This document shows, in pieces, positions 1-53,247 of a DNA stretch of 53,247 nt. How positions within the stretch are numbered: position 1 is the first letter of the stretch; the number at the start of each line of letters is the position of its first letter. The notes beneath the pieces are model-generated. The model did no database searches and was not told where the DNA came from. It saw only the letters and a list, made by a program, of their open reading frames with translations. The stretch is taken from the IMG/VR virus record IMGVR_UViG_3300018077_000010, positions 1 to 53,247 of that record, one strand, 5' to 3'. The DNA comes from a virus. The position numbers and the translations under genes are program-made.

Positions 1-1992
1 CTCGGCCCCGGCGTTGTCCTTGCGGATCTTCGCCTCGGCGGCGCGCTTCATCAGGTCGGCCTGCTCGGCGGCCTGGGCCTCGGCAGCCTCGCGGGCAGCA
101 TCGGCCTGCTCCGGCGGCACGTCCTCCGGCAGGTTGAGCACTCGGCGGATGCGATCGGCGATCTTCGCGCGGTCGCGGAGGGTCGACGCTTCGATGATGA
201 AGTCGGTGACGGCGGCCTGCACCTCGGGCGCGAGGCCCTTCACGAGCTCCGAGAGGGCCGCGAAATCCTGCTGGCGCTGGGTCGGCGTGCTCGGCACCTC
301 CTCGAGCTCGAGCTCCACTTCCGCCATGCGGACGTGGTTCAGGATCGAGGACGTCGTGTTGCCTGCCGCGTCCGTCTTCTCGACGCGCTGGTTGAGGATG
401 ATGGTGCGCTTCGCCTTGCCGGAGCCGATCGTCAGATGCTTCTCGCCGGTCTCCAGGTCCTCCTTGACCATGTCCAGGAGGTGCTCGGTGCAGCGCACGC
501 GGCCGAACTGAAAATTGTCGTTCGCGCCCGCTAGGGTCGTGATCCCCTGCTCGATGAGCGAGTTGATCGCCACGCCCGCGCGCGGCTGGCCCTTGGCGGA
601 CGTGTCGCCGAGCATCGTCTGGAAGACGCCGGCCGACTTGTTCACCATGCCGACCGCATCTTCGTACATCCACCGCTGCGAGTCGGTGATGTCGAGGTTG
701 GCCTCGACGCGGAACGCCTTGTCGTCGCGGTTCTTCCGTTCCGGGTTCAGCCAGATCGCGGCGTCTGGCCGCGACAGCTCGTCCATCACCTCGTCGTGCG
801 AGTTGTGCGTCTTGTCGATCGCGTCGGAGTCGGCGATCAGGCGCCGCGACGCCAGGTACCACATGATCTTGCTGCGGCGTGCGTTCACCTCGTCCTGCGC
901 CGGCATCATCCGGCGCATTAGGCCGTACGGGACCCCGGTCAGGTCCTCCCGGTAGCAGAAGAACGGGATGTAGGGGAACCGCCCGTGCCGGTACGGCGAC
1001 GGGACGTCGAACATCCGGTGCGGCCCCATCCACATGGCGAGGCGCACCTCCGGGAACACGGCGGGCTCGACCTGCACCTGGCCCGACAGCAGAGCCGCGA
1101 TGTGCTCGCGGTTCTCACGATCGAACGGCAGCGTCTTCCCGTGCGCGAGCTTCATCACGAAGCTGCGCTTCCAGACCCGATACCACGTCTCGTAGAAGCG
1201 GATCCGGCGGCGCGCGGTGTTGCGCCACTCGAAGTCCGGGATGACGAAGATCCGCTCGTCCTCGAAGCCCTGCGCGAGGTCGGTCCGCGACAGGAGGTCC
1301 AGGTCGAGGTCGTTGTGGCCCTGCCACCCGTTGTAGACCTCGTTGATGAGTTCCTTGTGCTCGGGCATCAACATCCGCGCCACGTCGACGTCCTGCCACT
1401 TCGAGCGCACCAAGTAGCGCGCGTGCCGGAGATCACGCGAAAGGTCGCGCCAATCCCAGAACATCTCCCGGCGGTGGATGTGAGCAGCCCGGTACGGGTA
1501 CTCCATCGGGTTGTTCTCGCGCGCGACCTCAACCCAGGCGATGCCCGCCTTGAGCATCGTGCCGTAGGCGTCCGCGCAAGCCTTGTCGAGGTGGCTCCTC
1601 CGCTCGGCCTTGTGCAGCCGCGAGCCCAGAACCGAGGCGACCTGCGTCCACTTCTCCGGCGTGTCGCCGGACTCCAGGACGCGCGCGTCGGTGCGGTTGC
1701 GCGCCTCGAGGCCGATCGAGACGTCGATGACCGGCGCGCAGATGTTGTAGACGATCGGCGCGATGCCCCGATCGCGCATGCGCTGGAGCGTCTCGTTGTC
1801 TAGCTGATTCGAGTCGTAGTAGTCCGCGCCCTTGTCGGACTGGCGCCGCCAGGGCGGCTCCCAGCGGATCTCCTCGAGGACGTTCTGGAACGAGCCAGGC
1901 TGCATCCCGTCGGCGTAGCGCGCGAGGCGGTCGTCGGTCGAGCGCAGGTTAGTCTCCTGGCCCTGACTCGTCTCGCCCATGTTGTAGTCCAT
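1..1992 (-). CDS. Portal protein, P22-like, C-terminus cut by window edge
   Basis: The first 664 residues are visible; the frame is open to base 1. The portal forms the dodecameric ring at the capsid vertex through which DNA is packaged and ejected. The N-terminal region (short acidic head, then tryptophan- and arginine-rich segments such as EIRWEPPWRRQ), the internal MFWDWRDLSRD and GVPYGLMRRMM stretches and the 'NKSAGVFQTMLGD' segment fit the P22-type portal family, whose members are about 725 residues. The last visible residues are an Ala/Glu/Gln-rich helix, matching the long C-terminal barrel of P22 portal. The ATG at 1992 is preceded by GAGG; an alternative ATG lies four codons in. It sits directly after three tiny genes downstream of TerL, the usual terminase-portal order. 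I am sure of the family, less sure of the exact start. Confidence 0.88.
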   Translation of the reverse strand, partial: MDYNMGETSQGQETNLRSTDDRLARYADGMQPGSFQNVLEEIRWEPPWRRQSDKGADYYDSNQLDNETLQRMRDRGIAPIVYNICAPVIDVSIGLEARNRTDARVLESGDTPEKWTQVASVLGSRLHKAERRSHLDKACADAYGTMLKAGIAWVEVARENNPMEYPYRAAHIHRREMFWDWRDLSRDLRHARYLVRSKWQDVDVARMLMPEHKELINEVYNGWQGHNDLDLDLLSRTDLAQGFEDERIFVIPDFEWRNTARRRIRFYETWYRVWKRSFVMKLAHGKTLPFDRENREHIAALLSGQVQVEPAVFPEVRLAMWMGPHRMFDVPSPYRHGRFPYIPFFCYREDLTGVPYGLMRRMMPAQDEVNARRSKIMWYLASRRLIADSDAIDKTHNSHDEVMDELSRPDAAIWLNPERKNRDDKAFRVEANLDITDSQRWMYEDAVGMVNKSAGVFQTMLGDTSAKGQPRAGVAINSLIEQGITTLAGANDNFQFGRVRCTEHLLDMVKEDLETGEKHLTIGSGKAKRTIILNQRVEKTDAAGNTTSSILNHVRMAEVELELEEVPSTPTQRQQDFAALSELVKGLAPEVQAAVTDFIIEASTLRDRAKIADRIRRVLNLPEDVPPEQADAAREAAEAQAAEQADLMKRAAEAKIRKDNAGAE

Positions 1993-2000
1993 GCGCTACC

Positions 2001-2243
2001 TCAGTCGGTTGAAATAGTGGCGCTCTTCGCGCCCCGTTGTTTCAGCGTCCCCGCAACCACGTCTGCTGTGTAGCCGGTCGGCAGAAGTCGACCTTCTTCC
2101 AGGCGCGCGAGGATCACCTCGCGCAGCCGTTTCTGATCCTTGCGCGTGACGATGTGCGCAATGTTCTCGGCGCCGTGCCACACGCCGCGCTCTAGCACGA
2201 GTCGGTGAGTAAAACCAGACGGGTCCCGCAGATCGAGGGTCAT
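2001..2243 (-). CDS. Small hypothetical protein (80 aa)
   Basis: I do not recognise this protein. It is charged and soluble, with a central Lys/Arg/Glu-rich helix (around residues 33-51) and no membrane segment. The start is chosen at 2243 because that ATG overlaps the TGA of the upstream gene (ATGA), although the frame is open further upstream. It lies between TerL and the portal, where phages often carry one or more tiny unrecognised genes, and ends 9 nt before the portal start. Confidence 0.62.
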   Translation of the reverse strand: MTLDLRDPSGFTHRLVLERGVWHGAENIAHIVTRKDQKRLREVILARLEEGRLLPTGYTADVVAGTLKQRGAKSATISTD

Positions 2244-2422
2244 GGCCTCGGCCCGCACTTGTAGATCGAGCCCGGCGCGGGCGGTCCCTTGACCGCGACC
2301 ACGAGCTCCTGCTGGATCTCGCACGCGGCGACAGACGAGAACGGCCCTTGGATCAGGTCGTAGATGGCGTCTCCGCAGGCGGGGTACATCACCAGCCACA
2401 GGAAAATGGCCGACGTCTTCAC
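2240..2422 (-). CDS. Small exported or membrane-anchored protein (60 aa)
   Basis: The GTG start at 2422 overlaps the stop of the upstream gene (GTGA), and its own TGA overlaps the next ATG. The N-terminus (MKTSAIFLWLVMYPACG) is a short positive end followed by a hydrophobic stretch ending at a cysteine, like a signal peptide or small membrane anchor. There are three cysteines in all, which could form disulfides outside the cytoplasm. The function is unknown; its place in the packaging operon does not explain an exported product. Confidence 0.6.
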   Translation of the reverse strand: MKTSAIFLWLVMYPACGDAIYDLIQGPFSSVAACEIQQELVVAVKGPPAPGSIYKCGPRP

Positions 2423-2580
2423 GCCCGGCTCCCGGCGCGCTCGTAGCCGCCCCGCGTGAGGATGCGGTTGGCGCGCGCGAGCGTCAGGGTGCCGCTCTGC
2501 TCGACCAGCTTCCGGCTCTGCACGACGGTCACGGTCCTGATCTGGCCCGTCTTGAGATTGCGGTACTTGACCTTATTCAT
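2419..2580 (-). CDS. Small basic protein (53 aa)
   Basis: The start ATG at 2580 overlaps the TerL stop (ATGA), and its TGA overlaps the following GTG. The product is rich in Arg/Lys with no hydrophobic segment (start MNKVKYRNLKTGQIRTVTVV). It is too short for a reliable family call. The chain of overlaps on both sides is the main evidence that it is translated. Confidence 0.58.
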   Translation of the reverse strand: MNKVKYRNLKTGQIRTVTVVQSRKLVEQSGTLTLARANRILTRGGYERAGSRA

Positions 2581-4112
2581 GCTCCGGCTTTCCAATTAAA
2601 ACGCTCGCCCCGCTTCTCGCGGGCCTTGCGTCGGGCCGCCGTCGAGTCGGACGACTTGGTCCCGACCAACGGCGCGTTGAAGGAAATCATCAGCGAGTCC
2701 GCGCAGTCGGGGCTCGGGAGGTCGAGCACCTTCTCCATGTGCTGCTTCGAGAGGAGCTCGAGCCGTTGTTTGTCGTCGTAGCGGTGCGCGAGCGAGGTGA
2801 GCTCGTCCGCGAGCTCGGGATCCGGCGGGATGTCCGCGCCGTCGCCGACCCACTTTTTCATCTTGTCACAGAGCTCGGATCGGCGATCGTGGTACTGCTC
2901 CGATCGGTCCGCCTTCGTGCCGACCTCGACGCCGCTCACCGCGTAGCCCCAGGAGCGCAGCGTGTCGACCACGCCCCATCCCATGCCCGTCGCGTCAACC
3001 TGCGTCGGGACGTCCGGCTGAAAATCCTCGATCACGTTCGCGACGTGGCGCGAAACCTGCACCAGGTCGGGGATCCGCAGCTTGATCTGCGGCCAGACCT
3101 TCCGGCCCTGCCGCATCGTGATGACCGTCTTGCAGCCGCCGTGCCGCGCGACGTCGACCGACACCACCTTCGGCTGGTCCTTGTACGCCTCCTCGGGGAG
3201 GTTCTTCTGCTGGGCCGCGAAGACGGCTTCGCTCGAGATGAACTGCGTCTCCGACTGCCGCGGGAACAGGCCGCGCCACCGGACCCGGACGAAGTCACTG
3301 TCCTCGCCGTAGTCGTCGATCGCCTGCTGAATCAGGACTTTGTTCGTCAGCCGCGAGGTGCGCGAGTCGATCTGCCGCGTCCACCACCGGGCCTTGAACT
3401 TGCGGAAGCACTCGGAGAACCGGCCGTGATTCCGCGTCGGGTTGCCGAACGCGATGCGAATGGCGCCCGGCGTCGACATCGCGCCGTCCGACACCTCCCA
3501 GATCATGTCCGGGATCGCCGAGCCCTCGTCCATCAAGAGCAGGACGTGCTTCTCGTGCGTTCCCGCGAACGCCTCCGAGTGCTGCTTCGACCAGGCAATC
3601 GCCGCGGCGAACCAGGTCTCCGGAAACGCCTTGTGGTAGAAGCGCGTCGCCGTCCACTCGAACCAGTGCTTGTGGAAGCACCGCTGGTGCCAGCGCGACA
3701 GCTCCCGCCACGTCTTCGTCAAGAGCTGGTGCTGCGTGTTCGCCGTTACCGGGATCTGCGGGTGCTCGCGCGTCGACATGAACCACAGGATGATCCACGC
3801 GATCAGTGCGCTCTTCCCAACCCCGTGGCCCGACGCGACCGCGATCTGGATGGCGTCAGCCAACGGCTTCATGTCCCAGGTGCCGTCCGGCTTCTCCTCG
3901 GTGTTCTCGGCCACCCGGCGCCCAATCTCGAGCAGCACCTCGCGCTGCCAGTCGTCCGGGCCGGCGTGCTCGGAGAGCTCGCCCTTGCCCCAGGCGAAGA
4001 CGTCGCACACGAACCCGTACGGATCCGCGTAGTAGTCGGCCATGAGCTCGAGGATCTTGAAGTCCTCCTTCGACATCTGCCACGTCGAGTGGAGCTTCCG
4101 CTTCACCGACAT
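2577..4112 (-). CDS. terL: Terminase large subunit (TerL)
   Basis: The 511-residue motor ATPase and nuclease pumps DNA into the prohead and cuts it. The N-terminal ATPase domain shows Walker A GHGVGKS (residues about 95-101) and Walker B with catalytic acid VLLLMDE (190-196). The C-terminal RNase-H-like nuclease shows the expected acidic residues in VVSVDVARHGG (D320) and QVDATGMGWG (D373), with a further Asp in the SPDCADSLMISF segment near residue 475. The length is normal for phage TerL. The start ATG at 4112 lies 18 nt after the preceding gene; the stop overlaps the next gene (ATGA). The nearby putative small subunit and portal confirm the packaging module. Headful or cohesive-end packaging cannot be decided from the sequence. 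Confidence 0.96.
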   Translation of the reverse strand: MSVKRKLHSTWQMSKEDFKILELMADYYADPYGFVCDVFAWGKGELSEHAGPDDWQREVLLEIGRRVAENTEEKPDGTWDMKPLADAIQIAVASGHGVGKSALIAWIILWFMSTREHPQIPVTANTQHQLLTKTWRELSRWHQRCFHKHWFEWTATRFYHKAFPETWFAAAIAWSKQHSEAFAGTHEKHVLLLMDEGSAIPDMIWEVSDGAMSTPGAIRIAFGNPTRNHGRFSECFRKFKARWWTRQIDSRTSRLTNKVLIQQAIDDYGEDSDFVRVRWRGLFPRQSETQFISSEAVFAAQQKNLPEEAYKDQPKVVSVDVARHGGCKTVITMRQGRKVWPQIKLRIPDLVQVSRHVANVIEDFQPDVPTQVDATGMGWGVVDTLRSWGYAVSGVEVGTKADRSEQYHDRRSELCDKMKKWVGDGADIPPDPELADELTSLAHRYDDKQRLELLSKQHMEKVLDLPSPDCADSLMISFNAPLVGTKSSDSTAARRKAREKRGERFNWKAGA

Positions 4113-4130
4113 GGCATCACCAGTGCGGTA

Positions 4131-4397
4131 CTACCGCCACCTCACCGGCAGCTCGAGCGTCACGCCGGACAGCACGATCGCGGCCATCCGGTGCTGCCCG
4201 TTCCTCGGATGCCCAGCTCGGAAGCTGACCGGCAGCCCGGCTTCTGAGTCGAAGGTCCCGGCCAGCATCGCGGCGGCCAGCGCCGCCACCCGGCTGGGAT
4301 TCAGCGGGCGGCTGTTCCTGCCCACCGCCAGTACGGCGGCAGCCCGCTCGGGGGTGAAGAGTTCCCGGACCGTGCAGAGCTCCCGGACCGTGCTCAT
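4131..4397 (-). CDS. Small ParB/Srx-fold-like protein (88 aa)
   Basis: The start at 4397 (MSTVREL) is preferred over an upstream in-frame start because it overlaps the previous stop (ATGA). Residues 31-45 (PLNPSRVAALAAAML) and the NGQHRMAAI stretch (66-74) resemble the NGxHR core of ParB/sulfiredoxin-like domains found in many phage accessory proteins. The typical DNA-binding C-terminal part is missing, so it may be an isolated domain. It lies just before TerL, but a packaging role is only inferred. Confidence 0.6.
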   Translation of the reverse strand: MSTVRELCTVRELFTPERAAAVLAVGRNSRPLNPSRVAALAAAMLAGTFDSEAGLPVSFRAGHPRNGQHRMAAIVLSGVTLELPVRWR

Positions 4398-4546
4398 GGC
4401 TTGGCCCGCTCCGCGTCCCGACGAGCCTTCAATGCCCGCGTGCTCTCGAGCGCGCGGATGCAGATGATCCCCATGCACTTCCGCCCGCAGGCCATCCTCG
4501 TCTCCGGGCAGATGGGGGTGCGGTTCGGGAGCTTCACGACCTTCAC
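4394..4546 (-). CDS. Cysteine-rich small protein (50 aa)
   Basis: The GTG at 4546 overlaps a preceding TGA, and the stop overlaps the next ATG (ATGA). Four cysteines fall between residues 13 and 29 (CPETRMACGRKCMGIIC), followed by a basic helix. This could bind zinc or another metal, but the spacing does not match a named finger that I can recall. The function is unknown. Confidence 0.5.
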   Translation of the reverse strand: MKVVKLPNRTPICPETRMACGRKCMGIICIRALESTRALKARRDAERAKP

Positions 4547-4599
4547 TTGCCCCTCCGGCGGGGCCGCCACGGCGGCATCGGCACGGGCTCGAGGCGCAT
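4543..4599 (-). CDS. Possible 18-aa linker ORF
   Basis: An ATG one base after the upstream stop opens 18 codons (MRLEPVPMPPWRPRRRGK) ending in TGA that overlaps the next GTG. It may serve only to carry ribosomes from one gene to the next. It is supported by spacing alone. Confidence 0.25.
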   Translation of the reverse strand: MRLEPVPMPPWRPRRRGK

Positions 4600-4600
4600 C

Positions 4601-4753
4601 TCAGTACCCCGCCGGCCGCTTGACCGAGCTCAGACCCGGCGACTGCCGGCGGGCCTTCTTGCGCCGGCGCCGCTTCGGCGGGTTCGCCTTCCGGTAGGGC
4701 GGATAGGCGCTCGAGGCGTTCTCGGGCACCGGCACGGTGGACTCCTCGGGCAT
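4601..4753 (-). CDS. Small very basic protein (50 aa)
   Basis: The ATG at 4753 lies one base after the previous stop. The middle is a cluster of about a dozen Arg/Lys residues (KRRRRKKARRQ), followed by the tail GLSSVKRPAGY. A nucleic-acid-binding role is plausible from charge. The tail resembles the GLSAVKGY end of the ejection-type protein at 48209-48742, which is noted as a finding. No family is recognised. Confidence 0.5.
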   Translation of the reverse strand: MPEESTVPVPENASSAYPPYRKANPPKRRRRKKARRQSPGLSSVKRPAGY

Positions 4754-4754
4754 G

Positions 4755-4997
4755 TCAGTACCCGTACCCGCCGGTCCGGTCCGGCTTCAACGAGTCCCGG
4801 AGCTCCCGGGACTCGGACCGGCGCGTCTTCCGGCCCTCGGCCGCGGAGCGCGCCTTGGCGGCAGTAACCGCCTCGTCGACGGAGTCGTACTCGGCCGTGT
4901 CCGGCAGCCGTTCCCCGGCCTTCGGCGTGTCCTTGCCGTAGACGTTGTGCCACTTCCCGGAGGGAAGCTGCATCGTCTCGGACCGCTCGTGGCTCAT
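4755..4997 (-). CDS. Small hypothetical protein with LRDSLK...GGYGY tail (80 aa)
   Basis: The ATG at 4997 overlaps the upstream stop (ATGA). The N-terminal half contains a KWHNVYGK segment and an acidic DSVDEAV stretch, followed by a basic helix. The last 15 residues match the tail of the protein encoded at 5122-5463, so the two may be distant paralogues or share a docking peptide. The function is unknown. Confidence 0.6.
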   Translation of the reverse strand: MSHERSETMQLPSGKWHNVYGKDTPKAGERLPDTAEYDSVDEAVTAAKARSAAEGRKTRRSESRELRDSLKPDRTGGYGY

Positions 4998-5125
4998 CGG
5001 CCCCTCCGCTTCGCCGCTCGGCGCGCGCGACGGCGGTCGGCGGCCAGGAACCAGGCGCGCACGGAGGCGGCGATGATGGTCAGCCGGAAGGTGCCGGGAC
5101 CCACGGGCTTGCTGGCGTCGTTCAT
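4994..5125 (-). CDS. Small basic protein (43 aa)
   Basis: The ATG at 5125 overlaps the upstream stop (ATGA), and its TGA overlaps the next ATG. A mildly hydrophobic stretch (residues 12-28) is followed by a strongly basic end (RRRARRAAKRRGR). It could sit at a membrane with the basic end in the cytoplasm, but this is weak. No family is recognised. Confidence 0.5.
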   Translation of the reverse strand: MNDASKPVGPGTFRLTIIAASVRAWFLAADRRRARRAAKRRGR

Positions 5126-5463
5126 GCCCCGTACCCCGTGCTCTCGTCCCGCTTGAGAGCGTCCCGGAGCCCGGCCGCGTCGGAGGCCCGCTTTCGGATG
5201 GCACCGGCGTCCTGGCCGGTGACGGCCTTGTAGGTGACGTCGGCGGCGCTCGAGGCGGCACCCTTCACGGCCTCGGCAGCCTTGCCGGCGGTGGCGGCGT
5301 AGGACTCCCTCACCCGGCGCACAGCCGCGGACCAGGGGGTCTCGCCCGCCTTGTCCTTCGGCTTGTAGGCGGCCGTCTTCGGCTCGCGCACATCCGACCA
5401 CGCGCCCCGCGCATGATCGGCCGCCATCTGATCTCGGTCCATCGCTGGCCGGTCTTTTGCCAT
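5122..5463 (-). CDS. Ala-rich helical small protein (113 aa), first gene of its cluster
   Basis: The start is set at ATG 5463 because AAGGAG lies at 5470-5475 with 6-nt spacing; a TTG two codons upstream is less likely. The protein is charged at the N-terminus, has a long Ala-rich helix (about residues 45-75) and ends LRDALKRDESTGYGA, a tail shared with the protein at 4755-4997. It follows an inverted repeat at 5489-5527. Its position before TerL is compatible with a packaging or assembly accessory, but no family is recognised. Confidence 0.68.
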   Translation of the reverse strand: MAKDRPAMDRDQMAADHARGAWSDVREPKTAAYKPKDKAGETPWSAAVRRVRESYAATAGKAAEAVKGAASSAADVTYKAVTGQDAGAIRKRASDAAGLRDALKRDESTGYGA

Positions 5464-5475
5464 CTGCAACTCCTT

Positions 5476-5981
5476 GGTTAGTAAACGATTACCGTACCGA
5501 CGCGCGCAACGGGGCAGCGTACGGTAAAGCGTGACGAATCAGGGGGTCCCAGAACAGGGCGCTGCGTGCCGGCGGCTACCCGGCGGCGAAGACCCCGGCG
5601 GAGCCACCCGCGTCATCGACACCCCGCCTGCCGCGCCCTGATCTGGAACTCCGAGAAGCCGACCGACGGCACCGGCAAGGCCCTTTTCAGGGCGGCCCGA
5701 GGCGCCTCGGCAGGGCGCGCCATCTCGAGCTCCGGCACCGCCGGTCGGATCATCGCGCGCAGGACTCTTGCGATCGCGCGCAGCAAAATCGTGTGACGGT
5801 ACTGCCCTGCGACCGGGTCCCATCACCCCCGGCGGGGGTTGCCTCCGAAACACCGGAAGAGGACCCAACCTTCCCGTCTCTCGTGTTCGGGAAAGTGAGG
5901 GGGTCGGAGGTAGAGGGTCCTCTCTCCCACCCGAGCCGGAGCCACAGTTCGCTTTGCGCGCACCCCCTGGGGGGGGCGGGG
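5476..5981. other. About 500 bp with no convincing gene
   Basis: This gap lies between the putative TerS and the small-gene cluster. It holds the 9-bp inverted repeat at 5489-5527, a weak 46-codon leftward ORF (5613-5753) that overlaps a second Pro-rich one (5539-5616) by ATGA, and a C/G-tract-rich segment at about 5820-5980. Packaging signals often lie in or beside terS, so a pac or cos site here is possible, but nothing in the sequence proves it. Confidence 0.4.
5489..5527. repeat. 9-bp inverted repeat TTACCGTAC / GTACGGTAA
   Basis: Perfect arms at 5489-5497 and 5519-5527 are separated by 21 nt. It lies just upstream of the AAGGAG and ATG of the leftward cluster that leads into TerL, where an operator or a packaging-protein site could be. 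Confidence 0.5.
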
Positions 5982-7082
5982 TCAGGAAACGGGACTCCGG
6001 GGGCTCGGCAACGCAGGGGGCGCGCTGCCTCCCCCTCCCTTGAGTCGTCGTCCCCTGTTCTCCAGCATCAGCTTGACGATCTCGTTGTTCCCGTCATCAC
6101 CCTCACCCGCATCGTTTCGTATGTCATGCGCTACACGCCTGGCCTCGGTCACATGCACCGTGCCCCCGCCGATCGAGCGGTGAGCCGTGGCAGCAATGTC
6201 CTTCAGGACAGTGACCTGCGCATCGAGGCGTAGCAACTGAGCCAGGCTGCGCGCGAGCGGCGCGTGCTCCTTGCTTGTAGCCAGGATGCTACATGCCTCC
6301 TCGATGATGGCCCTAACACCCTGTTCGCTAAGGACTTTCAGCGCCCCGAGCATAACGGCGGCCGTGTCGGTGAGGTCCGATGCCAGCTTGAGCGCAGCGG
6401 CCAGCTTGACCTTGTGGTCCGCGATCACGCCAGCCTGTTCGGTGGCGACAGCATCGACGGCTTGCTTCTCGGTCTTGCGCCTCTTGGCCGGCGTCAAGGA
6501 TCCAAAAAACGCAGGTGTCAAGGGTGTGTCAAGGCCCGCGCTGTCAAGGGCTGTCAAGGGCTGACCGCTGCTGTCCTTGAACCGATGCGGTGCGGTTGCT
6601 GCTTCTGTCGTCAAGCGCGCCCCCTCATCGGCGCGCGCCTTGTCGAGCACGTCCTGGGCGACAAGCTCCTCCCGCCTCGCGACCACGCGCCCGGTGAGCC
6701 GGCGAATCCACCCCTGCTGCTTCTGGAGCTGCTGGGCTCTCTGCCGGCTCATGCAGTACTTCATCCCCAGCGCCGCGAAGGACAGGCCGGCTTCGTAGTC
6801 TGCTCTCATACGGTCGAAGAGCACGATCCGCTGCGCAAGCGCATCAACCGTATCTTGGGTGGCCGGCGCCCGCGCGGGGTCGTGCTCGCCCGCGGCCTCG
6901 ACCTCGTGGATGATCCGCTCGGGCTCGGACTGAGCCAGCGGCGGGACCGACTCGTCAGCCGGTACGTCCTCAAAGGCGTCGGCTGGGAGCGGCGTCGTGG
7001 GCGGCGGTGAGCCATGCCCTTGCAGCAGCGCGTCGCGAGCGGCGGCTGCCTGCTGCACCGCGGTAAGGGTCTGGTTGGTCAT
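5982..7082 (-). CDS. Putative terminase small subunit, HTH-containing (366 aa)
   Basis: The ATG at 7082 ends the upstream stretch cleanly. A helix-turn-helix-like segment lies around residues 98-122 (AGLSFAALGMKYCMSRQRAQ), preceded by a Pro/Ala/Glu-rich N-terminus and followed by Ala/Leu-rich helices. TerS proteins bind the packaging site through such an HTH and form rings through helical regions. The assignment rests on HTH plus position upstream of TerL in the same direction; 366 residues is long for TerS. A transcription regulator is the alternative. About 500 nt of non-coding DNA follows it. Confidence 0.5.
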   Translation of the reverse strand: MTNQTLTAVQQAAAARDALLQGHGSPPPTTPLPADAFEDVPADESVPPLAQSEPERIIHEVEAAGEHDPARAPATQDTVDALAQRIVLFDRMRADYEAGLSFAALGMKYCMSRQRAQQLQKQQGWIRRLTGRVVARREELVAQDVLDKARADEGARLTTEAATAPHRFKDSSGQPLTALDSAGLDTPLTPAFFGSLTPAKRRKTEKQAVDAVATEQAGVIADHKVKLAAALKLASDLTDTAAVMLGALKVLSEQGVRAIIEEACSILATSKEHAPLARSLAQLLRLDAQVTVLKDIAATAHRSIGGGTVHVTEARRVAHDIRNDAGEGDDGNNEIVKLMLENRGRRLKGGGGSAPPALPSPRSPVS

Positions 7083-7090
7083 TTTCCAAG

Positions 7091-7330
7091 CTACCTACCA
7101 TGCCGGTCGGTCATCGGGGCGCTGGAGCGCGTCCTGGCGCGCCTGGCAACCATGTCGCGGTTCCGACGCCTGACCTGAGAGTGGCGGTATTCCGTCACTT
7201 TCGCGCCGCCGGTGGCAGTCCAGAAGATCAGGCCCGCAATCGCGAGGACCGTGTAGATCGCGCCCCGCCACAGGGCGTCCGTCGTCCCCTCCCATGCGCG
7301 AAAGGCGACGCTGCGCGGCTCGTTCTGCAT
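7091..7330 (-). CDS. Single-TM small protein (79 aa)
   Basis: The ATG at 7330 is chosen because the upstream gene ends at 7342; the longer open frame would overlap that gene heavily. One transmembrane helix is clear (about residues 21-40, GAIYTVLAIAGLIFW), followed by a very basic C-terminal tail that would be cytoplasmic. The function is unknown; it ends 8 nt before the TerS-like gene. Confidence 0.58.
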   Translation of the reverse strand: MQNEPRSVAFRAWEGTTDALWRGAIYTVLAIAGLIFWTATGGAKVTEYRHSQVRRRNRDMVARRARTRSSAPMTDRHGR

Positions 7331-7341
7331 ACGGCTGGGGC

Positions 7342-7656
7342 TCACGCCGGGGTCGCGCCGCCGTGGCAGTCGCATGTCCCCGCCGGCCTCCCGCACACGG
7401 GACAGTCCATCGCGCCCCAGCCGGGCACGGCGAACGTGACAGGGATGGCGGGGTCCGGCCCCGGCTTCATCGCGGACCAGACCCGAAGCTGCGACAGGAG
7501 CGCGCCGGGCCGGCGCTGGGCGAGCGCACGGGCCGCGGCCTTGTCGTCCTCGGTCCACCCGAACGCGCGCGCCACAACCTCAACGCGGGCGAGCGCCTCG
7601 CGCATGGTCTCGGCCGTCGATGGTTCGACACGCATCCTTGTGTGACCTTTGTTCAC
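7342..7656 (-). CDS. Hypothetical protein with C-terminal CxxC/CxC motif (104 aa)
   Basis: This is the first leftward gene of the divergent control region. The GTG at 7656 has GAGGG just upstream; an ATG seven codons in (7635) is the alternative. A helical body is followed by a C-terminal CPVCGRPAGTCDCHGG stretch that could bind zinc. No family is recognised. Confidence 0.6.
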   Translation of the reverse strand: MNKGHTRMRVEPSTAETMREALARVEVVARAFGWTEDDKAAARALAQRRPGALLSQLRVWSAMKPGPDPAIPVTFAVPGWGAMDCPVCGRPAGTCDCHGGATPA

Positions 7657-7676
7657 GATCCCTCAATTAGAGGGGC

Positions 7677-7704
7677 TTGACTTCCTGCCGGTTCCTAGTA
7701 ATCT
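7677..7704 (+). promoter_or_regulatory. Sigma70-like promoter for the rightward small-gene operon
   Basis: The -35 TTGACT (7677-7682) and -10 TAATCT (7699-7704) are separated by 16 bp. Transcription would start near 7711, giving a leader of about 37 nt before the GTG at 7748. Confidence 0.6.
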
Positions 7705-7713
7705 GTGACTAGG
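7694..7713. promoter_or_regulatory. Palindromic operator candidate CCTAGT-8-ACTAGG
   Basis: Arms at 7694-7699 and 7708-7713 form a perfect 6-bp inverted repeat with an 8-bp spacer. It straddles the -10 of the rightward promoter, where a bound repressor would block transcription. ACTAGG-like hexamers recur near the other promoters of the window. Confidence 0.5.
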
Positions 7714-7747
7714 CAATCTTGCCATATCTGATAAGGCGCACCTAATC

Positions 7748-7963
7748 GTGACCCAGATCGAAGCACTCCGGCTCGCCGGCTTTGACCGAACGACGCACGT
7801 CCCTTTCACCCGCTCCTACCGCGTCGCGTGCTCGTCCTGCGCGGCGCTGGTCATCAACGGCATGCCGGCTCACGAAACCGGCTGCTCCAACCAGACGCAC
7901 GAATGCCGCGGCTGCAATGCCAGCGTTCCTGCGCGCGTCCGCTACTGCGAGGCATGCACATGA
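7748..7963 (+). CDS. Double zinc-ribbon small protein (71 aa)
   Basis: This is the first gene of the rightward operon, starting with GTG at 7748. Two metal-binding half-sites are clear: CSSC (about residues 28-31) with a later HETGC, and CRGC...CEAC at the C-terminus. Proteins of this exact style are frequent near promoters of high-GC phages but have no proven role that I know. Zinc binding and interaction with nucleic acid or host protein are inferred. Its TGA overlaps the next ATG. Confidence 0.75.
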   Translation: MTQIEALRLAGFDRTTHVPFTRSYRVACSSCAALVINGMPAHETGCSNQTHECRGCNASVPARVRYCEACT

Positions 7964-8157
7964 GCGACCACTACACCCTCTACATGACCGGGGCCGAGCG
8001 CGAAATCCTGCGCGACGCGCTGGGCAAGCTCACCGCCGAGTATCCCCTCTACGGCGCACGGCACCTGCTCTCCCGCATCACCATGCTCAAACCGCAGCCG
8101 GCGCGCGTCGGCAAGGTCGCGCGCAGCTACCCGATCCCCCTAAACCACCAGGAGTAG
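7960..8157 (+). CDS. Small hypothetical protein (65 aa)
   Basis: The ATG at 7960 overlaps the previous stop (ATGA). It is a soluble helical protein (start MSDHYTLYMTGAEREILRDA) with a basic tail. No family is recognised. Two bases separate its stop from the next ATG. Confidence 0.62.
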   Translation: MSDHYTLYMTGAEREILRDALGKLTAEYPLYGARHLLSRITMLKPQPARVGKVARSYPIPLNHQE

Positions 8158-8159
8158 CC

Positions 8160-8360
8160 ATGAAGACCGTCCGCTTCGCCTTCGAGAAGGAAACGCCGGG
8201 CACCTTCCGCTTTACGGAAGTCGATGCCGAAGGCGTCAACGTCCAAAAGGACGACATCGTGATCGGCACGCTCTACGTCCGCAAGAGCGCGTTCGTCGGC
8301 CACGCCACGCCGGCAATCGGCTCGCGCCTCCTGGTCACGCTCGCCGTGGAGGGTGCATGA
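8160..8360 (+). CDS. Small beta-rich hypothetical protein (66 aa)
   Basis: The ATG at 8160 is preceded by AGGAG with good spacing. The sequence alternates hydrophobic and charged residues and ends with a YVRKSAF...LLVTLAVEGA strand pattern, similar to small phage proteins placed with single-stranded-DNA functions. No firm function can be given. Its stop overlaps the next ATG. Confidence 0.66.
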   Translation: MKTVRFAFEKETPGTFRFTEVDAEGVNVQKDDIVIGTLYVRKSAFVGHATPAIGSRLLVTLAVEGA

Positions 8361-8521
8361 TCGCCACCATCCGCAACACAATCGCCCGGCGCGTGGTGCT
8401 GTGCGTCGCCTTTCCGTTCCTGGTTGTCGGGGCGTGCGTGGAGGCGGCCGCGCGCGGCGTCCTGGAAGTCCTGAGCGAGATTCCGTCAGCCTTTGCTGGT
8501 GCATGGCGGGGGCGCGCATGA
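8357..8521 (+). CDS. Small membrane protein (54 aa)
   Basis: ATGA overlap with the gene before. There is one hydrophobic helix (residues 12-28, RRVVLCVAFPFLVVGAC), followed by an amphipathic stretch. It probably lies in the inner membrane. The function is unknown. Confidence 0.5.
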   Translation: MIATIRNTIARRVVLCVAFPFLVVGACVEAAARGVLEVLSEIPSAFAGAWRGRA

Positions 8522-8742
8522 AGATCCGCGCCATCCCGCTGATCGTCAGCCGAGACACCGGCGACATTGCCATTGCTTTGCTCGGGGGCGGCGGCGTCCT
8601 CGAGCCAGCCCACCATCACCTCAACCACATGAGCGCGGCGCGCGAGGCGCTAACCGCTCACCCCAGCGCAACGCACGTCATCACGAGCGAAGTCCGCACC
8701 GGCTTTACGGTCGCCTGGACTCGCGGGCAGGCGTTCGCATGA
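8518..8742 (+). CDS. Small hypothetical protein (74 aa)
   Basis: The ATG at 8518 overlaps the previous stop; upstream in-frame starts would overlap the neighbour and are rejected. The protein is His- and Ala-rich in the middle (LEPAHHHLNHMSAAREAL) with beta-like ends. No family is recognised. Confidence 0.6.
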   Translation: MKIRAIPLIVSRDTGDIAIALLGGGGVLEPAHHHLNHMSAAREALTAHPSATHVITSEVRTGFTVAWTRGQAFA

Positions 8743-8825
8743 GCCCCGCCGAAATCGAGCTTGCCCGAGAGGTTGCGGTACTCGCGTTCATCGCGTGCCC
8801 GCTCTGGATTATGTTTCGCAAATGA
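8739..8825 (+). CDS. 28-aa membrane peptide
   Basis: ATGA overlaps at both ends. A single hydrophobic helix (VAVLAFIACPLWIMF) occupies half of the peptide. Overlaps and composition suggest it is real, but a peptide this short could also be a coupling ORF. Confidence 0.42.
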   Translation: MSPAEIELAREVAVLAFIACPLWIMFRK

Positions 8826-8950
8826 CCGGCATCCTGATCGCGCTCGCGCTCGCCGACTTCTTCACGTCGGTCCTGTTCCCGGTCGCGGCCACCTGTGCCG
8901 CGCTCTTCGGGATCGGGGCCGGCATTCACCTTCTGAGAGGACCGCAATGA
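8822..8950 (+). CDS. 42-aa membrane protein
   Basis: The ATG at 8822 overlaps the previous stop and its TGA overlaps the next ATG. Nearly the whole protein is hydrophobic with one or two membrane helices. The function is unknown. Confidence 0.48.
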   Translation: MTGILIALALADFFTSVLFPVAATCAALFGIGAGIHLLRGPQ

Positions 8951-9360
8951 CATACATGGACAGGCAGGACGTGCTCAACCGCGTTCACGCGCATCTGATG
9001 GCACAGGGCGTGCCCTGCGGGCGCATGGAAGAGGCCAACAATTTCGAGGGTGAGACGCATTCCATGTTCAAGTGCCGCTATCGGGGCGACGCCTACGACA
9101 TGCCCGGCCTCAAGTGCGCCATTGGCGCGCTCATCACGGACGAGCATTACTACCCTGACATGGACATTGAGGCCATGCCCGTGGTCGCGGTGCTCGACGA
9201 GGTTTACGCGAGCCTTGGCGTAGAGCACGAGCGCCAAGGGGATCGCTTCTTCCTCGAAGCACTCCAACGCGTTCATGACAAATTCCCGCCGGCCGAGTGG
9301 CTGGATCGGCTTGCCGCCGTGGCTGCCAAGTGGGAGCTGACCGCTCCGGGGGCCGCATGA
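8947..9360 (+). CDS. Hypothetical protein (137 aa)
   Basis: The ATG at 8947 overlaps the previous stop. The soluble protein carries a central CRYRG...KCAIGALI segment and a predicted helical C-terminus (WLDRLAAVAAKWE). Similar sequences occur in phages and bacterial genomes with no assigned role. Codon use and acidic/basic pattern look genuine. Confidence 0.72.
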   Translation: MTYMDRQDVLNRVHAHLMAQGVPCGRMEEANNFEGETHSMFKCRYRGDAYDMPGLKCAIGALITDEHYYPDMDIEAMPVVAVLDEVYASLGVEHERQGDRFFLEALQRVHDKFPPAEWLDRLAAVAAKWELTAPGAA

Positions 9361-9893
9361 ACAACGCTCTCGCTATCGGGCGCACCCCTTGGGGCCGCGC
9401 CGATCATCGCTCCGACGTTGCGAAGGGGATCGTGCGGGTATCCACGTCATCCCATGGCGGCTACTACATCACCCCCGCCAAGATGGCTGACATGCCCGCC
9501 GCGCTGCGCGCGATTCGCTCACCATACGTCGATGCAACCCATCCCGCCGTCGGCGGCTTCGGGCTCGGCTGGTACGAAGAAGACTGCGATTGGATCATCG
9601 TCGCCCTTGCCTTCCCCGAACACTTCCCGCAGGACGCGCTGACCGCCGCCATTGCGATGGCACGCAACGCTCGCCAGCCCGGCACCAGCTACGTCGCCTA
9701 CCTCGCGCCCGCTGGCGCGTGGCTCGACAGCGACGACCCGCGCGCGAAGCAGGTCCACTACCTCGCCTCGCTGGACGAGATCAGCCGTGAGCGGTACGCC
9801 GCTGCGCTCGCCCGGCACGATGGGCAGCCGGTCTATGGCCCGCTCGCCGCCGTAGCCCGCAACGACGCGGAAGACGCGCAGAGAGGCATCTGA
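9357..9893 (+). CDS. DUF7007-like protein (178 aa)
   Basis: The ATG at 9357 overlaps the previous stop. The N-terminus (TPWGRADHRSDVAKGIVRVS followed by a HGGYY element) and the central GWYEEDCDW...ALAFP stretch match, from memory, a domain of unknown function (DUF7007) seen in phages and plasmids. The biochemical role is not known. It is one of the larger genes of the small-gene operon and one of the few recognisable ones. Confidence 0.72.
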   Translation: MNNALAIGRTPWGRADHRSDVAKGIVRVSTSSHGGYYITPAKMADMPAALRAIRSPYVDATHPAVGGFGLGWYEEDCDWIIVALAFPEHFPQDALTAAIAMARNARQPGTSYVAYLAPAGAWLDSDDPRAKQVHYLASLDEISRERYAAALARHDGQPVYGPLAAVARNDAEDAQRGI

Positions 9894-10123
9894 TGAGCAC
9901 CCGAGCCGCCTACGCCAAAGCCATCCGCGCGGCGATCAAGTCGCCGCTCACGGACGCCGACGTGGCCGAGATCGAGGACTGCATGCGGCACGTCATCTTT
10001 CACAGCACCCTCGATTGGCAGACGAAACGCCAGTTCGACAGAGGCGCGCGTGACGCCTGGAGCACCGTCCAGTACGCCCGCACGCCCGAGGGTCGCAAGC
10101 TCTTGGGGGAGACGCCCGCATGA
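9893..10123 (+). CDS. Small hypothetical protein (76 aa)
   Basis: The ATG at 9893 shares its first base with the previous TGA (TGATG). The protein is helical and soluble with a basic middle. No family is recognised; the stop overlaps the next ATG. Confidence 0.62.
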   Translation: MSTRAAYAKAIRAAIKSPLTDADVAEIEDCMRHVIFHSTLDWQTKRQFDRGARDAWSTVQYARTPEGRKLLGETPA

Positions 10124-10431
10124 TCCGCGCCAACGCACGCGAGACGCTGGGCCTCATCCTGATGCTCGTCGGCCTGGGCCTCCTGGGCGCGACCGTCAAG
10201 GCCGCGGGGGGCTTCCACCCGCCGCCGCCGGGGCGCTATGGCCTGTTCGATCCGTCGATCGTCTACGAGGCGCCGCGTGCGCCGAGCCGCGTGCGCCTCT
10301 CTTGCCCGGTCAAGGGCGTGATCCTGCGCCCGCGCGAACTCGCCCACATCGACCCATACGACGGCGAGCATGACGGCATGCCGGACGAGTGGTTCTTCCC
10401 GGTCGGCAACGCCACTTGTCACGCCACCTGA
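10120..10431 (+). CDS. Exported or membrane-anchored protein (103 aa)
   Basis: The ATG overlaps the previous stop. The N-terminus has charged residues, then a hydrophobic helix (about residues 10-28, GLILMLVGLGLLGATVKAA) like a signal anchor, followed by a Pro-rich linker and a soluble part with two cysteines (SCPVKG and NATCHAT). The mature part would face the periplasm. The function is unknown. Confidence 0.62.
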   Translation: MIRANARETLGLILMLVGLGLLGATVKAAGGFHPPPPGRYGLFDPSIVYEAPRAPSRVRLSCPVKGVILRPRELAHIDPYDGEHDGMPDEWFFPVGNATCHAT

Positions 10432-10445
10432 GAGGAGCAACACGC

Positions 10446-10787
10446 ATGAAGCCACAACCATTTACTGCGGTGCTCACCGCCGCGGCCGCGCTCATCGACA
10501 GCGGCTGGACGACTGGCGCCTACGCCCGTGACGCCATGGGCGCGGATTGCCTGAGTACCGAAGCCGCGGCCCGCTCCTGGTGTGCCGACGGCGCCATCCG
10601 CGCCGCCGCCTGCCGGCTCTCGCTGCCGCATGCCATCGTCGACGACAGCACCCGGCGCGTGCTGGCACATCTTGGGCTTGAGCTGTCGTCCGACCCCGGG
10701 GGAGACCTCGTGCTCTGGAACGATGGGCGCGGGCAAACCGCGGCCGCCGTCGCCGCCGCCATGCGTGCGGCCGCGCGGGAGGAGTGA
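10446..10787 (+). CDS. Ala-rich hypothetical protein (113 aa)
   Basis: The ATG at 10446 follows GAGGAG with good spacing. The body contains a segment pattern DSGWTTGAYARDAMG, seen in small phage and bacterial proteins of unknown role, and three cysteines. It is likely cytoplasmic. No domain can be named with confidence. Confidence 0.66.
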   Translation: MKPQPFTAVLTAAAALIDSGWTTGAYARDAMGADCLSTEAAARSWCADGAIRAAACRLSLPHAIVDDSTRRVLAHLGLELSSDPGGDLVLWNDGRGQTAAAVAAAMRAAAREE

Positions 10788-10789
10788 GC

Positions 10790-11107
10790 ATGCCATTCAC
10801 CCGCACCGATCAGAAAGCCGGCCTGTGCTGGCGATTCTACTATCCGACCGAATTCAGCATGCACCCGGACTACACGGCGCACGCCGGACAGATCGTGCTG
10901 TGCCTCCGCAAATGCACGCCGGAGGAAGCGGACGGCCCGGACGTTGATCCGAGCCTTGAGCAGATGTATCACGTTCGGGCGCACGATGGCTGGGAGGGCG
11001 ACGCCTACGATAGCGAGCTTGGGCTGATCGTGAGCCTATCCGCGCGCGAGCGCGACGACTGGCCCGGCCTTGGGGACTTCCCTGTCACATCAGGAGCACC
11101 AACATGA
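10790..11107 (+). CDS. Hypothetical protein (105 aa)
   Basis: The ATG at 10790 is preferred over the GTG at 10784 because GGAGG lies at the right distance from it. The soluble, acidic protein is rich in aromatic residues (WRFYYPTEFSMHPDY). Its stop overlaps the next ATG. No family is recognised. Confidence 0.62.
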   Translation: MPFTRTDQKAGLCWRFYYPTEFSMHPDYTAHAGQIVLCLRKCTPEEADGPDVDPSLEQMYHVRAHDGWEGDAYDSELGLIVSLSARERDDWPGLGDFPVTSGAPT

Positions 11108-11343
11108 GCACACACGACCTCACGACCCGCGAGGGCATCCGCAAGCACCTGATAGGTGCCGGCGCACGCCTAGCGGACGTGCGAGAGGCATGGGACGCCG
11201 CCGCACAGGACGAGACCGAGGGCACCCCGGAGGAACGCGAGGAGATCACCCGCCAGCTCAACGCGATGGACGACCTCCTGGACGTGCTCGACAGCCTCAT
11301 CGGTGACTACACCGACGAGGAAGAGGAGGAGCCGCCGCTGTGA
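11104..11343 (+). CDS. Acidic helical small protein (79 aa)
   Basis: ATGA start overlap. It is mostly helical with an extremely acidic C-terminus (TDEEEEEPPL). Such DNA-mimic-like acidity occurs in phage inhibitors, but here it is confined to the tail and no role can be assigned. Confidence 0.62.
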   Translation: MSTHDLTTREGIRKHLIGAGARLADVREAWDAAAQDETEGTPEEREEITRQLNAMDDLLDVLDSLIGDYTDEEEEEPPL

Positions 11344-11633
11344 AGATCATCGAGCCCACCATCCCCGTGCGGCTGCGCGTCTCGGTAGACCGCGCGCCAC
11401 GCGGCGCGATCTTTCCGTTCATGGCGCGCGTCTACTCCTACGGCACGGGCGACCACCACCCACTCTCACTCTGCGCGACATACGGTCGCAACGAGGACGA
11501 GGCGCTGCACAACGCCGTCCGGGCGGCACAAGGAATACTCAATCGCCGCTACTGCGAAACGCCCAACTACGGCCGTGAGTCGCAGAGCATCGACAGGCAC
11601 TATTCCACCGGCTTCGCGCGGGACGGCTACTGA
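11340..11633 (+). CDS. Hypothetical protein (97 aa)
   Basis: The GTG at 11340 overlaps the previous stop (GTGA). The soluble protein mixes strands and a helix (NEDEALHNAVRAAQGIL). Its stop overlaps the next ATG (TGATG). No family is recognised. Confidence 0.6.
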   Translation: MKIIEPTIPVRLRVSVDRAPRGAIFPFMARVYSYGTGDHHPLSLCATYGRNEDEALHNAVRAAQGILNRRYCETPNYGRESQSIDRHYSTGFARDGY

Positions 11634-11728
11634 TGCGCCGCCGCAACGAGTCGTCGGTGCTGTTCTACCCGATCATCGTCGGGATTATGGCAGTCGCCGC
11701 CTGGATATTTTGGCGCGCGCTCGCCTAG
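11633..11728 (+). CDS. 31-aa single-TM peptide
   Basis: TGATG overlap with the previous gene. A basic start (MRRRNESS) is followed by one membrane helix (FYPIIVGIMAVAAWIFW). The positive-inside rule puts the N-terminus in the cytoplasm. The function is unknown. Confidence 0.48.
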   Translation: MRRRNESSVLFYPIIVGIMAVAAWIFWRALA

Positions 11729-11749
11729 CAATCGGTTACTATCGGAGTC

Positions 11750-11992
11750 ATGCAAATGAACTGGTCCAAATACCCGCAGCGCATGGTCAAGCGCGTGGTA
11801 GAGGCGCGGCATCAGCCGCGCTCGACGCACACTAAAGACGCCGCGAGCTTCTTCGCCTACGCCGTCATCATCGGCGGCATCGGCATCCTGTTCTTCGTTC
11901 TCGCGCTCGCGCCGGCCTTCTTCGACGAGCGGTGCCACACCGATACCGAGTGCGTCGAGGCGCACCCCGGAACCAATGGAGACCCGGAATGA
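11750..11992 (+). CDS. Single-TM protein with short periplasmic tail (80 aa)
   Basis: The start is at 11750 (a second ATG two codons in is equally possible, with GGAG upstream). A basic N-terminal third is followed by a clear membrane helix (about residues 34-56) and a tail with two cysteines (RCHTDTECVE). The 21-nt gap before it is one of the few non-overlapping junctions in this operon. The function is unknown. Confidence 0.6.
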   Translation: MQMNWSKYPQRMVKRVVEARHQPRSTHTKDAASFFAYAVIIGGIGILFFVLALAPAFFDERCHTDTECVEAHPGTNGDPE

Positions 11993-12333
11993 AACCTTCC
12001 GCCATAAAGAAGCCTTCGACGGTCCTGTTGTACGCCGCCAAGTTCATCGAACAGAACAAGGATGCGACCATCGGCGCGTGCGTTGCTACGGCCCTAGCCC
12101 GTAAATGGCTTTGGGGCGAGGGGTGGTCCGAACACTACATCGAGTCTTTGCGGGCCGAGCGCCGCGCCGACGCAATCATGTCGGAGCTGTTCGAGGCAGA
12201 CGCGCGCACCGACCTCGAGTTTGAGGAGAGCCCGCCACATTACTGGCTCGGGCCGTTGGACGAGGAGCATCGCGGCATCCGCATCCTCGCGTGCCTGTTC
12301 GCTTCCCTGGTCGCCAAGGACCGCGGCGAATGA
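11989..12333 (+). CDS. Hypothetical protein (114 aa)
   Basis: ATGA overlap at the start. The soluble protein is largely helical, with a moderately hydrophobic part near residues 25-40 and a charged middle (SLRAERRADAIMSELFEAD). No family is recognised. Confidence 0.62.
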   Translation: MKPSAIKKPSTVLLYAAKFIEQNKDATIGACVATALARKWLWGEGWSEHYIESLRAERRADAIMSELFEADARTDLEFEESPPHYWLGPLDEEHRGIRILACLFASLVAKDRGE

Positions 12334-12506
12334 TCCCGCTCTGCCCCTACTGCAACCTGCCGCTGACGATGCTTCACGCCTACTTCTCATGCGCCGATCG
12401 CGAGAAGGCTCGGCTGCGCCAGATGAGCGAGGCGCTCGACAAGATTTTTGGCGCCGCTCCGGCGCGCGTCATCACGGCTCGCGACGGGCAGGAGCGCGCC
12501 GAGTGA
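12330..12506 (+). CDS. Small zinc-ribbon-like protein (58 aa)
   Basis: ATGA overlap at the start. CPYC at residues 5-8 and a later FSCADR cysteine suggest a partial metal site, followed by a basic helix. No family is recognised; the stop overlaps the next GTG. Confidence 0.55.
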   Translation: MIPLCPYCNLPLTMLHAYFSCADREKARLRQMSEALDKIFGAAPARVITARDGQERAE

Positions 12507-12736
12507 ACCTCGACCCGACCATCACCACCGGGAGCGTGCGGCAGCCAATGCCGTGGCTCTTCATCAACTTCGAGACGGGCGTCGTCCTGCGTGTGCTTCA
12601 CGGCAAGGTGACGAACGTAGCGAATATCACTCCGATCGCATCGGTGCGCAGCGTGCGCGCCGAGGTGCTGGAGAGGTTTCGTACCACCCCCAACGTCTAC
12701 AACAAACAGCAAGGCCAAGGAGTCCCTCAACCATGA
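12503..12736 (+). CDS. Small beta-rich hypothetical protein (77 aa)
   Basis: The GTG at 12503 overlaps the previous stop (GTGA). Alternating hydrophobic residues (WLFINFETGVVLRVLHGKV) suggest a small beta-sheet domain. Its end overlaps the start of the exported Gly/Asn-rich protein. Confidence 0.6.
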   Translation: MNLDPTITTGSVRQPMPWLFINFETGVVLRVLHGKVTNVANITPIASVRSVRAEVLERFRTTPNVYNKQQGQGVPQP

Positions 12737-13389
12737 AAGGAAATCCTCAAGTGAAGAGCATCACCACCATCATCGTCGCGCTCGCGCTGGCGTTCGCGTC
12801 GGCCGCGTTTGCCGGCAACAACGGCAATGGCAATGGCAACGGCAACGGCAACAACGGCAACAACGGCGGGAACGGCGGCCAAGGTGGGCAGGGCGGCGAA
12901 GGCGGCAAGGGTGGTCACGGCGGGAAGGGCGGCAACGCCAACAACTCCGTGAACATCGGCAACGGCTTCAACAACTTCTCGCCTTCGTCACACGCCAGCA
13001 GCAAATCATCGTCATTCGCCGCTGCGGCAGCCGCTTCGGTTGCCAAAGCCACCGCTCCGACTACCGTCGCTCCGGTGCAGACCGTTTCCGCCCCCAGGCA
13101 GGCGGCATCGGTTTCGCTCGGCGCGGCTGCTCCGTCGGCGCAGTGCCGGATCTCAGTCGGTGGCGGCGTCTCTGCCATTTGGGGCGGCGTTGCCGCGAAC
13201 GGCTCCGTTCGCGACTTCATCTGCTCGAAGCTGGACCTGGGTGTGAAGATGGTCCACGTCGGCATCCAGACCGAGGACACGTCAATGGTCGCCGAAGGCA
13301 AGGCCCTCATCCGCGAAGCGCGTGCGGATCTGGCGGCCGAAGCCAGCCCCAAGTTCTCGACCGACCAGGGCGAGGTCAGCCCTCAGTAG
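12733..13389 (+). CDS. Exported Gly/Asn-rich low-complexity protein (218 aa)
   Basis: The ATGA at 12733 overlaps the previous stop. The first 27 residues form a good signal peptide (basic start, ITTIIVALALAFASA core, AFAG cleavage site). It is followed by a GN/NN repeat (residues about 28-45) and a GGxGGx collagen-like stretch (to about 70), an Ala/Ser/Thr-rich linker, and a C-terminal part with two cysteines (AQCRISVGG and FICSKLDLG) that looks like a small folded domain. Similar bacterial proteins are secreted or outer-surface proteins. A role in altering the host envelope, for example during lysogeny, is inferred only. A strong hairpin follows the gene. Confidence 0.72.
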   Translation: MKGNPQVKSITTIIVALALAFASAAFAGNNGNGNGNGNGNNGNNGGNGGQGGQGGEGGKGGHGGKGGNANNSVNIGNGFNNFSPSSHASSKSSSFAAAAAASVAKATAPTTVAPVQTVSAPRQAASVSLGAAAPSAQCRISVGGGVSAIWGGVAANGSVRDFICSKLDLGVKMVHVGIQTEDTSMVAEGKALIREARADLAAEASPKFSTDQGEVSPQ

Positions 13390-13447
13390 GTTGCAAGCAA
13401 GGCGGCATCGAGTTTCCGCGAGGCGACCCGCGCTGCCGGTAGTCCCA

Positions 13448-13474
13448 GGCGTCCTCCCACCACGGGAGGGCGCC
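13448..13474 (+). terminator. Strong 11-bp hairpin after the exported protein gene
   Basis: The arms at 13448-13458 and 13464-13474 pair over 11 bp (one G-U) around a 5-nt loop. No T-run follows, so it is not a classical intrinsic terminator. It may protect mRNA ends, be processed, or attenuate transcription inside the 115-nt gap. Confidence 0.45.
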
Positions 13475-13504
13475 TCCAACTACCACCACGACGAGGAGAA
13501 CAGC

Positions 13505-13768
13505 ATGCGCTTCGATACCACATGGGAACAGACCGGCCCCGCGGACGCGCCCTGGGCGCGCCTCACTGCGCGCGAGAAGCTCACCATCGCGATCGGCGTG
13601 CCGATGCACGTCGAAGCCTACGCGGTAATGGGCGACACCGCCGAGCCGGCTCACGAATTCGTCAGCGACGAAGTCGCTGCGCTCTACTCGATCTACGATC
13701 AGGCGATGCGCCGCGCGTACATCGACGGGCGCGAGTACCTCATCTGCGCGTTCCCGCATGGCGTCTAA
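13505..13768 (+). CDS. Hypothetical protein (87 aa)
   Basis: The ATG at 13505 has GAGGAG upstream at a good distance, so it starts a new translation block after the hairpin. The soluble acidic protein contains an aromatic-rich end (REYLICAFPHGV). No family is recognised. It overlaps the next gene by 11 nt. Confidence 0.62.
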   Translation: MRFDTTWEQTGPADAPWARLTAREKLTIAIGVPMHVEAYAVMGDTAEPAHEFVSDEVAALYSIYDQAMRRAYIDGREYLICAFPHGV

Positions 13769-13943
13769 GCCCGCGCTTCGCTGCTACGTTTGCGGCAACG
13801 CAGTGCCGGATCGCTTTCGGCTCGTCTCCATGTCGCGTGACGTAGATCGCGTATTCGTCGTCCATGACGGGCGATGCACCGATGTGCTCGCCGACGACCT
13901 GTGCGTTTCGATGTTGGTCCGACAACTAGGGGAGGACGTATAG
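13758..13943 (+). CDS. Small CxxC protein (61 aa)
   Basis: It starts inside the end of the previous gene. CYVCGNAVP at residues 9-17 is a zinc-knuckle half; further Cys and His residues (HDGRCTDVL and LCVSML) could complete a metal site. The function is unknown. Confidence 0.55.
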   Translation: MASKPALRCYVCGNAVPDRFRLVSMSRDVDRVFVVHDGRCTDVLADDLCVSMLVRQLGEDV

Positions 13944-13944
13944 C

Positions 13945-14166
13945 ATGGCGAAGGTCATCATCACCATCCAGGACCCGGCGGCGGACGCCGACCAGACGAA
14001 GGTGGACATCTGCATCCAGTTTGAGCCGGTCATCAGCGGCGGCGAGGACGCCCTCCTCACCATGGCTCAGTCCGTCGCGATGCGAATGATCGAAACGATC
14101 GTTGGCATGGATCCCCAGGTCAACAGCGTCGAACGCTACAACGAGGCGGGGGAGAAGCTCACATGA
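13945..14166 (+). CDS. Small hypothetical protein (73 aa)
   Basis: The ATG lies one base after the previous stop. A strand-helix pattern with an acidic loop (QDPAADADQTKVDI) is seen. No family is recognised; the stop overlaps the next ATG. Confidence 0.6.
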   Translation: MAKVIITIQDPAADADQTKVDICIQFEPVISGGEDALLTMAQSVAMRMIETIVGMDPQVNSVERYNEAGEKLT

Positions 14167-14564
14167 AGTGCCCGACCTGCGGGGCCGTTCAGGTCCCATC
14201 CCTCGCCGTCGATGCAGCGCAGGAAGTCAGCCCCGGGGGGCGCCTGGAGCGGCGCATCGTCGCCAATCTGATCGCGCACCTGGACGCCGCGGGCTTCGCC
14301 CTGATCGCCGTGGACGATGGCGGCGATGAGCTGGAGCCAGCGCGCGACATGAAGACCGCGATGGAACTGGTCTTCAACGTCGATTTGGCCTACCTGATCT
14401 TGACGAAGGACGTGGGGCGCAGTCCGGCAAGTCAGCGCCGGCACACGATCACCCTGGTCCTAGGCAATGGCATCGACGTGATCTCCGACTGGACGTTTTC
14501 GGAGAACGACCCGGACGGCTTCAACGCCGCGATGGAAGCCTTCGACGTGGAAGCGCTCGCATGA
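14163..14564 (+). CDS. Hypothetical protein with N-terminal CPTC (133 aa)
   Basis: ATGA overlap. A CPTCGAVQ zinc-knuckle-like start is followed by a folded alpha/beta body (LIAHLDAAGFALIAVDDGG). Related small proteins of unknown role are common in phage accessory operons. Codon pattern supports a real gene. Confidence 0.66.
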   Translation: MKCPTCGAVQVPSLAVDAAQEVSPGGRLERRIVANLIAHLDAAGFALIAVDDGGDELEPARDMKTAMELVFNVDLAYLILTKDVGRSPASQRRHTITLVLGNGIDVISDWTFSENDPDGFNAAMEAFDVEALA

Positions 14565-14779
14565 AAACGTCCGACGTCTACTACTGGCTCGTCGCGGTCC
14601 CACCGGGAGTCACGTTCGACGGCGTGCATTACGACATGCGCGTGACCTACGCTCGATACAGCTCGAAGTCGGCATTCCTGGGATTCCATGCGCCGATCGC
14701 AGGGTTCGAGAGTCGGCTGGCAGCTTACCGCTTCGCGAGGCGAAACATCCCTCTCGACATTAGGCCGCTATTGCCATGA
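14561..14779 (+). CDS. Small hypothetical protein (72 aa)
   Basis: ATGA overlap on both sides. It is Tyr/Arg-rich and soluble (start MKTSDVYYWLVAVPPGV). No family is recognised. Confidence 0.58.
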   Translation: MKTSDVYYWLVAVPPGVTFDGVHYDMRVTYARYSSKSAFLGFHAPIAGFESRLAAYRFARRNIPLDIRPLLP

Positions 14780-14904
14780 GCGGCGACCGCTACGATGACC
14801 CCAACGAGGGCAGTCCCAAGAACCGCCGCAGCGAGATCATCGCCATCATCGTGGCGATCGCCCTGCTCGTGCTGCTCGAGTTGCTCTTCGGGCCGAAGTG
14901 GTGA
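14776..14904 (+). CDS. 42-aa C-tail-anchored membrane protein, last gene of the operon
   Basis: ATGA overlap. A charged 19-residue head is followed by a hydrophobic helix (IIAIIVAIALLVLLELLF) and a short basic end. It ends 10 nt before the stop of the convergent leftward gene, with no recognisable terminator between them. Confidence 0.52.
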   Translation: MSGDRYDDPNEGSPKNRRSEIIAIIVAIALLVLLELLFGPKW

Positions 14905-14914
14905 AGCCCGCGCG

Positions 14915-15145
14915 CTAGTCCTTGATCGGCGGGGCGCTCGCGCGCTTCTTGCGCTCCGCGTCCTTCAACAGCTTCTCCTCGATGCTGCCGGCGGGCGCAA
15001 TGCGCTCGCCGAGCCCTGGTACCGGCGTCGGGGCGGGCACATCGCTCAGAGCCCCGATTTCGCCGCGGCGCACGCGCTCCTCGATCTTGCCTTTGCGGAC
15101 GCCCGCCGGGGCGTACACGTTCAGCGGGCGCACCTTGTCGGGCAT
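14915..15145 (-). CDS. Hypothetical protein (76 aa), last gene of the leftward operon
   Basis: The ATG at 15145 has GGAG upstream. The protein is basic and Pro-rich with no hydrophobic segment; its end is a Lys/Glu-rich helix. It is separated from the rest of the operon by a 119-nt gap containing a hairpin and may be expressed separately. No family is recognised. Confidence 0.5.
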   Translation of the reverse strand: MPDKVRPLNVYAPAGVRKGKIEERVRRGEIGALSDVPAPTPVPGLGERIAPAGSIEEKLLKDAERKKRASAPPIKD

Positions 15146-15164
15146 GTTGAGCTCCAGAAATGGA

Positions 15165-15186
15165 AGCGCCGGCGGGAGCCGGCGCT
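15165..15186 (-). promoter_or_regulatory. 9-bp GC-rich hairpin
   Basis: Perfect arms AGCGCCGGC / GCCGGCGCT flank a 4-nt loop. It lies 20 nt upstream of the ATG at 15145. Without a T-run it may be an mRNA processing or attenuation element rather than a terminator. Confidence 0.45.
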
Positions 15187-15264
15187 GGGTAGATAGCTCC
15201 GGGAACCCGGAGGGCGCCGTTCAGTTGGGGCGAGCGCCGTCCCCACGAGCAGAGTATCCCCCTA

Positions 15265-15663
15265 CTAGGGACCGGCGTCAACCACGTCGAGTGGAAGCGT
15301 GACTTTTTCCGCAAACCGCAGGCTATGCCACAGATCGCACTTCGTCGCGGCCAGGACCGAGCGAGGATCGCTGCTTCCTGGCCTGCCGGCCACCCTCCAG
15401 GCCCGGTGGACCTCCCTCCAGGAAGAGCGCGCCGCCCCCTCCTTCAACCACTTGAATTGCTTTGGGTTTACGACAATCAAATACTCGGAACCCCACTCAG
15501 CGGAATCGATCGCCGCCCTCATGGCCTCGATGTGGCGGATGGTGATTTCGCTGTAGTGGCCGACCTGCCCGGCGAACAGTGGGTGAGTTGGCTTTGGCTT
15601 AAATGCCCAGGCAGGGGCGACCAACCCCAACCCGAGAGCGGCAAGGAAGCCTCGCCGGTTCAT
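15265..15663 (-). CDS. Exported protein with twin-arginine signal (132 aa)
   Basis: The ATG at 15663 overlaps the previous stop (ATGA). The first 20 residues (MNRRGFLAALGLGLVAPAWA) are a Tat-type signal: RRGFL, a weakly hydrophobic core and an AWA cleavage site. The mature part is soluble with a single cysteine (TKCDLWHSL). Tat export suggests that the protein folds in the cytoplasm before transport. No family is recognised; a host-envelope role is inferred. Confidence 0.62.
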   Translation of the reverse strand: MNRRGFLAALGLGLVAPAWAFKPKPTHPLFAGQVGHYSEITIRHIEAMRAAIDSAEWGSEYLIVVNPKQFKWLKEGAARSSWREVHRAWRVAGRPGSSDPRSVLAATKCDLWHSLRFAEKVTLPLDVVDAGP

Positions 15664-15824
15664 GGGGCGTACCTCTCCCACCTCTCCGAAAGCGCGCGCA
15701 CCACCTCCCCGAACGTAGCCACCGGGACGTAGGTGGATCGGTGCCAGTAGTCAGACCTCACGGTGACGAGGTATCCGGTCCCCGACTTGACCCGCCGCAG
15801 CGTGATTCGCGGCCGGATGGTCAT
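15660..15824 (-). CDS. Small hypothetical protein (54 aa)
   Basis: The start is set at ATG 15824, just one base after the previous stop (TGA-A-ATG); the longer frame would overlap the neighbour. The basic beta-like start (MTIRPRITLRRVKSGTGYLV) is followed by a helix. The stop overlaps the Tat-signal gene (ATGA). Confidence 0.55.
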   Translation of the reverse strand: MTIRPRITLRRVKSGTGYLVTVRSDYWHRSTYVPVATFGEVVRALSERWERYAP

Positions 15825-15825
15825 T

Positions 15826-16215
15826 TCAGCCAAGCCAAACATCGCCGCGGCGCCGGACACCGGCAAGGACGTTCCGCTTCGCGCGGGCCAGGACGACCTC
15901 GAAGCCCTCCTGCAACACCACGAACCGCCACTTGTTGATGCTCAGGCCGTACTCGTCCTCGAGGGCGATCTGCTCGGGGCGCACGAGCCCCTGGATCACC
16001 GCCTCGATCGCGCTGGCGCGGCGGACGTCGATCTCGTGGCCGTATGTCTCCTCGAAGGAGGCATCCACGCTGCCATGCATCCCGCCGGACAGGAAGCCCG
16101 GCGAATGGTCGGGCAGCCCGAGCCGGCCCCGGACGTTGTACGCCCGCACCCAGGCCGCCCACTGGATCAGGGCGAGCTCGATCGCCGGCAGGAGGTCCTG
16201 GTGAAAGGCTGCCAT
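15826..16215 (-). CDS. Possible antitermination/sigma-4-like regulator (129 aa)
   Basis: The start is ATG 16215, which shares a base with the preceding TGA (TGATG). Segments such as ALIQWAAWVRAYNVRGRLGL and the later helix-loop (RRASAIEAVIQGLVRPEQIA) resemble the sparse pattern of Q-type antiterminators and sigma region 4 proteins in phages, which turn on late genes. The match is from memory and weak; its place near the end of the leftward early operon fits a late regulator. Confidence 0.4.
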   Translation of the reverse strand: MAAFHQDLLPAIELALIQWAAWVRAYNVRGRLGLPDHSPGFLSGGMHGSVDASFEETYGHEIDVRRASAIEAVIQGLVRPEQIALEDEYGLSINKWRFVVLQEGFEVVLARAKRNVLAGVRRRGDVWLG

Positions 16216-16733
16216 CACATTACGTCTCCAACGTCATCGTCTGAGGGGGCCGGCGCGACCTCGCGCGCGGCGAACTCCGCGGCGGTGGCGGCGTTCTCGG
16301 CGGCGTCGGCAGGCAGCGGGGGGTGACGGGTGGGGCTCGAACCCACGACGACGGGGGCCACATCCCCGCGCTCTACCGACTGAGCTACCGCCACGCCACG
16401 CCGTCCGCCGACCGGCGGCGGATTCCGCCGGACAATCCCCTGGAGCACCTTCGAGGTGCGCTGGTTGACCTCGTCCTGGAGCTCCTGGGCCGTCATGGCG
16501 GACAAGGGCGGCCGGAGTTTGATCCCGCGGCGGATCGCTTGCCGGGACGCCCACAAAACCACGTCGGGATCGGTGAGGCGCCCCTTGCGCCCGCCGGTCC
16601 AGTTACGGACCGTGTCGCGAGAGACCTCGAAACCCTCGGCGTTGAGGGCCTCGGCGAGCGCCGCCACGGGCCGCTTCGGATCGAGCTGGAGCCCGATCGA
16701 GCGGAGGACGTGCGGCCAATCTACGCGGTTCAC
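16215..16733 (-). CDS. HTH protein whose reading frame runs through a tRNA-His gene (172 aa)
   Basis: The ATG at 16733 overlaps the previous stop (ATGA). Residues about 20-50 (VAALAEALNAEGFEVSRDTV) look like a Cro-type helix-turn-helix with a basic loop after it. From about residue 114 to 138 the coding sequence is the tRNA-His listed separately, giving the tell-tale peptide AVAQSVERGDVAPVVVGSSP. The frame stays open for another 34 Ala/Pro/Asp-rich residues and ends in a TGATG junction with the next gene, so the full frame may well be translated. A separate shorter HTH gene fortuitously open through the tRNA is the alternative. Confidence 0.6.
   Translation of the reverse strand: MNRVDWPHVLRSIGLQLDPKRPVAALAEALNAEGFEVSRDTVRNWTGGRKGRLTDPDVVLWASRQAIRRGIKLRPPLSAMTAQELQDEVNQRTSKVLQGIVRRNPPPVGGRRGVAVAQSVERGDVAPVVVGSSPTRHPPLPADAAENAATAAEFAAREVAPAPSDDDVGDVM
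16322..16394 (-). tRNA. tRNA-His: tRNA-His (anticodon GTG)
   Basis: A complete cloverleaf can be drawn by hand on the minus strand: a 7-bp acceptor stem (GTGGCGG with CCGTCAC, one G-T pair), a GCTC/GAGC D stem, a CGGGG/CCCCG anticodon stem around loop ATGTGGC with anticodon GTG, and a GTGGG/CCCAC T stem around TTCGAGC. The discriminator base is C, as expected for tRNA-His. CCA is not encoded, and no templated G-1 is seen, which is odd for a bacterial tRNA-His. It lies on the same strand as, and inside, the HTH reading frame. Confidence 0.85.
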
Positions 16734-17053
16734 GACTCGCTCTTGGCGACCGGCTGGTACAGGCCGTCACCGGGCTTGAAGGCGTCGCCGGGTCCCATCT
16801 GGACGCCTTGCGCAACCCCGCCGGCGAGGGGGGGGCTCTGTTGCTTATCCCACGCCTCCTCGACCCGCTCTTGCCGCGCGGCGATCTTTTGCTTGTCCCA
16901 CGCCTCCGCGAGTTCCCTCAACCCGTGCGGCTTGCGCCACGGCTTGGTCCAGCCAGCCCGGAAGCCGCGCTGGTAGGCAACCACCCATCCGAATGCGATT
17001 CCGGCCAAGAACGCTACCGCCAACCCCAACGTAACCAGCATCACGCTTTCCAC
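16730..17053 (-). CDS. Single-TM protein with coiled-coil tail (107 aa)
   Basis: The GTG at 17053 is chosen because AAGGAG lies 7 nt upstream; an ATG four codons in lacks one. A membrane helix (about residues 6-28) is followed by a basic WTKPWRKPHG segment and a charged helix with repeated EAWDKQ. This N-in or N-out anchored layout recalls small spanin or lysis accessory proteins, but no further lysis genes are visible. The function is uncertain. Confidence 0.6.
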   Translation of the reverse strand: MESVMLVTLGLAVAFLAGIAFGWVVAYQRGFRAGWTKPWRKPHGLRELAEAWDKQKIAARQERVEEAWDKQQSPPLAGGVAQGVQMGPGDAFKPGDGLYQPVAKSES

Positions 17054-17065
17054 TAAATCACTCCT

Positions 17066-17413
17066 TCACGAGTTGAATTTCAACACCCCAGCCCATAGGG
17101 CTCTGGTCAACGTCATCAGGATGTGGTCGCTCTGGAGCCCGTGCCGGCGCTCCCACAGCTCCACGTTTTGGTGCAGGGCATCGTGGCAAGCCCGCGCGAG
17201 CGGGATCGTCCACCAATCCGGCACCTTCGAGCCCGCGACAGCGAAGCCCATGAGCTTAGGGTGGTGCGGGTCATCCGCCGGCTGCCCGCAACCGCAGCAG
17301 CACTCCAGCGTCTTCACCCATCGGGTGTAGTCCTCGCACACCAGCCGGCCGACATAGCCGTACTGGAGGGCGGCGCGGAACGTCAGGCCGGGAGGTAGGA
17401 AACTGCTGGCCAT
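17066..17413 (-). CDS. HNH/Ref-type nuclease-like protein (115 aa)
   Basis: The ATG at 17413 with GAGG upstream is preferred to the GTG at 17440. The pattern is CCCGCGQPADDPHHPK, then PDWWTIPLARACHDALHQN. This paired Cys/His layout (CxC, DPHH, CHDALH) is that of DUF968/Ref-like HNH proteins that bind zinc and nick DNA, for example P1 Ref, which works with RecA. Here the first Cys cluster is unusually dense. It probably assists recombination; it overlaps the end of the next upstream small gene by 31 nt. Confidence 0.7.
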   Translation of the reverse strand: MASSFLPPGLTFRAALQYGYVGRLVCEDYTRWVKTLECCCGCGQPADDPHHPKLMGFAVAGSKVPDWWTIPLARACHDALHQNVELWERRHGLQSDHILMTLTRALWAGVLKFNS

Positions 17414-17544
17414 CGCACCCTCGGTTGCTGGGTCATCCACGCCGGGAAGTCCGCCATGTTCAGCACGAACACCTTGCGGTCGCGCTTCAAGCTGTGCGGC
17501 ATCCCTCGACTGAGGTAGCGCGTCGAGCCGATCGGTCTAGTCAC
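17383..17544 (-). CDS. Small hypothetical protein (53 aa)
   Basis: The GTG at 17544 lies within the end of the upstream gene and the stop lies within the start of the HNH-type gene. The product is basic (MTRPIGSTRYLSRGMPHSLK) with an aromatic end. Only context supports it. Confidence 0.42.
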   Translation of the reverse strand: MTRPIGSTRYLSRGMPHSLKRDRKVFVLNMADFPAWMTQQPRVRWPAVSYLPA

Positions 17545-17920
17545 GGAGCTTGATCCCTGGCGCCTGCACGACGCCGTTGAGCAGCAAAATGGAAACGATA
17601 CGCACCTGGTCCCCCTCCCATCCGTGGACCTCGATCTGCCACCCAGCCGCGAGCAGCCGCGCCGTCGACGGCAGCCCGATGAGCTTCCGCACCCGCGCCG
17701 CGACGTTGCCGCCGTTGTCGCTGGTCGCCTGCACGAGCAAGGTCTCGCCGACGAACCACGAGTGCATCCTTGGACCCACTGGCCGCGCCGAACGAATCGC
17801 CAGAACATCACCGCCCCACAGATCCTTGGAGCGGCGCCCGCGGATGCGATGCTCGACCGTCTCGATCGGGTCGTAGCCCAGACCGCGGAGTCGCACGACG
17901 CTGCGCTGATTCGGGGTCAT
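17537..17920 (-). CDS. PD-(D/E)xK nuclease-like protein (127 aa)
   Basis: The ATG at 17920 overlaps the previous stop (ATGA); the longer frame is rejected. Residues 29-45 (RRSKDLWGGDVLAIR) followed by LLVQATSDNGGN (61-72) and a HGW end give the D...(Q)xT layout of small phage PD-(D/E)xK-like nucleases related to Holliday-junction resolvases. The second acidic residue of the core is replaced by Gln, as in several such phage families. A resolvase or repair role is inferred. Confidence 0.55.
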   Translation of the reverse strand: MTPNQRSVVRLRGLGYDPIETVEHRIRGRRSKDLWGGDVLAIRSARPVGPRMHSWFVGETLLVQATSDNGGNVAARVRKLIGLPSTARLLAAGWQIEVHGWEGDQVRIVSILLLNGVVQAPGIKLRD

Positions 17921-18300
17921 GTCATCAGGGGGACGTAGTGCATCGTGCGCGGAGCCGTAAACGCCTTGGCGCGCGTCTCCGTAGGATCGCGTCCAAGCAA
18001 GCGGCAGCACCATGCGAACCCGTATGGACGCTCGCTGTCGCTGAGTAGCCAGCCGCGCGCGTCCTCACGCATGCGCTCGATCGGCGTCAGCGGCAAACCC
18101 GGCCGCGCCTTGCGCCCACGACGCTTGCGGTTGACCTCGGTCCAGGTGTTGATCCGGCTGTCGTTGACGCCTTGATTCAACATCGTCGCCGCGAGGCGGA
18201 CGTACGGAATCACCTCCAGCGGGCGCTCGTGGATGAGCTCGAAGTCGACTGCGGGCCGGAAAGAGCCCTCGGGCTGCGCGTTGTTGTAGGTGACGTACAT
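17917..18300 (-). CDS. Hypothetical protein (127 aa)
   Basis: The ATG at 18300 shares a base with the previous TGA (TGATG). The basic middle (NRKRRGRKARPG) and later Cys pair (FAWCCRLLG) suggest a DNA- or RNA-binding protein, but no family is recognised. The stop overlaps the next ATG. Confidence 0.6.
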   Translation of the reverse strand: MYVTYNNAQPEGSFRPAVDFELIHERPLEVIPYVRLAATMLNQGVNDSRINTWTEVNRKRRGRKARPGLPLTPIERMREDARGWLLSDSERPYGFAWCCRLLGRDPTETRAKAFTAPRTMHYVPLMT

Positions 18301-18866
18301 CAAACCACCCGCGACTCGAGGTGCTTCGCGTAGGCGACGCGAAGGTGGTTGAAGCGGCGCAGCGCCAGTTCGTCGCCATCCACATCCTTTCGGGAGTTGA
18401 CTTGCAACAGGTCGAGCACAACCTTGCGCGCCCGGGGCTCCGCGTTCTGGAAATCGTGCTTCAACCACAGCGCCGGGTAGATGTGGGCGAGCCAGGTCTG
18501 AAACACCGGCTCCCGGCAACGGATTACTAGCCAGGCACACGCCGGGCCGCTCGGCTCCACAACCGGCTGCGCCCGCCCGACGGGCTCGGAAGCCTTAGGC
18601 GCAGCCGGTGTGGAACCGAATGACTCGTCGTCGAGAACTTCCATCATCACGACGGCGAGCCGCTGTCCTGCCATCTTGCCCTTGCGGGCGGTCAGGTCGC
18701 GGAAGCATTCGAGCGCCTCCGCGTCCGGCAGCCAGAGCGTCACCTTGGACCCGCCGTTGTGCGAGTCCTGCCACCCGGCGAGCTGCATTTCGCCGATGAA
18801 GACCAGCGATCTCCCCGACCCGATGGCCGCGGAGATTCGCAGGAAGATGTCGCCCTCGTGGCTCAC
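18300..18866 (-). CDS. Conserved phage protein of unknown function (188 aa)
   Basis: The GTG at 18866 overlaps the previous stop (GTGA). The N-terminal GEMQLAGWQDSHNGGSKVTL motif is a pattern I know from many proteobacterial phages near replication and recombination genes; its role is unknown. A Pro/Ala linker (residues about 85-105) leads to a second, Trp- and Arg-rich helical part. Two-domain architecture seems likely. Confidence 0.7.
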   Translation of the reverse strand: MSHEGDIFLRISAAIGSGRSLVFIGEMQLAGWQDSHNGGSKVTLWLPDAEALECFRDLTARKGKMAGQRLAVVMMEVLDDESFGSTPAAPKASEPVGRAQPVVEPSGPACAWLVIRCREPVFQTWLAHIYPALWLKHDFQNAEPRARKVVLDLLQVNSRKDVDGDELALRRFNHLRVAYAKHLESRVV

Positions 18867-19204
18867 TTCTGCATCAACATGATTTTGCGAGCGAGGGCGT
18901 CGCCCCTTGCCAGCATCCCGATCGCGCCCATGACGCCGTGACTGGACGTGACGTTGACGCCGCCCTCGGCTGTCTGCACCACGACAGCGAACTCCGCAAC
19001 CTTGATGCCCCCGTCGAGGAGGCGCTCGATCGCGGCGTTGATCTCGACGTCGATGACGCTCGAGGCGCCGCGCTGCTGCACGGCTTCCATCGCCGCCAGC
19101 TCCGAGGCATCCAACGCCCGGCCGCGCCGCGGTTGCTCCTCGAGCGCCGCGGGGACGCTCCGCTCGTCGCCGACCTGGATGCCTTCTTCGGTAGGTGTGC
19201 TCAC
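18863..19204 (-). CDS. Hypothetical protein (113 aa)
   Basis: The start is set at GTG 19204, overlapping the previous stop (GTGA). An acidic N-terminal half is followed by a compact alpha/beta part (EFAVVVQTAEGGVNVTSS). No family is recognised. Confidence 0.6.
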   Translation of the reverse strand: MSTPTEEGIQVGDERSVPAALEEQPRRGRALDASELAAMEAVQQRGASSVIDVEINAAIERLLDGGIKVAEFAVVVQTAEGGVNVTSSHGVMGAIGMLARGDALARKIMLMQK

Positions 19205-19713
19205 TGTTTCCCTTTCGCTTTGTATTCGTCCGCCGGCACCATGCCTGCGGGCGTGTAGAAACACCATCCCCGCCTATGCGGGCCGACGATGAACAGCGAC
19301 CAGCACGGCACGCACGAGAGCGCGGTCAGGCTGTGCCGATCGCAGGCGCGCCGGAAGATCACGGCACCGGCCTCGCGGGTGACATTCCGCACTGGCTCAA
19401 CCATCACGCCACGCCATGCGTGCATCACGAACGTCGGCTCGTCGAACAGCGGAAGCGCCTCGACGTAGAAGCCCTTGAGGATGATCGACACGTTGGCCCA
19501 GGGGTGGTCGTGCAGATACCTGTCCAGGTCGGGGCGCAGCGTGTTGTGTAGCCGGACGCCGAACCAAGGCGTGCGGATCAACTCCCAGCGGCGCATGTAG
19601 TGCCCGTTGCCGTCGATGTCCATGAGGTGATCCTCGCGACCGTAGCGGCAGCAGAGCGCGATGAACCAATCCACCAGGCGGGTTCGGATGTTGGCGCAGC
19701 GACGGCAGTTCAC
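19201..19713 (-). CDS. Cupin-fold metalloprotein (170 aa)
   Basis: The GTG at 19713 overlaps the previous stop. HDH at residues 68-70 in YLHDHPWANVSIILKGFYVE, and H127 in RRACDRHSL, are the expected metal ligands of a small cupin barrel, a form often seen in phages with unknown substrate. The N-terminus has a CRRC pair. Possible roles are modification of a small molecule or base; nothing in the neighbourhood decides it. Confidence 0.68.
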   Translation of the reverse strand: MNCRRCANIRTRLVDWFIALCCRYGREDHLMDIDGNGHYMRRWELIRTPWFGVRLHNTLRPDLDRYLHDHPWANVSIILKGFYVEALPLFDEPTFVMHAWRGVMVEPVRNVTREAGAVIFRRACDRHSLTALSCVPCWSLFIVGPHRRGWCFYTPAGMVPADEYKAKGKQ

Positions 19714-19979
19714 GTCGACCTCTTCGTCAGCTCCGGCGGCGCGCTCGTCAGCGGCGAACCGATCGCGACCTCACCGGGCTCCTTCGGCGGGTTGATGTGC
19801 ATGACCGAGCCGTGCAGCTCCTCGCCGAACCCGAAGCGGGCGATGAGCAGCTCGATCGTCTTCAGCGAGCGCGGGAAGTAGACGACGGATTTGAGCCCGT
19901 TCGACTTGTTCACCGTGCCCACGATGATCGTGCCCGGGTGCTTGAGCTCAAGCTCGGCGAGCTTCTCTGGCGGGATCAT
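19710..19979 (-). CDS. Hypothetical protein (89 aa)
   Basis: The start is set at ATG 19979, because the longer frame enters the upstream gene. An alpha/beta body (GTIIVGTVNKSNGLKSVVYF) is followed by a Pro-rich tail. No family is recognised; the stop overlaps the cupin gene (GTGA). Confidence 0.6.
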   Translation of the reverse strand: MIPPEKLAELELKHPGTIIVGTVNKSNGLKSVVYFPRSLKTIELLIARFGFGEELHGSVMHINPPKEPGEVAIGSPLTSAPPELTKRST

Positions 19980-20013
19980 GGGTTGGTCTCGGTATGGTCC
20001 AAGTCGAAACGGG

Positions 20014-20130
20014 TTAGTCGCGTCGGTCTTCGTCAAGGTACTCGAACGTCTTGAACACGATCCACCAGAGCCCAAGCCCGGCGAAGAATACAAGTGCGCC
20101 AAACTCGAAAATGATCCAGGCGATCTCCAC
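20014..20130 (-). CDS. 38-aa membrane peptide
   Basis: The GTG at 20130 lies 3 nt after the helicase stop. The hydrophobic core (FGALVFFAGLGLWWIVF) forms one membrane helix with an acidic tail. It would be the only gene between the helicase and the next ORF, and fills the gap exactly. Confidence 0.48.
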   Translation of the reverse strand: MEIAWIIFEFGALVFFAGLGLWWIVFKTFEYLDEDRRD

Positions 20131-20133
20131 GAT

Positions 20134-21144
20134 CTAGAATTCCTCGAAACCTTCATCGGTCACTCGGTCTGGCGCGGCGTCCGCCGCTCGATACTCGAAC
20201 GGCACCGGCTTCCCGGCCGCGGGCCACGGCATCGGCGCGCGGTCTTGGCGCGGCGTGAGCTGACCAGATCGCTTGTCGAAGTAGAGCCCGAGCGTCCCCT
20301 CCCACGGGAAATGCCGTTGCTTCCCGAGCTTGAGGTAGACGTCGCACTGCTTCGCGATGTCCTCCGCGACCGTCTTGTCGAGCGCGACCGCCTCTTCGGC
20401 CTCTTCCTTCGCGCGGTTACGCCACATGAGCACGACGTTGTCTACCAGGTCCGTCAGCTCGCCGGGGCCGCGCACGTCCCACTTATTCGGCGCACCGTAC
20501 TGGTCCTCGCCTTTGCGGAGGTGGCAGATCAGGTGGATGTGGACGCCGGTCGATTTCGCAATCCACGCGAGCCGGTCCACGAACGCGATTTGCTGGTCGT
20601 ACTTGTCGCGCCCGGAGACGCCGCACTTCGTCAGCGAGTCGATCACGATGTCGTGGAGCCGCAGCCGCTCGGCCGCGAGGCGCGTGACCGCAAGGATCTT
20701 CTTCGCCGGCACCGTGTCGAGCTGATCGTAGATGAACAGCCGCGACTCCTCGCCGTAGCCGGTCCAGTCGGCGAACATCGCCGCGAACTCGCGCGGCGCC
20801 GGGCCGCCGAACATCTGGTTCGCCATCCGCCGCAACGTGAGGACCGGCGGCATCTCCATCGAGGCGATCATCGCCCGGCACCTCGGCTGCTGCCACGCGA
20901 TCACTTGGCCGATCGCGCCGCTCTTGCCGGCGCCGTTCTCGCCCGCCCAGATCGTCACCTCGCCTGGACGCAGATCGAACTTGCCGTGCGCCTTCCCCCA
21001 CGGCAGCATCCGGCCCTGCGCGGAGGGATCGGGCAGCAGCAGCTTCGAGCACCAGTCCGACGCCGGCCGGACCTCCTGGAGCTCGATGGCGTCCAGGACC
21101 TTCGCGATGTCCGACTCGGTGATGATCTCGTTGAGGACTTGCAT
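20134..21144 (-). CDS. DnaB-like replicative helicase (336 aa)
   Basis: The RecA-fold ATPase unwinds DNA at the replication fork. Walker A GENGAGKS (residues about 69-76), Walker B-like HDIVIDSL (164-171), and the downstream HLICHLRKGED and RGPGELTDLVDNVVLMWRN segments fit the DnaB/T7 gp4 helicase C-terminal domain. It is shorter than E. coli DnaB (about 470 residues) because the N-terminal domain is only about 50 residues, and it carries no primase domain. The ATG at 21144 follows the stop of the initiator gene. Together with the CHC2 gene and the initiator it forms the replication core. Confidence 0.85.
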   Translation of the reverse strand: MQVLNEIITESDIAKVLDAIELQEVRPASDWCSKLLLPDPSAQGRMLPWGKAHGKFDLRPGEVTIWAGENGAGKSGAIGQVIAWQQPRCRAMIASMEMPPVLTLRRMANQMFGGPAPREFAAMFADWTGYGEESRLFIYDQLDTVPAKKILAVTRLAAERLRLHDIVIDSLTKCGVSGRDKYDQQIAFVDRLAWIAKSTGVHIHLICHLRKGEDQYGAPNKWDVRGPGELTDLVDNVVLMWRNRAKEEAEEAVALDKTVAEDIAKQCDVYLKLGKQRHFPWEGTLGLYFDKRSGQLTPRQDRAPMPWPAAGKPVPFEYRAADAAPDRVTDEGFEEF

Positions 21145-21146
21145 GG

Positions 21147-21746
21147 TCAAATCAACCCGCGCGGTTCTGGCCGGACGGCCGGCGGCTGCTCCTTACCCTT
21201 CCGCGACGACCAGGTGTGGCATGCGGCCTGCCAGTCCTTCATCGGGGCTTTGCCGCCAACCTTCCAGCCGTTCGACTTGAAGTGGCTGACGAACGTCTCC
21301 GGGTCCACGTTCAGCTTCTCCGCGGCGACGAAGACCCGCACCTCCTCGAGTGAGGGGGGTGTGAACACCGCGCGCGCAGCGCGTGTCTGCTCTCTCTCTC
21401 CTCTGCTCTCTCTCTCTGTACGGTGACCGGAGCGGTTTGCTGGCGCCTCGCTAGCACTCTGCTCCACAACGATAAACCCCTGTTTTTCCAGTAGTTCCAG
21501 GTCTACCGGCCCCGTGGCCTTGATAGCTGCTTGCACCCAACTTGCATCCATGGGGATACGGTTACTGGTGCGACTTGCTAGCAACCAGATAGCAACGACG
21601 TGCGATCGCGCAGCGTCCGGCAAGCGGGTGTAGTGGTAGTCCTCGAGCACGGTGTTGTAGAGCTTGATCCACGGCGGGGAGCGGTCCCGGTAGTGCTGAA
21701 ACCGCTCGAAGTTGCGGACGCGGAAGTACCGGACGCCGTCGCTCAC
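21147..21746 (-). CDS. Phage replication initiator/helicase loader-like protein (199 aa)
   Basis: The GTG at 21746 overlaps the previous stop (GTGA). The N-terminal YFRVRNFERFQHYRDRSPPW and the following WIKLYNTVLEDYHY stretch are typical of O-type or DnaT-like phage replication proteins with a winged-helix domain. A charged linker (about residues 105-127) leads to the C-terminal motif FKSNGWKVGGKAPMKDWQAA, shared by many phage initiators and loaders. It probably recognises the origin and brings in the helicase encoded next. The origin may lie within this gene, as in lambda O, but no iterons stand out. Confidence 0.75.
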   Translation of the reverse strand: MSDGVRYFRVRNFERFQHYRDRSPPWIKLYNTVLEDYHYTRLPDAARSHVVAIWLLASRTSNRIPMDASWVQAAIKATGPVDLELLEKQGFIVVEQSASEAPANRSGHRTERESRGEREQTRAARAVFTPPSLEEVRVFVAAEKLNVDPETFVSHFKSNGWKVGGKAPMKDWQAACHTWSSRKGKEQPPAVRPEPRGLI

Positions 21747-22003
21747 GCCGCCACCCTCCGGGCCAGGCGATGCTCGCGGGTCCGTTCTTCGCAGAAGCGA
21801 GCAATGTCGCGTAGGCAGTGCTGCTCGAACACGGTCTCGGCTGACGGGAAGAAGGCGTAACCGCGCCAGCGGCCGAACCACTTGACCGCCCCGACGGGGA
21901 TGTGGCCCTGGACGGTAAGCACAGCCCAGGTGTGAGTCTTCGCGCCAGTCCGCTGGACGGCCTGCGTGAAGTCGACAAATTTCCCGTTGTAGTACGACGT
22001 CAC
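21743..22003 (-). CDS. Small conserved phage protein (86 aa)
   Basis: The GTG at 22003 overlaps the previous stop. WFGRWRGYAFFPSAETVFEQ and the CLRDIARFCEER end match a small family found beside replication genes in many phages, with no proven role. The stop overlaps the initiator start. Confidence 0.68.
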   Translation of the reverse strand: MTSYYNGKFVDFTQAVQRTGAKTHTWAVLTVQGHIPVGAVKWFGRWRGYAFFPSAETVFEQHCLRDIARFCEERTREHRLARRVAA

Positions 22004-22407
22004 GCCGCCCTCCCGGCGCGCCGCAGACGATCGGCCGCGGTTCGCACCCGCGCCTGGTCGGGCTCGGAGAGCTTCTTCCCGAGGGCCAGATCCGCCTTCG
22101 CGATGGCGATGATGCGTACCTCGTCGTCAAGCGTGCGCCGCTCGCGCCGCGACGGGCCGCCGCCCGGCATGTAGTCGCGCACCTTCACGCCCTCGGGGAA
22201 GAGCGATTCCATCGTGAGCCCGGCGGCCGCGACTACGCTTGCCGCTTCGCATCCAGCATGGCAGTGAACGAGCACGCGACCGTCGGGGAGAAACGCGATC
22301 GACAGCGAGGGATCGCGGTCATCGTGCGCGGGACAGCGCACGGTGTACTTCCCTCGGCCCGCGGGGCGCGCGCCTGGGAAGTGTGATACGAACGAGGCTT
22401 CGTCCAT
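22000..22407 (-). CDS. CHC2 zinc-domain primase fragment (135 aa)
   Basis: The start is ATG 22407, the first gene of the leftward replication operon; the open frame extends upstream across the promoter and is rejected there. Residues 25-53 carry CPAHDDRDPSL...HCHAGC, the Cys/His zinc ribbon of DnaG-type primases that reads the template. The TOPRIM catalytic domain is absent, and none is visible in the window, so priming must use the host DnaG or an unseen protein, or this is a template-recognition accessory. The ATG is only about 8 nt from the predicted transcription start and no ribosome-binding site precedes it. Confidence 0.78.
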   Translation of the reverse strand: MDEASFVSHFPGARPAGRGKYTVRCPAHDDRDPSLSIAFLPDGRVLVHCHAGCEAASVVAAAGLTMESLFPEGVKVRDYMPGGGPSRRERRTLDDEVRIIAIAKADLALGKKLSEPDQARVRTAADRLRRAGRAA

Positions 22408-22421
22408 AGGGGTGAAGGTGT

Positions 22422-22450
22422 AGGATAGGCGTGCTTTACTAGGTTTGCAA
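22422..22450 (-). promoter_or_regulatory. Leftward promoter for the replication operon
   Basis: The -35 TTGCAA (22445-22450) and -10 TATCCT (22422-22427) are spaced 17 bp. A CCTAGT hexamer lies between them. Transcription would start near 22415, about 8 nt before the ATG at 22407. Confidence 0.6.
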
Positions 22451-22465
22451 GTCCTGATGGCCGAC

Positions 22466-22494
22466 TTGACAGCGCACCAGCCCCGTGGTGTGAT
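22466..22494 (+). promoter_or_regulatory. Rightward promoter for the repressor gene
   Basis: A perfect -35 TTGACA (22466-22471) and -10 TGTGAT (22489-22494) with 17-bp spacing stand back to back with the leftward promoter. An ACTAGG hexamer (22513-22518) lies just downstream, where a bound protein could block transcription. Confidence 0.6.
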
Positions 22495-22561
22495 CCGCGT
22501 GTGACGCTGACGACTAGGAGGTGGTGTGCGCGGACGTAAGCGGTTGCCGGAGGGCTCGACC

Positions 22562-22903
22562 ATGACGTTCATCCGTGGAAATCTCGACAGGCTGCGTGCC
22601 GCCCGGCCCTGGCTGATGTCCAGCGTGAAGATCGGCAAGGCAGCCGGCGTGCCGCAGAAGACGGTCAACAACCTCCTCAACGCCCGCCACGATCCGCTGC
22701 TGTCCAACGTCGAGAAGGTGGCGCACGCCTTCGGCGCCGAGGTCTGGGAGCTCCTGGTGCCAAATTGCACCGACAACATCAAGAGCGTCGTCTGGACCTA
22801 CACCAACACCACGGCGGACGGGCGTCGAATCCTCGACAACGCCGTCGAAGCGGCCCGCCGCGAGATCGCGCGCCAGCAGCAGCGCAGCAGAGCCCAGGCA
22901 TAA
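22562..22903 (+). CDS. Cro/CI-family repressor (113 aa)
   Basis: The ATG at 22562 has GGAGGG 7 nt upstream; a GTG at 22526 next to AGGAGG would add 12 residues. The HTH lies at residues about 21-44 (SVKIGKAAGVPQKTVNNLLN), followed by a helical NVEKVAHAFGAEVWELLVP segment typical of small XRE regulators. There is no LexA-type self-cleavage domain, so induction by RecA cleavage is not expected. Divergence from the primase gene with ACTAGG hexamers in both promoters suggests that it controls the lysis-lysogeny switch. Confidence 0.78.
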   Translation: MTFIRGNLDRLRAARPWLMSSVKIGKAAGVPQKTVNNLLNARHDPLLSNVEKVAHAFGAEVWELLVPNCTDNIKSVVWTYTNTTADGRRILDNAVEAARREIARQQQRSRAQA

Positions 22904-22939
22904 TTCACCAATCCAAAGGCGGGAGAGCAGCATGCTGAC

Positions 22940-23125
22940 ATGACCAAGCAACTGGTTACTACCGCCCCCCCTCCCCTCCCCGAGGACGAGGCGTACCTGC
23001 TCAAGATGTACCGCCGCCTGCACCGCAACGACAAGCCGCTGGTCATCCTCTATGTCGAGGCCGCGGCAAGCGTCTCACCCCCCGAACTTCCCCCGAACGT
23101 CATCCGTTTCCCGTCCCGTATCTGA
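22940..23125 (+). CDS. Small hypothetical protein (61 aa)
   Basis: The ATG at 22940 follows a GGGAGAGC stretch. A proline-rich start (TAPPPLPEDEAY) is followed by a helix and a second Pro-rich end. It may be a partner of the repressor given position, but no family is recognised. Confidence 0.52.
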   Translation: MTKQLVTTAPPPLPEDEAYLLKMYRRLHRNDKPLVILYVEAAASVSPPELPPNVIRFPSRI

Positions 23126-23153
23126 CGGGTCTTCGACACTAGTCATTTTCTTC

Positions 23154-23182
23154 TTGACATGAGAGCAACGGTTGACTAGGCT
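23154..23182 (+). promoter_or_regulatory. Rightward promoter for the recombination operon
   Basis: The -35 TTGACA (23154-23159) and -10 TAGGCT (23177-23182) are separated by 17 bp. ACTAGT (23138-23143) precedes it and ACTAGG (23175-23180) overlaps the -10. Transcription would start at about 23189. Confidence 0.55.
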
Positions 23183-23189
23183 CCGCGCC

Positions 23190-23255
23190 ATGCTCACGTT
23201 CATCGTATTCATCAGCCTGATCGCGGCGAGCGCCGCGACCTGGTTCTCCAGGTGA
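23190..23255 (+). CDS. 21-aa membrane peptide, possibly leaderless
   Basis: The ATG lies about where the transcript of the promoter above should begin. The peptide (MLTFIVFISLIAASAATWFS) is almost wholly hydrophobic, and its stop overlaps the next GTG (GTGA). It may be a coupling ORF or a real micro-membrane protein. Confidence 0.4.
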   Translation: MLTFIVFISLIAASAATWFSR

Positions 23256-23443
23256 GCGGCGTCTCTCACGCGCTCGCTGGGTTCTTCGGGGGCCTGCTGG
23301 TCCTCGGGACCGTCTACCTCCTCCAGCCGCACTACGAGTACCTCGCGCGCGAAGCCATCGAGCGCGTTGAGACCCGCATCGCCGCCGAGGCCGCCAGGAT
23401 CATCGCGGACCGCGAGGCCGCCGCCAAGAGGGGGAAGAAGTGA
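23252..23443 (+). CDS. Single-TM protein with charged helical tail (63 aa)
   Basis: The GTG at 23252 overlaps the previous stop. A membrane helix (about residues 7-24, LAGFFGGLLVLGTVYLL) is followed by a coiled-coil-like Glu/Arg/Ala helix and a Lys-rich end. No family is recognised. Confidence 0.55.
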   Translation: MSGVSHALAGFFGGLLVLGTVYLLQPHYEYLAREAIERVETRIAAEAARIIADREAAAKRGKK

Positions 23444-23453
23444 GGGCGAATCG

Positions 23454-24413
23454 GTGAACGACCACAACTTCCCGATTTTCAAGATGGACCGCACGAAGGC
23501 GCTCCTGGTCCTCCAATCGAGTCTCTATCCCGGCGCGGCGCTGGAATCGATCGAAATGGTCCTCGGGTGGTGCGAAGCGCGTGGAGTGGACCCCCTAGAT
23601 AAACCCTGCCACATCGTTCCGATGTTCGACAAGAAGTCGAACGGCTACCGCGACGTCATCATGCCCTCGGTGGACTACTACCGGCAGAAAGCCGAGTCCA
23701 CGGGCGAGTACATCGGCCTGAGCGACACCGAGTACGGCACGATGCAAACGCTCACCGTCGCCGACTTCACGATCGACTATCCCGAGTGGGCGCGCATCGT
23801 GGTGAAGCGGCTCGTGCAGGGCCAGGTCGCGGAGTTTCCAGCCAAGGTGTTCTGGACCGAGACCTACGCCACGAAGGGGAGGGACACGAAAGTCCCAAAC
23901 GCGATGTGGACGAAGCGCCCCATCGGCCAGCTCGAGAAGTGCGCGGAAGCCCAGGCGCTCCGGCGCGCGTTCCCGAAGCTCTGCGGCGGCCCGACCGCCG
24001 AGGAAATGCACGGCAAGGCCCTCAACGATGCGATCGATGTCGAGTCGGTACGCGTCGAGGGGCCGAAGTCCCTCACCGAATCCGCAACGCCGGCAACTGT
24101 CGTAGATGCCCCGCGGGTGGCTCCTGTGGCGACTCAGCAGCCGGCCGTTGCGGACCCCGTCAATGCCGCCCCCGTGTCGCAGTCTGTCGCTGATGGTCCT
24201 CCTCCCGTTGGCGCGGAACTTCCCCCTGCGGCACCAGGGGCGGCGCCACACACGCCGCTCAAGCCGGCACAGCAACGCATCCTCACCGCGAGCCTGGCCC
24301 GCGCCGGCAAGACGGAGGAGGACCTCCGCGCGAAGTACGGCGTCCTGGTCGCCGCGTTCCCGTTCGAGAAGTTCAACGAGGCCCAGAAGTGGCTCTCTGG
24401 GGGAGACAAGTAA
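23454..24413 (+). CDS. bet: RecT/Bet-family single-strand annealing recombinase (319 aa)
   Basis: The GTG at 23454 is the in-frame start after the previous gene. The segments GVDPLDKPCHIVPMFDK, RDVIMPSVDYYRQKAESTGE and KRPIGQLEKCAEAQALRRAF are hallmark regions of the lambda Bet/RecT recombinase core, which coats ssDNA and anneals it. The C-terminus is a Pro/Ala-rich linker (residues about 215-280) and a charged helical end, longer than lambda Bet (261). The exonuclease gene downstream supplies its ssDNA substrate, and the SSB of the same operon probably meets it there. Confidence 0.88.
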   Translation: MNDHNFPIFKMDRTKALLVLQSSLYPGAALESIEMVLGWCEARGVDPLDKPCHIVPMFDKKSNGYRDVIMPSVDYYRQKAESTGEYIGLSDTEYGTMQTLTVADFTIDYPEWARIVVKRLVQGQVAEFPAKVFWTETYATKGRDTKVPNAMWTKRPIGQLEKCAEAQALRRAFPKLCGGPTAEEMHGKALNDAIDVESVRVEGPKSLTESATPATVVDAPRVAPVATQQPAVADPVNAAPVSQSVADGPPPVGAELPPAAPGAAPHTPLKPAQQRILTASLARAGKTEEDLRAKYGVLVAAFPFEKFNEAQKWLSGGDK

Positions 24414-24556
24414 TGGGCTGGTACATCGCCGGATTGGTCATCGTGTTCATCGCCGGCCTCATGGCCGGCTCGAGCAAGGACCAGCACTACTACGACGAGG
24501 GCTACAAAGACGGCCGCGGCGGCCGCGGGCCACGAAGCATCGGAGGGTGGATGTGA
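24413..24556 (+). CDS. Small membrane protein with Gly/Arg tail (47 aa)
   Basis: The ATG shares a base with the previous TAA. One membrane helix (residues 2-19, WYIAGLVIVFIAGLMAG) is followed by a Tyr/Asp/Gly/Arg-rich tail. The function is unknown. Confidence 0.55.
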   Translation: MGWYIAGLVIVFIAGLMAGSSKDQHYYDEGYKDGRGGRGPRSIGGWM

Positions 24557-24756
24557 TGGAAAAGACCCGCTACTGCCGAAACTGCAAGTGGTACGACCCG
24601 GAAGGGTTGGTGCCGGTGTGCGGGCACCCTGACACTGGCGATCTCGTGACGGGGGCGGCGCGCGGCGCGGACATCGTGCGCCGGCGCGATCCCTGGAGCC
24701 CGTGCGGCCCCGACGGCAAGCTCTACGAGCCGCTTTTGATGGCCCCCCCGTGCTGA
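24556..24756 (+). CDS. Four-cysteine small protein (66 aa)
   Basis: The ATG at 24556 shares a base with the previous TGA. CRNCKWYD at residues 7-14, a CGHP at about 22-25 and further cysteines near the end resemble the metal-binding CxxCxxF/Y family of small phage proteins. It overlaps the exonuclease start. Confidence 0.62.
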   Translation: MEKTRYCRNCKWYDPEGLVPVCGHPDTGDLVTGAARGADIVRRRDPWSPCGPDGKLYEPLLMAPPC

Positions 24757-25358
24757 CCTTCACCGAAGTCGGCCACGAGTACCGCTGGTGCGACGCGCTC
24801 GTTCCGAGCGTCACTCAGGTCCTCGCGCCGCTCACCGACTACTCGAAGATCCCGCCGGACCGGCTCGCGCATGCGCGCGACGAGGGCATCGCGATCCACC
24901 AGATGATCCAGCTCGACGTCGAGAATCGCCTCGACCTCGCGTTGCTGCCGGAGTGGCTCGAGATGCGCTACGTGGCTTGGCTCAAGTTCTGCTCCGAAAC
25001 CGGGTTCACCCCGCGCTTCTGTGAACGCGCGCGTTACTCCGATCGCATCCGCGTTGCCGGCATGCCGGACCTGGACGGCTTCTTCCGCAAGGCGCCGAAC
25101 CGGCTCGCCGTGGTCGACGCGAAGCGCAGCTTCTACGCCGGCCGCAACATCGGGCTCCAAACCGCGGGCTACGAATACCTCATCGAGTCCGAGGAGCCGG
25201 AGACCCGCGTTCACGAGCGCGGCGCGCTGCGCCTCGACGCGAATGGGACGTACAAGTACGAGTCGTCCAACAACCCGAACAGCAAGCTCTTTTCAGCGAT
25301 GGACCGCACCGTCTTTCTCGCCGCGGTCGCCATGCACCGATGGAGGACTGCCGCGTGA
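24750..25358 (+). CDS. PD-(D/E)xK exonuclease, Bet partner (202 aa)
   Basis: The start is taken as GTG 24750 inside the end of the previous gene. The core is AGMPDLDGFF (D107/D109), then VVDAKRS (D123, K125), then GLQTAGYEYL (Q137), the order of a Cas4/RecB-like nuclease used by phages to resect dsDNA ends. His 9 and the early helix around residue 50 (EGIAIHQMI) would form the rest of the site. It makes the 3' overhangs annealed by the Bet protein two genes upstream. Confidence 0.8.
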   Translation: MLTFTEVGHEYRWCDALVPSVTQVLAPLTDYSKIPPDRLAHARDEGIAIHQMIQLDVENRLDLALLPEWLEMRYVAWLKFCSETGFTPRFCERARYSDRIRVAGMPDLDGFFRKAPNRLAVVDAKRSFYAGRNIGLQTAGYEYLIESEEPETRVHERGALRLDANGTYKYESSNNPNSKLFSAMDRTVFLAAVAMHRWRTAA

Positions 25359-25651
25359 AGATCTACGACGTTCTGGACCTGCTGCCAATCATCGCCGAGC
25401 GCGGCCCGTGGGATGTGAACCTCCTCAACCGCATCCGCAACTCGCGCGGCGAGTGCCCGTTGTGCGCGCTTTACAACGAGATTTACGACGCTGGAGTCGA
25501 CAACCTCAAGCTCGATGCCGCGCGGGCCGGCCATCGCCTTGGGCTCGCGCCCAATGTTATCGGGCAATTCATCTATGCTGCCGACACCGACGTCAACAGC
25601 CGCGCGCGCGAAGTGATGCTCGCAATTCTCAACCCCAGGAGCCTCGCATGA
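25355..25651 (+). CDS. Hypothetical protein (98 aa)
   Basis: The GTG at 25355 overlaps the previous stop (GTGA), which is preferred over an ATG 15 nt upstream. It is helical, with one CPLC pair near residue 35 (GECPLCALYNEIYDAGVDN) and a further soluble helix. No family is recognised. It belongs to the recombination operon. Confidence 0.62.
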   Translation: MKIYDVLDLLPIIAERGPWDVNLLNRIRNSRGECPLCALYNEIYDAGVDNLKLDAARAGHRLGLAPNVIGQFIYAADTDVNSRAREVMLAILNPRSLA

Positions 25652-25836
25652 GAACCGCCGCAATCCTGATCGCTCTCCTCGCCCTCGCCGGCTGCGCGAC
25701 CGGGGAGTCCTACCGCACCACGACCGTCACGCCGACCGGCGACAAGACGGTCTTCGAGGCCAAGCGCACCGGCATCTGGTTCGCCGGACAGGTCCGGCCG
25801 CTGACACAGGACGCAGACGCGCTGGAGATCAAGTGA
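25648..25836 (+). CDS. Small lipoprotein (62 aa)
   Basis: ATGA overlap. The signal peptide ends in a clear lipobox (MRTAAILIALLALAGCATG), with cysteine 16 as the acylated residue. The mature part of about 47 residues is polar. It would be anchored to the inner or outer membrane. Small phage lipoproteins can act in lysis (as Rz1) or superinfection exclusion, but position in the recombination operon gives no clue. Confidence 0.65.
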   Translation: MRTAAILIALLALAGCATGESYRTTTVTPTGDKTVFEAKRTGIWFAGQVRPLTQDADALEIK

Positions 25837-26777
25837 TGCCACTCGGACCGGACGACGACAAACGCGAGCGGATCCTGACTGTGGATCCCGCGAAGCCCGA
25901 CAGCGAGTCCACCGCGCTCGTCGCGCGCGTGGTCGTAGGCCCGGACGCTCTCGGGCTGATCCGCGCCGGCATCAGCACTCTTGCGGTCGCCCAGGCGTAC
26001 GAGTTCGACTCCCAGGAGATCGCGGAGTCAGCCGCCGCCGAGCTGCGGACGATCGCCGCCCTACGGACTCGCATCGAGGACATGCGAGGGTCGATCACAG
26101 CCCCGGCGCGGCTCATCATCGAGAACGCCCGCGGCATGTTCAAGCCGGCGCTGGAGCACTTGGACCGGGCCGAGCTCTTCCTCAAGGACGGGCTCAAGGG
26201 CTGGACGAAGCTGCTCGAGGACCGCGCGGCGCTGGTGCGGCGCCAGAACGAGGAGAACGAGCGCAAGGCCCGCGCCGAGGCCGAGGCCCAGGCCGCCGCC
26301 CTACGGGCCGCCGCCGAGGAGAGAAGCAAGGCCGAGCTGGCGAAGGCCGCCGCCGCCCAGGCCGCCATGGAGGTCGCACAGGCGGCCGGGAAGAAGTCTG
26401 AGGTCGCCCGGCTCGCCGCCCAGGCCGCCTCCGCCACGCAGCGCGCCGAGAACGCTGTGGCAGCCGGAGAGGCTGCCGCCCAGGATGCCGTCCTCGAGGC
26501 CGGCGCCGCGACCGTCGTCATGCCCACCGTGGCGACGAAGGTCGCCGGCTTCACCACCCGCGAGCGGTGGGTAGCGCAATTTCAGACCGGCATCGGCGCG
26601 GCCCAGGCGATTCGCTTGATCGCCCGCGAGCTTCAGAGCCGGCCAGAGCTGGTCGCCTACCTCTCGCTCGACGAGTCGGCGCTGAACAAGACCGCGGGCG
26701 CCCAGAAGTCCGCTTTCAACGTCCCCGGCTTCGTGGCCGTAAACGATCCCGTCGCAGCGCGCGCGAGGTCCAAGTGA
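25836..26777 (+). CDS. Coiled-coil protein of the recombination operon (313 aa)
   Basis: The ATG at 25836 shares a base with the previous TGA. A folded N-terminal part, then a long Ala/Glu/Lys/Arg coiled coil (about residues 125-230), and a C-terminal domain ending in a SLDESALNKTAGAQKSAFNV stretch are seen. A similar C-terminal motif occurs in coiled-coil proteins of many phages beside Bet/RecT and exonuclease genes. A helper role in recombination is inferred. Confidence 0.7.
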   Translation: MPLGPDDDKRERILTVDPAKPDSESTALVARVVVGPDALGLIRAGISTLAVAQAYEFDSQEIAESAAAELRTIAALRTRIEDMRGSITAPARLIIENARGMFKPALEHLDRAELFLKDGLKGWTKLLEDRAALVRRQNEENERKARAEAEAQAAALRAAAEERSKAELAKAAAAQAAMEVAQAAGKKSEVARLAAQAASATQRAENAVAAGEAAAQDAVLEAGAATVVMPTVATKVAGFTTRERWVAQFQTGIGAAQAIRLIARELQSRPELVAYLSLDESALNKTAGAQKSAFNVPGFVAVNDPVAARARSK

Positions 26778-26911
26778 GCCTCGGACTCGGTATCGCCATC
26801 GCTGGCGTGTGGGCGTTTCCAGTCGCCTGTGCCATATCCCGTAGCGTCACCGGCCTCGGCTTTTGCCTGGCTCTCGCGGCGGCGATTTCCGTCACCATCG
26901 TTTTGATCTAG
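26774..26911 (+). CDS. Two-TM small membrane protein (45 aa)
   Basis: The GTG overlaps the previous stop (GTGA). Two hydrophobic stretches (GIAIAGVWAFPVACA and GFCLALAAAISVTIVL) suggest a helical hairpin. Small holins have a similar shape, but no lysis context surrounds it, so no function is assigned. Confidence 0.52.
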   Translation: MSLGLGIAIAGVWAFPVACAISRSVTGLGFCLALAAAISVTIVLI

Positions 26912-26921
26912 GAGAACCATC

Positions 26922-27179
26922 ATGGACATGAAGCCAGTCAAGAGCAGCAACATCGCCGAGGTCGGCTACGAGCCGCGCACGAAGACCCTCGCGATCCGGT
27001 TCAAGGGCAAGGACGGCAAGCTCGGCCGCCTGTACCACTACGACGGCGTCTCCCAGAAGGAGTACGACGCATGCTGCGGCGCAGAGTCGATCGGCGGGTA
27101 CTTCGCGGCGAACATCCGCAACGCCTTCAATGGCGTTCACCAGCCGGAAGAGGAAAAGAAGGACGGGGGCAAGAAATGA
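26922..27179 (+). CDS. KTSC-domain protein (85 aa)
   Basis: The ATG at 26922 is preceded by AGGAG. The order SSNIAEVGYEPRTKTLAIRF, YHYDGVSQKEYDACC and SIGGYFAANIRNAF matches the KTSC domain, a small beta-rich fold common in phages and bacteria with unknown biochemical role. A Lys/Glu-rich tail follows. Confidence 0.82.
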   Translation: MDMKPVKSSNIAEVGYEPRTKTLAIRFKGKDGKLGRLYHYDGVSQKEYDACCGAESIGGYFAANIRNAFNGVHQPEEEKKDGGKK

Positions 27180-27556
27180 AGCTCCAGCGCCTCAACAGCG
27201 AGGGCACGATCGAGGTGTATGCCGAGATCAGGAATTTCGAGCGCGAGGTGAACATCCTATTCGCGCGGCGTGACCCGGTCAGCGACCTTCGGATCTGCTA
27301 CGCACCAGCGGTGTTCGAGCCGCTGCCGGCGAGCGACGACATGGCGCAGCCGACCATGACGCTCGAGAGGCGCGTGGCCCAGACGCTCCTCGACGCCCTC
27401 TGTGGGGCCGGCATGCGCCCGACCGGGCAACCGGACGCGGCGCCGACGATCAACGCCATCAAGGCGCACCTCGAAGACATGCGGCGCCTGGTGTTCGAGC
27501 AAGCCTGGTACATCCCGCCGGCCATGCACGCCGCTCCGCTGGAGAAGACGAAATGA
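27176..27556 (+). CDS. Hypothetical protein (126 aa)
   Basis: ATGA overlap. The soluble protein has a beta-rich start (EVNILFARRD) and a helical end with a HLEDMRRLVFEQAW stretch. No family is recognised. Its stop overlaps the next ATG. Confidence 0.62.
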   Translation: MKLQRLNSEGTIEVYAEIRNFEREVNILFARRDPVSDLRICYAPAVFEPLPASDDMAQPTMTLERRVAQTLLDALCGAGMRPTGQPDAAPTINAIKAHLEDMRRLVFEQAWYIPPAMHAAPLEKTK

Positions 27557-27780
27557 AGTTCGCCAACCTGGATCGCGTCCTGTCGCTCCACGCGAAGCTC
27601 GTGGGCCTCGCGGCCACGATCGACGCAATGCACGAGGGGCGCGGCTTCGATGTGAGAATCGGTTGCTCCTCGGCTGACGAGGAGCTCCGCGATCTGGCTC
27701 GCGGCCCCATCCTGGGCGAGCTGGCGCGTCGCCGCGCCGGCATTCTGATGGAGCTCGCGGAGCTGGGGGTCACGTTCTGA
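27553..27780 (+). CDS. Hypothetical protein shortened by a tandem duplication (75 aa)
   Basis: ATGA overlap at the start. The product is helical with two repeated hydrophobic/charged segments. Its last codons lie in a 32-bp perfect tandem repeat (27743-27806). The second copy encodes MELAELGVTA in a ten-codon ORF starting at the TGATG, so the ancestral gene probably ended MELAELGVTA and overlapped the next gene directly. Except for that last Ala, the ancestral tail is preserved. Confidence 0.6.
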   Translation: MKFANLDRVLSLHAKLVGLAATIDAMHEGRGFDVRIGCSSADEELRDLARGPILGELARRRAGILMELAELGVTF

Positions 27781-27806
27781 TGGAGCTCGCGGAGCTGGGG
27801 GTCACG
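27743..27806 (+). repeat. Perfect 32-bp tandem duplication
   Basis: Copies 27743-27774 and 27775-27806 are identical and cover the 3' end of a gene. Since 32 is not a multiple of 3, the first copy now reads into a new stop (TTC TGA), and a 10-codon ORF beginning at the overlapping ATG (27780-27812) leads to the next gene's start. Confidence 0.92.
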
Positions 27807-27808
27807 GC

Positions 27809-28012
27809 ATGAACCGCCGCATTGCCGACGCGAAGGGCCGTACCGGGCGTCTCGCGACCTTCGAGATCCGCGAGGCGCTGCACGACCTCGGGCAGCATGC
27901 CCTTGCCCAAGACGTCGAGCGCGGCGGCCCGCTATCGGCGGTGCGCGCGCACGAGATCACACGAGCCCTCGCCTACGAGGAGCACGTCCACTACCAATTT
28001 GTCTCAATCTAG
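27809..28012 (+). CDS. Hypothetical protein (67 aa)
   Basis: The ATG overlaps the TGA of the ten-codon relay ORF (ATGA). The protein is a helical, basic/acidic mix with several His (HALAQDVERGGPL and EEHVHYQF). No family is recognised. It lies just before ssb. Confidence 0.58.
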   Translation: MNRRIADAKGRTGRLATFEIREALHDLGQHALAQDVERGGPLSAVRAHEITRALAYEEHVHYQFVSI

Positions 28013-28024
28013 TCAAGGACTACT

Positions 28025-28471
28025 ATGGCCTCCCTGAACAAAGTCATTCTGATCGGCAACTGCGGGAAGGACCCGGAGACGAAGTACATGCCGAGCGGCG
28101 ACGCTGTCACCAACGTCAACATTGCCACGACCGAGAAGTGGAAGGACAAGGCCAGCGGCGAGGACAAGGAGCATACCGAGTGGCATCGGCTCGTGTTCTA
28201 CGGCCGGATCGCCGAGGTCGCGGCCGAGTACCTCAAGAAGGGCGCCGCGGTCTGCGTCGAGGGCAAACTCCGCACCCGGAAGTGGCAGGACAAGAACGGC
28301 GTCGACCGCTACACGGTCGAGGTGATCGTCGCGAACATGGTCCTCCTTGGCGGCCGGCAGTCCGGCGACGAACAACCAGCGCCGCGCGTTCAGCCTGCGG
28401 CACCGAAGCCCGCACCGAAGCCCGCCACCGGCGGCATGCTCGGCGATATGGACGACGACATCCCGTTCTGA
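28025..28471 (+). CDS. ssb: Single-stranded DNA-binding protein (148 aa)
   Basis: The OB-fold core runs through residue about 108: [54 protein letters not shown] and [21 protein letters not shown] Pro/Ala linker leads to the acidic tip DDDIPF, which recruits repair and replication partners. The length is slightly less than E. coli SSB (178). It coats ssDNA at the fork and in Bet-mediated recombination. The ATG at 28025 follows an AAGGACTACT leader. Confidence 0.97.
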
Positions 28472-28493
28472 TTTGTTCACTAGGAGTAGACAA

Positions 28494-28745
28494 ATGGGCA
28501 CGAAAGCAAACCCCGGCGCGTTCGACTGCTACGCGAACGCGCACCCGGACGAGCCGATGTTCGTCCTCCTCGGACGCGACCGCCTCGCGCCTACGCTCGT
28601 GCGGATCTGGGCCGACATCCGCGAGGCCGCCGGCAAGACCGACCACACGAAAATCGCGGAGGCGCGTGCGTGCGCCTACCAGATGGAGATGTGGCAGAAA
28701 TATTTGGACCGCCTCACGATGCTGCGGCTCTCCTCGGGGGAGTGA
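28494..28745 (+). CDS. Hypothetical protein (83 aa)
   Basis: The ATG at 28494 follows an AGGAG that is part of CACTAGGAGTAG. The N-terminus (NPGAFDCYANAHPDEPMFVL) matches a small family of phage proteins with unknown role that I have seen beside SSB. A helical end follows. The ACTAGG hexamer in its leader is noted as a finding. Confidence 0.64.
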   Translation: MGTKANPGAFDCYANAHPDEPMFVLLGRDRLAPTLVRIWADIREAAGKTDHTKIAEARACAYQMEMWQKYLDRLTMLRLSSGE

Positions 28746-28888
28746 ACGTGAACGCCAGGGCCGAACGCCGGAAGCTCGGTGGCCGCCAGGCGCGGAAGGG
28801 CCTGCGCACCGCGCGCACAAAGCTGTCGCAGCGGCGAAGGATCGCAAACGCCCTCGGCGCGAAGCGCGCCGTTCGCCGCGGGGCGTAG
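28742..28888 (+). CDS. Small Arg-rich protein (48 aa)
   Basis: The GTG at 28742 overlaps the previous stop. About one third of residues are Arg or Lys, arranged as RRKLGGRQARKG and RRRIANALGAKR. It probably binds nucleic acid. The function is unknown. Confidence 0.5.
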   Translation: MNVNARAERRKLGGRQARKGLRTARTKLSQRRRIANALGAKRAVRRGA

Positions 28889-28894
28889 ACCGTA

Positions 28895-29077
28895 ATGCCC
28901 CGCTCCGTCTCCATCGCCGAAATGATCGAGGCGCTCGAGCGCGTGGACCAGGACGAGCTGGACGACTACCAGAGCGCCTTCGTGCGAAAGATGACCCCCC
29001 TCAAGGCTGACACCACCGTCCTCACCGGCCGGCAGGCCGATTTTCTGGAGCGCCTCTACCGGGAGAAGTGCGCATGA
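28895..29077 (+). CDS. Small helical protein (60 aa)
   Basis: The ATG is 6 nt after the previous stop. An acidic helix (EALERVDQDELDDYQSAFVR) is followed by a basic end. Its stop overlaps the next ATG. No family is recognised. Confidence 0.55.
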   Translation: MPRSVSIAEMIEALERVDQDELDDYQSAFVRKMTPLKADTTVLTGRQADFLERLYREKCA

Positions 29078-29337
29078 ACACAGGCAGCTACGTCCAGCTC
29101 GAGCCTGGCTCCACAGAGGAACAAAAGGCGATCGACGAGCTGATCGTGCTCCTCAAGCAATCGCACGCCATCGTGGTGATGTGGCGGAACGAGGACGGGT
29201 CGGGCGGCTATCAGGTCCTCGGGTGCCTTGGTCACGCCTACCAGACAGTGCGCGAGCAGGGGTCGGCGCTGCTGTCAGCTATTCGCGCCGGTCACGACGC
29301 CGAGAACAACCCCCAGGATCCCACGAAGCTGAACTGA
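29074..29337 (+). CDS. Hypothetical protein (87 aa)
   Basis: ATGA overlap; an ATG two codons upstream is possible. The alpha/beta body includes IDELIVLLKQSHAIVVMWRN and a Gly-rich turn. No family is recognised. Confidence 0.6.
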   Translation: MNTGSYVQLEPGSTEEQKAIDELIVLLKQSHAIVVMWRNEDGSGGYQVLGCLGHAYQTVREQGSALLSAIRAGHDAENNPQDPTKLN

Positions 29338-29338
29338 C

Positions 29339-29584
29339 ATGGTTGCTAGCCCCGGCTGGGAGGATGAACTCGACAGACGAGTTGCGCTCGAGACCCAGAA
29401 GTTACGCGCCGATCTCGCCGAGCTTGACGATAAATGGCGCGTAGCTCATCAGGCTATCGGCGAACTGCGCGGCGATCTCTCGCACGCCGAGGCCCGCGCG
29501 ATGGTTGCGGAGGAGCGCCTGGCCCGCGCGCGCCAGTTGGCGCAGCAGCTCATCGAGCAGATCACTCGAGACGCGCTCTACTGA
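29339..29584 (+). CDS. Coiled-coil protein (81 aa)
   Basis: The ATG is one base after the previous stop. Nearly the whole length is a heptad-like helix (LDRRVALETQKLRADLAELD), suggesting a dimer or a partner-binding coil. The stop shares a base with the next ATG. Confidence 0.6.
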   Translation: MVASPGWEDELDRRVALETQKLRADLAELDDKWRVAHQAIGELRGDLSHAEARAMVAEERLARARQLAQQLIEQITRDALY

Positions 29585-29826
29585 TGAAAGATGCACGCGA
29601 CGTGTCGTTCTTCGTGGATGGCGCCCACACCAGGACGTTCAGCACCGACCGGCCGATCGAGGAGTGCATCGCGGCCTACGTCAAGGACGCACGCCTTCGC
29701 GGCATCCGCCTGGAAGGCAAGACGGTGCGCGCCGAAGCGAGGACCGGAGAGAATCACCAGGAGGTCGTACCGGACACATGGAGCTCGGGCGCGCAGCGGA
29801 TGCGGGCTCGACGGAGGAAGACATGA
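29584..29826 (+). CDS. Small hypothetical protein (80 aa)
   Basis: TGATG overlap. A beta-rich start (VSFFVDGAHTRTFSTDRP) is followed by an acidic helix and a basic tail. No family is recognised. Its stop overlaps the next ATG. Confidence 0.58.
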   Translation: MKDARDVSFFVDGAHTRTFSTDRPIEECIAAYVKDARLRGIRLEGKTVRAEARTGENHQEVVPDTWSSGAQRMRARRRKT

Positions 29827-30029
29827 AAGTCGGAGAAGTCGCCTCGATGAGGACGTGCTCGGTCGTCAGTGGCACCACCACCTTCACCTTTCGCTCGCCG
29901 AGCAAGACGACGCGGATGGTGTTCCTCTACCTCGGGCACGAGGACGCCAACAACCCGCTCGACCAGGCTGCCCTCGAGGCCAGGTTGGGCATGCTGGGAT
30001 GGGTGAAGAAGCCAGGAGGGTCCTTTTGA
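29823..30029 (+). CDS. Small hypothetical protein (68 aa)
   Basis: ATGA overlap. Beta strands (SGTTTFTFRSPSKTTRMVFL) dominate, with a C-terminal helix. The TGA shares a base with the ATG of the glycosylase-like gene. Confidence 0.58.
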   Translation: MKVGEVASMRTCSVVSGTTTFTFRSPSKTTRMVFLYLGHEDANNPLDQAALEARLGMLGWVKKPGGSF

Positions 30030-30676
30030 TGGTCGAGCCAGGCGACAAGATCACCGCGAACGCCATCGGCGACGCCGGGGAGTCCGTATACAACGCGCAG
30101 TGGTGGTTGCTGTTCGCCATCATGGTCGCCAACAAGCCGGCCGAGATCACGGCGCGGAAGCTCAATGAGTTCCTCAGTAAATACCACTGGAGCGTGAACA
30201 GCTTGCCGTTCGACGTCGTCAAGGACTTCAGATGCCGCGCCGTCATGGGGGTCTGTCTGCGCGAGGCGCGCACCGGCCAGTACACCCGCATCCAGCGCGC
30301 TTTCGAGTACATCGCCGGCTGGCGCACCGGCGGCGATGACCCGCGCCCGTGGTCGCTGGAGTTCCTGGAGGGAATCCCCGGCGTCGGCCCGAAGACCGCG
30401 CGCTGGTTCTACATGCTCGTGAACCCGGAGGCGAAGGTCGCGGCGCTCGACACGCACGTCCTCAAATTTCTCAAGGACCAGGGTTTCCGCACCATTCCCA
30501 AGACCACGCCGCCGGCCGGTGAGAACTACGTCCGGCTCGAGGAAATCTTCGTGAACATCGCTGACACGATGGGCATGACTCCGGCGCAGCTCGACTTCGC
30601 CGTCTGGGCCGCCTACCGAAACGGCTGGAGGATCGTGCCGAACAAGGCGCACCGCGCCGGCCCGAGGCCGCGGTGA
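30029..30676 (+). CDS. HhH-GPD DNA glycosylase-like protein (215 aa)
   Basis: The ATG shares a base with the previous stop. The helix-hairpin-helix LEGIPGVGPKTARWF supplies K122, and VAALDTHVLKFL supplies D141, the lysine and aspartate used by bifunctional glycosylases such as Nth and Ogg1 to remove a damaged base and cut the backbone. The iron-sulfur cysteines of Nth are absent. N- and C-terminal helices are of normal size for this superfamily. It may repair phage DNA, or remove a modified base placed by the host; which base cannot be seen from sequence. Confidence 0.82.
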   Translation: MVEPGDKITANAIGDAGESVYNAQWWLLFAIMVANKPAEITARKLNEFLSKYHWSVNSLPFDVVKDFRCRAVMGVCLREARTGQYTRIQRAFEYIAGWRTGGDDPRPWSLEFLEGIPGVGPKTARWFYMLVNPEAKVAALDTHVLKFLKDQGFRTIPKTTPPAGENYVRLEEIFVNIADTMGMTPAQLDFAVWAAYRNGWRIVPNKAHRAGPRPR

Positions 30677-30768
30677 TGCGCTACAAGATTATGGCCGTTT
30701 ACTACGACGTGGTGATCGGCTTCGGTATGTTGATCGAGGCCGCGCTCGACGCGGTCGCGGGGGAGTGA
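30676..30768 (+). CDS. 30-aa hydrophobic peptide
   Basis: TGATG overlap with the gene before. The hydrophobic stretch (YYDVVIGFGMLIEAALDAV) is too acidic for a clear membrane helix. It may be a linker ORF. Confidence 0.38.
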   Translation: MRYKIMAVYYDVVIGFGMLIEAALDAVAGE

Positions 30769-31001
30769 TGGAGACGCGGGCCGACGCGGTCCGCCGCGCA
30801 CTCGCCGCGGTCTCCGCGGCCGAGGACATGCTCTCGACGCTGGTGCGCCGCCTCTACCCGGTCGGTGACGGCATAAGCTGGGAGCTCGGCAGCCACCTTC
30901 ACACCGGCGCGGTGATCCGGCACGGGTACGGCGGACGTGTCTACGTCCGCAACATCGACACCGATAAACGTCGGTGGATCCACCCCCACTGGATCGCATG
31001 A
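30768..31001 (+). CDS. Small hypothetical protein (77 aa)
   Basis: The ATG at 30768 (or the GTG one codon before it) overlaps the previous stop. An Ala-rich helix is followed by a Gly-rich beta part with several His (LGSHLHTGAVIRHGYGG). No family is recognised; the stop overlaps the next ATG. Confidence 0.58.
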   Translation: METRADAVRRALAAVSAAEDMLSTLVRRLYPVGDGISWELGSHLHTGAVIRHGYGGRVYVRNIDTDKRRWIHPHWIA

Positions 31002-31381
31002 ATCCCGATGACGTCGAGGTCTCCTGGTTCAGCGGCTCGGGGGCTGGCGGGCAGTACCGCAACAAGCACCAGAACTGTTGCCGCCTCCTCCACAAGCCAA
31101 CGGGGCTCCGCTGCGTCGGACAGCGCGAGCGGTCGCGGGAGAAGAACCTCGCGGACGCCATGATGCGGCTCGCCGCCAAGGTGCGCGCCCACCTGGAGCT
31201 CCCGGATGAGCGCCGGGCCGGCGGCGTCGTGGTGAGGACCTACCACCTCGAGCGCGGCGTCGTCACAGACCACGCGACCGAACAGCAAGCCGCCCCAGGC
31301 CCCGTACTGGACGGGCACCTCGAGCGATTCACCGAACACCCCGACCGGGGGACTTCCAACAGACGGAGCGGACGAGCGTAA
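30998..31381 (+). CDS. Peptide-chain release factor-like protein with GGQ motif (127 aa)
   Basis: The start ATG at 30998 overlaps the previous stop (ATGA); the frame is also open 24 nt upstream. GSGAGGQYRNKHQNCCRLLH at residues 13-32 carries the GGQ (17-19) that releases peptide from tRNA in class I release factors, followed by PTGLRCVGQRERSREKN, the typical domain-3 pattern. Codon-recognition domains are missing, so it resembles ArfB/YaeJ, which frees ribosomes stalled on broken mRNA. C-terminal residues are Asp/His/Arg-rich and lack an obvious basic ribosome-tunnel tail. Rescue of stalled ribosomes during infection, or altered termination, is inferred. Confidence 0.83.
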   Translation: MNPDDVEVSWFSGSGAGGQYRNKHQNCCRLLHKPTGLRCVGQRERSREKNLADAMMRLAAKVRAHLELPDERRAGGVVVRTYHLERGVVTDHATEQQAAPGPVLDGHLERFTEHPDRGTSNRRSGRA

Positions 31382-31659
31382 TGACCTCGATCGGCGACAA
31401 GGTCGCGCACGTCAAGGCCGCACGGCAATCGCGCGGACACGGGTGCCACTGGCCGGGCTGCGAGGCCCGTGTGCCGCCAGCGATGTGGGGCTGCTTGAAG
31501 CATTGGTTCACGCTTCCACGCGCGCTACGAAACAGGATCTGGGCAGCCTACAGGCCGGGCCAGGAGAACGATCTGCGGCCGTCAGCCGCCTACATCGCAG
31601 TCGCACATGAGGTGCAGTTATGGATTCAAGCCTACCTGGTCCGCCCGACGCTCCTATAA
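31381..31659 (+). CDS. Small zinc-finger-like protein (92 aa)
   Basis: The ATG shares a base with the previous TAA. CHWPGCEARVPPAMWGCLKH at residues 22-41 holds four Cys/His ligands that look like a compact zinc site. It is followed by a Trp-rich helix and a PGQENDLRPS stretch that I recall from related phage proteins. The function is unknown. Confidence 0.66.
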   Translation: MTSIGDKVAHVKAARQSRGHGCHWPGCEARVPPAMWGCLKHWFTLPRALRNRIWAAYRPGQENDLRPSAAYIAVAHEVQLWIQAYLVRPTLL

Positions 31660-31913
31660 CCGCGAAGAAGCTCGTTGAGACCGAGGGCACCGAGGCGGCG
31701 CTTGCTGAGTTTGGCGCGTGGTGCCTCAAAGAGGCGCGCGGCGACGGATACGCTGGCGACATCGACGGCGGCTCGGTCCAGAGCAAGGCGCTTGAGCTCG
31801 GCCTGCTGATCGAGCGGGAGGTCACGGAGCCGTGCAGCGAGGTGAGCTGCGTATGCGCCGAGGCAGGCGACTTCCCGGCGACGTGTCTGTTCCTCGCGCC
31901 TGGCATCGAGTGA
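31620..31913 (+). CDS. Hypothetical protein (97 aa)
   Basis: The ATG at 31620 overlaps the previous gene by 40 nt. A helical start (ITAKKLVETEGTEAALAEFG) is followed by an acidic middle and three cysteines near the end (PCSEVSCVCAEAG). No family is recognised. Its stop overlaps the excisionase-like start. Confidence 0.58.
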   Translation: MDSSLPGPPDAPITAKKLVETEGTEAALAEFGAWCLKEARGDGYAGDIDGGSVQSKALELGLLIEREVTEPCSEVSCVCAEAGDFPATCLFLAPGIE

Positions 31914-32296
31914 CCGCCGCCGACGCCGCGAAAATCCTCGGCGTTGCGCCGAGGACCGTCTACGACCTCGCCGCGCCGCGCGGGCCGCTCGCTTGCACAC
32001 GGATCGGGCGGCGGGTAGAGTTCGAGGAACAGGACGTAAGGGCGTTCAAAGCGGCGTGCCGGTCTATTTCGACAAGGCAAAGAAGCGTTGGCGATTCCAG
32101 CTACGCCGCGCGCTCGCGGGTCGACGTATCCGCCACAATCAACTGCTTCCTGCGGGGTGGACTCGAGCTCAAGCCTTCGAGTTCGAGCGGGTGGAGACTG
32201 GTCGCCTCACGGCAATCGCGGCCGGGATCCAGCGCGACGAGCCGTCGATCGACGAAGCGGTCGCGCTCTACATCGAGCACCGGCTCCCGCACCTAA
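31910..32296 (+). CDS. Excisionase-like MerR-type HTH protein, overlapping integrase
   Basis: The GTG at 31910 overlaps the previous stop (GTGA). The first 50 residues (AADAAKILGVAPRTVYDLAA, then IGRRVEFEEQDVRAFKAAC) are a clear HTH_17/AlpA-type winged helix, used by phage excisionases to direct the integrase. The frame stays open for a further 75 Ser/Arg-rich residues that overlap the integrase gene, and these are probably not functional. A small protein of 55-60 residues joined to the integrase by frameshift, or a natural long overlap, are both possible. Confidence 0.6.
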   Translation: MTAADAAKILGVAPRTVYDLAAPRGPLACTRIGRRVEFEEQDVRAFKAACRSISTRQRSVGDSSYAARSRVDVSATINCFLRGGLELKPSSSSGWRLVASRQSRPGSSATSRRSTKRSRSTSSTGSRT

Positions 32297-33036
32297 AAGG
32301 CGGCCGACAGGCCGCCCAGCACCTCGCGCACGTCCTGCCCTGGTTCCAGGGCAAGCCAATGTCGGCACTTCACGACATCTGCCGACAGTACGTCGCGGCG
32401 CACCCCGCCCTCGCGCCCGGCACCGTGCGCAATCGGCTCGCCTACCTCCGGGCGTCCATCAGGTACGCCTGGAAGGAGCACGGGCTCGGGGACGGGGCTG
32501 CGGCGACGCGCATGCGGCTGCCGGCGGCGAACAACGCGCGGCACATCTACCTGGTCGCGGGCGAGCTCGAGCGCCTCATGGCGGCGATGGAGCCCGAGGA
32601 CCGGGCGCTCTGGACGCTGGCCTTCTACACCGGGCTCCGCTGGCGGTCGGACCTCCTGCGGCTCGAGCCCGGCGCCGTGGTGCGCCAGGGGCGCGCGGCG
32701 TGGCTAGACCTCGGGATCGCCAAGACCGGCGTCCGGCACATGGTCCCGGTCCATCCGGCGGCGCGCTGGGCACTCGCCTACCTGCCCTTCCGGCGGTCCG
32801 ACTCGGCCTACTACGAGGCGTTCTGGGCCGCGCGAGACACGGCGGGCCTGCGGCACGTCCGGCCGCACGACCTCCGGCACAGCTTCGCCAGCGCGCTCCT
32901 GAGCGGCGGCGCGACGCTCGCCGAGGTGGGCGTCGCGCTGGCGCATCAATCGCTTGCCTCGACGCGCAGATACACCCACCTCTACCCAGCACGTCTCGTC
33001 GAAACGGTCAAAAAACTGCCCACCATCAAGAGATAA
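32056..33036 (+). CDS. int: Tyrosine-recombinase integrase (326 aa)
   Basis: The GTG at 32056 (VYFDKAKKRWRF) is taken as the start; upstream in-frame codons overlap the excisionase. The catalytic set is intact: R195 in TGLRWRSD, K223 in IAKTG, H271-xx-R274 in RPHDLRHSFAS, H297 in LAHQS, and the nucleophile Y306 in RRYTHLYP. The N-terminal part (residues about 60-160) is the SAM-like core-binding domain, and the first 40 residues are a basic arm-type segment. It recombines phage attP with a bacterial attB; the inverted repeat beginning 3 nt after its stop is a candidate core. Confidence 0.92.
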   Translation: MPVYFDKAKKRWRFQLRRALAGRRIRHNQLLPAGWTRAQAFEFERVETGRLTAIAAGIQRDEPSIDEAVALYIEHRLPHLKGGRQAAQHLAHVLPWFQGKPMSALHDICRQYVAAHPALAPGTVRNRLAYLRASIRYAWKEHGLGDGAAATRMRLPAANNARHIYLVAGELERLMAAMEPEDRALWTLAFYTGLRWRSDLLRLEPGAVVRQGRAAWLDLGIAKTGVRHMVPVHPAARWALAYLPFRRSDSAYYEAFWAARDTAGLRHVRPHDLRHSFASALLSGGATLAEVGVALAHQSLASTRRYTHLYPARLVETVKKLPTIKR

Positions 33037-33038
33037 CT

Positions 33039-33066
33039 GTCAGAAAAACATAGCGTTTTTTCTGAC
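33039..33066. repeat. 10-bp inverted repeat with 8-nt spacer, candidate attP core or terminator
   Basis: GTCAGAAAAA (33039-33048) and TTTTTCTGAC (33057-33066) are perfect inverted arms around CATAGCGT. This is the size and layout of a tyrosine-recombinase crossover site. It also makes an AU-rich hairpin and could stop convergent transcripts. No T-run follows in either direction. Confidence 0.5.
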
Positions 33067-33073
33067 TGGCGAT

Positions 33074-33113
33074 GTACTGCCAGTACCTCGCTGCATGTCC
33101 ACTATAATGGACA
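33074..33113. repeat. Further inverted repeats between integrase and giant gene
   Basis: GTACTG-C-CAGTAC (33074-33086) and TGTCCA-CTATAA-TGGACA (33096-33113) are perfect. TATAAT (33103-33108) lies in the second, without a clear -35. They fill the convergent gap and could be recombinase, operator or terminator sites. Confidence 0.5.
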
Positions 33114-33163
33114 CGGCAGGGTAATCAGGCACTTACGCTCCGCGCGGGGCGCGCGGGACGCGC

Positions 33164-36100
33164 CTACCGCGCCTCGGCGGCCGATTCCTTGCCCACCAGC
33201 TCGGTGATCTTCTGCTGCCGGCGCATGATCTCGTCGGTGTACTTGAGGGTCAGCTTCTCGCGCTGGGCCGGCGTGAGCGACTGGTCCGCGAGCTGCCGGC
33301 GCAGCTCCTTCCGCGTCTCGTTCACCTCGAATCGCATCTGGCGGATCCTGGCGCCCAGGTCGGCCTCGCCGACGCCGCGCGTGGTGGCCCCGAGGGCGCC
33401 CGCGACAGCCTGGCCTACGGTCGTGCGCTGCTCGCCGCCGCGGGCAGTGCTCTCTTTCAGGGCGTCCGTGAGCTTCCCGGAGATCCAGCTCACCGGGTCC
33501 CCGAGGTCTATGCCCACGAACCCGTGCGACGAGATGATCGGCGGCAGGGCCATGTCCATGACGTAGGTCAGCCGGGCGAGCCACTGGATGTCCGGCGGCG
33601 CGCCCGCGGGGGCGATGTCGCGGCCGGTAAACTGGTCCTTCCCGGTCGCCGCAGCAATCATCAGGTCGGGGATCGGGCCGGACAGCAGGCCCAGCGACTT
33701 CGCGGCCTGAGTCAGCTCGGCATTCTTGAGCTCGTGGATCGCCTCCTGCCACATCGACCAGGGCAGGTAGTACGACACGTCGACGAACTGCCAGCGCCCG
33801 GTCGCGTCCTTGAAGGGCAGCATGTAGACGTGGCCCTTGCGCTGCCAGTGCTCGGGCAGGCGCTTCTTGAGCTCCTCCTGGTCGTCCGGGTCAACGCCGG
33901 TCAGCGCGGCGATGGCGTAGGGAAGCCCCCAGGCGAGGGCGACATAGGGGATCATCCGCTGCGGGTGCAGCAGCATCGTCTCGACGATGCGCGGCAGCAC
34001 TTTGATCGTGAAAGTCAGGAACGGGGCGCCGATCGGCGCGCGGCGCGCCCAGCGCAGCGTCTTGCCGACCTGGGAGTAGTCGAACAGCCACTTGTTCGCC
34101 TCGAGCATGGCGTCGTCGGCCGAAGCCTCGTTACTCTCCTGCTCGTGGATGAACTTCGCGAGCTTGCCCAGCGCCTCGACGCCCTGATAAAAGTCCCCGG
34201 CGCCCTTCACGATCTTCGCGCCGACGGCGGCGAAGTGCATGAGCGACATGGGGCCGCTGGCCTTGGCCCGGAGGTCGAGCATCTCCGTCTCGATCTGGTA
34301 GAGCTCGTTCGCGGCGAACGTGTTGGCCGAGCCGCCGCGCTGCTTGAAGAGCTGGTAGTGCCGGCCCCCGGTCCGCATCTCCTTCGCGGCCTGGCCGATG
34401 CGCTGGGCGATCCGCACCCAGCTCATCCCCGAGAGGTTGAGCAGAACCATGTTCGCCACGAAGTTGCGAATCTGCGAGGTCGGGTTGAGCGGGACCTTGA
34501 CCAGCTTCCACACGCCCGTCACCTTCGAGCCCACGCCGCCGTAGCTGAAAATCTTTTCCGGAAGGCTGGCATCGGACGGGACGATGTGCGCCACGCCGAC
34601 AATGTCGTCGTAGATTTCGCGACGCACGACCATGCCGCGGAGGCGGCCATAGCGGCGGGTATTCGGGAGCTGCATCCACTCGCTCGAGACCGTGATCTCT
34701 CCGATCGCCCTGTTGGCGACCTCCTCCATCCGGCCGGCGAGGTCGAGCACCTTGACGCGGTTCGCGAAGTCCGGCCCGGTCTTGGACGCCCGCGCACGGA
34801 GATCCGCGGCCTCGGAGAGCAGCCAGTACGGGGTGACGCGGTGCCCCTCCCACTGCACCAGCGACTTCTCCATCGCCCACTCGCGGTTCCTCGAGATGTC
34901 GTTGAACCAGTCGAGTAAGGCCAGGTCGCGCATCGCGCGCGTGAAGCCGACGGCGGTGAGGTAGCCCGGGTCGGTGATCGGCCCGTGGCGGGTGATCCAG
35001 TCCTCGGAGACCGGCCTGCCGGTCTTGCGCTCAACGATGCGGAGCTCGCCATCGCCGTCGAAGCCCCACTCGTAGCCGCGGGCCTTGAGATAGCCGAGCT
35101 TCGAGGGCTTCTTGCCGGTGCCGAGCTGGGAGTAGTCGGACTCGGAGAGAATCGAGTGCAGGTAGAGCTGCGGCAGGTAGCCGCCACGGCGCTTCTCGAA
35201 CGTCTCCCTTTTGAGCATCCCGGCCTTGACGAGCTGTTCGCCCACGCCCTCGAGCATGCCCTTCACCTTTACGGCGTGCGCCCGGATCTTCGGGTCGACG
35301 ATCACCGTCGTGGCGGCGCCCTTGGTGATGAGGTAGCGGAACGACGCCGCGGCGTCAGCCTCGGTCGCCTCGGTGAAAACCGCGTGCAGGTCCTTCCCGG
35401 CATCGCTGATGGCCGAGATCGCGCCCTGGGCGAGGTTGCGGCGTTTCTGGAACTCCGAAATGCCGGGCAGTTTGCCCAGCGGCTCGAAGATGTTTTCGAT
35501 CGTCCGAACCACGTTGCGCGCTCGGTCGCCAAGCGATGGCGCCACGGTCGTCGTCGGTCGCTGGAGCTGCGTCTGCACGATGGCACCGGCGAGCGCCCTC
35601 TCCACTATCTCAGCCGGCAGGGTGTCGATCACCTCCGACACCTGGTCCTGGGTCAGCGTCTCGCCACCCAGCCACGCCTTGCGCTGCTGGAAGCGGTGCG
35701 CCGCCTCGGCGGCGAGCTGCACAACGCGGTCGAAGTCTTTGAAGTAGTAGTCCATGCTTCGCGGCGACTCGTCGCCGAACGCGCGGCGGATCTGCTCGAC
35801 CAGCCGGCGCAGGAACACCAGGACCCTCTGGAGCATCGACGGATTGCGGCTCCCAAGGTAGTCCCAAAACTCCTGTTGCATCATCGAGTCGCCCATTATC
35901 TCGGCGGTGAACTCGCTGTGCAGGACGCCGCGCGCGGTGGGATTGTTCTTGAAATACTCGCGCGCCTCGTCTGGCGTCATTGGACGCAGTTCGCCGGTCT
36001 GTGCGTCCAGGACGCCTTTGAAATAGCGGGGGCCGTACTTAGCGATGAACTCCAGATACCGCTCCTGGGAGACGTACTTCGCCAGCTCGCTGATGAACCA

Positions 36101-39100
36101 CTTGTGGACGTCGGGCGCCTCCCTCTCGATCAAGTGCTCGAACTCGTGGCCGAACGTGTGGAGGTGCGGGGAGTCGGACGCCTCGTTGAGGAAGATGTTG
36201 CCGCCGTGCCGCGCGCCGTTGATGGTGATGGGGGCGTTGTGCGTGGAAATGCCGAACACCTGGCCGCCGACGCCCATCGCCCTGGCGATCTCCTTGATGC
36301 CGACCGCGAGCGGCGCGGTCATGTAAGTTCCCGGCGGGCTAGCTCCCGGCTTGAGGCCGGCGATGCGGTCGAGATCGCGACCGAGGCTGTCAATTAGTTC
36401 GGCGGGTGCCCGCGGACTCTCGTGATCCGGCTCGAGCACATGGCGCGGATCAGACGCGAAACGGAGGGCGAAGTCGATGTCGTCCGCGGGTTCGCGCGGG
36501 GCGCCGGGGGTGCGGGCGTTGGCGTCCTCGGCCCCCTTCTGGATGAGGTCGACAACCGGGCGGCCCTTCGTGATGCGCTCGAGCACCGCGGCATCGCCTA
36601 CGGGAACGAAGGCGCGCTCGGAGAATCCGTGCCGTTCGAGAATGACGCCCTGAGACTTGAGCAGGCTCTTCGTCTCGCCATAGAGGAAGCTCGGCGGCCC
36701 CTTGATCTCGACGCGCGGCTCGCCGCTGACGCGGGACATGGTGAGCTCCCAGCCGTTCGCCAGGATCGCCCTGTCGCCGGCCAGCACCCGCTCCATGATC
36801 TTCGCCGCCGGCATGTTCTGCGCGGCGGACGCCACGCCCAGCGCCTTGAGGGTTGCCGCCAGGTCCTTCGGGTGGATAGCCCGGCCCAGCAGCCGACGGC
36901 CGTCGGACGTCTGGGTCCGCACCACGCGGGGGTGCCCGTGGATCCGGTCCCAGACCGGGAGGATAGCCCCCGTGATGAGGTGCAGCCGGTCGGCGTAGGT
37001 GGGCGAGGTACGCTCGGTCTCTTCCTCCCAGAGGATGCGCGCCGGGCCGTTGTCGAGCCAAGCCCGGACCGCAGGGACGTCCGCGTCGGACGGCTTCTTA
37101 CCGCCGATACGGGACACGCGCGGGAAGTGGCGATCGACCTCGCCGGGCTTGATGTACTCCTGCATCCGCCCCCAGAGCTTGCGGGCTGCGGCGCGGTAGC
37201 CCGCGTCGTGGCCGGGCTCGTTGAGCATCGCCTCGACGCCCTCGCGGCCCTTCTCGTCGAGGACGCGAGAAATCTGCCCGGTGCCGACGCGCCGGACGTA
37301 GCCGGAGGAGGTCTCGAACGGCTCCTCCATGTGTCCGCCCTCGAACTTCTCGCCCTGGATCTTGCGGATGACGCTCTTGGAGCTGTGGCCCTTCTCGGCC
37401 TCGGCGGCCTCGCCGAAGTCGTGAATGGCGTCGGAATACTTCGGGGTCCCGGAGACGGGGATGATGAGGCCGCGCCGCACGAGCTGGCCCTTCGTGTTCA
37501 TGCGCTGGCCGCGGTCGATGAGAGCGACGACGCGGTCGGGCTTGCTGTGGTGCCGGAGGATGAAGTAGCCAGCAGCCTTGTCGTGCATCGAGTAGAGCTG
37601 CCCCTTGGCGTTCTCGAACGACGTGAAGTGCTGCGGGAGGGTGAGCTCGAGCTCGACGTACTTGGCCTCGGCTTTCGTGCGCTCGTCCCGGTGCGCGACC
37701 TCGTCGCGCTCGATCTTCGTCTCCAGCGCCTTGATGACCTCGACGCCCATGTCGTAGGTCCCCTGGGCCTTGGCATTCTCGACGATCTCGTCCAGGCGGG
37801 CGAAGTATTCCTCGAACACCTGGTTCTGGCGCTCGATGGTGAGCGAGAGCAGCCGGTTGAGGAACTGCGTGATCGGGACCTGCTGGGAGTTGATGGACCC
37901 GGTGTCCTTGTTCATCTTCTCGGCCAGGCCGAGCTCCGTCAGAAGCGCCTTGATCTGGAACGGCGTGCGGCCCTGGTTGAGGTCCGTGAAGAAGACCTGT
38001 AGCGCGTCGACAGCGTACTTCGACTCCAGGTTGTCCTCGGACGAGAACAGGCCCCGGCCGCCAGTGCGGCGCTCGCCCATCGTCAGCGCCCCGAGCTGGT
38101 CGAGACGGCGGGCGATCGAGGAGATAAACCGCTTCTGCGCCTGGACGTTGGTCGTCACGAGCTTGTAGAACGGCGCATTGGCCTGGTTGGTCCGGTGCGT
38201 GCGGCCGAAGCCCTGGAGGGCCTGGTCGGCGCGCCAGCCCGGTTGGATGAGGTAGTGGTAGCGGCGCGCCTTGTTCTTGATGGTGTTCGAGGCGTGGTAG
38301 GACACGCCGGTCCCGCCCTTGTTCGAGAACACCAGCACCTGACGCTTGCCGTTGTGAAAGTCCTTGACGTCAGAGGAGAGCATCTTGTCGGTGCGCTTCT
38401 CCTCGCGCATCCTGTAGTTGCCCTCCTCGTCGCGCACACGCACGAACCGGCGGCTGCGGCCGGTGATCTCGGAGACGTTGTCCTCGCCAAACGCCTCGAT
38501 GACCATGTCGATCGGATTCGGAACCGGGTTCGCCTGGCGGATGGTCTCGAGGTGCTTGACCAGGTCGTCCCTCATCTTCTGGGCTTCTTTGTTGATGACC
38601 GAATTGCCGTCGGAGCCGTAAACCGGGGTCTGCACCGGCTTGCCGTTTTCGCCGATCGTGGTCTCGAACTGCTGGACCGGGAACGCATTCATGATGAACT
38701 CGATCAGCGAGTCCATCGGCGTGACGTCCAGGTCGTTCAGGTCTTCCCCGGCAGCCTCGGCCTTGGCGACGGCGCGCTCCGTGGCGGCCTCGCCCGTGCT
38801 CACGAGCTGGAAGACCGGCGAGTGACCGGCGGCGAGCTGCTTCTGGGCGTCTTCGATCACCGAGGGCATCGCGAACGACGTCAGCACCGAGTTGAAGAAC
38901 CGCTGGTGCGCCGCCCAGAAGACGCTGCGCTTCATGGCCGCGGCGCGCGAGCCGGTGGCCTTCGTGACATTGAGCGCCTCGTTGATGTTCTGTAGGACGC
39001 CCTGCCACACGCGCGCGAACTCGTTGTAGATGTCGTGCTGGACCTCGCTCAGGTCGTGGGTGATAGTGTCGTGCTGGACGCCGTCGAACGACAGCGAGCG

Positions 39101-42100
39101 GGCGATGTAGAGGCCGAGCGCCTTGAGGTTCTGGGCGACCATCTCCATGACGGCGACGCCGCCCTTCTCGACCTCGGCCACGAAGTTGGCGGGGCCGGCA
39201 AACGGCGTGCCCTCGCCCCAGAGGCCCAGGCGCGAGCCGTAGACGAGGTTGCGCACCTCGGTCGCGGCGGTCGCCGAGACGTAGAGGATCCGGGCCTGCG
39301 GCATCCGCTTTTGGAGGTCGAGCCCGGCCATCGCCTTGAGGGAGGCGTCGCCACCGAACATACCACCCTCCTCGGGCAGCACGTTCGCCATATTGTGCGC
39401 CTCGTCGAAGACGATGACGCCGTCGAAGTCCTCGCCCAGCCACTGCACGATCTGGTCGATGCGCGCTTTCTTCTGGAGAGCGGCGAGCTTCTTGGCCTCG
39501 GCCTTCGCCTGTTCGGCCGGCGTGAGTTTCTCGTCGCCGGGCTTCTCCTTCTTCGGCTTGCGGCCGATCGGCTGGTAGCCGGAGCGCAGGGTGTCGTACG
39601 TCGAGAACAGGACGCCCGCCTTGTGGCGCACCGGCATCCCGGCCTCGTACTCTGTGGTGAGGTTGAAGATTTGCTTCTCGTCCCCGCCGACGTCGCGGAA
39701 GTCGCGCCGCGCGTCGTTCACCAGGGTTTGCTTCTCCGAAAACCAGACGGCCCGCTTCCGGCCACGGCGCATGTTGTCCAGGATGATCGCGGAAATCTCG
39801 CGGCCCTTGCCGACCCCGGTGCCGTCGCCGATCAGGAATCCGCGGCGGATATTGCCAGGGAGGAACTGCTCGTGCGCCTGGCCGGCGTAGACCACGGCCT
39901 CGAGCTGCGCAAGGGAGATACCGCCCCGGATGGTCTCGCCATCGACCTCGATCGTGAAGCCCTTGATGGTCTTCTCGGGGAGATTCGGGGTGTGGGTGGG
40001 GTCCGGCGGCTCGACGGCAGCCATCGACGCGGACTGAACGAGCTTTCCGGCATGCGGAAGGGCGCCCTCGACGCGCACCTTCTGCGGGCTGTACGGGTCG
40101 TAGAGCGCATCGCTGATGGCGCCAAGCGCGCGCTCGATCTCGGCGCGCTCGATCTTGACGTCGGACTTCTCGGCCGGCGCCGCGGGCTCGACCGGCGCGG
40201 GCAGCTTGTCCTGCTCGATGGGGTCCGCGGGCGGGGCTACGGGGGTGGTGGGCGCCTGGCCCTCGACGGCTACGCCGCGGGAGTCGCGGACGTTGACCAG
40301 GGTGGCGGGCGCGTCGGTGAGCTTGGCGATGTCGCCAGTGACGGTCGTGCCCTGGTGCGGGCCGACCTTGTCGATCACGACCAGGACGGTCGGGAAGGTA
40401 GTACCGTACTTGCGGTAAACGTCACGAGATACCGTGACATTGGCCCGGACGGTGTATTTCTTGCGGACGTCGGCCCACCAGGCGGCGCGCGACGGGGCGT
40501 TGATACCTTCGCCCATGATGGCAACCAGACGGCCGCCATCGGCGAGCATGAGGAGCGCCTGACTGATGTGCTGGAGGCCCTCGGCGCTGTCGCGGTGGCC
40601 CTCAATGCGCCCAGCGGTCGAGGAAAACGGCGGATTCATAACCACGACGCCGGGCCGGATGTCGTCGGGGAGGATGTTGTGGAGCTGCGCCGCGTCCTCG
40701 GTGAACATCGGGCGGCCCGGGAACATCTCGCGCAGGAGCGCGGCGCGGCGCGCCGAGTATTCGTTCAGGATCAGCCGGCCGCCCGCCTGTTCGGCAAAGA
40801 TCGCCAGGCCGCCGACGCCAGCGGAGGGCTCAAGCACCTGGTCGCCGGACTTGATGTTCGCGAGCCAGTTGACCAGGTAGGCGTAGGCCGGCGGCGTCGA
40901 GAACTGCTGGAACTCGTCGGTTTCCCCGGTGCGGCGGGTCTGGGTCGGGAGCTGCTCGACCAGGCGCACAAGGCCGGCGATGTCGCCCACGGCGAGCGCG
41001 ACCTGGAGGGTCGGGGACATGCGTTTCGAGCGGACGTAGAGGTTGACACCCATCTCCATCGCGTCATAGGCGTCCTTGGGGGTGAACTTGCCTTCGGCGG
41101 CGGTGCCACCGAACTCCATCTCCATAGACGAGTACAAAACGCGCTCATCGAACGGTTTGCCGGTCTTGAGCAGCTCGGCAACCACCTCCGCGACCCGCAT
41201 CGAGCTCGAGGTCTTCTTCTGCTCGCCGAGCCCGGCGGTGAGATTCTTCTCCTTGATGAAGAACGCGAGGTAGGGCTTGATGCCGGCGCCAAAGTTGGTG
41301 ACGATGAAGTCGATGAAGTCCTTGATGGCCTTGCCCGCCGCCTGGAAGTGCTCGAGCGCCTTCTGGAAGTGCGGCTTCGCCTTGGCGTAGGTCTCCTTGT
41401 CGAGCCCGGCCGGGAAGCTCTTGAGCGCGTTGCCGCCGAAGAGCTCGACCAGGCCCGCCATCGTCTCGTCGAGGCCCTTGACGCCCTCGGTCGCGGCCTT
41501 GGCGGCGATCTCGCCCGCCGTCTTCTTCACCGCGTCGGCCCTGGCCGTGTCGGTGGCGCGGACGGCGTCAGCAACATCCTCCTTCGGCTTCTCCTGCTTC
41601 TTCTCCTCGGTGCGGGCGATCGACTCGTCGATCAACTTGTCGATCTCGTCGTCGAGGAGGACGGCGTTCTGGGGCTGTTCGGGCGGCGGCGCGTTGCGCG
41701 CCTCTTCGGCCAGACGCGCTTCTTCGGCGCGGCGGCGGACCTCTTCAAGCTCGTATTGGCGAGCCTGATCCTTGGCCTGGAGGGCGGCCGTGCGCTCCTG
41801 CTCGACCAGACGGAGCAGCTCGTCGGCCTGGTCAGAGTAGTGCTTCTTCGCGGCCTCGAACGCCTCTTGCTCCTTCGGGCGAGCCTCTTCCCAGGCAGCG
41901 GCGTCAACCGAGAACCCCTTGGCGTCGTCCCAGCGCAGGGACTTGATGAGGGCGGCGAAGTAGGTGGCAAACCGCTGGCGCTCCGCGCCGGCCGGATACG
42001 GCATGCCGCGGTACATCGGCGGCTTGACCCGCCCGTCGCCGGACCACGCCGGGTTGACCAGGTAGTTGTTGATCGCTGGGCGTAGCGGCCCCTCCTCGCC

Positions 42101-45100
42101 GACCACGGAACGGGTCTTGCCGAGCAGGTCGCCGACGAAGCCCTCCCACGCGCGCGCAAACATCTCCTCGTCGTTCGACCAGTACGGGTCCGACTTCCCG
42201 CCGTCGAGCGCGACGGCGTGTTTCTGGAAATCGGTCTTCTTGCTGCTGGCGTGGGTGCGCATGTAGTAGCGCAACGCCGCGGCCTTGTTGGTACGCAGTT
42301 CGCCGCTCTGGTAGCGGATGCCGCCAGTCAGGAGTCGCTCGACGTCCTTGTTGAGGATGTCGAGGTCCCAGGACGCGCGGAGGGCGCGAACGATCTGCTG
42401 GACAGCGACGTGCTGGGGGTTGTCTTTCATCGCGCGGGTGGCACGCAGGGCGTAGTCGAGCCCGTGCGCCCACTCGTGGGAGACAGTACCGTCGCCGCGG
42501 GTGTTGGTGAGGTTGATGACCGCGACCTTGCCGCCGTCGGGGTGAGGCTGCTCGGAGGTGTAGTGCGCCGCCGCCTTGCCCTGGCCGAGCGCGCCGATGG
42601 TGAAGTAGAGGTCGAGCTGGCCGATCGCCTTGTCCGGGAAGCCCAGAACGGCGGCGAGGTCCTTGAAGGCGTCGAAGGCAGCGTTGAGGTGCGCCTGGTC
42701 ACGCTTCACGTTGACCCACTTGCCGAATCCGACGTCCTTGAAGCCGAACTCGTCCTTGAGCATCTGTGGCGTGACGTCGACGCCCTGGCGGTAGTCACGC
42801 AGGCCCTCGCGGGTCACGCGATCGAGGCGCGGCGGGATGAGTGGCTGTTTCTCCTGGGACTTCTCGCTCTCGTTGCGCTTGAGCGACCTGACGCCGTAGC
42901 TCTCTGGGCCGAAGTGGTATACCGGATCGTAGATGACAGCGTTCGCGCGCTCGCCGAGCTCGGTAAACTCTCGCTGCCGGCCGAGTAGTGGCTCGGTGAA
43001 TTTCACCGACGCCTCCGCAACCGACTTCGAGCCGCGCATGCGCTCCGCGATCTCAGAGACGATCTCGATGTAGAGCTCGGCCTGCGCCTTGACGTACTCC
43101 TGGGCGCGCGAGGGCTCGACGTTGCTCAGTCGGCTGGACTGCCACTCGCCGCTCTTGTCCTGCACGAGCTCGCGGCCGACACCCTCGCCCTTGAGGAAGT
43201 CCAGCAACGCGGCGCGCGGACCCTCCTTGCGATAGGACCCGGCCTTGTAGCCTGACTCGCGCGTGATGGCGAATTTGCGGATGGGGTTCTTGTAGTTCGG
43301 GCCGGTGCCCTCGGTCACGAATTGTGCGAATGTGAGGGCGGCGTTGCGCACCTCGTCGATGAAGCGGTGCGTGCCGGGCGTGGCGTCCTCGGCGGCGAGG
43401 TCGCGGAACAAGTCCGCGCGCGCGGTGTTCGCCTCGATCTCGGCGAGGACGTTCTCGGCCGAGCCCGTGGCGTTCTTGATGTCCGACTTCGCTTTGTCGA
43501 ACCAGCGCCGGAGCTCGGCGCCCGTGTTCTCGAGCTTGCGGGTCTGCTCCTGCACCTTCGCCGCGGCAGCCGCCTCTTTCGCGAGGCGCTTGGCCTCGCG
43601 TTGGATCGGCGGGTAGAAGTCGTCCGGGAAGTTGACCTTGCCGTCCACCAGCACTGCATCGACGGCGTCGGTGAAGACCTTGTCGCCCGCGGTCTCGGCG
43701 TTCTTGCGCTGCTCCGTGAGACGGCCGGCGAGGTAGCTGCCGACGATGTCGTTGAACAGCGGCTCGTCCGCGACCTCCGCGAGGTTCGGCATCGCCTTGG
43801 CGGCGATCTGCTCGTTGAGCGTGAGCTTCGGGACGGCGCGCTTGACCAGGCGCTCGTGCTCGGCCTTCTCCTTCCGCTCCGCGGAGACCCGCTGGGCCTC
43901 GGCGCGCGCGACGGCGGCACCTTCCTTCTCGGCAGCGCGCGTAGCGCGAGCGGCCTCTTCCGCCATGCGTCGCGCGCCCTCCGCGGCCTCGGTGGCGTCT
44001 TTGGCGGCCTGTTCGGCGGCCATCTTGTCGGCCATCCGCTTGGCTTCGGCGGCGGCAGCCTTCGCTTTGTCGCTCTGCCGCTCCTTTGCGGCGGCCTCGA
44101 GCTCCGCGCGCGCCTTGTCGCGACCAGCCTTGAGGGCGGCGGCCTCCTCGGCGATGCGGAAGCTCGGGCTCGCCGGGCGCTTGAGGTTCGCGGGCTCGCC
44201 CATCCACGTCCTGAACGCCTCGACGTTCTCGAACGCAGTGATAGCCTTGCCGCGGGTCCAGTCAGGCGTGTAGTTCTCCTGGTAGGCGGCGCGCGCCTCC
44301 GCGCGGCCCGGCCACCCGAACATGACCTTGTGCTCGTCGAACGAGCCGTCGGCCTTCGCCTGGTCGATGACGAACACCGGCCCCGAGTAATCCGTTGCTA
44401 GGCCCGGACGCACGAAGACATCGAGCTTCTCGCGTTTTCCCGTCTTCGGGTCGATGTCCGCGGCCTCGGTGCCCTTGAAGTAGCCGTAGTGCGACTTGAG
44501 CGGGGGCCACTCCGGGCGACGGCGTGAGCCGGCCTGGTTCTCGAACGTGACCGGCATCCCGCCGATCGTCTCGTGGCCCTTCGGGTAGTTCCCGGCCTCC
44601 TGCTGCGCCGGAGTAGCGGCCTCGCCCTTCGCCTCGGCGGCGGCCTCGTCTACCGCTTTTGCGGGTACGGCAAGCTCGCGCTCGACAGCCCCGGCTTGTG
44701 GGCCTTGAACCACTCCACCTGCTTGAGGCGTCGCAGCGCCCGGCGCTTGCTCAGGCCCGGCTTGGACAGGTTCTTTCCCGACTCCGACTTCACCTGGAAG
44801 CCGCCCTTGCTCTCCACGATCACGACGCTCTCCTTCGAGCGGCAGCGCGAGCTGGCGCTCATCAACTTCGGGCGCGCGACGCGCGGCCAAGATACCCAAT
44901 TCAGGTTGATACGTACCCGTTTCCGGTAGGACCCTGCCCGCCTCGTCGATCAGCTTCCGCGACTCGCGACGGATTGCCAGAACGTCGGGGTTGACTTTGG
45001 CCGCCACCTCGGCGGCTACGTTGGCCGGGCTCTCGCCGCGCGAGATGCGCTCCACGACCTCCCGGTACTCCTTCTGCGTGCCGATGTAGCCGCCGTCGAA

Positions 45101-46672
45101 CAGCCGCTTGGCGGTCAAGTAGGCCGGGTCGGACGCCATGTCCTCCGGGAGCTCGCCGGGCTCTTTCACGGCGGTCCAGGACTCGTCCAGGGTCCGCGGC
45201 TTCGGCGCCTCGGCAGAGACCAGGGCGCCCTCCACGTCGCGCTGGGCGCGGGCGAAGCTCTCGGCCTCGGCGTCCGGTGCGGCGGCCATGCCGCGGTCGA
45301 TCTTCGGGAGCGGGATCTCCCGGGCGGGCTTGCCGGCGCGACGCTCGAGCTCCGCTCGCGGGGCCTCCGGCGGGACGCCCTCGAGCTTCGGCAGGCTCTT
45401 GGCCGGGACCTGGCCCTCGACCTCGGTCAGCGTCGTGGGCTCTGCGGGGGCGGCAGTGGGGGGCGCCGGGGGAGCCGCCGGCTGGGCGCCAGGCGCCCTG
45501 CTGCCGGGGATAATCGGTTCCTTGGCGCCGGGCATCATGTCCAGCGCGCGGCCGGCGGCGGCGGCGCTCGCCAGCATAAAGACGCTCTGCGCCAGCGCGG
45601 GGCCGGCGACCTCGTTGAAGCTGGTCTTCAGATCGTCCCAGGACGTGAACGACGGCGCCGGGCCGGGCTTGACCCCGGCCTCGACCTCGGCCTGGCTCTG
45701 CCCGACGCCAGTCGGCACCTCGGTCAGGACGTCCGCGCCGATACCCGCGGCGGCGGCGCCGGCCGCCTTGGCGAAGCTCTTTTTTGCCCAGAAGCGAAGC
45801 AGGAGCTTCCCGGCGACGGTCAGGCCGGTGTTGCCGGCGGCTTCCCAGAACGCCTCATGGTGCGCGTGCGCGCGCGCGATCTTCTCGAGCGAGCCGCTCC
45901 CGCCCCACAGCAGGCCGATGCGCTTCGCGGCCTCCTGCATGTCCGGATCCTTGCCGATGTCGATGTACTCCGCGTCGGTCAAGGGCCTCCCGCGCTGGCG
46001 GATCGACTCGGCGTCCATCGAGTCCCGCACCTGGCGGATGAACATATTGGCGTCCGAGTTGTAGGCGCCCATGTAGCTGCCCATCGCCAGGCCAGCCCAC
46101 ATCCCTTTCGGACCACCCGGCGAACCGGCGATACCGCCCAAGAAGCCGGTGAGCATTGCCATCGACGAGAACGCGAGGCTCTGCGGCATGGTGCGCAGGC
46201 CGTGCCGATCGAGCTTGAAGCCCGCGAAGTCGAAGACGGTGTCGCCCGCGTCGTCGCGGACGGCGGACTTCTCCGCATCCTGGCGGGCCTCCTCGATAAA
46301 GCGGTCGCGCCAGTTCTGGTTGCCGTAGATGGCCTCAACGTCAGCGCCAGGTGCCTCGGTGAGCTGCGCCCACGCAGCGCGGAAGCTGTTGGGAGCGTTC
46401 TTGGCGGCGGTCCAGACGTCGGACGCAATGTCGCCGAGCCCAGCGGAGGGCTTGGTGGGGATGGCTGCCTCTGGGGTGACTTGGGCGGCGGTGGCGCTAT
46501 CGTCGAAGCCGACGAAAGTCTGAACGGGGCGCGGCACAGCACCGCGGGGCGCGGGCGCGCCGGGGCGAACGCTGGCCGGGGCGGTCCCCGGTGCGGCTTG
46601 GGAGCCGGCGGCGGGGGAGCGCGCGGTGTTGATCGGGTCGTCAGAGAATCCGGCGAACGTCGGGTTCGGCAT
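33164..46672 (-). CDS. Giant polyvalent protein, DarB-like (about 4502 aa)
   Basis: This is the largest gene of the window. ATG 46672 (MPNPTFAGFSDD) is preferred over an upstream frame extension because the previous gene stops at 46675. Domains in order, with rough residues: a Pro/Ala N-terminus with FxGF[SD]D at 6-11 and 53-58; Gly/Ala hydrophobic stretches (161-205, 270-310); a polyvalent-type inorganic-pyrophosphatase-like domain (705-825); a long coiled coil (840-945); an LPD-type domain with zinc-protease motif HEWAH (1399-1403); an N6-adenine methylase (motif I EPSAG at 1948, NPPF at 2013); a strawberry-notch-like SF2 helicase (Walker A GDGTGVGK 2282-2289, DEAH 2423-2426, GRTHR near 2822); a second HExxH (HEFEH 3509-3513); and a C-terminal LPD38-like domain (about 3725-4480). 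Polyvalent proteins of this kind are packaged in the virion and injected; P1 DarB (methylase plus helicase) blocks restriction. That role here is inferred. Confidence 0.93.
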   Translation of the reverse strand: MPNPTFAGFSDDPINTARSPAAGSQAAPGTAPASVRPGAPAPRGAVPRPVQTFVGFDDSATAAQVTPEAAIPTKPSAGLGDIASDVWTAAKNAPNSFRAAWAQLTEAPGADVEAIYGNQNWRDRFIEEARQDAEKSAVRDDAGDTVFDFAGFKLDRHGLRTMPQSLAFSSMAMLTGFLGGIAGSPGGPKGMWAGLAMGSYMGAYNSDANMFIRQVRDSMDAESIRQRGRPLTDAEYIDIGKDPDMQEAAKRIGLLWGGSGSLEKIARAHAHHEAFWEAAGNTGLTVAGKLLLRFWAKKSFAKAAGAAAAGIGADVLTEVPTGVGQSQAEVEAGVKPGPAPSFTSWDDLKTSFNEVAGPALAQSVFMLASAAAAGRALDMMPGAKEPIIPGSRAPGAQPAAPPAPPTAAPAEPTTLTEVEGQVPAKSLPKLEGVPPEAPRAELERRAGKPAREIPLPKIDRGMAAAPDAEAESFARAQRDVEGALVSAEAPKPRTLDESWTAVKEPGELPEDMASDPAYLTAKRLFDGGYIGTQKEYREVVERISRGESPANVAAEVAAKVNPDVLAIRRESRKLIDEAGRVLPETGTYQPELGILAARRAPEVDERQLALPLEGERRDRGEQGRLPGEVGVGKEPVQAGPEQAPGAATPQAGGVVQGPQAGAVERELAVPAKAVDEAAAEAKGEAATPAQQEAGNYPKGHETIGGMPVTFENQAGSRRRPEWPPLKSHYGYFKGTEAADIDPKTGKREKLDVFVRPGLATDYSGPVFVIDQAKADGSFDEHKVMFGWPGRAEARAAYQENYTPDWTRGKAITAFENVEAFRTWMGEPANLKRPASPSFRIAEEAAALKAGRDKARAELEAAAKERQSDKAKAAAAEAKRMADKMAAEQAAKDATEAAEGARRMAEEAARATRAAEKEGAAVARAEAQRVSAERKEKAEHERLVKRAVPKLTLNEQIAAKAMPNLAEVADEPLFNDIVGSYLAGRLTEQRKNAETAGDKVFTDAVDAVLVDGKVNFPDDFYPPIQREAKRLAKEAAAAAKVQEQTRKLENTGAELRRWFDKAKSDIKNATGSAENVLAEIEANTARADLFRDLAAEDATPGTHRFIDEVRNAALTFAQFVTEGTGPNYKNPIRKFAITRESGYKAGSYRKEGPRAALLDFLKGEGVGRELVQDKSGEWQSSRLSNVEPSRAQEYVKAQAELYIEIVSEIAERMRGSKSVAEASVKFTEPLLGRQREFTELGERANAVIYDPVYHFGPESYGVRSLKRNESEKSQEKQPLIPPRLDRVTREGLRDYRQGVDVTPQMLKDEFGFKDVGFGKWVNVKRDQAHLNAAFDAFKDLAAVLGFPDKAIGQLDLYFTIGALGQGKAAAHYTSEQPHPDGGKVAVINLTNTRGDGTVSHEWAHGLDYALRATRAMKDNPQHVAVQQIVRALRASWDLDILNKDVERLLTGGIRYQSGELRTNKAAALRYYMRTHASSKKTDFQKHAVALDGGKSDPYWSNDEEMFARAWEGFVGDLLGKTRSVVGEEGPLRPAINNYLVNPAWSGDGRVKPPMYRGMPYPAGAERQRFATYFAALIKSLRWDDAKGFSVDAAAWEEARPKEQEAFEAAKKHYSDQADELLRLVEQERTAALQAKDQARQYELEEVRRRAEEARLAEEARNAPPPEQPQNAVLLDDEIDKLIDESIARTEEKKQEKPKEDVADAVRATDTARADAVKKTAGEIAAKAATEGVKGLDETMAGLVELFGGNALKSFPAGLDKETYAKAKPHFQKALEHFQAAGKAIKDFIDFIVTNFGAGIKPYLAFFIKEKNLTAGLGEQKKTSSSMRVAEVVAELLKTGKPFDERVLYSSMEMEFGGTAAEGKFTPKDAYDAMEMGVNLYVRSKRMSPTLQVALAVGDIAGLVRLVEQLPTQTRRTGETDEFQQFSTPPAYAYLVNWLANIKSGDQVLEPSAGVGGLAIFAEQAGGRLILNEYSARRAALLREMFPGRPMFTEDAAQLHNILPDDIRPGVVVMNPPFSSTAGRIEGHRDSAEGLQHISQALLMLADGGRLVAIMGEGINAPSRAAWWADVRKKYTVRANVTVSRDVYRKYGTTFPTVLVVIDKVGPHQGTTVTGDIAKLTDAPATLVNVRDSRGVAVEGQAPTTPVAPPADPIEQDKLPAPVEPAAPAEKSDVKIERAEIERALGAISDALYDPYSPQKVRVEGALPHAGKLVQSASMAAVEPPDPTHTPNLPEKTIKGFTIEVDGETIRGGISLAQLEAVVYAGQAHEQFLPGNIRRGFLIGDGTGVGKGREISAIILDNMRRGRKRAVWFSEKQTLVNDARRDFRDVGGDEKQIFNLTTEYEAGMPVRHKAGVLFSTYDTLRSGYQPIGRKPKKEKPGDEKLTPAEQAKAEAKKLAALQKKARIDQIVQWLGEDFDGVIVFDEAHNMANVLPEEGGMFGGDASLKAMAGLDLQKRMPQARILYVSATAATEVRNLVYGSRLGLWGEGTPFAGPANFVAEVEKGGVAVMEMVAQNLKALGLYIARSLSFDGVQHDTITHDLSEVQHDIYNEFARVWQGVLQNINEALNVTKATGSRAAAMKRSVFWAAHQRFFNSVLTSFAMPSVIEDAQKQLAAGHSPVFQLVSTGEAATERAVAKAEAAGEDLNDLDVTPMDSLIEFIMNAFPVQQFETTIGENGKPVQTPVYGSDGNSVINKEAQKMRDDLVKHLETIRQANPVPNPIDMVIEAFGEDNVSEITGRSRRFVRVRDEEGNYRMREEKRTDKMLSSDVKDFHNGKRQVLVFSNKGGTGVSYHASNTIKNKARRYHYLIQPGWRADQALQGFGRTHRTNQANAPFYKLVTTNVQAQKRFISSIARRLDQLGALTMGERRTGGRGLFSSEDNLESKYAVDALQVFFTDLNQGRTPFQIKALLTELGLAEKMNKDTGSINSQQVPITQFLNRLLSLTIERQNQVFEEYFARLDEIVENAKAQGTYDMGVEVIKALETKIERDEVAHRDERTKAEAKYVELELTLPQHFTSFENAKGQLYSMHDKAAGYFILRHHSKPDRVVALIDRGQRMNTKGQLVRRGLIIPVSGTPKYSDAIHDFGEAAEAEKGHSSKSVIRKIQGEKFEGGHMEEPFETSSGYVRRVGTGQISRVLDEKGREGVEAMLNEPGHDAGYRAAARKLWGRMQEYIKPGEVDRHFPRVSRIGGKKPSDADVPAVRAWLDNGPARILWEEETERTSPTYADRLHLITGAILPVWDRIHGHPRVVRTQTSDGRRLLGRAIHPKDLAATLKALGVASAAQNMPAAKIMERVLAGDRAILANGWELTMSRVSGEPRVEIKGPPSFLYGETKSLLKSQGVILERHGFSERAFVPVGDAAVLERITKGRPVVDLIQKGAEDANARTPGAPREPADDIDFALRFASDPRHVLEPDHESPRAPAELIDSLGRDLDRIAGLKPGASPPGTYMTAPLAVGIKEIARAMGVGGQVFGISTHNAPITINGARHGGNIFLNEASDSPHLHTFGHEFEHLIEREAPDVHKWFISELAKYVSQERYLEFIAKYGPRYFKGVLDAQTGELRPMTPDEAREYFKNNPTARGVLHSEFTAEIMGDSMMQQEFWDYLGSRNPSMLQRVLVFLRRLVEQIRRAFGDESPRSMDYYFKDFDRVVQLAAEAAHRFQQRKAWLGGETLTQDQVSEVIDTLPAEIVERALAGAIVQTQLQRPTTTVAPSLGDRARNVVRTIENIFEPLGKLPGISEFQKRRNLAQGAISAISDAGKDLHAVFTEATEADAAASFRYLITKGAATTVIVDPKIRAHAVKVKGMLEGVGEQLVKAGMLKRETFEKRRGGYLPQLYLHSILSESDYSQLGTGKKPSKLGYLKARGYEWGFDGDGELRIVERKTGRPVSEDWITRHGPITDPGYLTAVGFTRAMRDLALLDWFNDISRNREWAMEKSLVQWEGHRVTPYWLLSEAADLRARASKTGPDFANRVKVLDLAGRMEEVANRAIGEITVSSEWMQLPNTRRYGRLRGMVVRREIYDDIVGVAHIVPSDASLPEKIFSYGGVGSKVTGVWKLVKVPLNPTSQIRNFVANMVLLNLSGMSWVRIAQRIGQAAKEMRTGGRHYQLFKQRGGSANTFAANELYQIETEMLDLRAKASGPMSLMHFAAVGAKIVKGAGDFYQGVEALGKLAKFIHEQESNEASADDAMLEANKWLFDYSQVGKTLRWARRAPIGAPFLTFTIKVLPRIVETMLLHPQRMIPYVALAWGLPYAIAALTGVDPDDQEELKKRLPEHWQRKGHVYMLPFKDATGRWQFVDVSYYLPWSMWQEAIHELKNAELTQAAKSLGLLSGPIPDLMIAAATGKDQFTGRDIAPAGAPPDIQWLARLTYVMDMALPPIISSHGFVGIDLGDPVSWISGKLTDALKESTARGGEQRTTVGQAVAGALGATTRGVGEADLGARIRQMRFEVNETRKELRRQLADQSLTPAQREKLTLKYTDEIMRRQQKITELVGKESAAEAR

Positions 46673-46674
46673 GG

Positions 46675-48207
46675 TTATTCTCGGATTTTCCCGCGGGATT
46701 TGCTCGGGTTGTCTTTCAGCCACGCAGCAAGCGCGGCGTCTTGGGATCCGTGCTCGCTGACGACACCTCCGGTTGCGGCCATCCAGCGCGCGAAGTCCTC
46801 TTTGTTGCCGCGAACGATCTGATCCTCGCCGTACTGGCCGAGGTCGGCGGCACGCAGGCGAGTCTCGCCGACGTGCGGCGAGAGACCGCGGGGCGGCGAG
46901 GAGGCGGCATTACTCAGACCGGGCGTGCGCGAGGCCGCAGCCTGCTCTACGGCGTTGGCGGCCTGCCCGGTCTTGTCGGGCGTGACGGACCGCTCGAGAT
47001 CATCGTAGTCCAGCGGCAACGGTTCATCGCTACCGTCGGCTCGGTAGAGCTTCCGCGAACCAGGCAGCACAACGATCGGAACCAGCGCCTCTTTCCCGTC
47101 CTCGCCGCGTAGTTTGATGTTCTTCACGAACGTCTTTTTCGCCTTCATCACCGCAACCGGATCGGCGGGGTTGAGCGCCACGTCTTTGCCATTCACCATG
47201 TCGCGGATCATGGTGGCACGCAACGTGGGATTGCTGCCACGGAGGCCGGACATCAACGCGGCACGCGCCTCCGACTCGGCGGTTGGCACCAAATGTGACG
47301 TTCCGGTCGCGTCGATCTCGCGCTTGCCGTGTCTCTCGTTGGAGCTCTCGGAGAAGAACCGCTCGATCGGCATTTCCTTCGGATCGAAGTCGTTGTCGGC
47401 AACGCCACCTTTCTTGTCCTTGCCCTTGGGGGTGAGAGCGGCCTCCGCGCGGGCGGCGGCGAGATCGGCCCTCGCGCCGCGGTTGTACTCGGCTGCGGAA
47501 CGCGCCTGTTCCGTCTGCGCGACGCGGAGCTTGATCGTGGCCTCGCTCTCGGCGGCTTTCTGCCTCGTCTCCGCCTCCTTCGCCTGCCGGTCGAGGAACC
47601 GCTGCGGATTCTTGATGTTCGAGAGGTAGTCCTGCGGGTCGAATTGGCGCTCGGTACCATCGCCGAGACGGACGTTCCAGATCCCGGGCCGGACCTCGAT
47701 GATGTCCTTGACGTCCATGCCGCCGCGGCGAGCCGCTTCCATTGCGGCTTGCTTGTCGCCGCCGAGCATGGCCTCGGCCGCATCTGCGACGCCACCCTTG
47801 TAGCCCTTGTAGGCCAAGCTCAACCAGTCGCCGACGCCGGACTGACGATGCTTCGCCGCCGACAGGGCGATCTCCTGGAGCGCCTTCGGATTCATCAACA
47901 GCGGACGCCAGCGCGGATCTGCGGCGACCTCCTGGAGCGTCATGTCATTCCGTGGTTCCTGGATGGTGCTCAGGCCCGGCGGGGTGTCTTGCGCTTGGCC
48001 GCCGCGGGCGTGACGGTACGCGATGTCGGAGAACTCCGCGGCGAAGTTCTTGGCTCCCGACAGCTTGTCGCGAGCCTCGATGTTCTTGTTCTCCGCGGCC
48101 TCGGCCTCGGCGTTCGCCCTGCGGATCGTCGCATCGCGGGTGTCCGCGTATTCCTTCTCGCGCAACGTTTGCTGGCGAGCGCCAATCACGATTTGTCCGA
48201 GACTCAT
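46675..48207 (-). CDS. Probable virion or DNA-ejection protein (510 aa)
   Basis: The ATG at 48207 lies one base after the previous stop. The N-terminus is a long charged helix (residues about 15-55), followed by Arg/Lys/Ala-rich coiled segments (about 205-260) and Pro/Ser-rich linkers. No catalytic motif is seen. Its place between an S74-containing protein and the giant injected protein, and its helical, Ala-rich composition, suit an ejection protein of the P22 gp16/gp20 or Bcep22 type. Family membership is inferred from context. Confidence 0.62.
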   Translation of the reverse strand: MSLGQIVIGARQQTLREKEYADTRDATIRRANAEAEAAENKNIEARDKLSGAKNFAAEFSDIAYRHARGGQAQDTPPGLSTIQEPRNDMTLQEVAADPRWRPLLMNPKALQEIALSAAKHRQSGVGDWLSLAYKGYKGGVADAAEAMLGGDKQAAMEAARRGGMDVKDIIEVRPGIWNVRLGDGTERQFDPQDYLSNIKNPQRFLDRQAKEAETRQKAAESEATIKLRVAQTEQARSAAEYNRGARADLAAARAEAALTPKGKDKKGGVADNDFDPKEMPIERFFSESSNERHGKREIDATGTSHLVPTAESEARAALMSGLRGSNPTLRATMIRDMVNGKDVALNPADPVAVMKAKKTFVKNIKLRGEDGKEALVPIVVLPGSRKLYRADGSDEPLPLDYDDLERSVTPDKTGQAANAVEQAAASRTPGLSNAASSPPRGLSPHVGETRLRAADLGQYGEDQIVRGNKEDFARWMAATGGVVSEHGSQDAALAAWLKDNPSKSRGKIRE

Positions 48208-48208
48208 T

Positions 48209-48742
48209 TCAGTACCCCTTCACGGCCGAGAGCCCGGCCTTGTTGCTGTAAGCGCGGCGCTTGTGCTTGAGCTTCTTCGAGGAGAAGGCCGCGGTGCCGC
48301 CTCCGTACTCCTCCGCGGTCGTGCGCTTCATCGTCTCCTGGTCGCCGATCTTGGTGTGCTTCGTGAAGGCACCGAAGGCCGCACCGCCGCCGCCCTTGCC
48401 CTTCTCGGCCACCTGAGCCTTCGGCGGCTCGGCGCCACCGGAGACAACCCCGCCGGTCGCGGCTGCACCGGCAGGGGTCTCGGCAGCGCCGCCAATCGCA
48501 CCAGCGGCACGCGCCGTGTCCTGAGCGAGAACGTGCTGGTCAGCGCGCGCGAGAGACGCATCCTGCCCGGCCTGGAACTCGGTCATCGCCTTCTGGAGGC
48601 CGAGCGCATCGAAGGCCGCGAGGCCGGTGCGCTTCGCGGCCTCCTCGGTGTCCCGCTTCTTCTTGCGGGCGAGGGCGGCCTCGCGGCCAGCGAGGACCGC
48701 GGTCCCCATGTCCGTCGAGATGTTGCCGTACGGGCTAGCCAT
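48209..48742 (-). CDS. Virion-type protein ending in a truncated S74 motif (177 aa)
   Basis: The ATG at 48742 lies within the end of the previous gene (8-nt overlap). An Ala/Gly-rich helical body with a charged middle ends in SSKKLKHKRRAYSNKAGLSAVKGY-type residues (154-177, shown in part here). These match the opening of the S74 chaperone domain of the neighbouring protein (SSKRVKHSKAP and ALSAVK), but stop where the rest of that domain would start. It is a likely ejection or assembly protein. Confidence 0.65.
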   Translation of the reverse strand: MASPYGNISTDMGTAVLAGREAALARKKKRDTEEAAKRTGLAAFDALGLQKAMTEFQAGQDASLARADQHVLAQDTARAAGAIGGAAETPAGAAATGGVVSGGAEPPKAQVAEKGKGGGGAAFGAFTKHTKIGDQETMKRTTAEEYGGGTAAFSSKKLKHKRRAYSNKAGLSAVKGY

Positions 48743-49862
48743 GACGCGCGCCCCTCAGTCCAATTTTCTTCGAGATGGCGTCGACTTTGCTGGAGAGCTC
48801 CTTGATGGCGGCCATGTTGATGCCGTTGAGCGACATCAGGTCGACCATCTTCCCGCCGGGCGCGGCGCGCTCGCCCATGTTCTTGCGAACGTCCTCGGCA
48901 TACGGCCCGACGTGGCGCTTCGCCCCGCCGTCCTCGACTCCGGGTTTGTACTTCCAGGACTCCACCTTCGTCTTCTTCACCGCGGAGAGCGCGGCCTTGC
49001 CGCTGGTCGGCGCTTTGCTGTGCTTCACCCTCTTCGAGGACATCCCACCGGCAATGCCGCCGACGATGTTGCTGATCTGGTTAGAGACGATCTGTTTGCC
49101 CTTTATGTTGTAGTCGAGCACGTCGCCCGCGGCCTTCGCCCCGGTCCCGTACATCGACGCGGCGGTCTGCCCGGCAACGCCGGTCGCCTGGGTCTGGGCC
49201 TGGAGGTAGGGAACGGTCGCGGCCTCGCGTTGCTTCAGCAGCGCGTCGGCGGTGCCGACCGCGGTGCCGGCGGCGGCCTGCACGGCCGAGAGGCCGGCGG
49301 CCTGGACCCCGCGACCAGCCTGCTGGGCCTGCTGGCGAAGCTGGATGCCGGTGAGCTCGACGTTGCGACGCGCTTCGTTGCTGGCGGTGGCCTGGGCGGC
49401 GGCCTGCGCGATGGCAGCCTCGCCCCCGGCGGTGTCCTCGGGCCGGAGGCCGTACCTGGCAAGCCGGGTGCCCTCGCGGCCCCGCGCGGCCTCAAACGAC
49501 TGCGCGACGCCCGACGAGGCGCGCGCGGCTTCGGCCTCCATGCGCTCCGGGGAGTCGAAGGCCATCGCATCGGCGGCGACCTTCTTGTCGATCGGGTCGT
49601 AGGACTCGGCAAACGTCTTGGCGCTGGACAGGCCCATGCCGAGCTGGGTTTCAACCACCTTGCTGGTAGTCGCCTGCTCGGTGGCGGCCAGGTCCTTGGA
49701 CCAGGCGAAGGTCTCATCGCCGATGCCCGCGGCCTTCGTGGCGATGCCCTGCGCATCCTTGACGACGCCGGTCAGAAGTGCCTTCTCCTCCGCGCCACCA
49801 AGCCAGCCGGACGCCCCGTAGGGGCTCTGCTTCTTGACCATCTTCTCACCGAGGAAGCCCAT
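48735..49862 (-). CDS. Virion protein with C-terminal S74-type intramolecular chaperone (375 aa)
   Basis: The ATG at 49862 (MGFLGEKMVKK) starts the frame 12 nt after the GNAT stop. The first 270 residues are Ala/Gly/Gln-rich helices, with QQAQQAGRG repeats. From residue about 274 come SSKRVKHSKA, ALSAVKKTKVESWKYKPG, RHVGPYAEDVRKNMG and INMAAIKELSSKVD, the layout of a peptidase-S74 or tail-fibre chaperone that trimerises a fibre and cleaves itself off. Such a domain on a helical, non-fibre protein next to ejection genes is known in some podoviruses. Whether it still self-cleaves depends on a Ser/Lys pair that I cannot place with certainty. Confidence 0.75.
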   Translation of the reverse strand: MGFLGEKMVKKQSPYGASGWLGGAEEKALLTGVVKDAQGIATKAAGIGDETFAWSKDLAATEQATTSKVVETQLGMGLSSAKTFAESYDPIDKKVAADAMAFDSPERMEAEAARASSGVAQSFEAARGREGTRLARYGLRPEDTAGGEAAIAQAAAQATASNEARRNVELTGIQLRQQAQQAGRGVQAAGLSAVQAAAGTAVGTADALLKQREAATVPYLQAQTQATGVAGQTAASMYGTGAKAAGDVLDYNIKGKQIVSNQISNIVGGIAGGMSSKRVKHSKAPTSGKAALSAVKKTKVESWKYKPGVEDGGAKRHVGPYAEDVRKNMGERAAPGGKMVDLMSLNGINMAAIKELSSKVDAISKKIGLRGARHG

Positions 49863-49874
49863 CGCAGTAGTCCT

Positions 49875-50321
49875 TTACTTGAATTTTACATGGTATCGGT
49901 CCCATGGGCGAAAGCCCATGCGACGGTACAACCTGTCCAGCGCCGCGGGTGCCAGATTAGGCGTGCCAATCATCAGCAGCCCATCGGCGTGCTCCGGCCA
50001 CCACTCCTCGAGCGCCGCCATCAGCGCCTTGCCCGCGCCGGTTCCGCGCCACTGCGGTTCGACCCACCAGAATTTCTCGATCGCGACAGTCAAACTCGGG
50101 TTGAACCATGGGCCGCCCAGCGCCGCGGCGATCGTGCCGATAACGCCGCCGGCATGCTCGGCCACGAGCACGACCCCGTCGCCCATGAGGGCGCGGATTT
50201 CGGCGCGCACCGCCAGCCAGTCGACTGTCGTGACCTCCGCGTAGTCGGTGGCATCGAAGAACCGGCCGCACATCTCAAGGATGCGCGGGATGTCGCTGTC
50301 GGTCGCGTGGCGGACGATCAC
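49875..50321 (-). CDS. GNAT-family acetyltransferase (148 aa)
   Basis: The GTG at 50321 overlaps the previous stop (GTGA). Strand-helix pairs VIVRHATDSDIPRILEMC, the central VVLVAEHAGGVIGTIAAAL and the acetyl-CoA loop WRGTGAGKALM are those of a GNAT enzyme that transfers acetyl to an amine. The end RLYRRMGFRPWDRYHVKF is also typical. It lies among virion genes, where related enzymes in other phages modify virion or host proteins; the substrate is unknown. Confidence 0.82.
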   Translation of the reverse strand: MIVRHATDSDIPRILEMCGRFFDATDYAEVTTVDWLAVRAEIRALMGDGVVLVAEHAGGVIGTIAAALGGPWFNPSLTVAIEKFWWVEPQWRGTGAGKALMAALEEWWPEHADGLLMIGTPNLAPAALDRLYRRMGFRPWDRYHVKFK

Positions 50322-50749
50322 GTTTGCATCCTGTCCAGAATTTCGTTGATCTTGGCGATGATCTCGGCCTCGGTCGAGTCGGTCTCCAGCAGCACCATGA
50401 GCCCGCCGACCCGCGCTTCCGTGTAGTGGACGTTCTGCTTCACCGCCTCCAGGATCCGCCCGAGCTTCGGGTCCAGGTCGATCAGCGGCGGGATGGCGGG
50501 CTTCGTCACCCGCTTGAGCCGTTCGGCCAGCACGAAGTCCCGATGCACCGGGACCTGGAGATCCGACGAGTCCCCGCCGAACAGGGCGCCGTCTGGCGGG
50601 TTGATGCACAGGCCGTCCTCGACGTAGAGAACCAGGAAGCTCGTGAAGGCGATGTCCTCGTCGATCGCGAACTCGTCCTCCGAGTCGATGAAGGTGTAGC
50701 CGCCGCCGGAACTCAGTGGTGAGCCGGAAATTGGGGCGCCGGAGATCAT
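50318..50749 (-). CDS. Hypothetical virion-region protein (143 aa)
   Basis: The ATG at 50749 follows AGGT. A Gly/Ser-rich acidic start (DSEDEFAIDEDIAF) is followed by a helical end (IDLDPKLGRILEAVKQNVHY). Its stop overlaps the GNAT gene start. It lies downstream of the adhesin; a small tail or neck role is possible, but no family is recognised. Confidence 0.55.
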   Translation of the reverse strand: MISGAPISGSPLSSGGGYTFIDSEDEFAIDEDIAFTSFLVLYVEDGLCINPPDGALFGGDSSDLQVPVHRDFVLAERLKRVTKPAIPPLIDLDPKLGRILEAVKQNVHYTEARVGGLMVLLETDSTEAEIIAKINEILDRMQT

Positions 50750-50761
50750 CTGTTCTACCTG

Positions 50762-52204
50762 TTAGTCGTCCTGAATCCACATCACGAAAGAAGGAACCTC
50801 TTCTTCTGCGGCTACGCCCGGATGCACCGCCACCGTAGTAGCCGTCCATCCGGCAAGAGCAGGTTCGTCAACAGTGAACGGACCTGGGTTTTGGGATGCG
50901 GTATTTTCGTTCTTTCCAGCAGCAGCGATTCTCACTGAAGCCCCCGAAAGCTCGGTATCCCTTGCGGCGGCAATTTGGCTCAAGTCGAACCCCGATGGGA
51001 AAGCCACCGGGGGTGAGGTTTGTGGTCGATCCACTCCCATCATTGCCAACCACAGATAGTTCTTTGCCCCCGCACTTGGAGTAAGAGTACCCGGGTCTGG
51101 AAAAAGGTCAGTTCCCACTGCGATAGTAGCGAACTCTGGCGGGATCACGGTCGGATCTTCCGCGCCGCTGATACGCCACGTCAATCCTACCAGTTGGGTA
51201 CTTCCGGTGAGAGTGACCGTAAAGGTTGCCCCCTCTGTGCCATCTGCCTTTCTGTATCTCAGCGCAGTGACATCGTTTGAACCGTCAGAGGCATCGGTGA
51301 ACAACTCCACCCATCCTGCCGGCCATGTTTGCGGAGTGGAGGTTCCGTTTGTACGGACGAACGCCAGCAGAGTTTCTCCCGCCACGATCCCCGACGGCAG
51401 GTTTATGGCGTGGGTTGAAGCCAAACCGTTTTCGGTGATCGCCGTCCCCTCGATGACCGGAAAGTTTAGTGCCCCAACCTGCACCTCAGCCCAGGAAACC
51501 TGCGCGAGGCGGGTCGGCGCCGCCGCTGGCTGCTGGAGCGAGAACATGACGCCGAGGCCCTTGTTGGCCGCGCCGCCAGTCACCGTGAAGGTTTTGCTCG
51601 CAACCGTCGGCGGCGAGCCGACCCAAATCGCGTGATCGACAACTATGCCCTCGTCCTGCCCAAGTATCGTGAATGCGTCCACGTCCTCGACCCACGTCAG
51701 GCCGTCGCCTGAGAGTGTGGCCACGCTCGTCCAGTCATCGCACTTGCCGCCGATCACGATCACCGCGCCGTCGCTTGCGAGCGGCGTGATGCCCGAAACG
51801 GGGCCGACGTTCTGCGCCGAGGCGTTTTCGCTTGCCGCGCCGCTGATGTCAATGGGGGTCGTGAGGTGCGTCCCCCGGAACGTTAGACACACCGCGCCCA
51901 CCGACGCGCCGGTCGCAAGCGGCGTGATGTTCACCAGTGGGTTAGCCTCGCCAGCTCCCGCGATCTTCCAAAAGACCGCCATCCGCGGCCGCGGACTGCC
52001 GGTCGAGTGCTCGAAGCTATAGAGTTGGGTGTACCCAGACCCGACAGCGACGATCGCCATCGAGGCGGCCGTAACGTTCTCGCCGCGCAGGAAAATCGCA
52101 ACGACGATCAAGTCGTTCTGCGCGGTGTTGACGTGCAGCGCCGGAGTTACATCAGCATTGTTCGCAAATGCCGCCGCGCCCGCCCCTATGAAGGTAATGG
52201 CCAT
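50762..52204 (-). CDS. Tail adhesin or spike with duplicated beta domain (480 aa)
   Basis: The start is ATG 52204 (MAITFIGAGAAAF). The whole protein is beta-rich and poor in Lys/Cys. Two halves of about 235 residues look alike: each has an aliphatic strand start, a G-rich loop, a conserved FWKIAGAGEANP or TWRISGAEDPTV stretch, and a GTD/GDG loop with aromatic residues. This resembles duplicated carbohydrate-binding sandwiches of tail proteins. It probably touches the host surface. No catalytic residues are clear. Confidence 0.65.
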   Translation of the reverse strand: MAITFIGAGAAAFANNADVTPALHVNTAQNDLIVVAIFLRGENVTAASMAIVAVGSGYTQLYSFEHSTGSPRPRMAVFWKIAGAGEANPLVNITPLATGASVGAVCLTFRGTHLTTPIDISGAASENASAQNVGPVSGITPLASDGAVIVIGGKCDDWTSVATLSGDGLTWVEDVDAFTILGQDEGIVVDHAIWVGSPPTVASKTFTVTGGAANKGLGVMFSLQQPAAAPTRLAQVSWAEVQVGALNFPVIEGTAITENGLASTHAINLPSGIVAGETLLAFVRTNGTSTPQTWPAGWVELFTDASDGSNDVTALRYRKADGTEGATFTVTLTGSTQLVGLTWRISGAEDPTVIPPEFATIAVGTDLFPDPGTLTPSAGAKNYLWLAMMGVDRPQTSPPVAFPSGFDLSQIAAARDTELSGASVRIAAAGKNENTASQNPGPFTVDEPALAGWTATTVAVHPGVAAEEEVPSFVMWIQDD

Positions 52205-52205
52205 G

Positions 52206-52268
52206 CTATGCTACTTTCTTACGCCGCTTCGACACTCGTGACGTGTCCGGCGACAACGGAAAAGTCAT
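52206..52268 (-). CDS. Possible 20-aa ORF between tail genes
   Basis: ATG 52268 opens MTFPLSPDTSRVSKRRKKVA, ending two bases before the adhesin start. It may be a linker ORF. It is supported only by position and fills a gap of about 80 nt. Confidence 0.3.
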   Translation of the reverse strand: MTFPLSPDTSRVSKRRKKVA

Positions 52269-52283
52269 GATCGCACCCGATGG

Positions 52284-52730
52284 TTAGACTTTATTGCCGA
52301 CAAATCGTAGGTACAGGTCCGTGTAATCCGTAATCGCATCGGCCTCTGCCCCGCTCAACGTGAACGTCCCAGCGATCCACGCTACGCCGATGTTTGTGTG
52401 CGTCTGTGAAGCGATCAACGTGCCTGGCGAGCCTTCATTCACGTAGCCTTGCCGAAGCTGCACGATCAGGTCAATCTGATCCCCACCCGCGGCATCTTTC
52501 CCGTAACGGTACCGTACGATGTGATCGGTAGAAGAGAGCGGATCGGTGACGCTTGTCAACTTGGTGACGTAGGCATCATTGGTCGGGGTCAACGGCGATC
52601 GGATGAAGTCAGCATCATCGGCTACGACCTCGTCAATCTGATCGAAGATTGTGGTCGTTGTTCCATCGTCCTCCTTCCACCCGTCACCGTTGTAGGCATC
52701 GGCTGATGGTCTAGCAAACTCAATGGCCAT
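52284..52730 (-). CDS. Small tail or virion protein (148 aa)
   Basis: The ATG at 52730 is one base after the stop of the fibre gene. The N-terminus (MAIEFARPSADAYNGDGWKE) and a beta-rich body (IDLIVQLRQGYVNEGSPGTL and LYLRFVGNKV) look like a small tail component with a beta-sandwich fold. It shares the MAI-F start with the adhesin gene downstream. No family is recognised. Confidence 0.58.
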   Translation of the reverse strand: MAIEFARPSADAYNGDGWKEDDGTTTTIFDQIDEVVADDADFIRSPLTPTNDAYVTKLTSVTDPLSSTDHIVRYRYGKDAAGGDQIDLIVQLRQGYVNEGSPGTLIASQTHTNIGVAWIAGTFTLSGAEADAITDYTDLYLRFVGNKV

Positions 52731-52731
52731 C

Positions 52732-53247
52732 TTAGCTCCTCGTGAGGTCAACCTGCACGGCAACCTGCGTCGGCGAGCCGGTAACTGACACGATCATGAT
52801 CTCCATCTTGTCACCGGCAGCGTAAGCCGTGTTCTGTACAGCGCCCCCGTCCATCCAGGTGTCCGCTGACGTCAGCGACAGTGCGCTCGCCAAATGGTTG
52901 TTCGCGCCATTTCGACGCGCATTGATCGTTGCGCCGGTGCCGCCGACACGATAGCCGCGAACATTCGTCACCGTGCAGGAGAACAGCGCGCGCCAGATTA
53001 TGATGTTGATGGCTACCGATGGGGAGATGACCACGCCTCCCCTCGAGATAAATTTCGTCGTGCCAAGCTCCTGGAGCGCGGCCTCAACGTCGGCTCCGGT
53101 GAAGAAGCCGCCGGAGTCTGCGACGCTGATGGCGCTGGCGTCGTGCGCGTCCGTCGTGTCGGCAAGGTGGGCGGTGAGCGCGGCCTCGTCTGCCTCGTCG
53201 GCGGTCTGGAGCTCGGCGAGCGCGCCCTCGACATCCGTCGCATCGAA
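52732..53247 (-). CDS. Tail fibre-like protein, N-terminus cut by window edge
   Basis: The frame is open to base 53247. The visible part starts with a repeat-like segment DVEGALAELQTADEADEAAL, then DTTDAHDASAISVADSGGFF and a second DVEAALQELG, a layout common in phage tail fibres and collar proteins with repeated short motifs. The last part (about 100 residues) is beta-rich. The stop leaves one base before the next ATG. The N-terminus, and so the attachment end of the fibre, is outside the window. Confidence 0.68.
   Translation of the reverse strand, partial: FDATDVEGALAELQTADEADEAALTAHLADTTDAHDASAISVADSGGFFTGADVEAALQELGTTKFISRGGVVISPSVAINIIIWRALFSCTVTNVRGYRVGGTGATINARRNGANNHLASALSLTSADTWMDGGAVQNTAYAAGDKMEIMIVSVTGSPTQVAVQVDLTRS

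Follow-up and report, generated by a model that had tools for sequence, protein, structure and literature searches.

A giant phage polyvalent protein carrying a methylase–Strawberry-notch cassette with relatives on conjugative plasmids

What might a phage gain from a single 13.5-kb gene whose product joins several unrelated enzymes in one chain? Polyvalent proteins of this kind are believed to decide the opening minutes of infection in the phage's favour, and few have been tested apart from the Dar proteins of P1. The class has been known since 2017, including a small number of cases with Strawberry-notch motors, which were recorded "in a few instances" (Iyer et al. 2017, PMC5512222). The window (the whole stretch of DNA analysed) is an entire IMG/VR virus record of 53,247 bases, and the coordinates of its features are collected in Table 1.

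Table 1. Features of the giant gene and its surroundings, in window coordinates
Feature	Coordinates	Strand	Remarks
Giant polyvalent gene, 4,502 aa	33164..46672	-	ATG at 46672; stop ends at 33164
N-terminal region, residues 58-476	45245..46501	-	Gly/Ala-rich hydrophobic stretches; common to giant L006 and, partly, L084
InPase, residues 689-824	44201..44608	-	Pfam 1e-30; aligned acidic residues kept
MPTase-1 with LPD1, residues 1266-1580	41933..42877	-	HEWAHGLD at 1399; upstream AAAHY
Predicted gamma-class N6-adenine DNA methylase, residues about 1819-2135	40268..41218	-	QQFSTPPA, EPSAG, NPPF
Strawberry-notch N-lobe AAA_34, residues 2206-2551	39020..40057	-	Walker A GDGTGVGK; DEAH; Pfam 2e-104
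Strawberry-notch C-lobe Helicase_C_4, residues 2719-2978	37739..38518	-	GRTHR; Pfam 4e-84
Conserved block, residues 3206-3380	36533..37057	-	In nearly all complete phage/plasmid Strawberry-notch cassettes examined
Putative MPTase-2, residues 3430-3690	35603..36385	-	HEFEH 3509; candidate glutamate in EFTAEIMGD
C-terminal module, residues 3730-4490	33203..35485	-	Family with 48 other viral-contig loci
510-aa gene directly upstream of giant	46675..48207	-	Position as virion-associated JC1 gp68 (510 aa)
177-aa gene	48209..48742	-	Order as JC1 gp67; without family match
375-aa virion structural protein	48735..49862	-	PHROG 8003; homologue of POI1126 gp26
GNAT acetyltransferase	49875..50321	-	Order as in JC1 and POI1126
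Portal protein	1..1992	-	Cut by record end; 868 aa in sister contig
Terminase large subunit	2577..4112	-	
Integrase	32191-33036		

The giant frame and its domains

The giant gene is read from the minus strand; the plus strand is blocked by stops across the same interval, and an in-frame GTG at 46723 would lengthen the protein by 17 aa if used as the start. A preliminary description, made from the sequence alone, had listed seven motifs in this single frame, and all seven were recovered at the residues claimed, counted from the ATG (HEWAH 1399, EPSAG 1948, NPPF 2013, GDGTGVGK 2282, DEAH 2423, GRTHR 2823, and HEFEH 3509). A sister contig (IMGVR 3300018031_000009, here L101), which also spans window positions 1-10990, is 99.98% identical to window positions 23167-42240, with 3,024 aa of the giant frame still open, and homologous frames of 2,957-4,616 aa are found on about 17 other viral contigs. 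The giant frame is therefore neither a chance occurrence nor an assembly artefact.

The chain combines several unrelated catalytic domains and is encoded among late/virion genes, both of which are traits of the polyvalent type, and we regard it as almost certainly a phage polyvalent protein. Its very large size, unrelated enzymes, phage-only InPase and LPD38-like domains, MPTase, methylase with SF2 motor, and late-gene position are all as in the phage polyvalent proteins of Iyer et al. (PMC5512222). It differs from the usual members in that the motor is Strawberry notch rather than SNF2, the C-terminus has no Pfam LPD38 match, and the second HExxH region is unclassified. The N-terminal region may possibly have a packaging or membrane role.

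The pyrophosphatase-like domain named at the outset proved to be an InPase, which passed the Pfam cut-off and retained, despite a short insert, the acidic residues shared without exception by 10 aligned relatives. Two HExxH zinc-protease sites had also been proposed, and the one at residue 1399 was borne out. When MPTase-1 was aligned with seven phage relatives, the HExxH motif, an Asp three residues on and the His ending the preceding strand were all kept, and a conserved Glu within the LPD1 stretch (residues 1489-1580, Pfam 5e-10) is a candidate third ligand. The same HExxH/Asp/His features were reported for the phage-type MPTase (PMC5512222), and by these sequence features MPTase-1 is a phage-type zincin site.

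For the site at residue 3509, a zincin assignment could not be confirmed. No relatives of this region were found in viral contigs or plasmids, no Pfam model matched it, and a profile comparison with MPTases from other giants yielded E 0.06 at a probability of 0.9%. A single-sequence structure model was poor (pLDDT 54.5), and its best Foldseek matches, to podovirus polyvalent proteins, were weak (E 0.08-0.2). A second zincin (MPTase-2) is accordingly kept as plausible and unproven. Polyvalent proteins with two MPTases, or with multi-MPTase chains, are already on record (PMC5512222).

The methylase domain was recovered by PHROG DNA methyltransferase profiles (residues 1920-2055), and its three motifs are invariant or nearly so across 12 giants. 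These motifs fit the gamma-class N6-adenine methylases of polyvalent proteins, in which a TP motif and NPP(Y/F) are found (PMC5512222). The helicase domain was present as an SF2 motor, but not as the DarB-type motor to which it had been likened. Both lobes exceeded their Pfam cut-offs (349 and 283 bits versus 27 and 30.5), the motor motifs do not vary among 12 giants, and the motor is assigned to the Strawberry notch family because AAA_34 and Helicase_C_4 define that family. A DarB/SNF2-like motor was ruled out, as Pfam detected these two domains and no SNF2-rel_dom. In domain order the giant resembles P1 DarB and the DarB-like giants of Bcep22, JC1 and POI1126, in which a gamma-class methylase likewise precedes an SF2 motor, which in DarB-type proteins is of SWI2/SNF2 type; an N6-adenine methylase with an SF2 motor fused on its C-terminal side is a DarB-family trait. 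Residues 1720-1870, ahead of the methylase where the DarB family has LPD36, are conserved in relatives and matched nothing in the domain library, and a GXG(G/A/S) motif is not clear there.

Beyond the motor, the conserved block at residues 3206-3380 was modelled with AlphaFold as an alpha/beta domain (pLDDT 82), and no fold match to this model was found in the PDB. A C-terminal winged helix of Strawberry-notch motors, SnoC-wHTH, has been described (PMC5512222). In the giant of L014, an intein (residues about 639-980, Pfam Intein_splicing 3e-13) lies between GDG and TGVGK of the helicase Walker A. An apparent Walker A loss in L009 turned out to be a substitution (GDGPGVGK) and no intein.

Genome setting and the C-terminal module

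By its genome organisation, the virus is a temperate Bcep22/Namazuvirus-like podovirus. The order GNAT, virion protein, further gene(s) and giant is present, together with homologous portal and head proteins. Window positions 20134-33036 form a temperate phage replication/recombination block, with helicase and replication-protein-like genes, a RecT-like annealing protein, an exonuclease, SSB and a tyrosine-type integrase. A 382-aa PHROG 479 protein and the major head protein (PHROG 334, E 8e-91), both missing from the window, are encoded on the sister contig (L101:14621-17136). Identity to Ochrobactrum phage POI1126 is 26% for the portal, 26% for the head protein and 31% for the 375-aa protein.

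In phage JC1, genes of 510, 196 and 332 aa and a GNAT gene, with two small genes among them, precede a 4,515-aa DarB-like protein (gp69), for which 51 unique peptides were recovered from CsCl-purified virions (PMC9144972). The position, size and neighbours of the JC1 giant are as in the window. A gene of about 250-570 aa occupies the same upstream position in most relatives. The 510-aa gene was rejected as a recognisable homologue of these counterparts, the likeness being one of position only, with no sequence homology detected.

POI1126 has a similar gene order around its giant, with homologues of the portal, the major head protein and the 375-aa protein described here. Its syntenic giant (gp30) shares only the InPase, at 45% identity, and carries an Eco57I-type methylase, SNF2 and LPD39, whereas the window giant has the AAA_34/Helicase_C_4 motor. 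The claim that the gene is the counterpart of the Bcep22-like virion giant thus holds for gene position and for the homologous portal, head and upstream virion proteins, but in the alignment with gp30 it extends no further than the InPase. Slot and general design are common to both phages and the neighbours are homologous while the giants align at the InPase alone, so a different methylase-motor cassette sits in the same slot.

The preliminary description had called the C-terminus LPD38-like. The giant did not reach the Pfam cut-off for LPD38 (PF18857); however, when a profile of the module (22 sequences) was compared with a profile of LPD38-bearing giants using hhalign, a match over 263 columns was obtained (probability 94%, E 1e-7), and the label is therefore right as a distant relationship. 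Residues 3730-4490 also match a protein of a Manatee Spring podovirus at 25% identity. In many loci the module accounts for the greater part of a protein of about 1,100 aa that stands alone; in others it forms the C-terminus of giants of 2,000-4,100 aa. As a family of its own it is new, as far as our literature search shows, and as a domain that stands alone in many phages it is a candidate virion-targeting or ejection domain. A search of solved structures with the module was unproductive, and when 398 genomes from a single phylum were searched for a prophage relative of the C-terminal third, one 113-residue match (E 2e-4) was obtained.

Several members of the module family carry further regions. 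A virion RNA polymerase-like stretch (PHROG 2206) is fused to the same module in L085 (5231-12511), and a stand-alone module protein (L057) includes a stretch resembling an internal virion protein. In three giants of about 3,800 aa (L081, L082 and L083) the module occurs together with a methylase and a motor region that are more distant (22-30% identity), and an InPase is present in L081 and L082.

Relatives of the cassette on viral contigs and plasmids

In the giants of the roughly 17 other viral contigs, the methylase-motor core is conserved at roughly 40-50% identity, and the domains outside it vary from giant to giant. Among 12 that were scanned, LPD38 was found in five and InPase in three, and others carry PBECR3, ART-PolyVal, Zeta toxin or ParB. 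A terminase large subunit was identified by one PHROG in 6 of 19 relatives and by a second family (phrog_9) in none, so for the remaining relatives a phage nature is taken from IMG/VR and from structural genes nearby. The particular domain order, which had been singled out as special, recurs in a 4,815-aa giant (L114) on a Pseudomonadota genome contig (G098 contig C374). There, InPase, methylase, Strawberry notch, the conserved block, HExxH and LPD38 follow one another as in the window giant, although L114 has a canonical LPD38 and a weak ART-PolyVal and is without MPTase-1/LPD1. A unique domain order is ruled out by L114 and, in part, by L006 and L009.

Among 72,556 plasmid records the core matched 690, of which 448 reached at least 80% coverage and 355 were typed as conjugative. 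When the core was compared with 50,697 deposited phage records, none covered 80% of it, and the matches listed all fell in the methylase part and none in the motor. Conjugative-plasmid proteins (such as WP_230874547.1 and WP_014133156.1) share the methylase, the motor and the 3206-3380 block with the giant at up to 50% identity and fall into one group with the window in the tree described below. Plasmid proteins add ArdC-N, MPTase-PolyVal and a weak Toprim, or stand alone, whereas the phage giant adds InPase, MPTase-1/LPD1 and the LPD38-like end.

On the IncP-like plasmids of two methylotrophs, Methylomonas LL1 (protein of 3,236 aa) and Methylotuvimicrobium 20Z (2,547 aa), the cassette is fused to ArdC-N and MPTase-PolyVal, and its gene follows traI, a gene for a traG-type coupling protein, traF, topoisomerase III (traE-like) and traD or a small gene. 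By RP4 gene order, we take this place to be the traC slot. Elsewhere on plasmids and chromosomes the cassette mostly forms a protein by itself, about 1,400-1,560 aa long and lacking a delivery module.

A tree of 32 cores shows phage and plasmid rows interleaved, and the phage rows need seven changes. The window pairs with L006 (support 97), and this pair joins L014 and the four closest gammaproteobacterial plasmids (support 99); two of these plasmids are the traC-slot cases. The tree was midpoint-rooted and gives no direction of phage-plasmid transfer. TraC1 of RP4 is known to be transferred to the recipient (PMC7213743). We tentatively propose, at slightly less than even likelihood, that a second, DarB-independent cassette, common to phages and conjugative plasmids and made of an adenine methylase joined to a Strawberry-notch motor, protects DNA on entry. 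It would be mounted either on an LPD38-like virion module, to leave the capsid together with phage DNA, or in the TraC slot of a transfer operon, to be sent with plasmid DNA, and would have been swapped repeatedly between both. Our literature search returned no further paper on plasmid or phage Strawberry-notch methylases, and within the literature searched, the extent of the cassette in giant phage proteins and its common phylogeny with traC-slot plasmid proteins are new.

A possible role at DNA entry

The account we favour is a chain of four steps (packaging, ejection with the DNA, proteolysis, and motor-assisted methylation against restriction), which we judge to be rather probable by analogy with known systems. 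The giant would be made late and packed in the capsid, with the LPD38-like C-terminal module, and perhaps the hydrophobic N-terminal region too, serving as the virion/ejection part and the rest as cargo; the module is given this part because of its position and its stand-alone occurrence. By comparison with JC1, Bcep22 and P1, the protein may then enter a new host along with the DNA. MPTase-1, perhaps with MPTase-2, may cut the chain into working pieces or cleave a host target. The Strawberry-notch motor would move along the incoming double-stranded DNA and carry the fused N6-adenine methylase to its sites, thereby preventing restriction cutting, and the InPase may clear PPi or a signal nucleotide.

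Packaging, ejection and methylation are modelled on P1, in which DarB is packaged (PMC9024508) and the Dar proteins are co-ejected (PMC12810830), and on the proposal of Iyer et al. (PMC5512222). The chemistry of the methylase, motor and InPase is predicted from intact motifs, and the biology built on it is inferred. Since the core aligns with no DarB-type motor, its function is assigned by analogy: we infer that the cassette may work like DarB, through a methylase-motor unit exchanged by phages and plasmids, and that it is not a DarB descendant. ArdC of R388 counters type I restriction, and its protease site is dispensable for antirestriction (PMC7213743); the proteolysis step may for this reason be wrong.

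Alternatively, the giant might not be packaged at all and might modify phage DNA within the infected cell or lysogen, as an ordinary phage methylase would. The prevalence of stand-alone cassettes without a delivery module on plasmids and chromosomes is in keeping with this, but the giant gene ends the virion gene block, its C-terminal module stands alone in other phages, and the JC1 protein in the corresponding position is found in virions, so that a purely intracellular methylase seems unlikely. Late-block position also speaks against expression in a lysogen, which would be expected if the methylase-motor pair and proteases acted on rival phages or plasmids as a prophage superinfection exclusion system. 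The virus is temperate, as the integrase indicates, and other elements have been suggested as targets of polyvalent proteins (PMC5512222), yet no nuclease domain was detected in the giant by Pfam scan, and we consider exclusion quite improbable.

The motor could instead mainly aid the start-up of transcription or replication by displacing proteins, helped by PPi removal, with methylation as a side activity; InPase has indeed been proposed to clear PPi for polymerases (PMC5512222). Against this, the phage and plasmid loci examined encode the motor as a fusion with the methylase, which ties it to methylation and leaves a start-up role with little likelihood. Cargo and carrier are separable in this case, with the same methylase-motor cassette found on phage-type and plasmid-type delivery modules, and since a short form of it (about 1,460 aa) occurs on a plasmid, a test of the antirestriction idea would not require the giant.

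Elsewhere in the window, a tRNA-His (GTG) gene is located on the minus strand at 16320-16394, and a perfect 32-bp tandem duplication (27743-27806) lies at the end of a small predicted gene.
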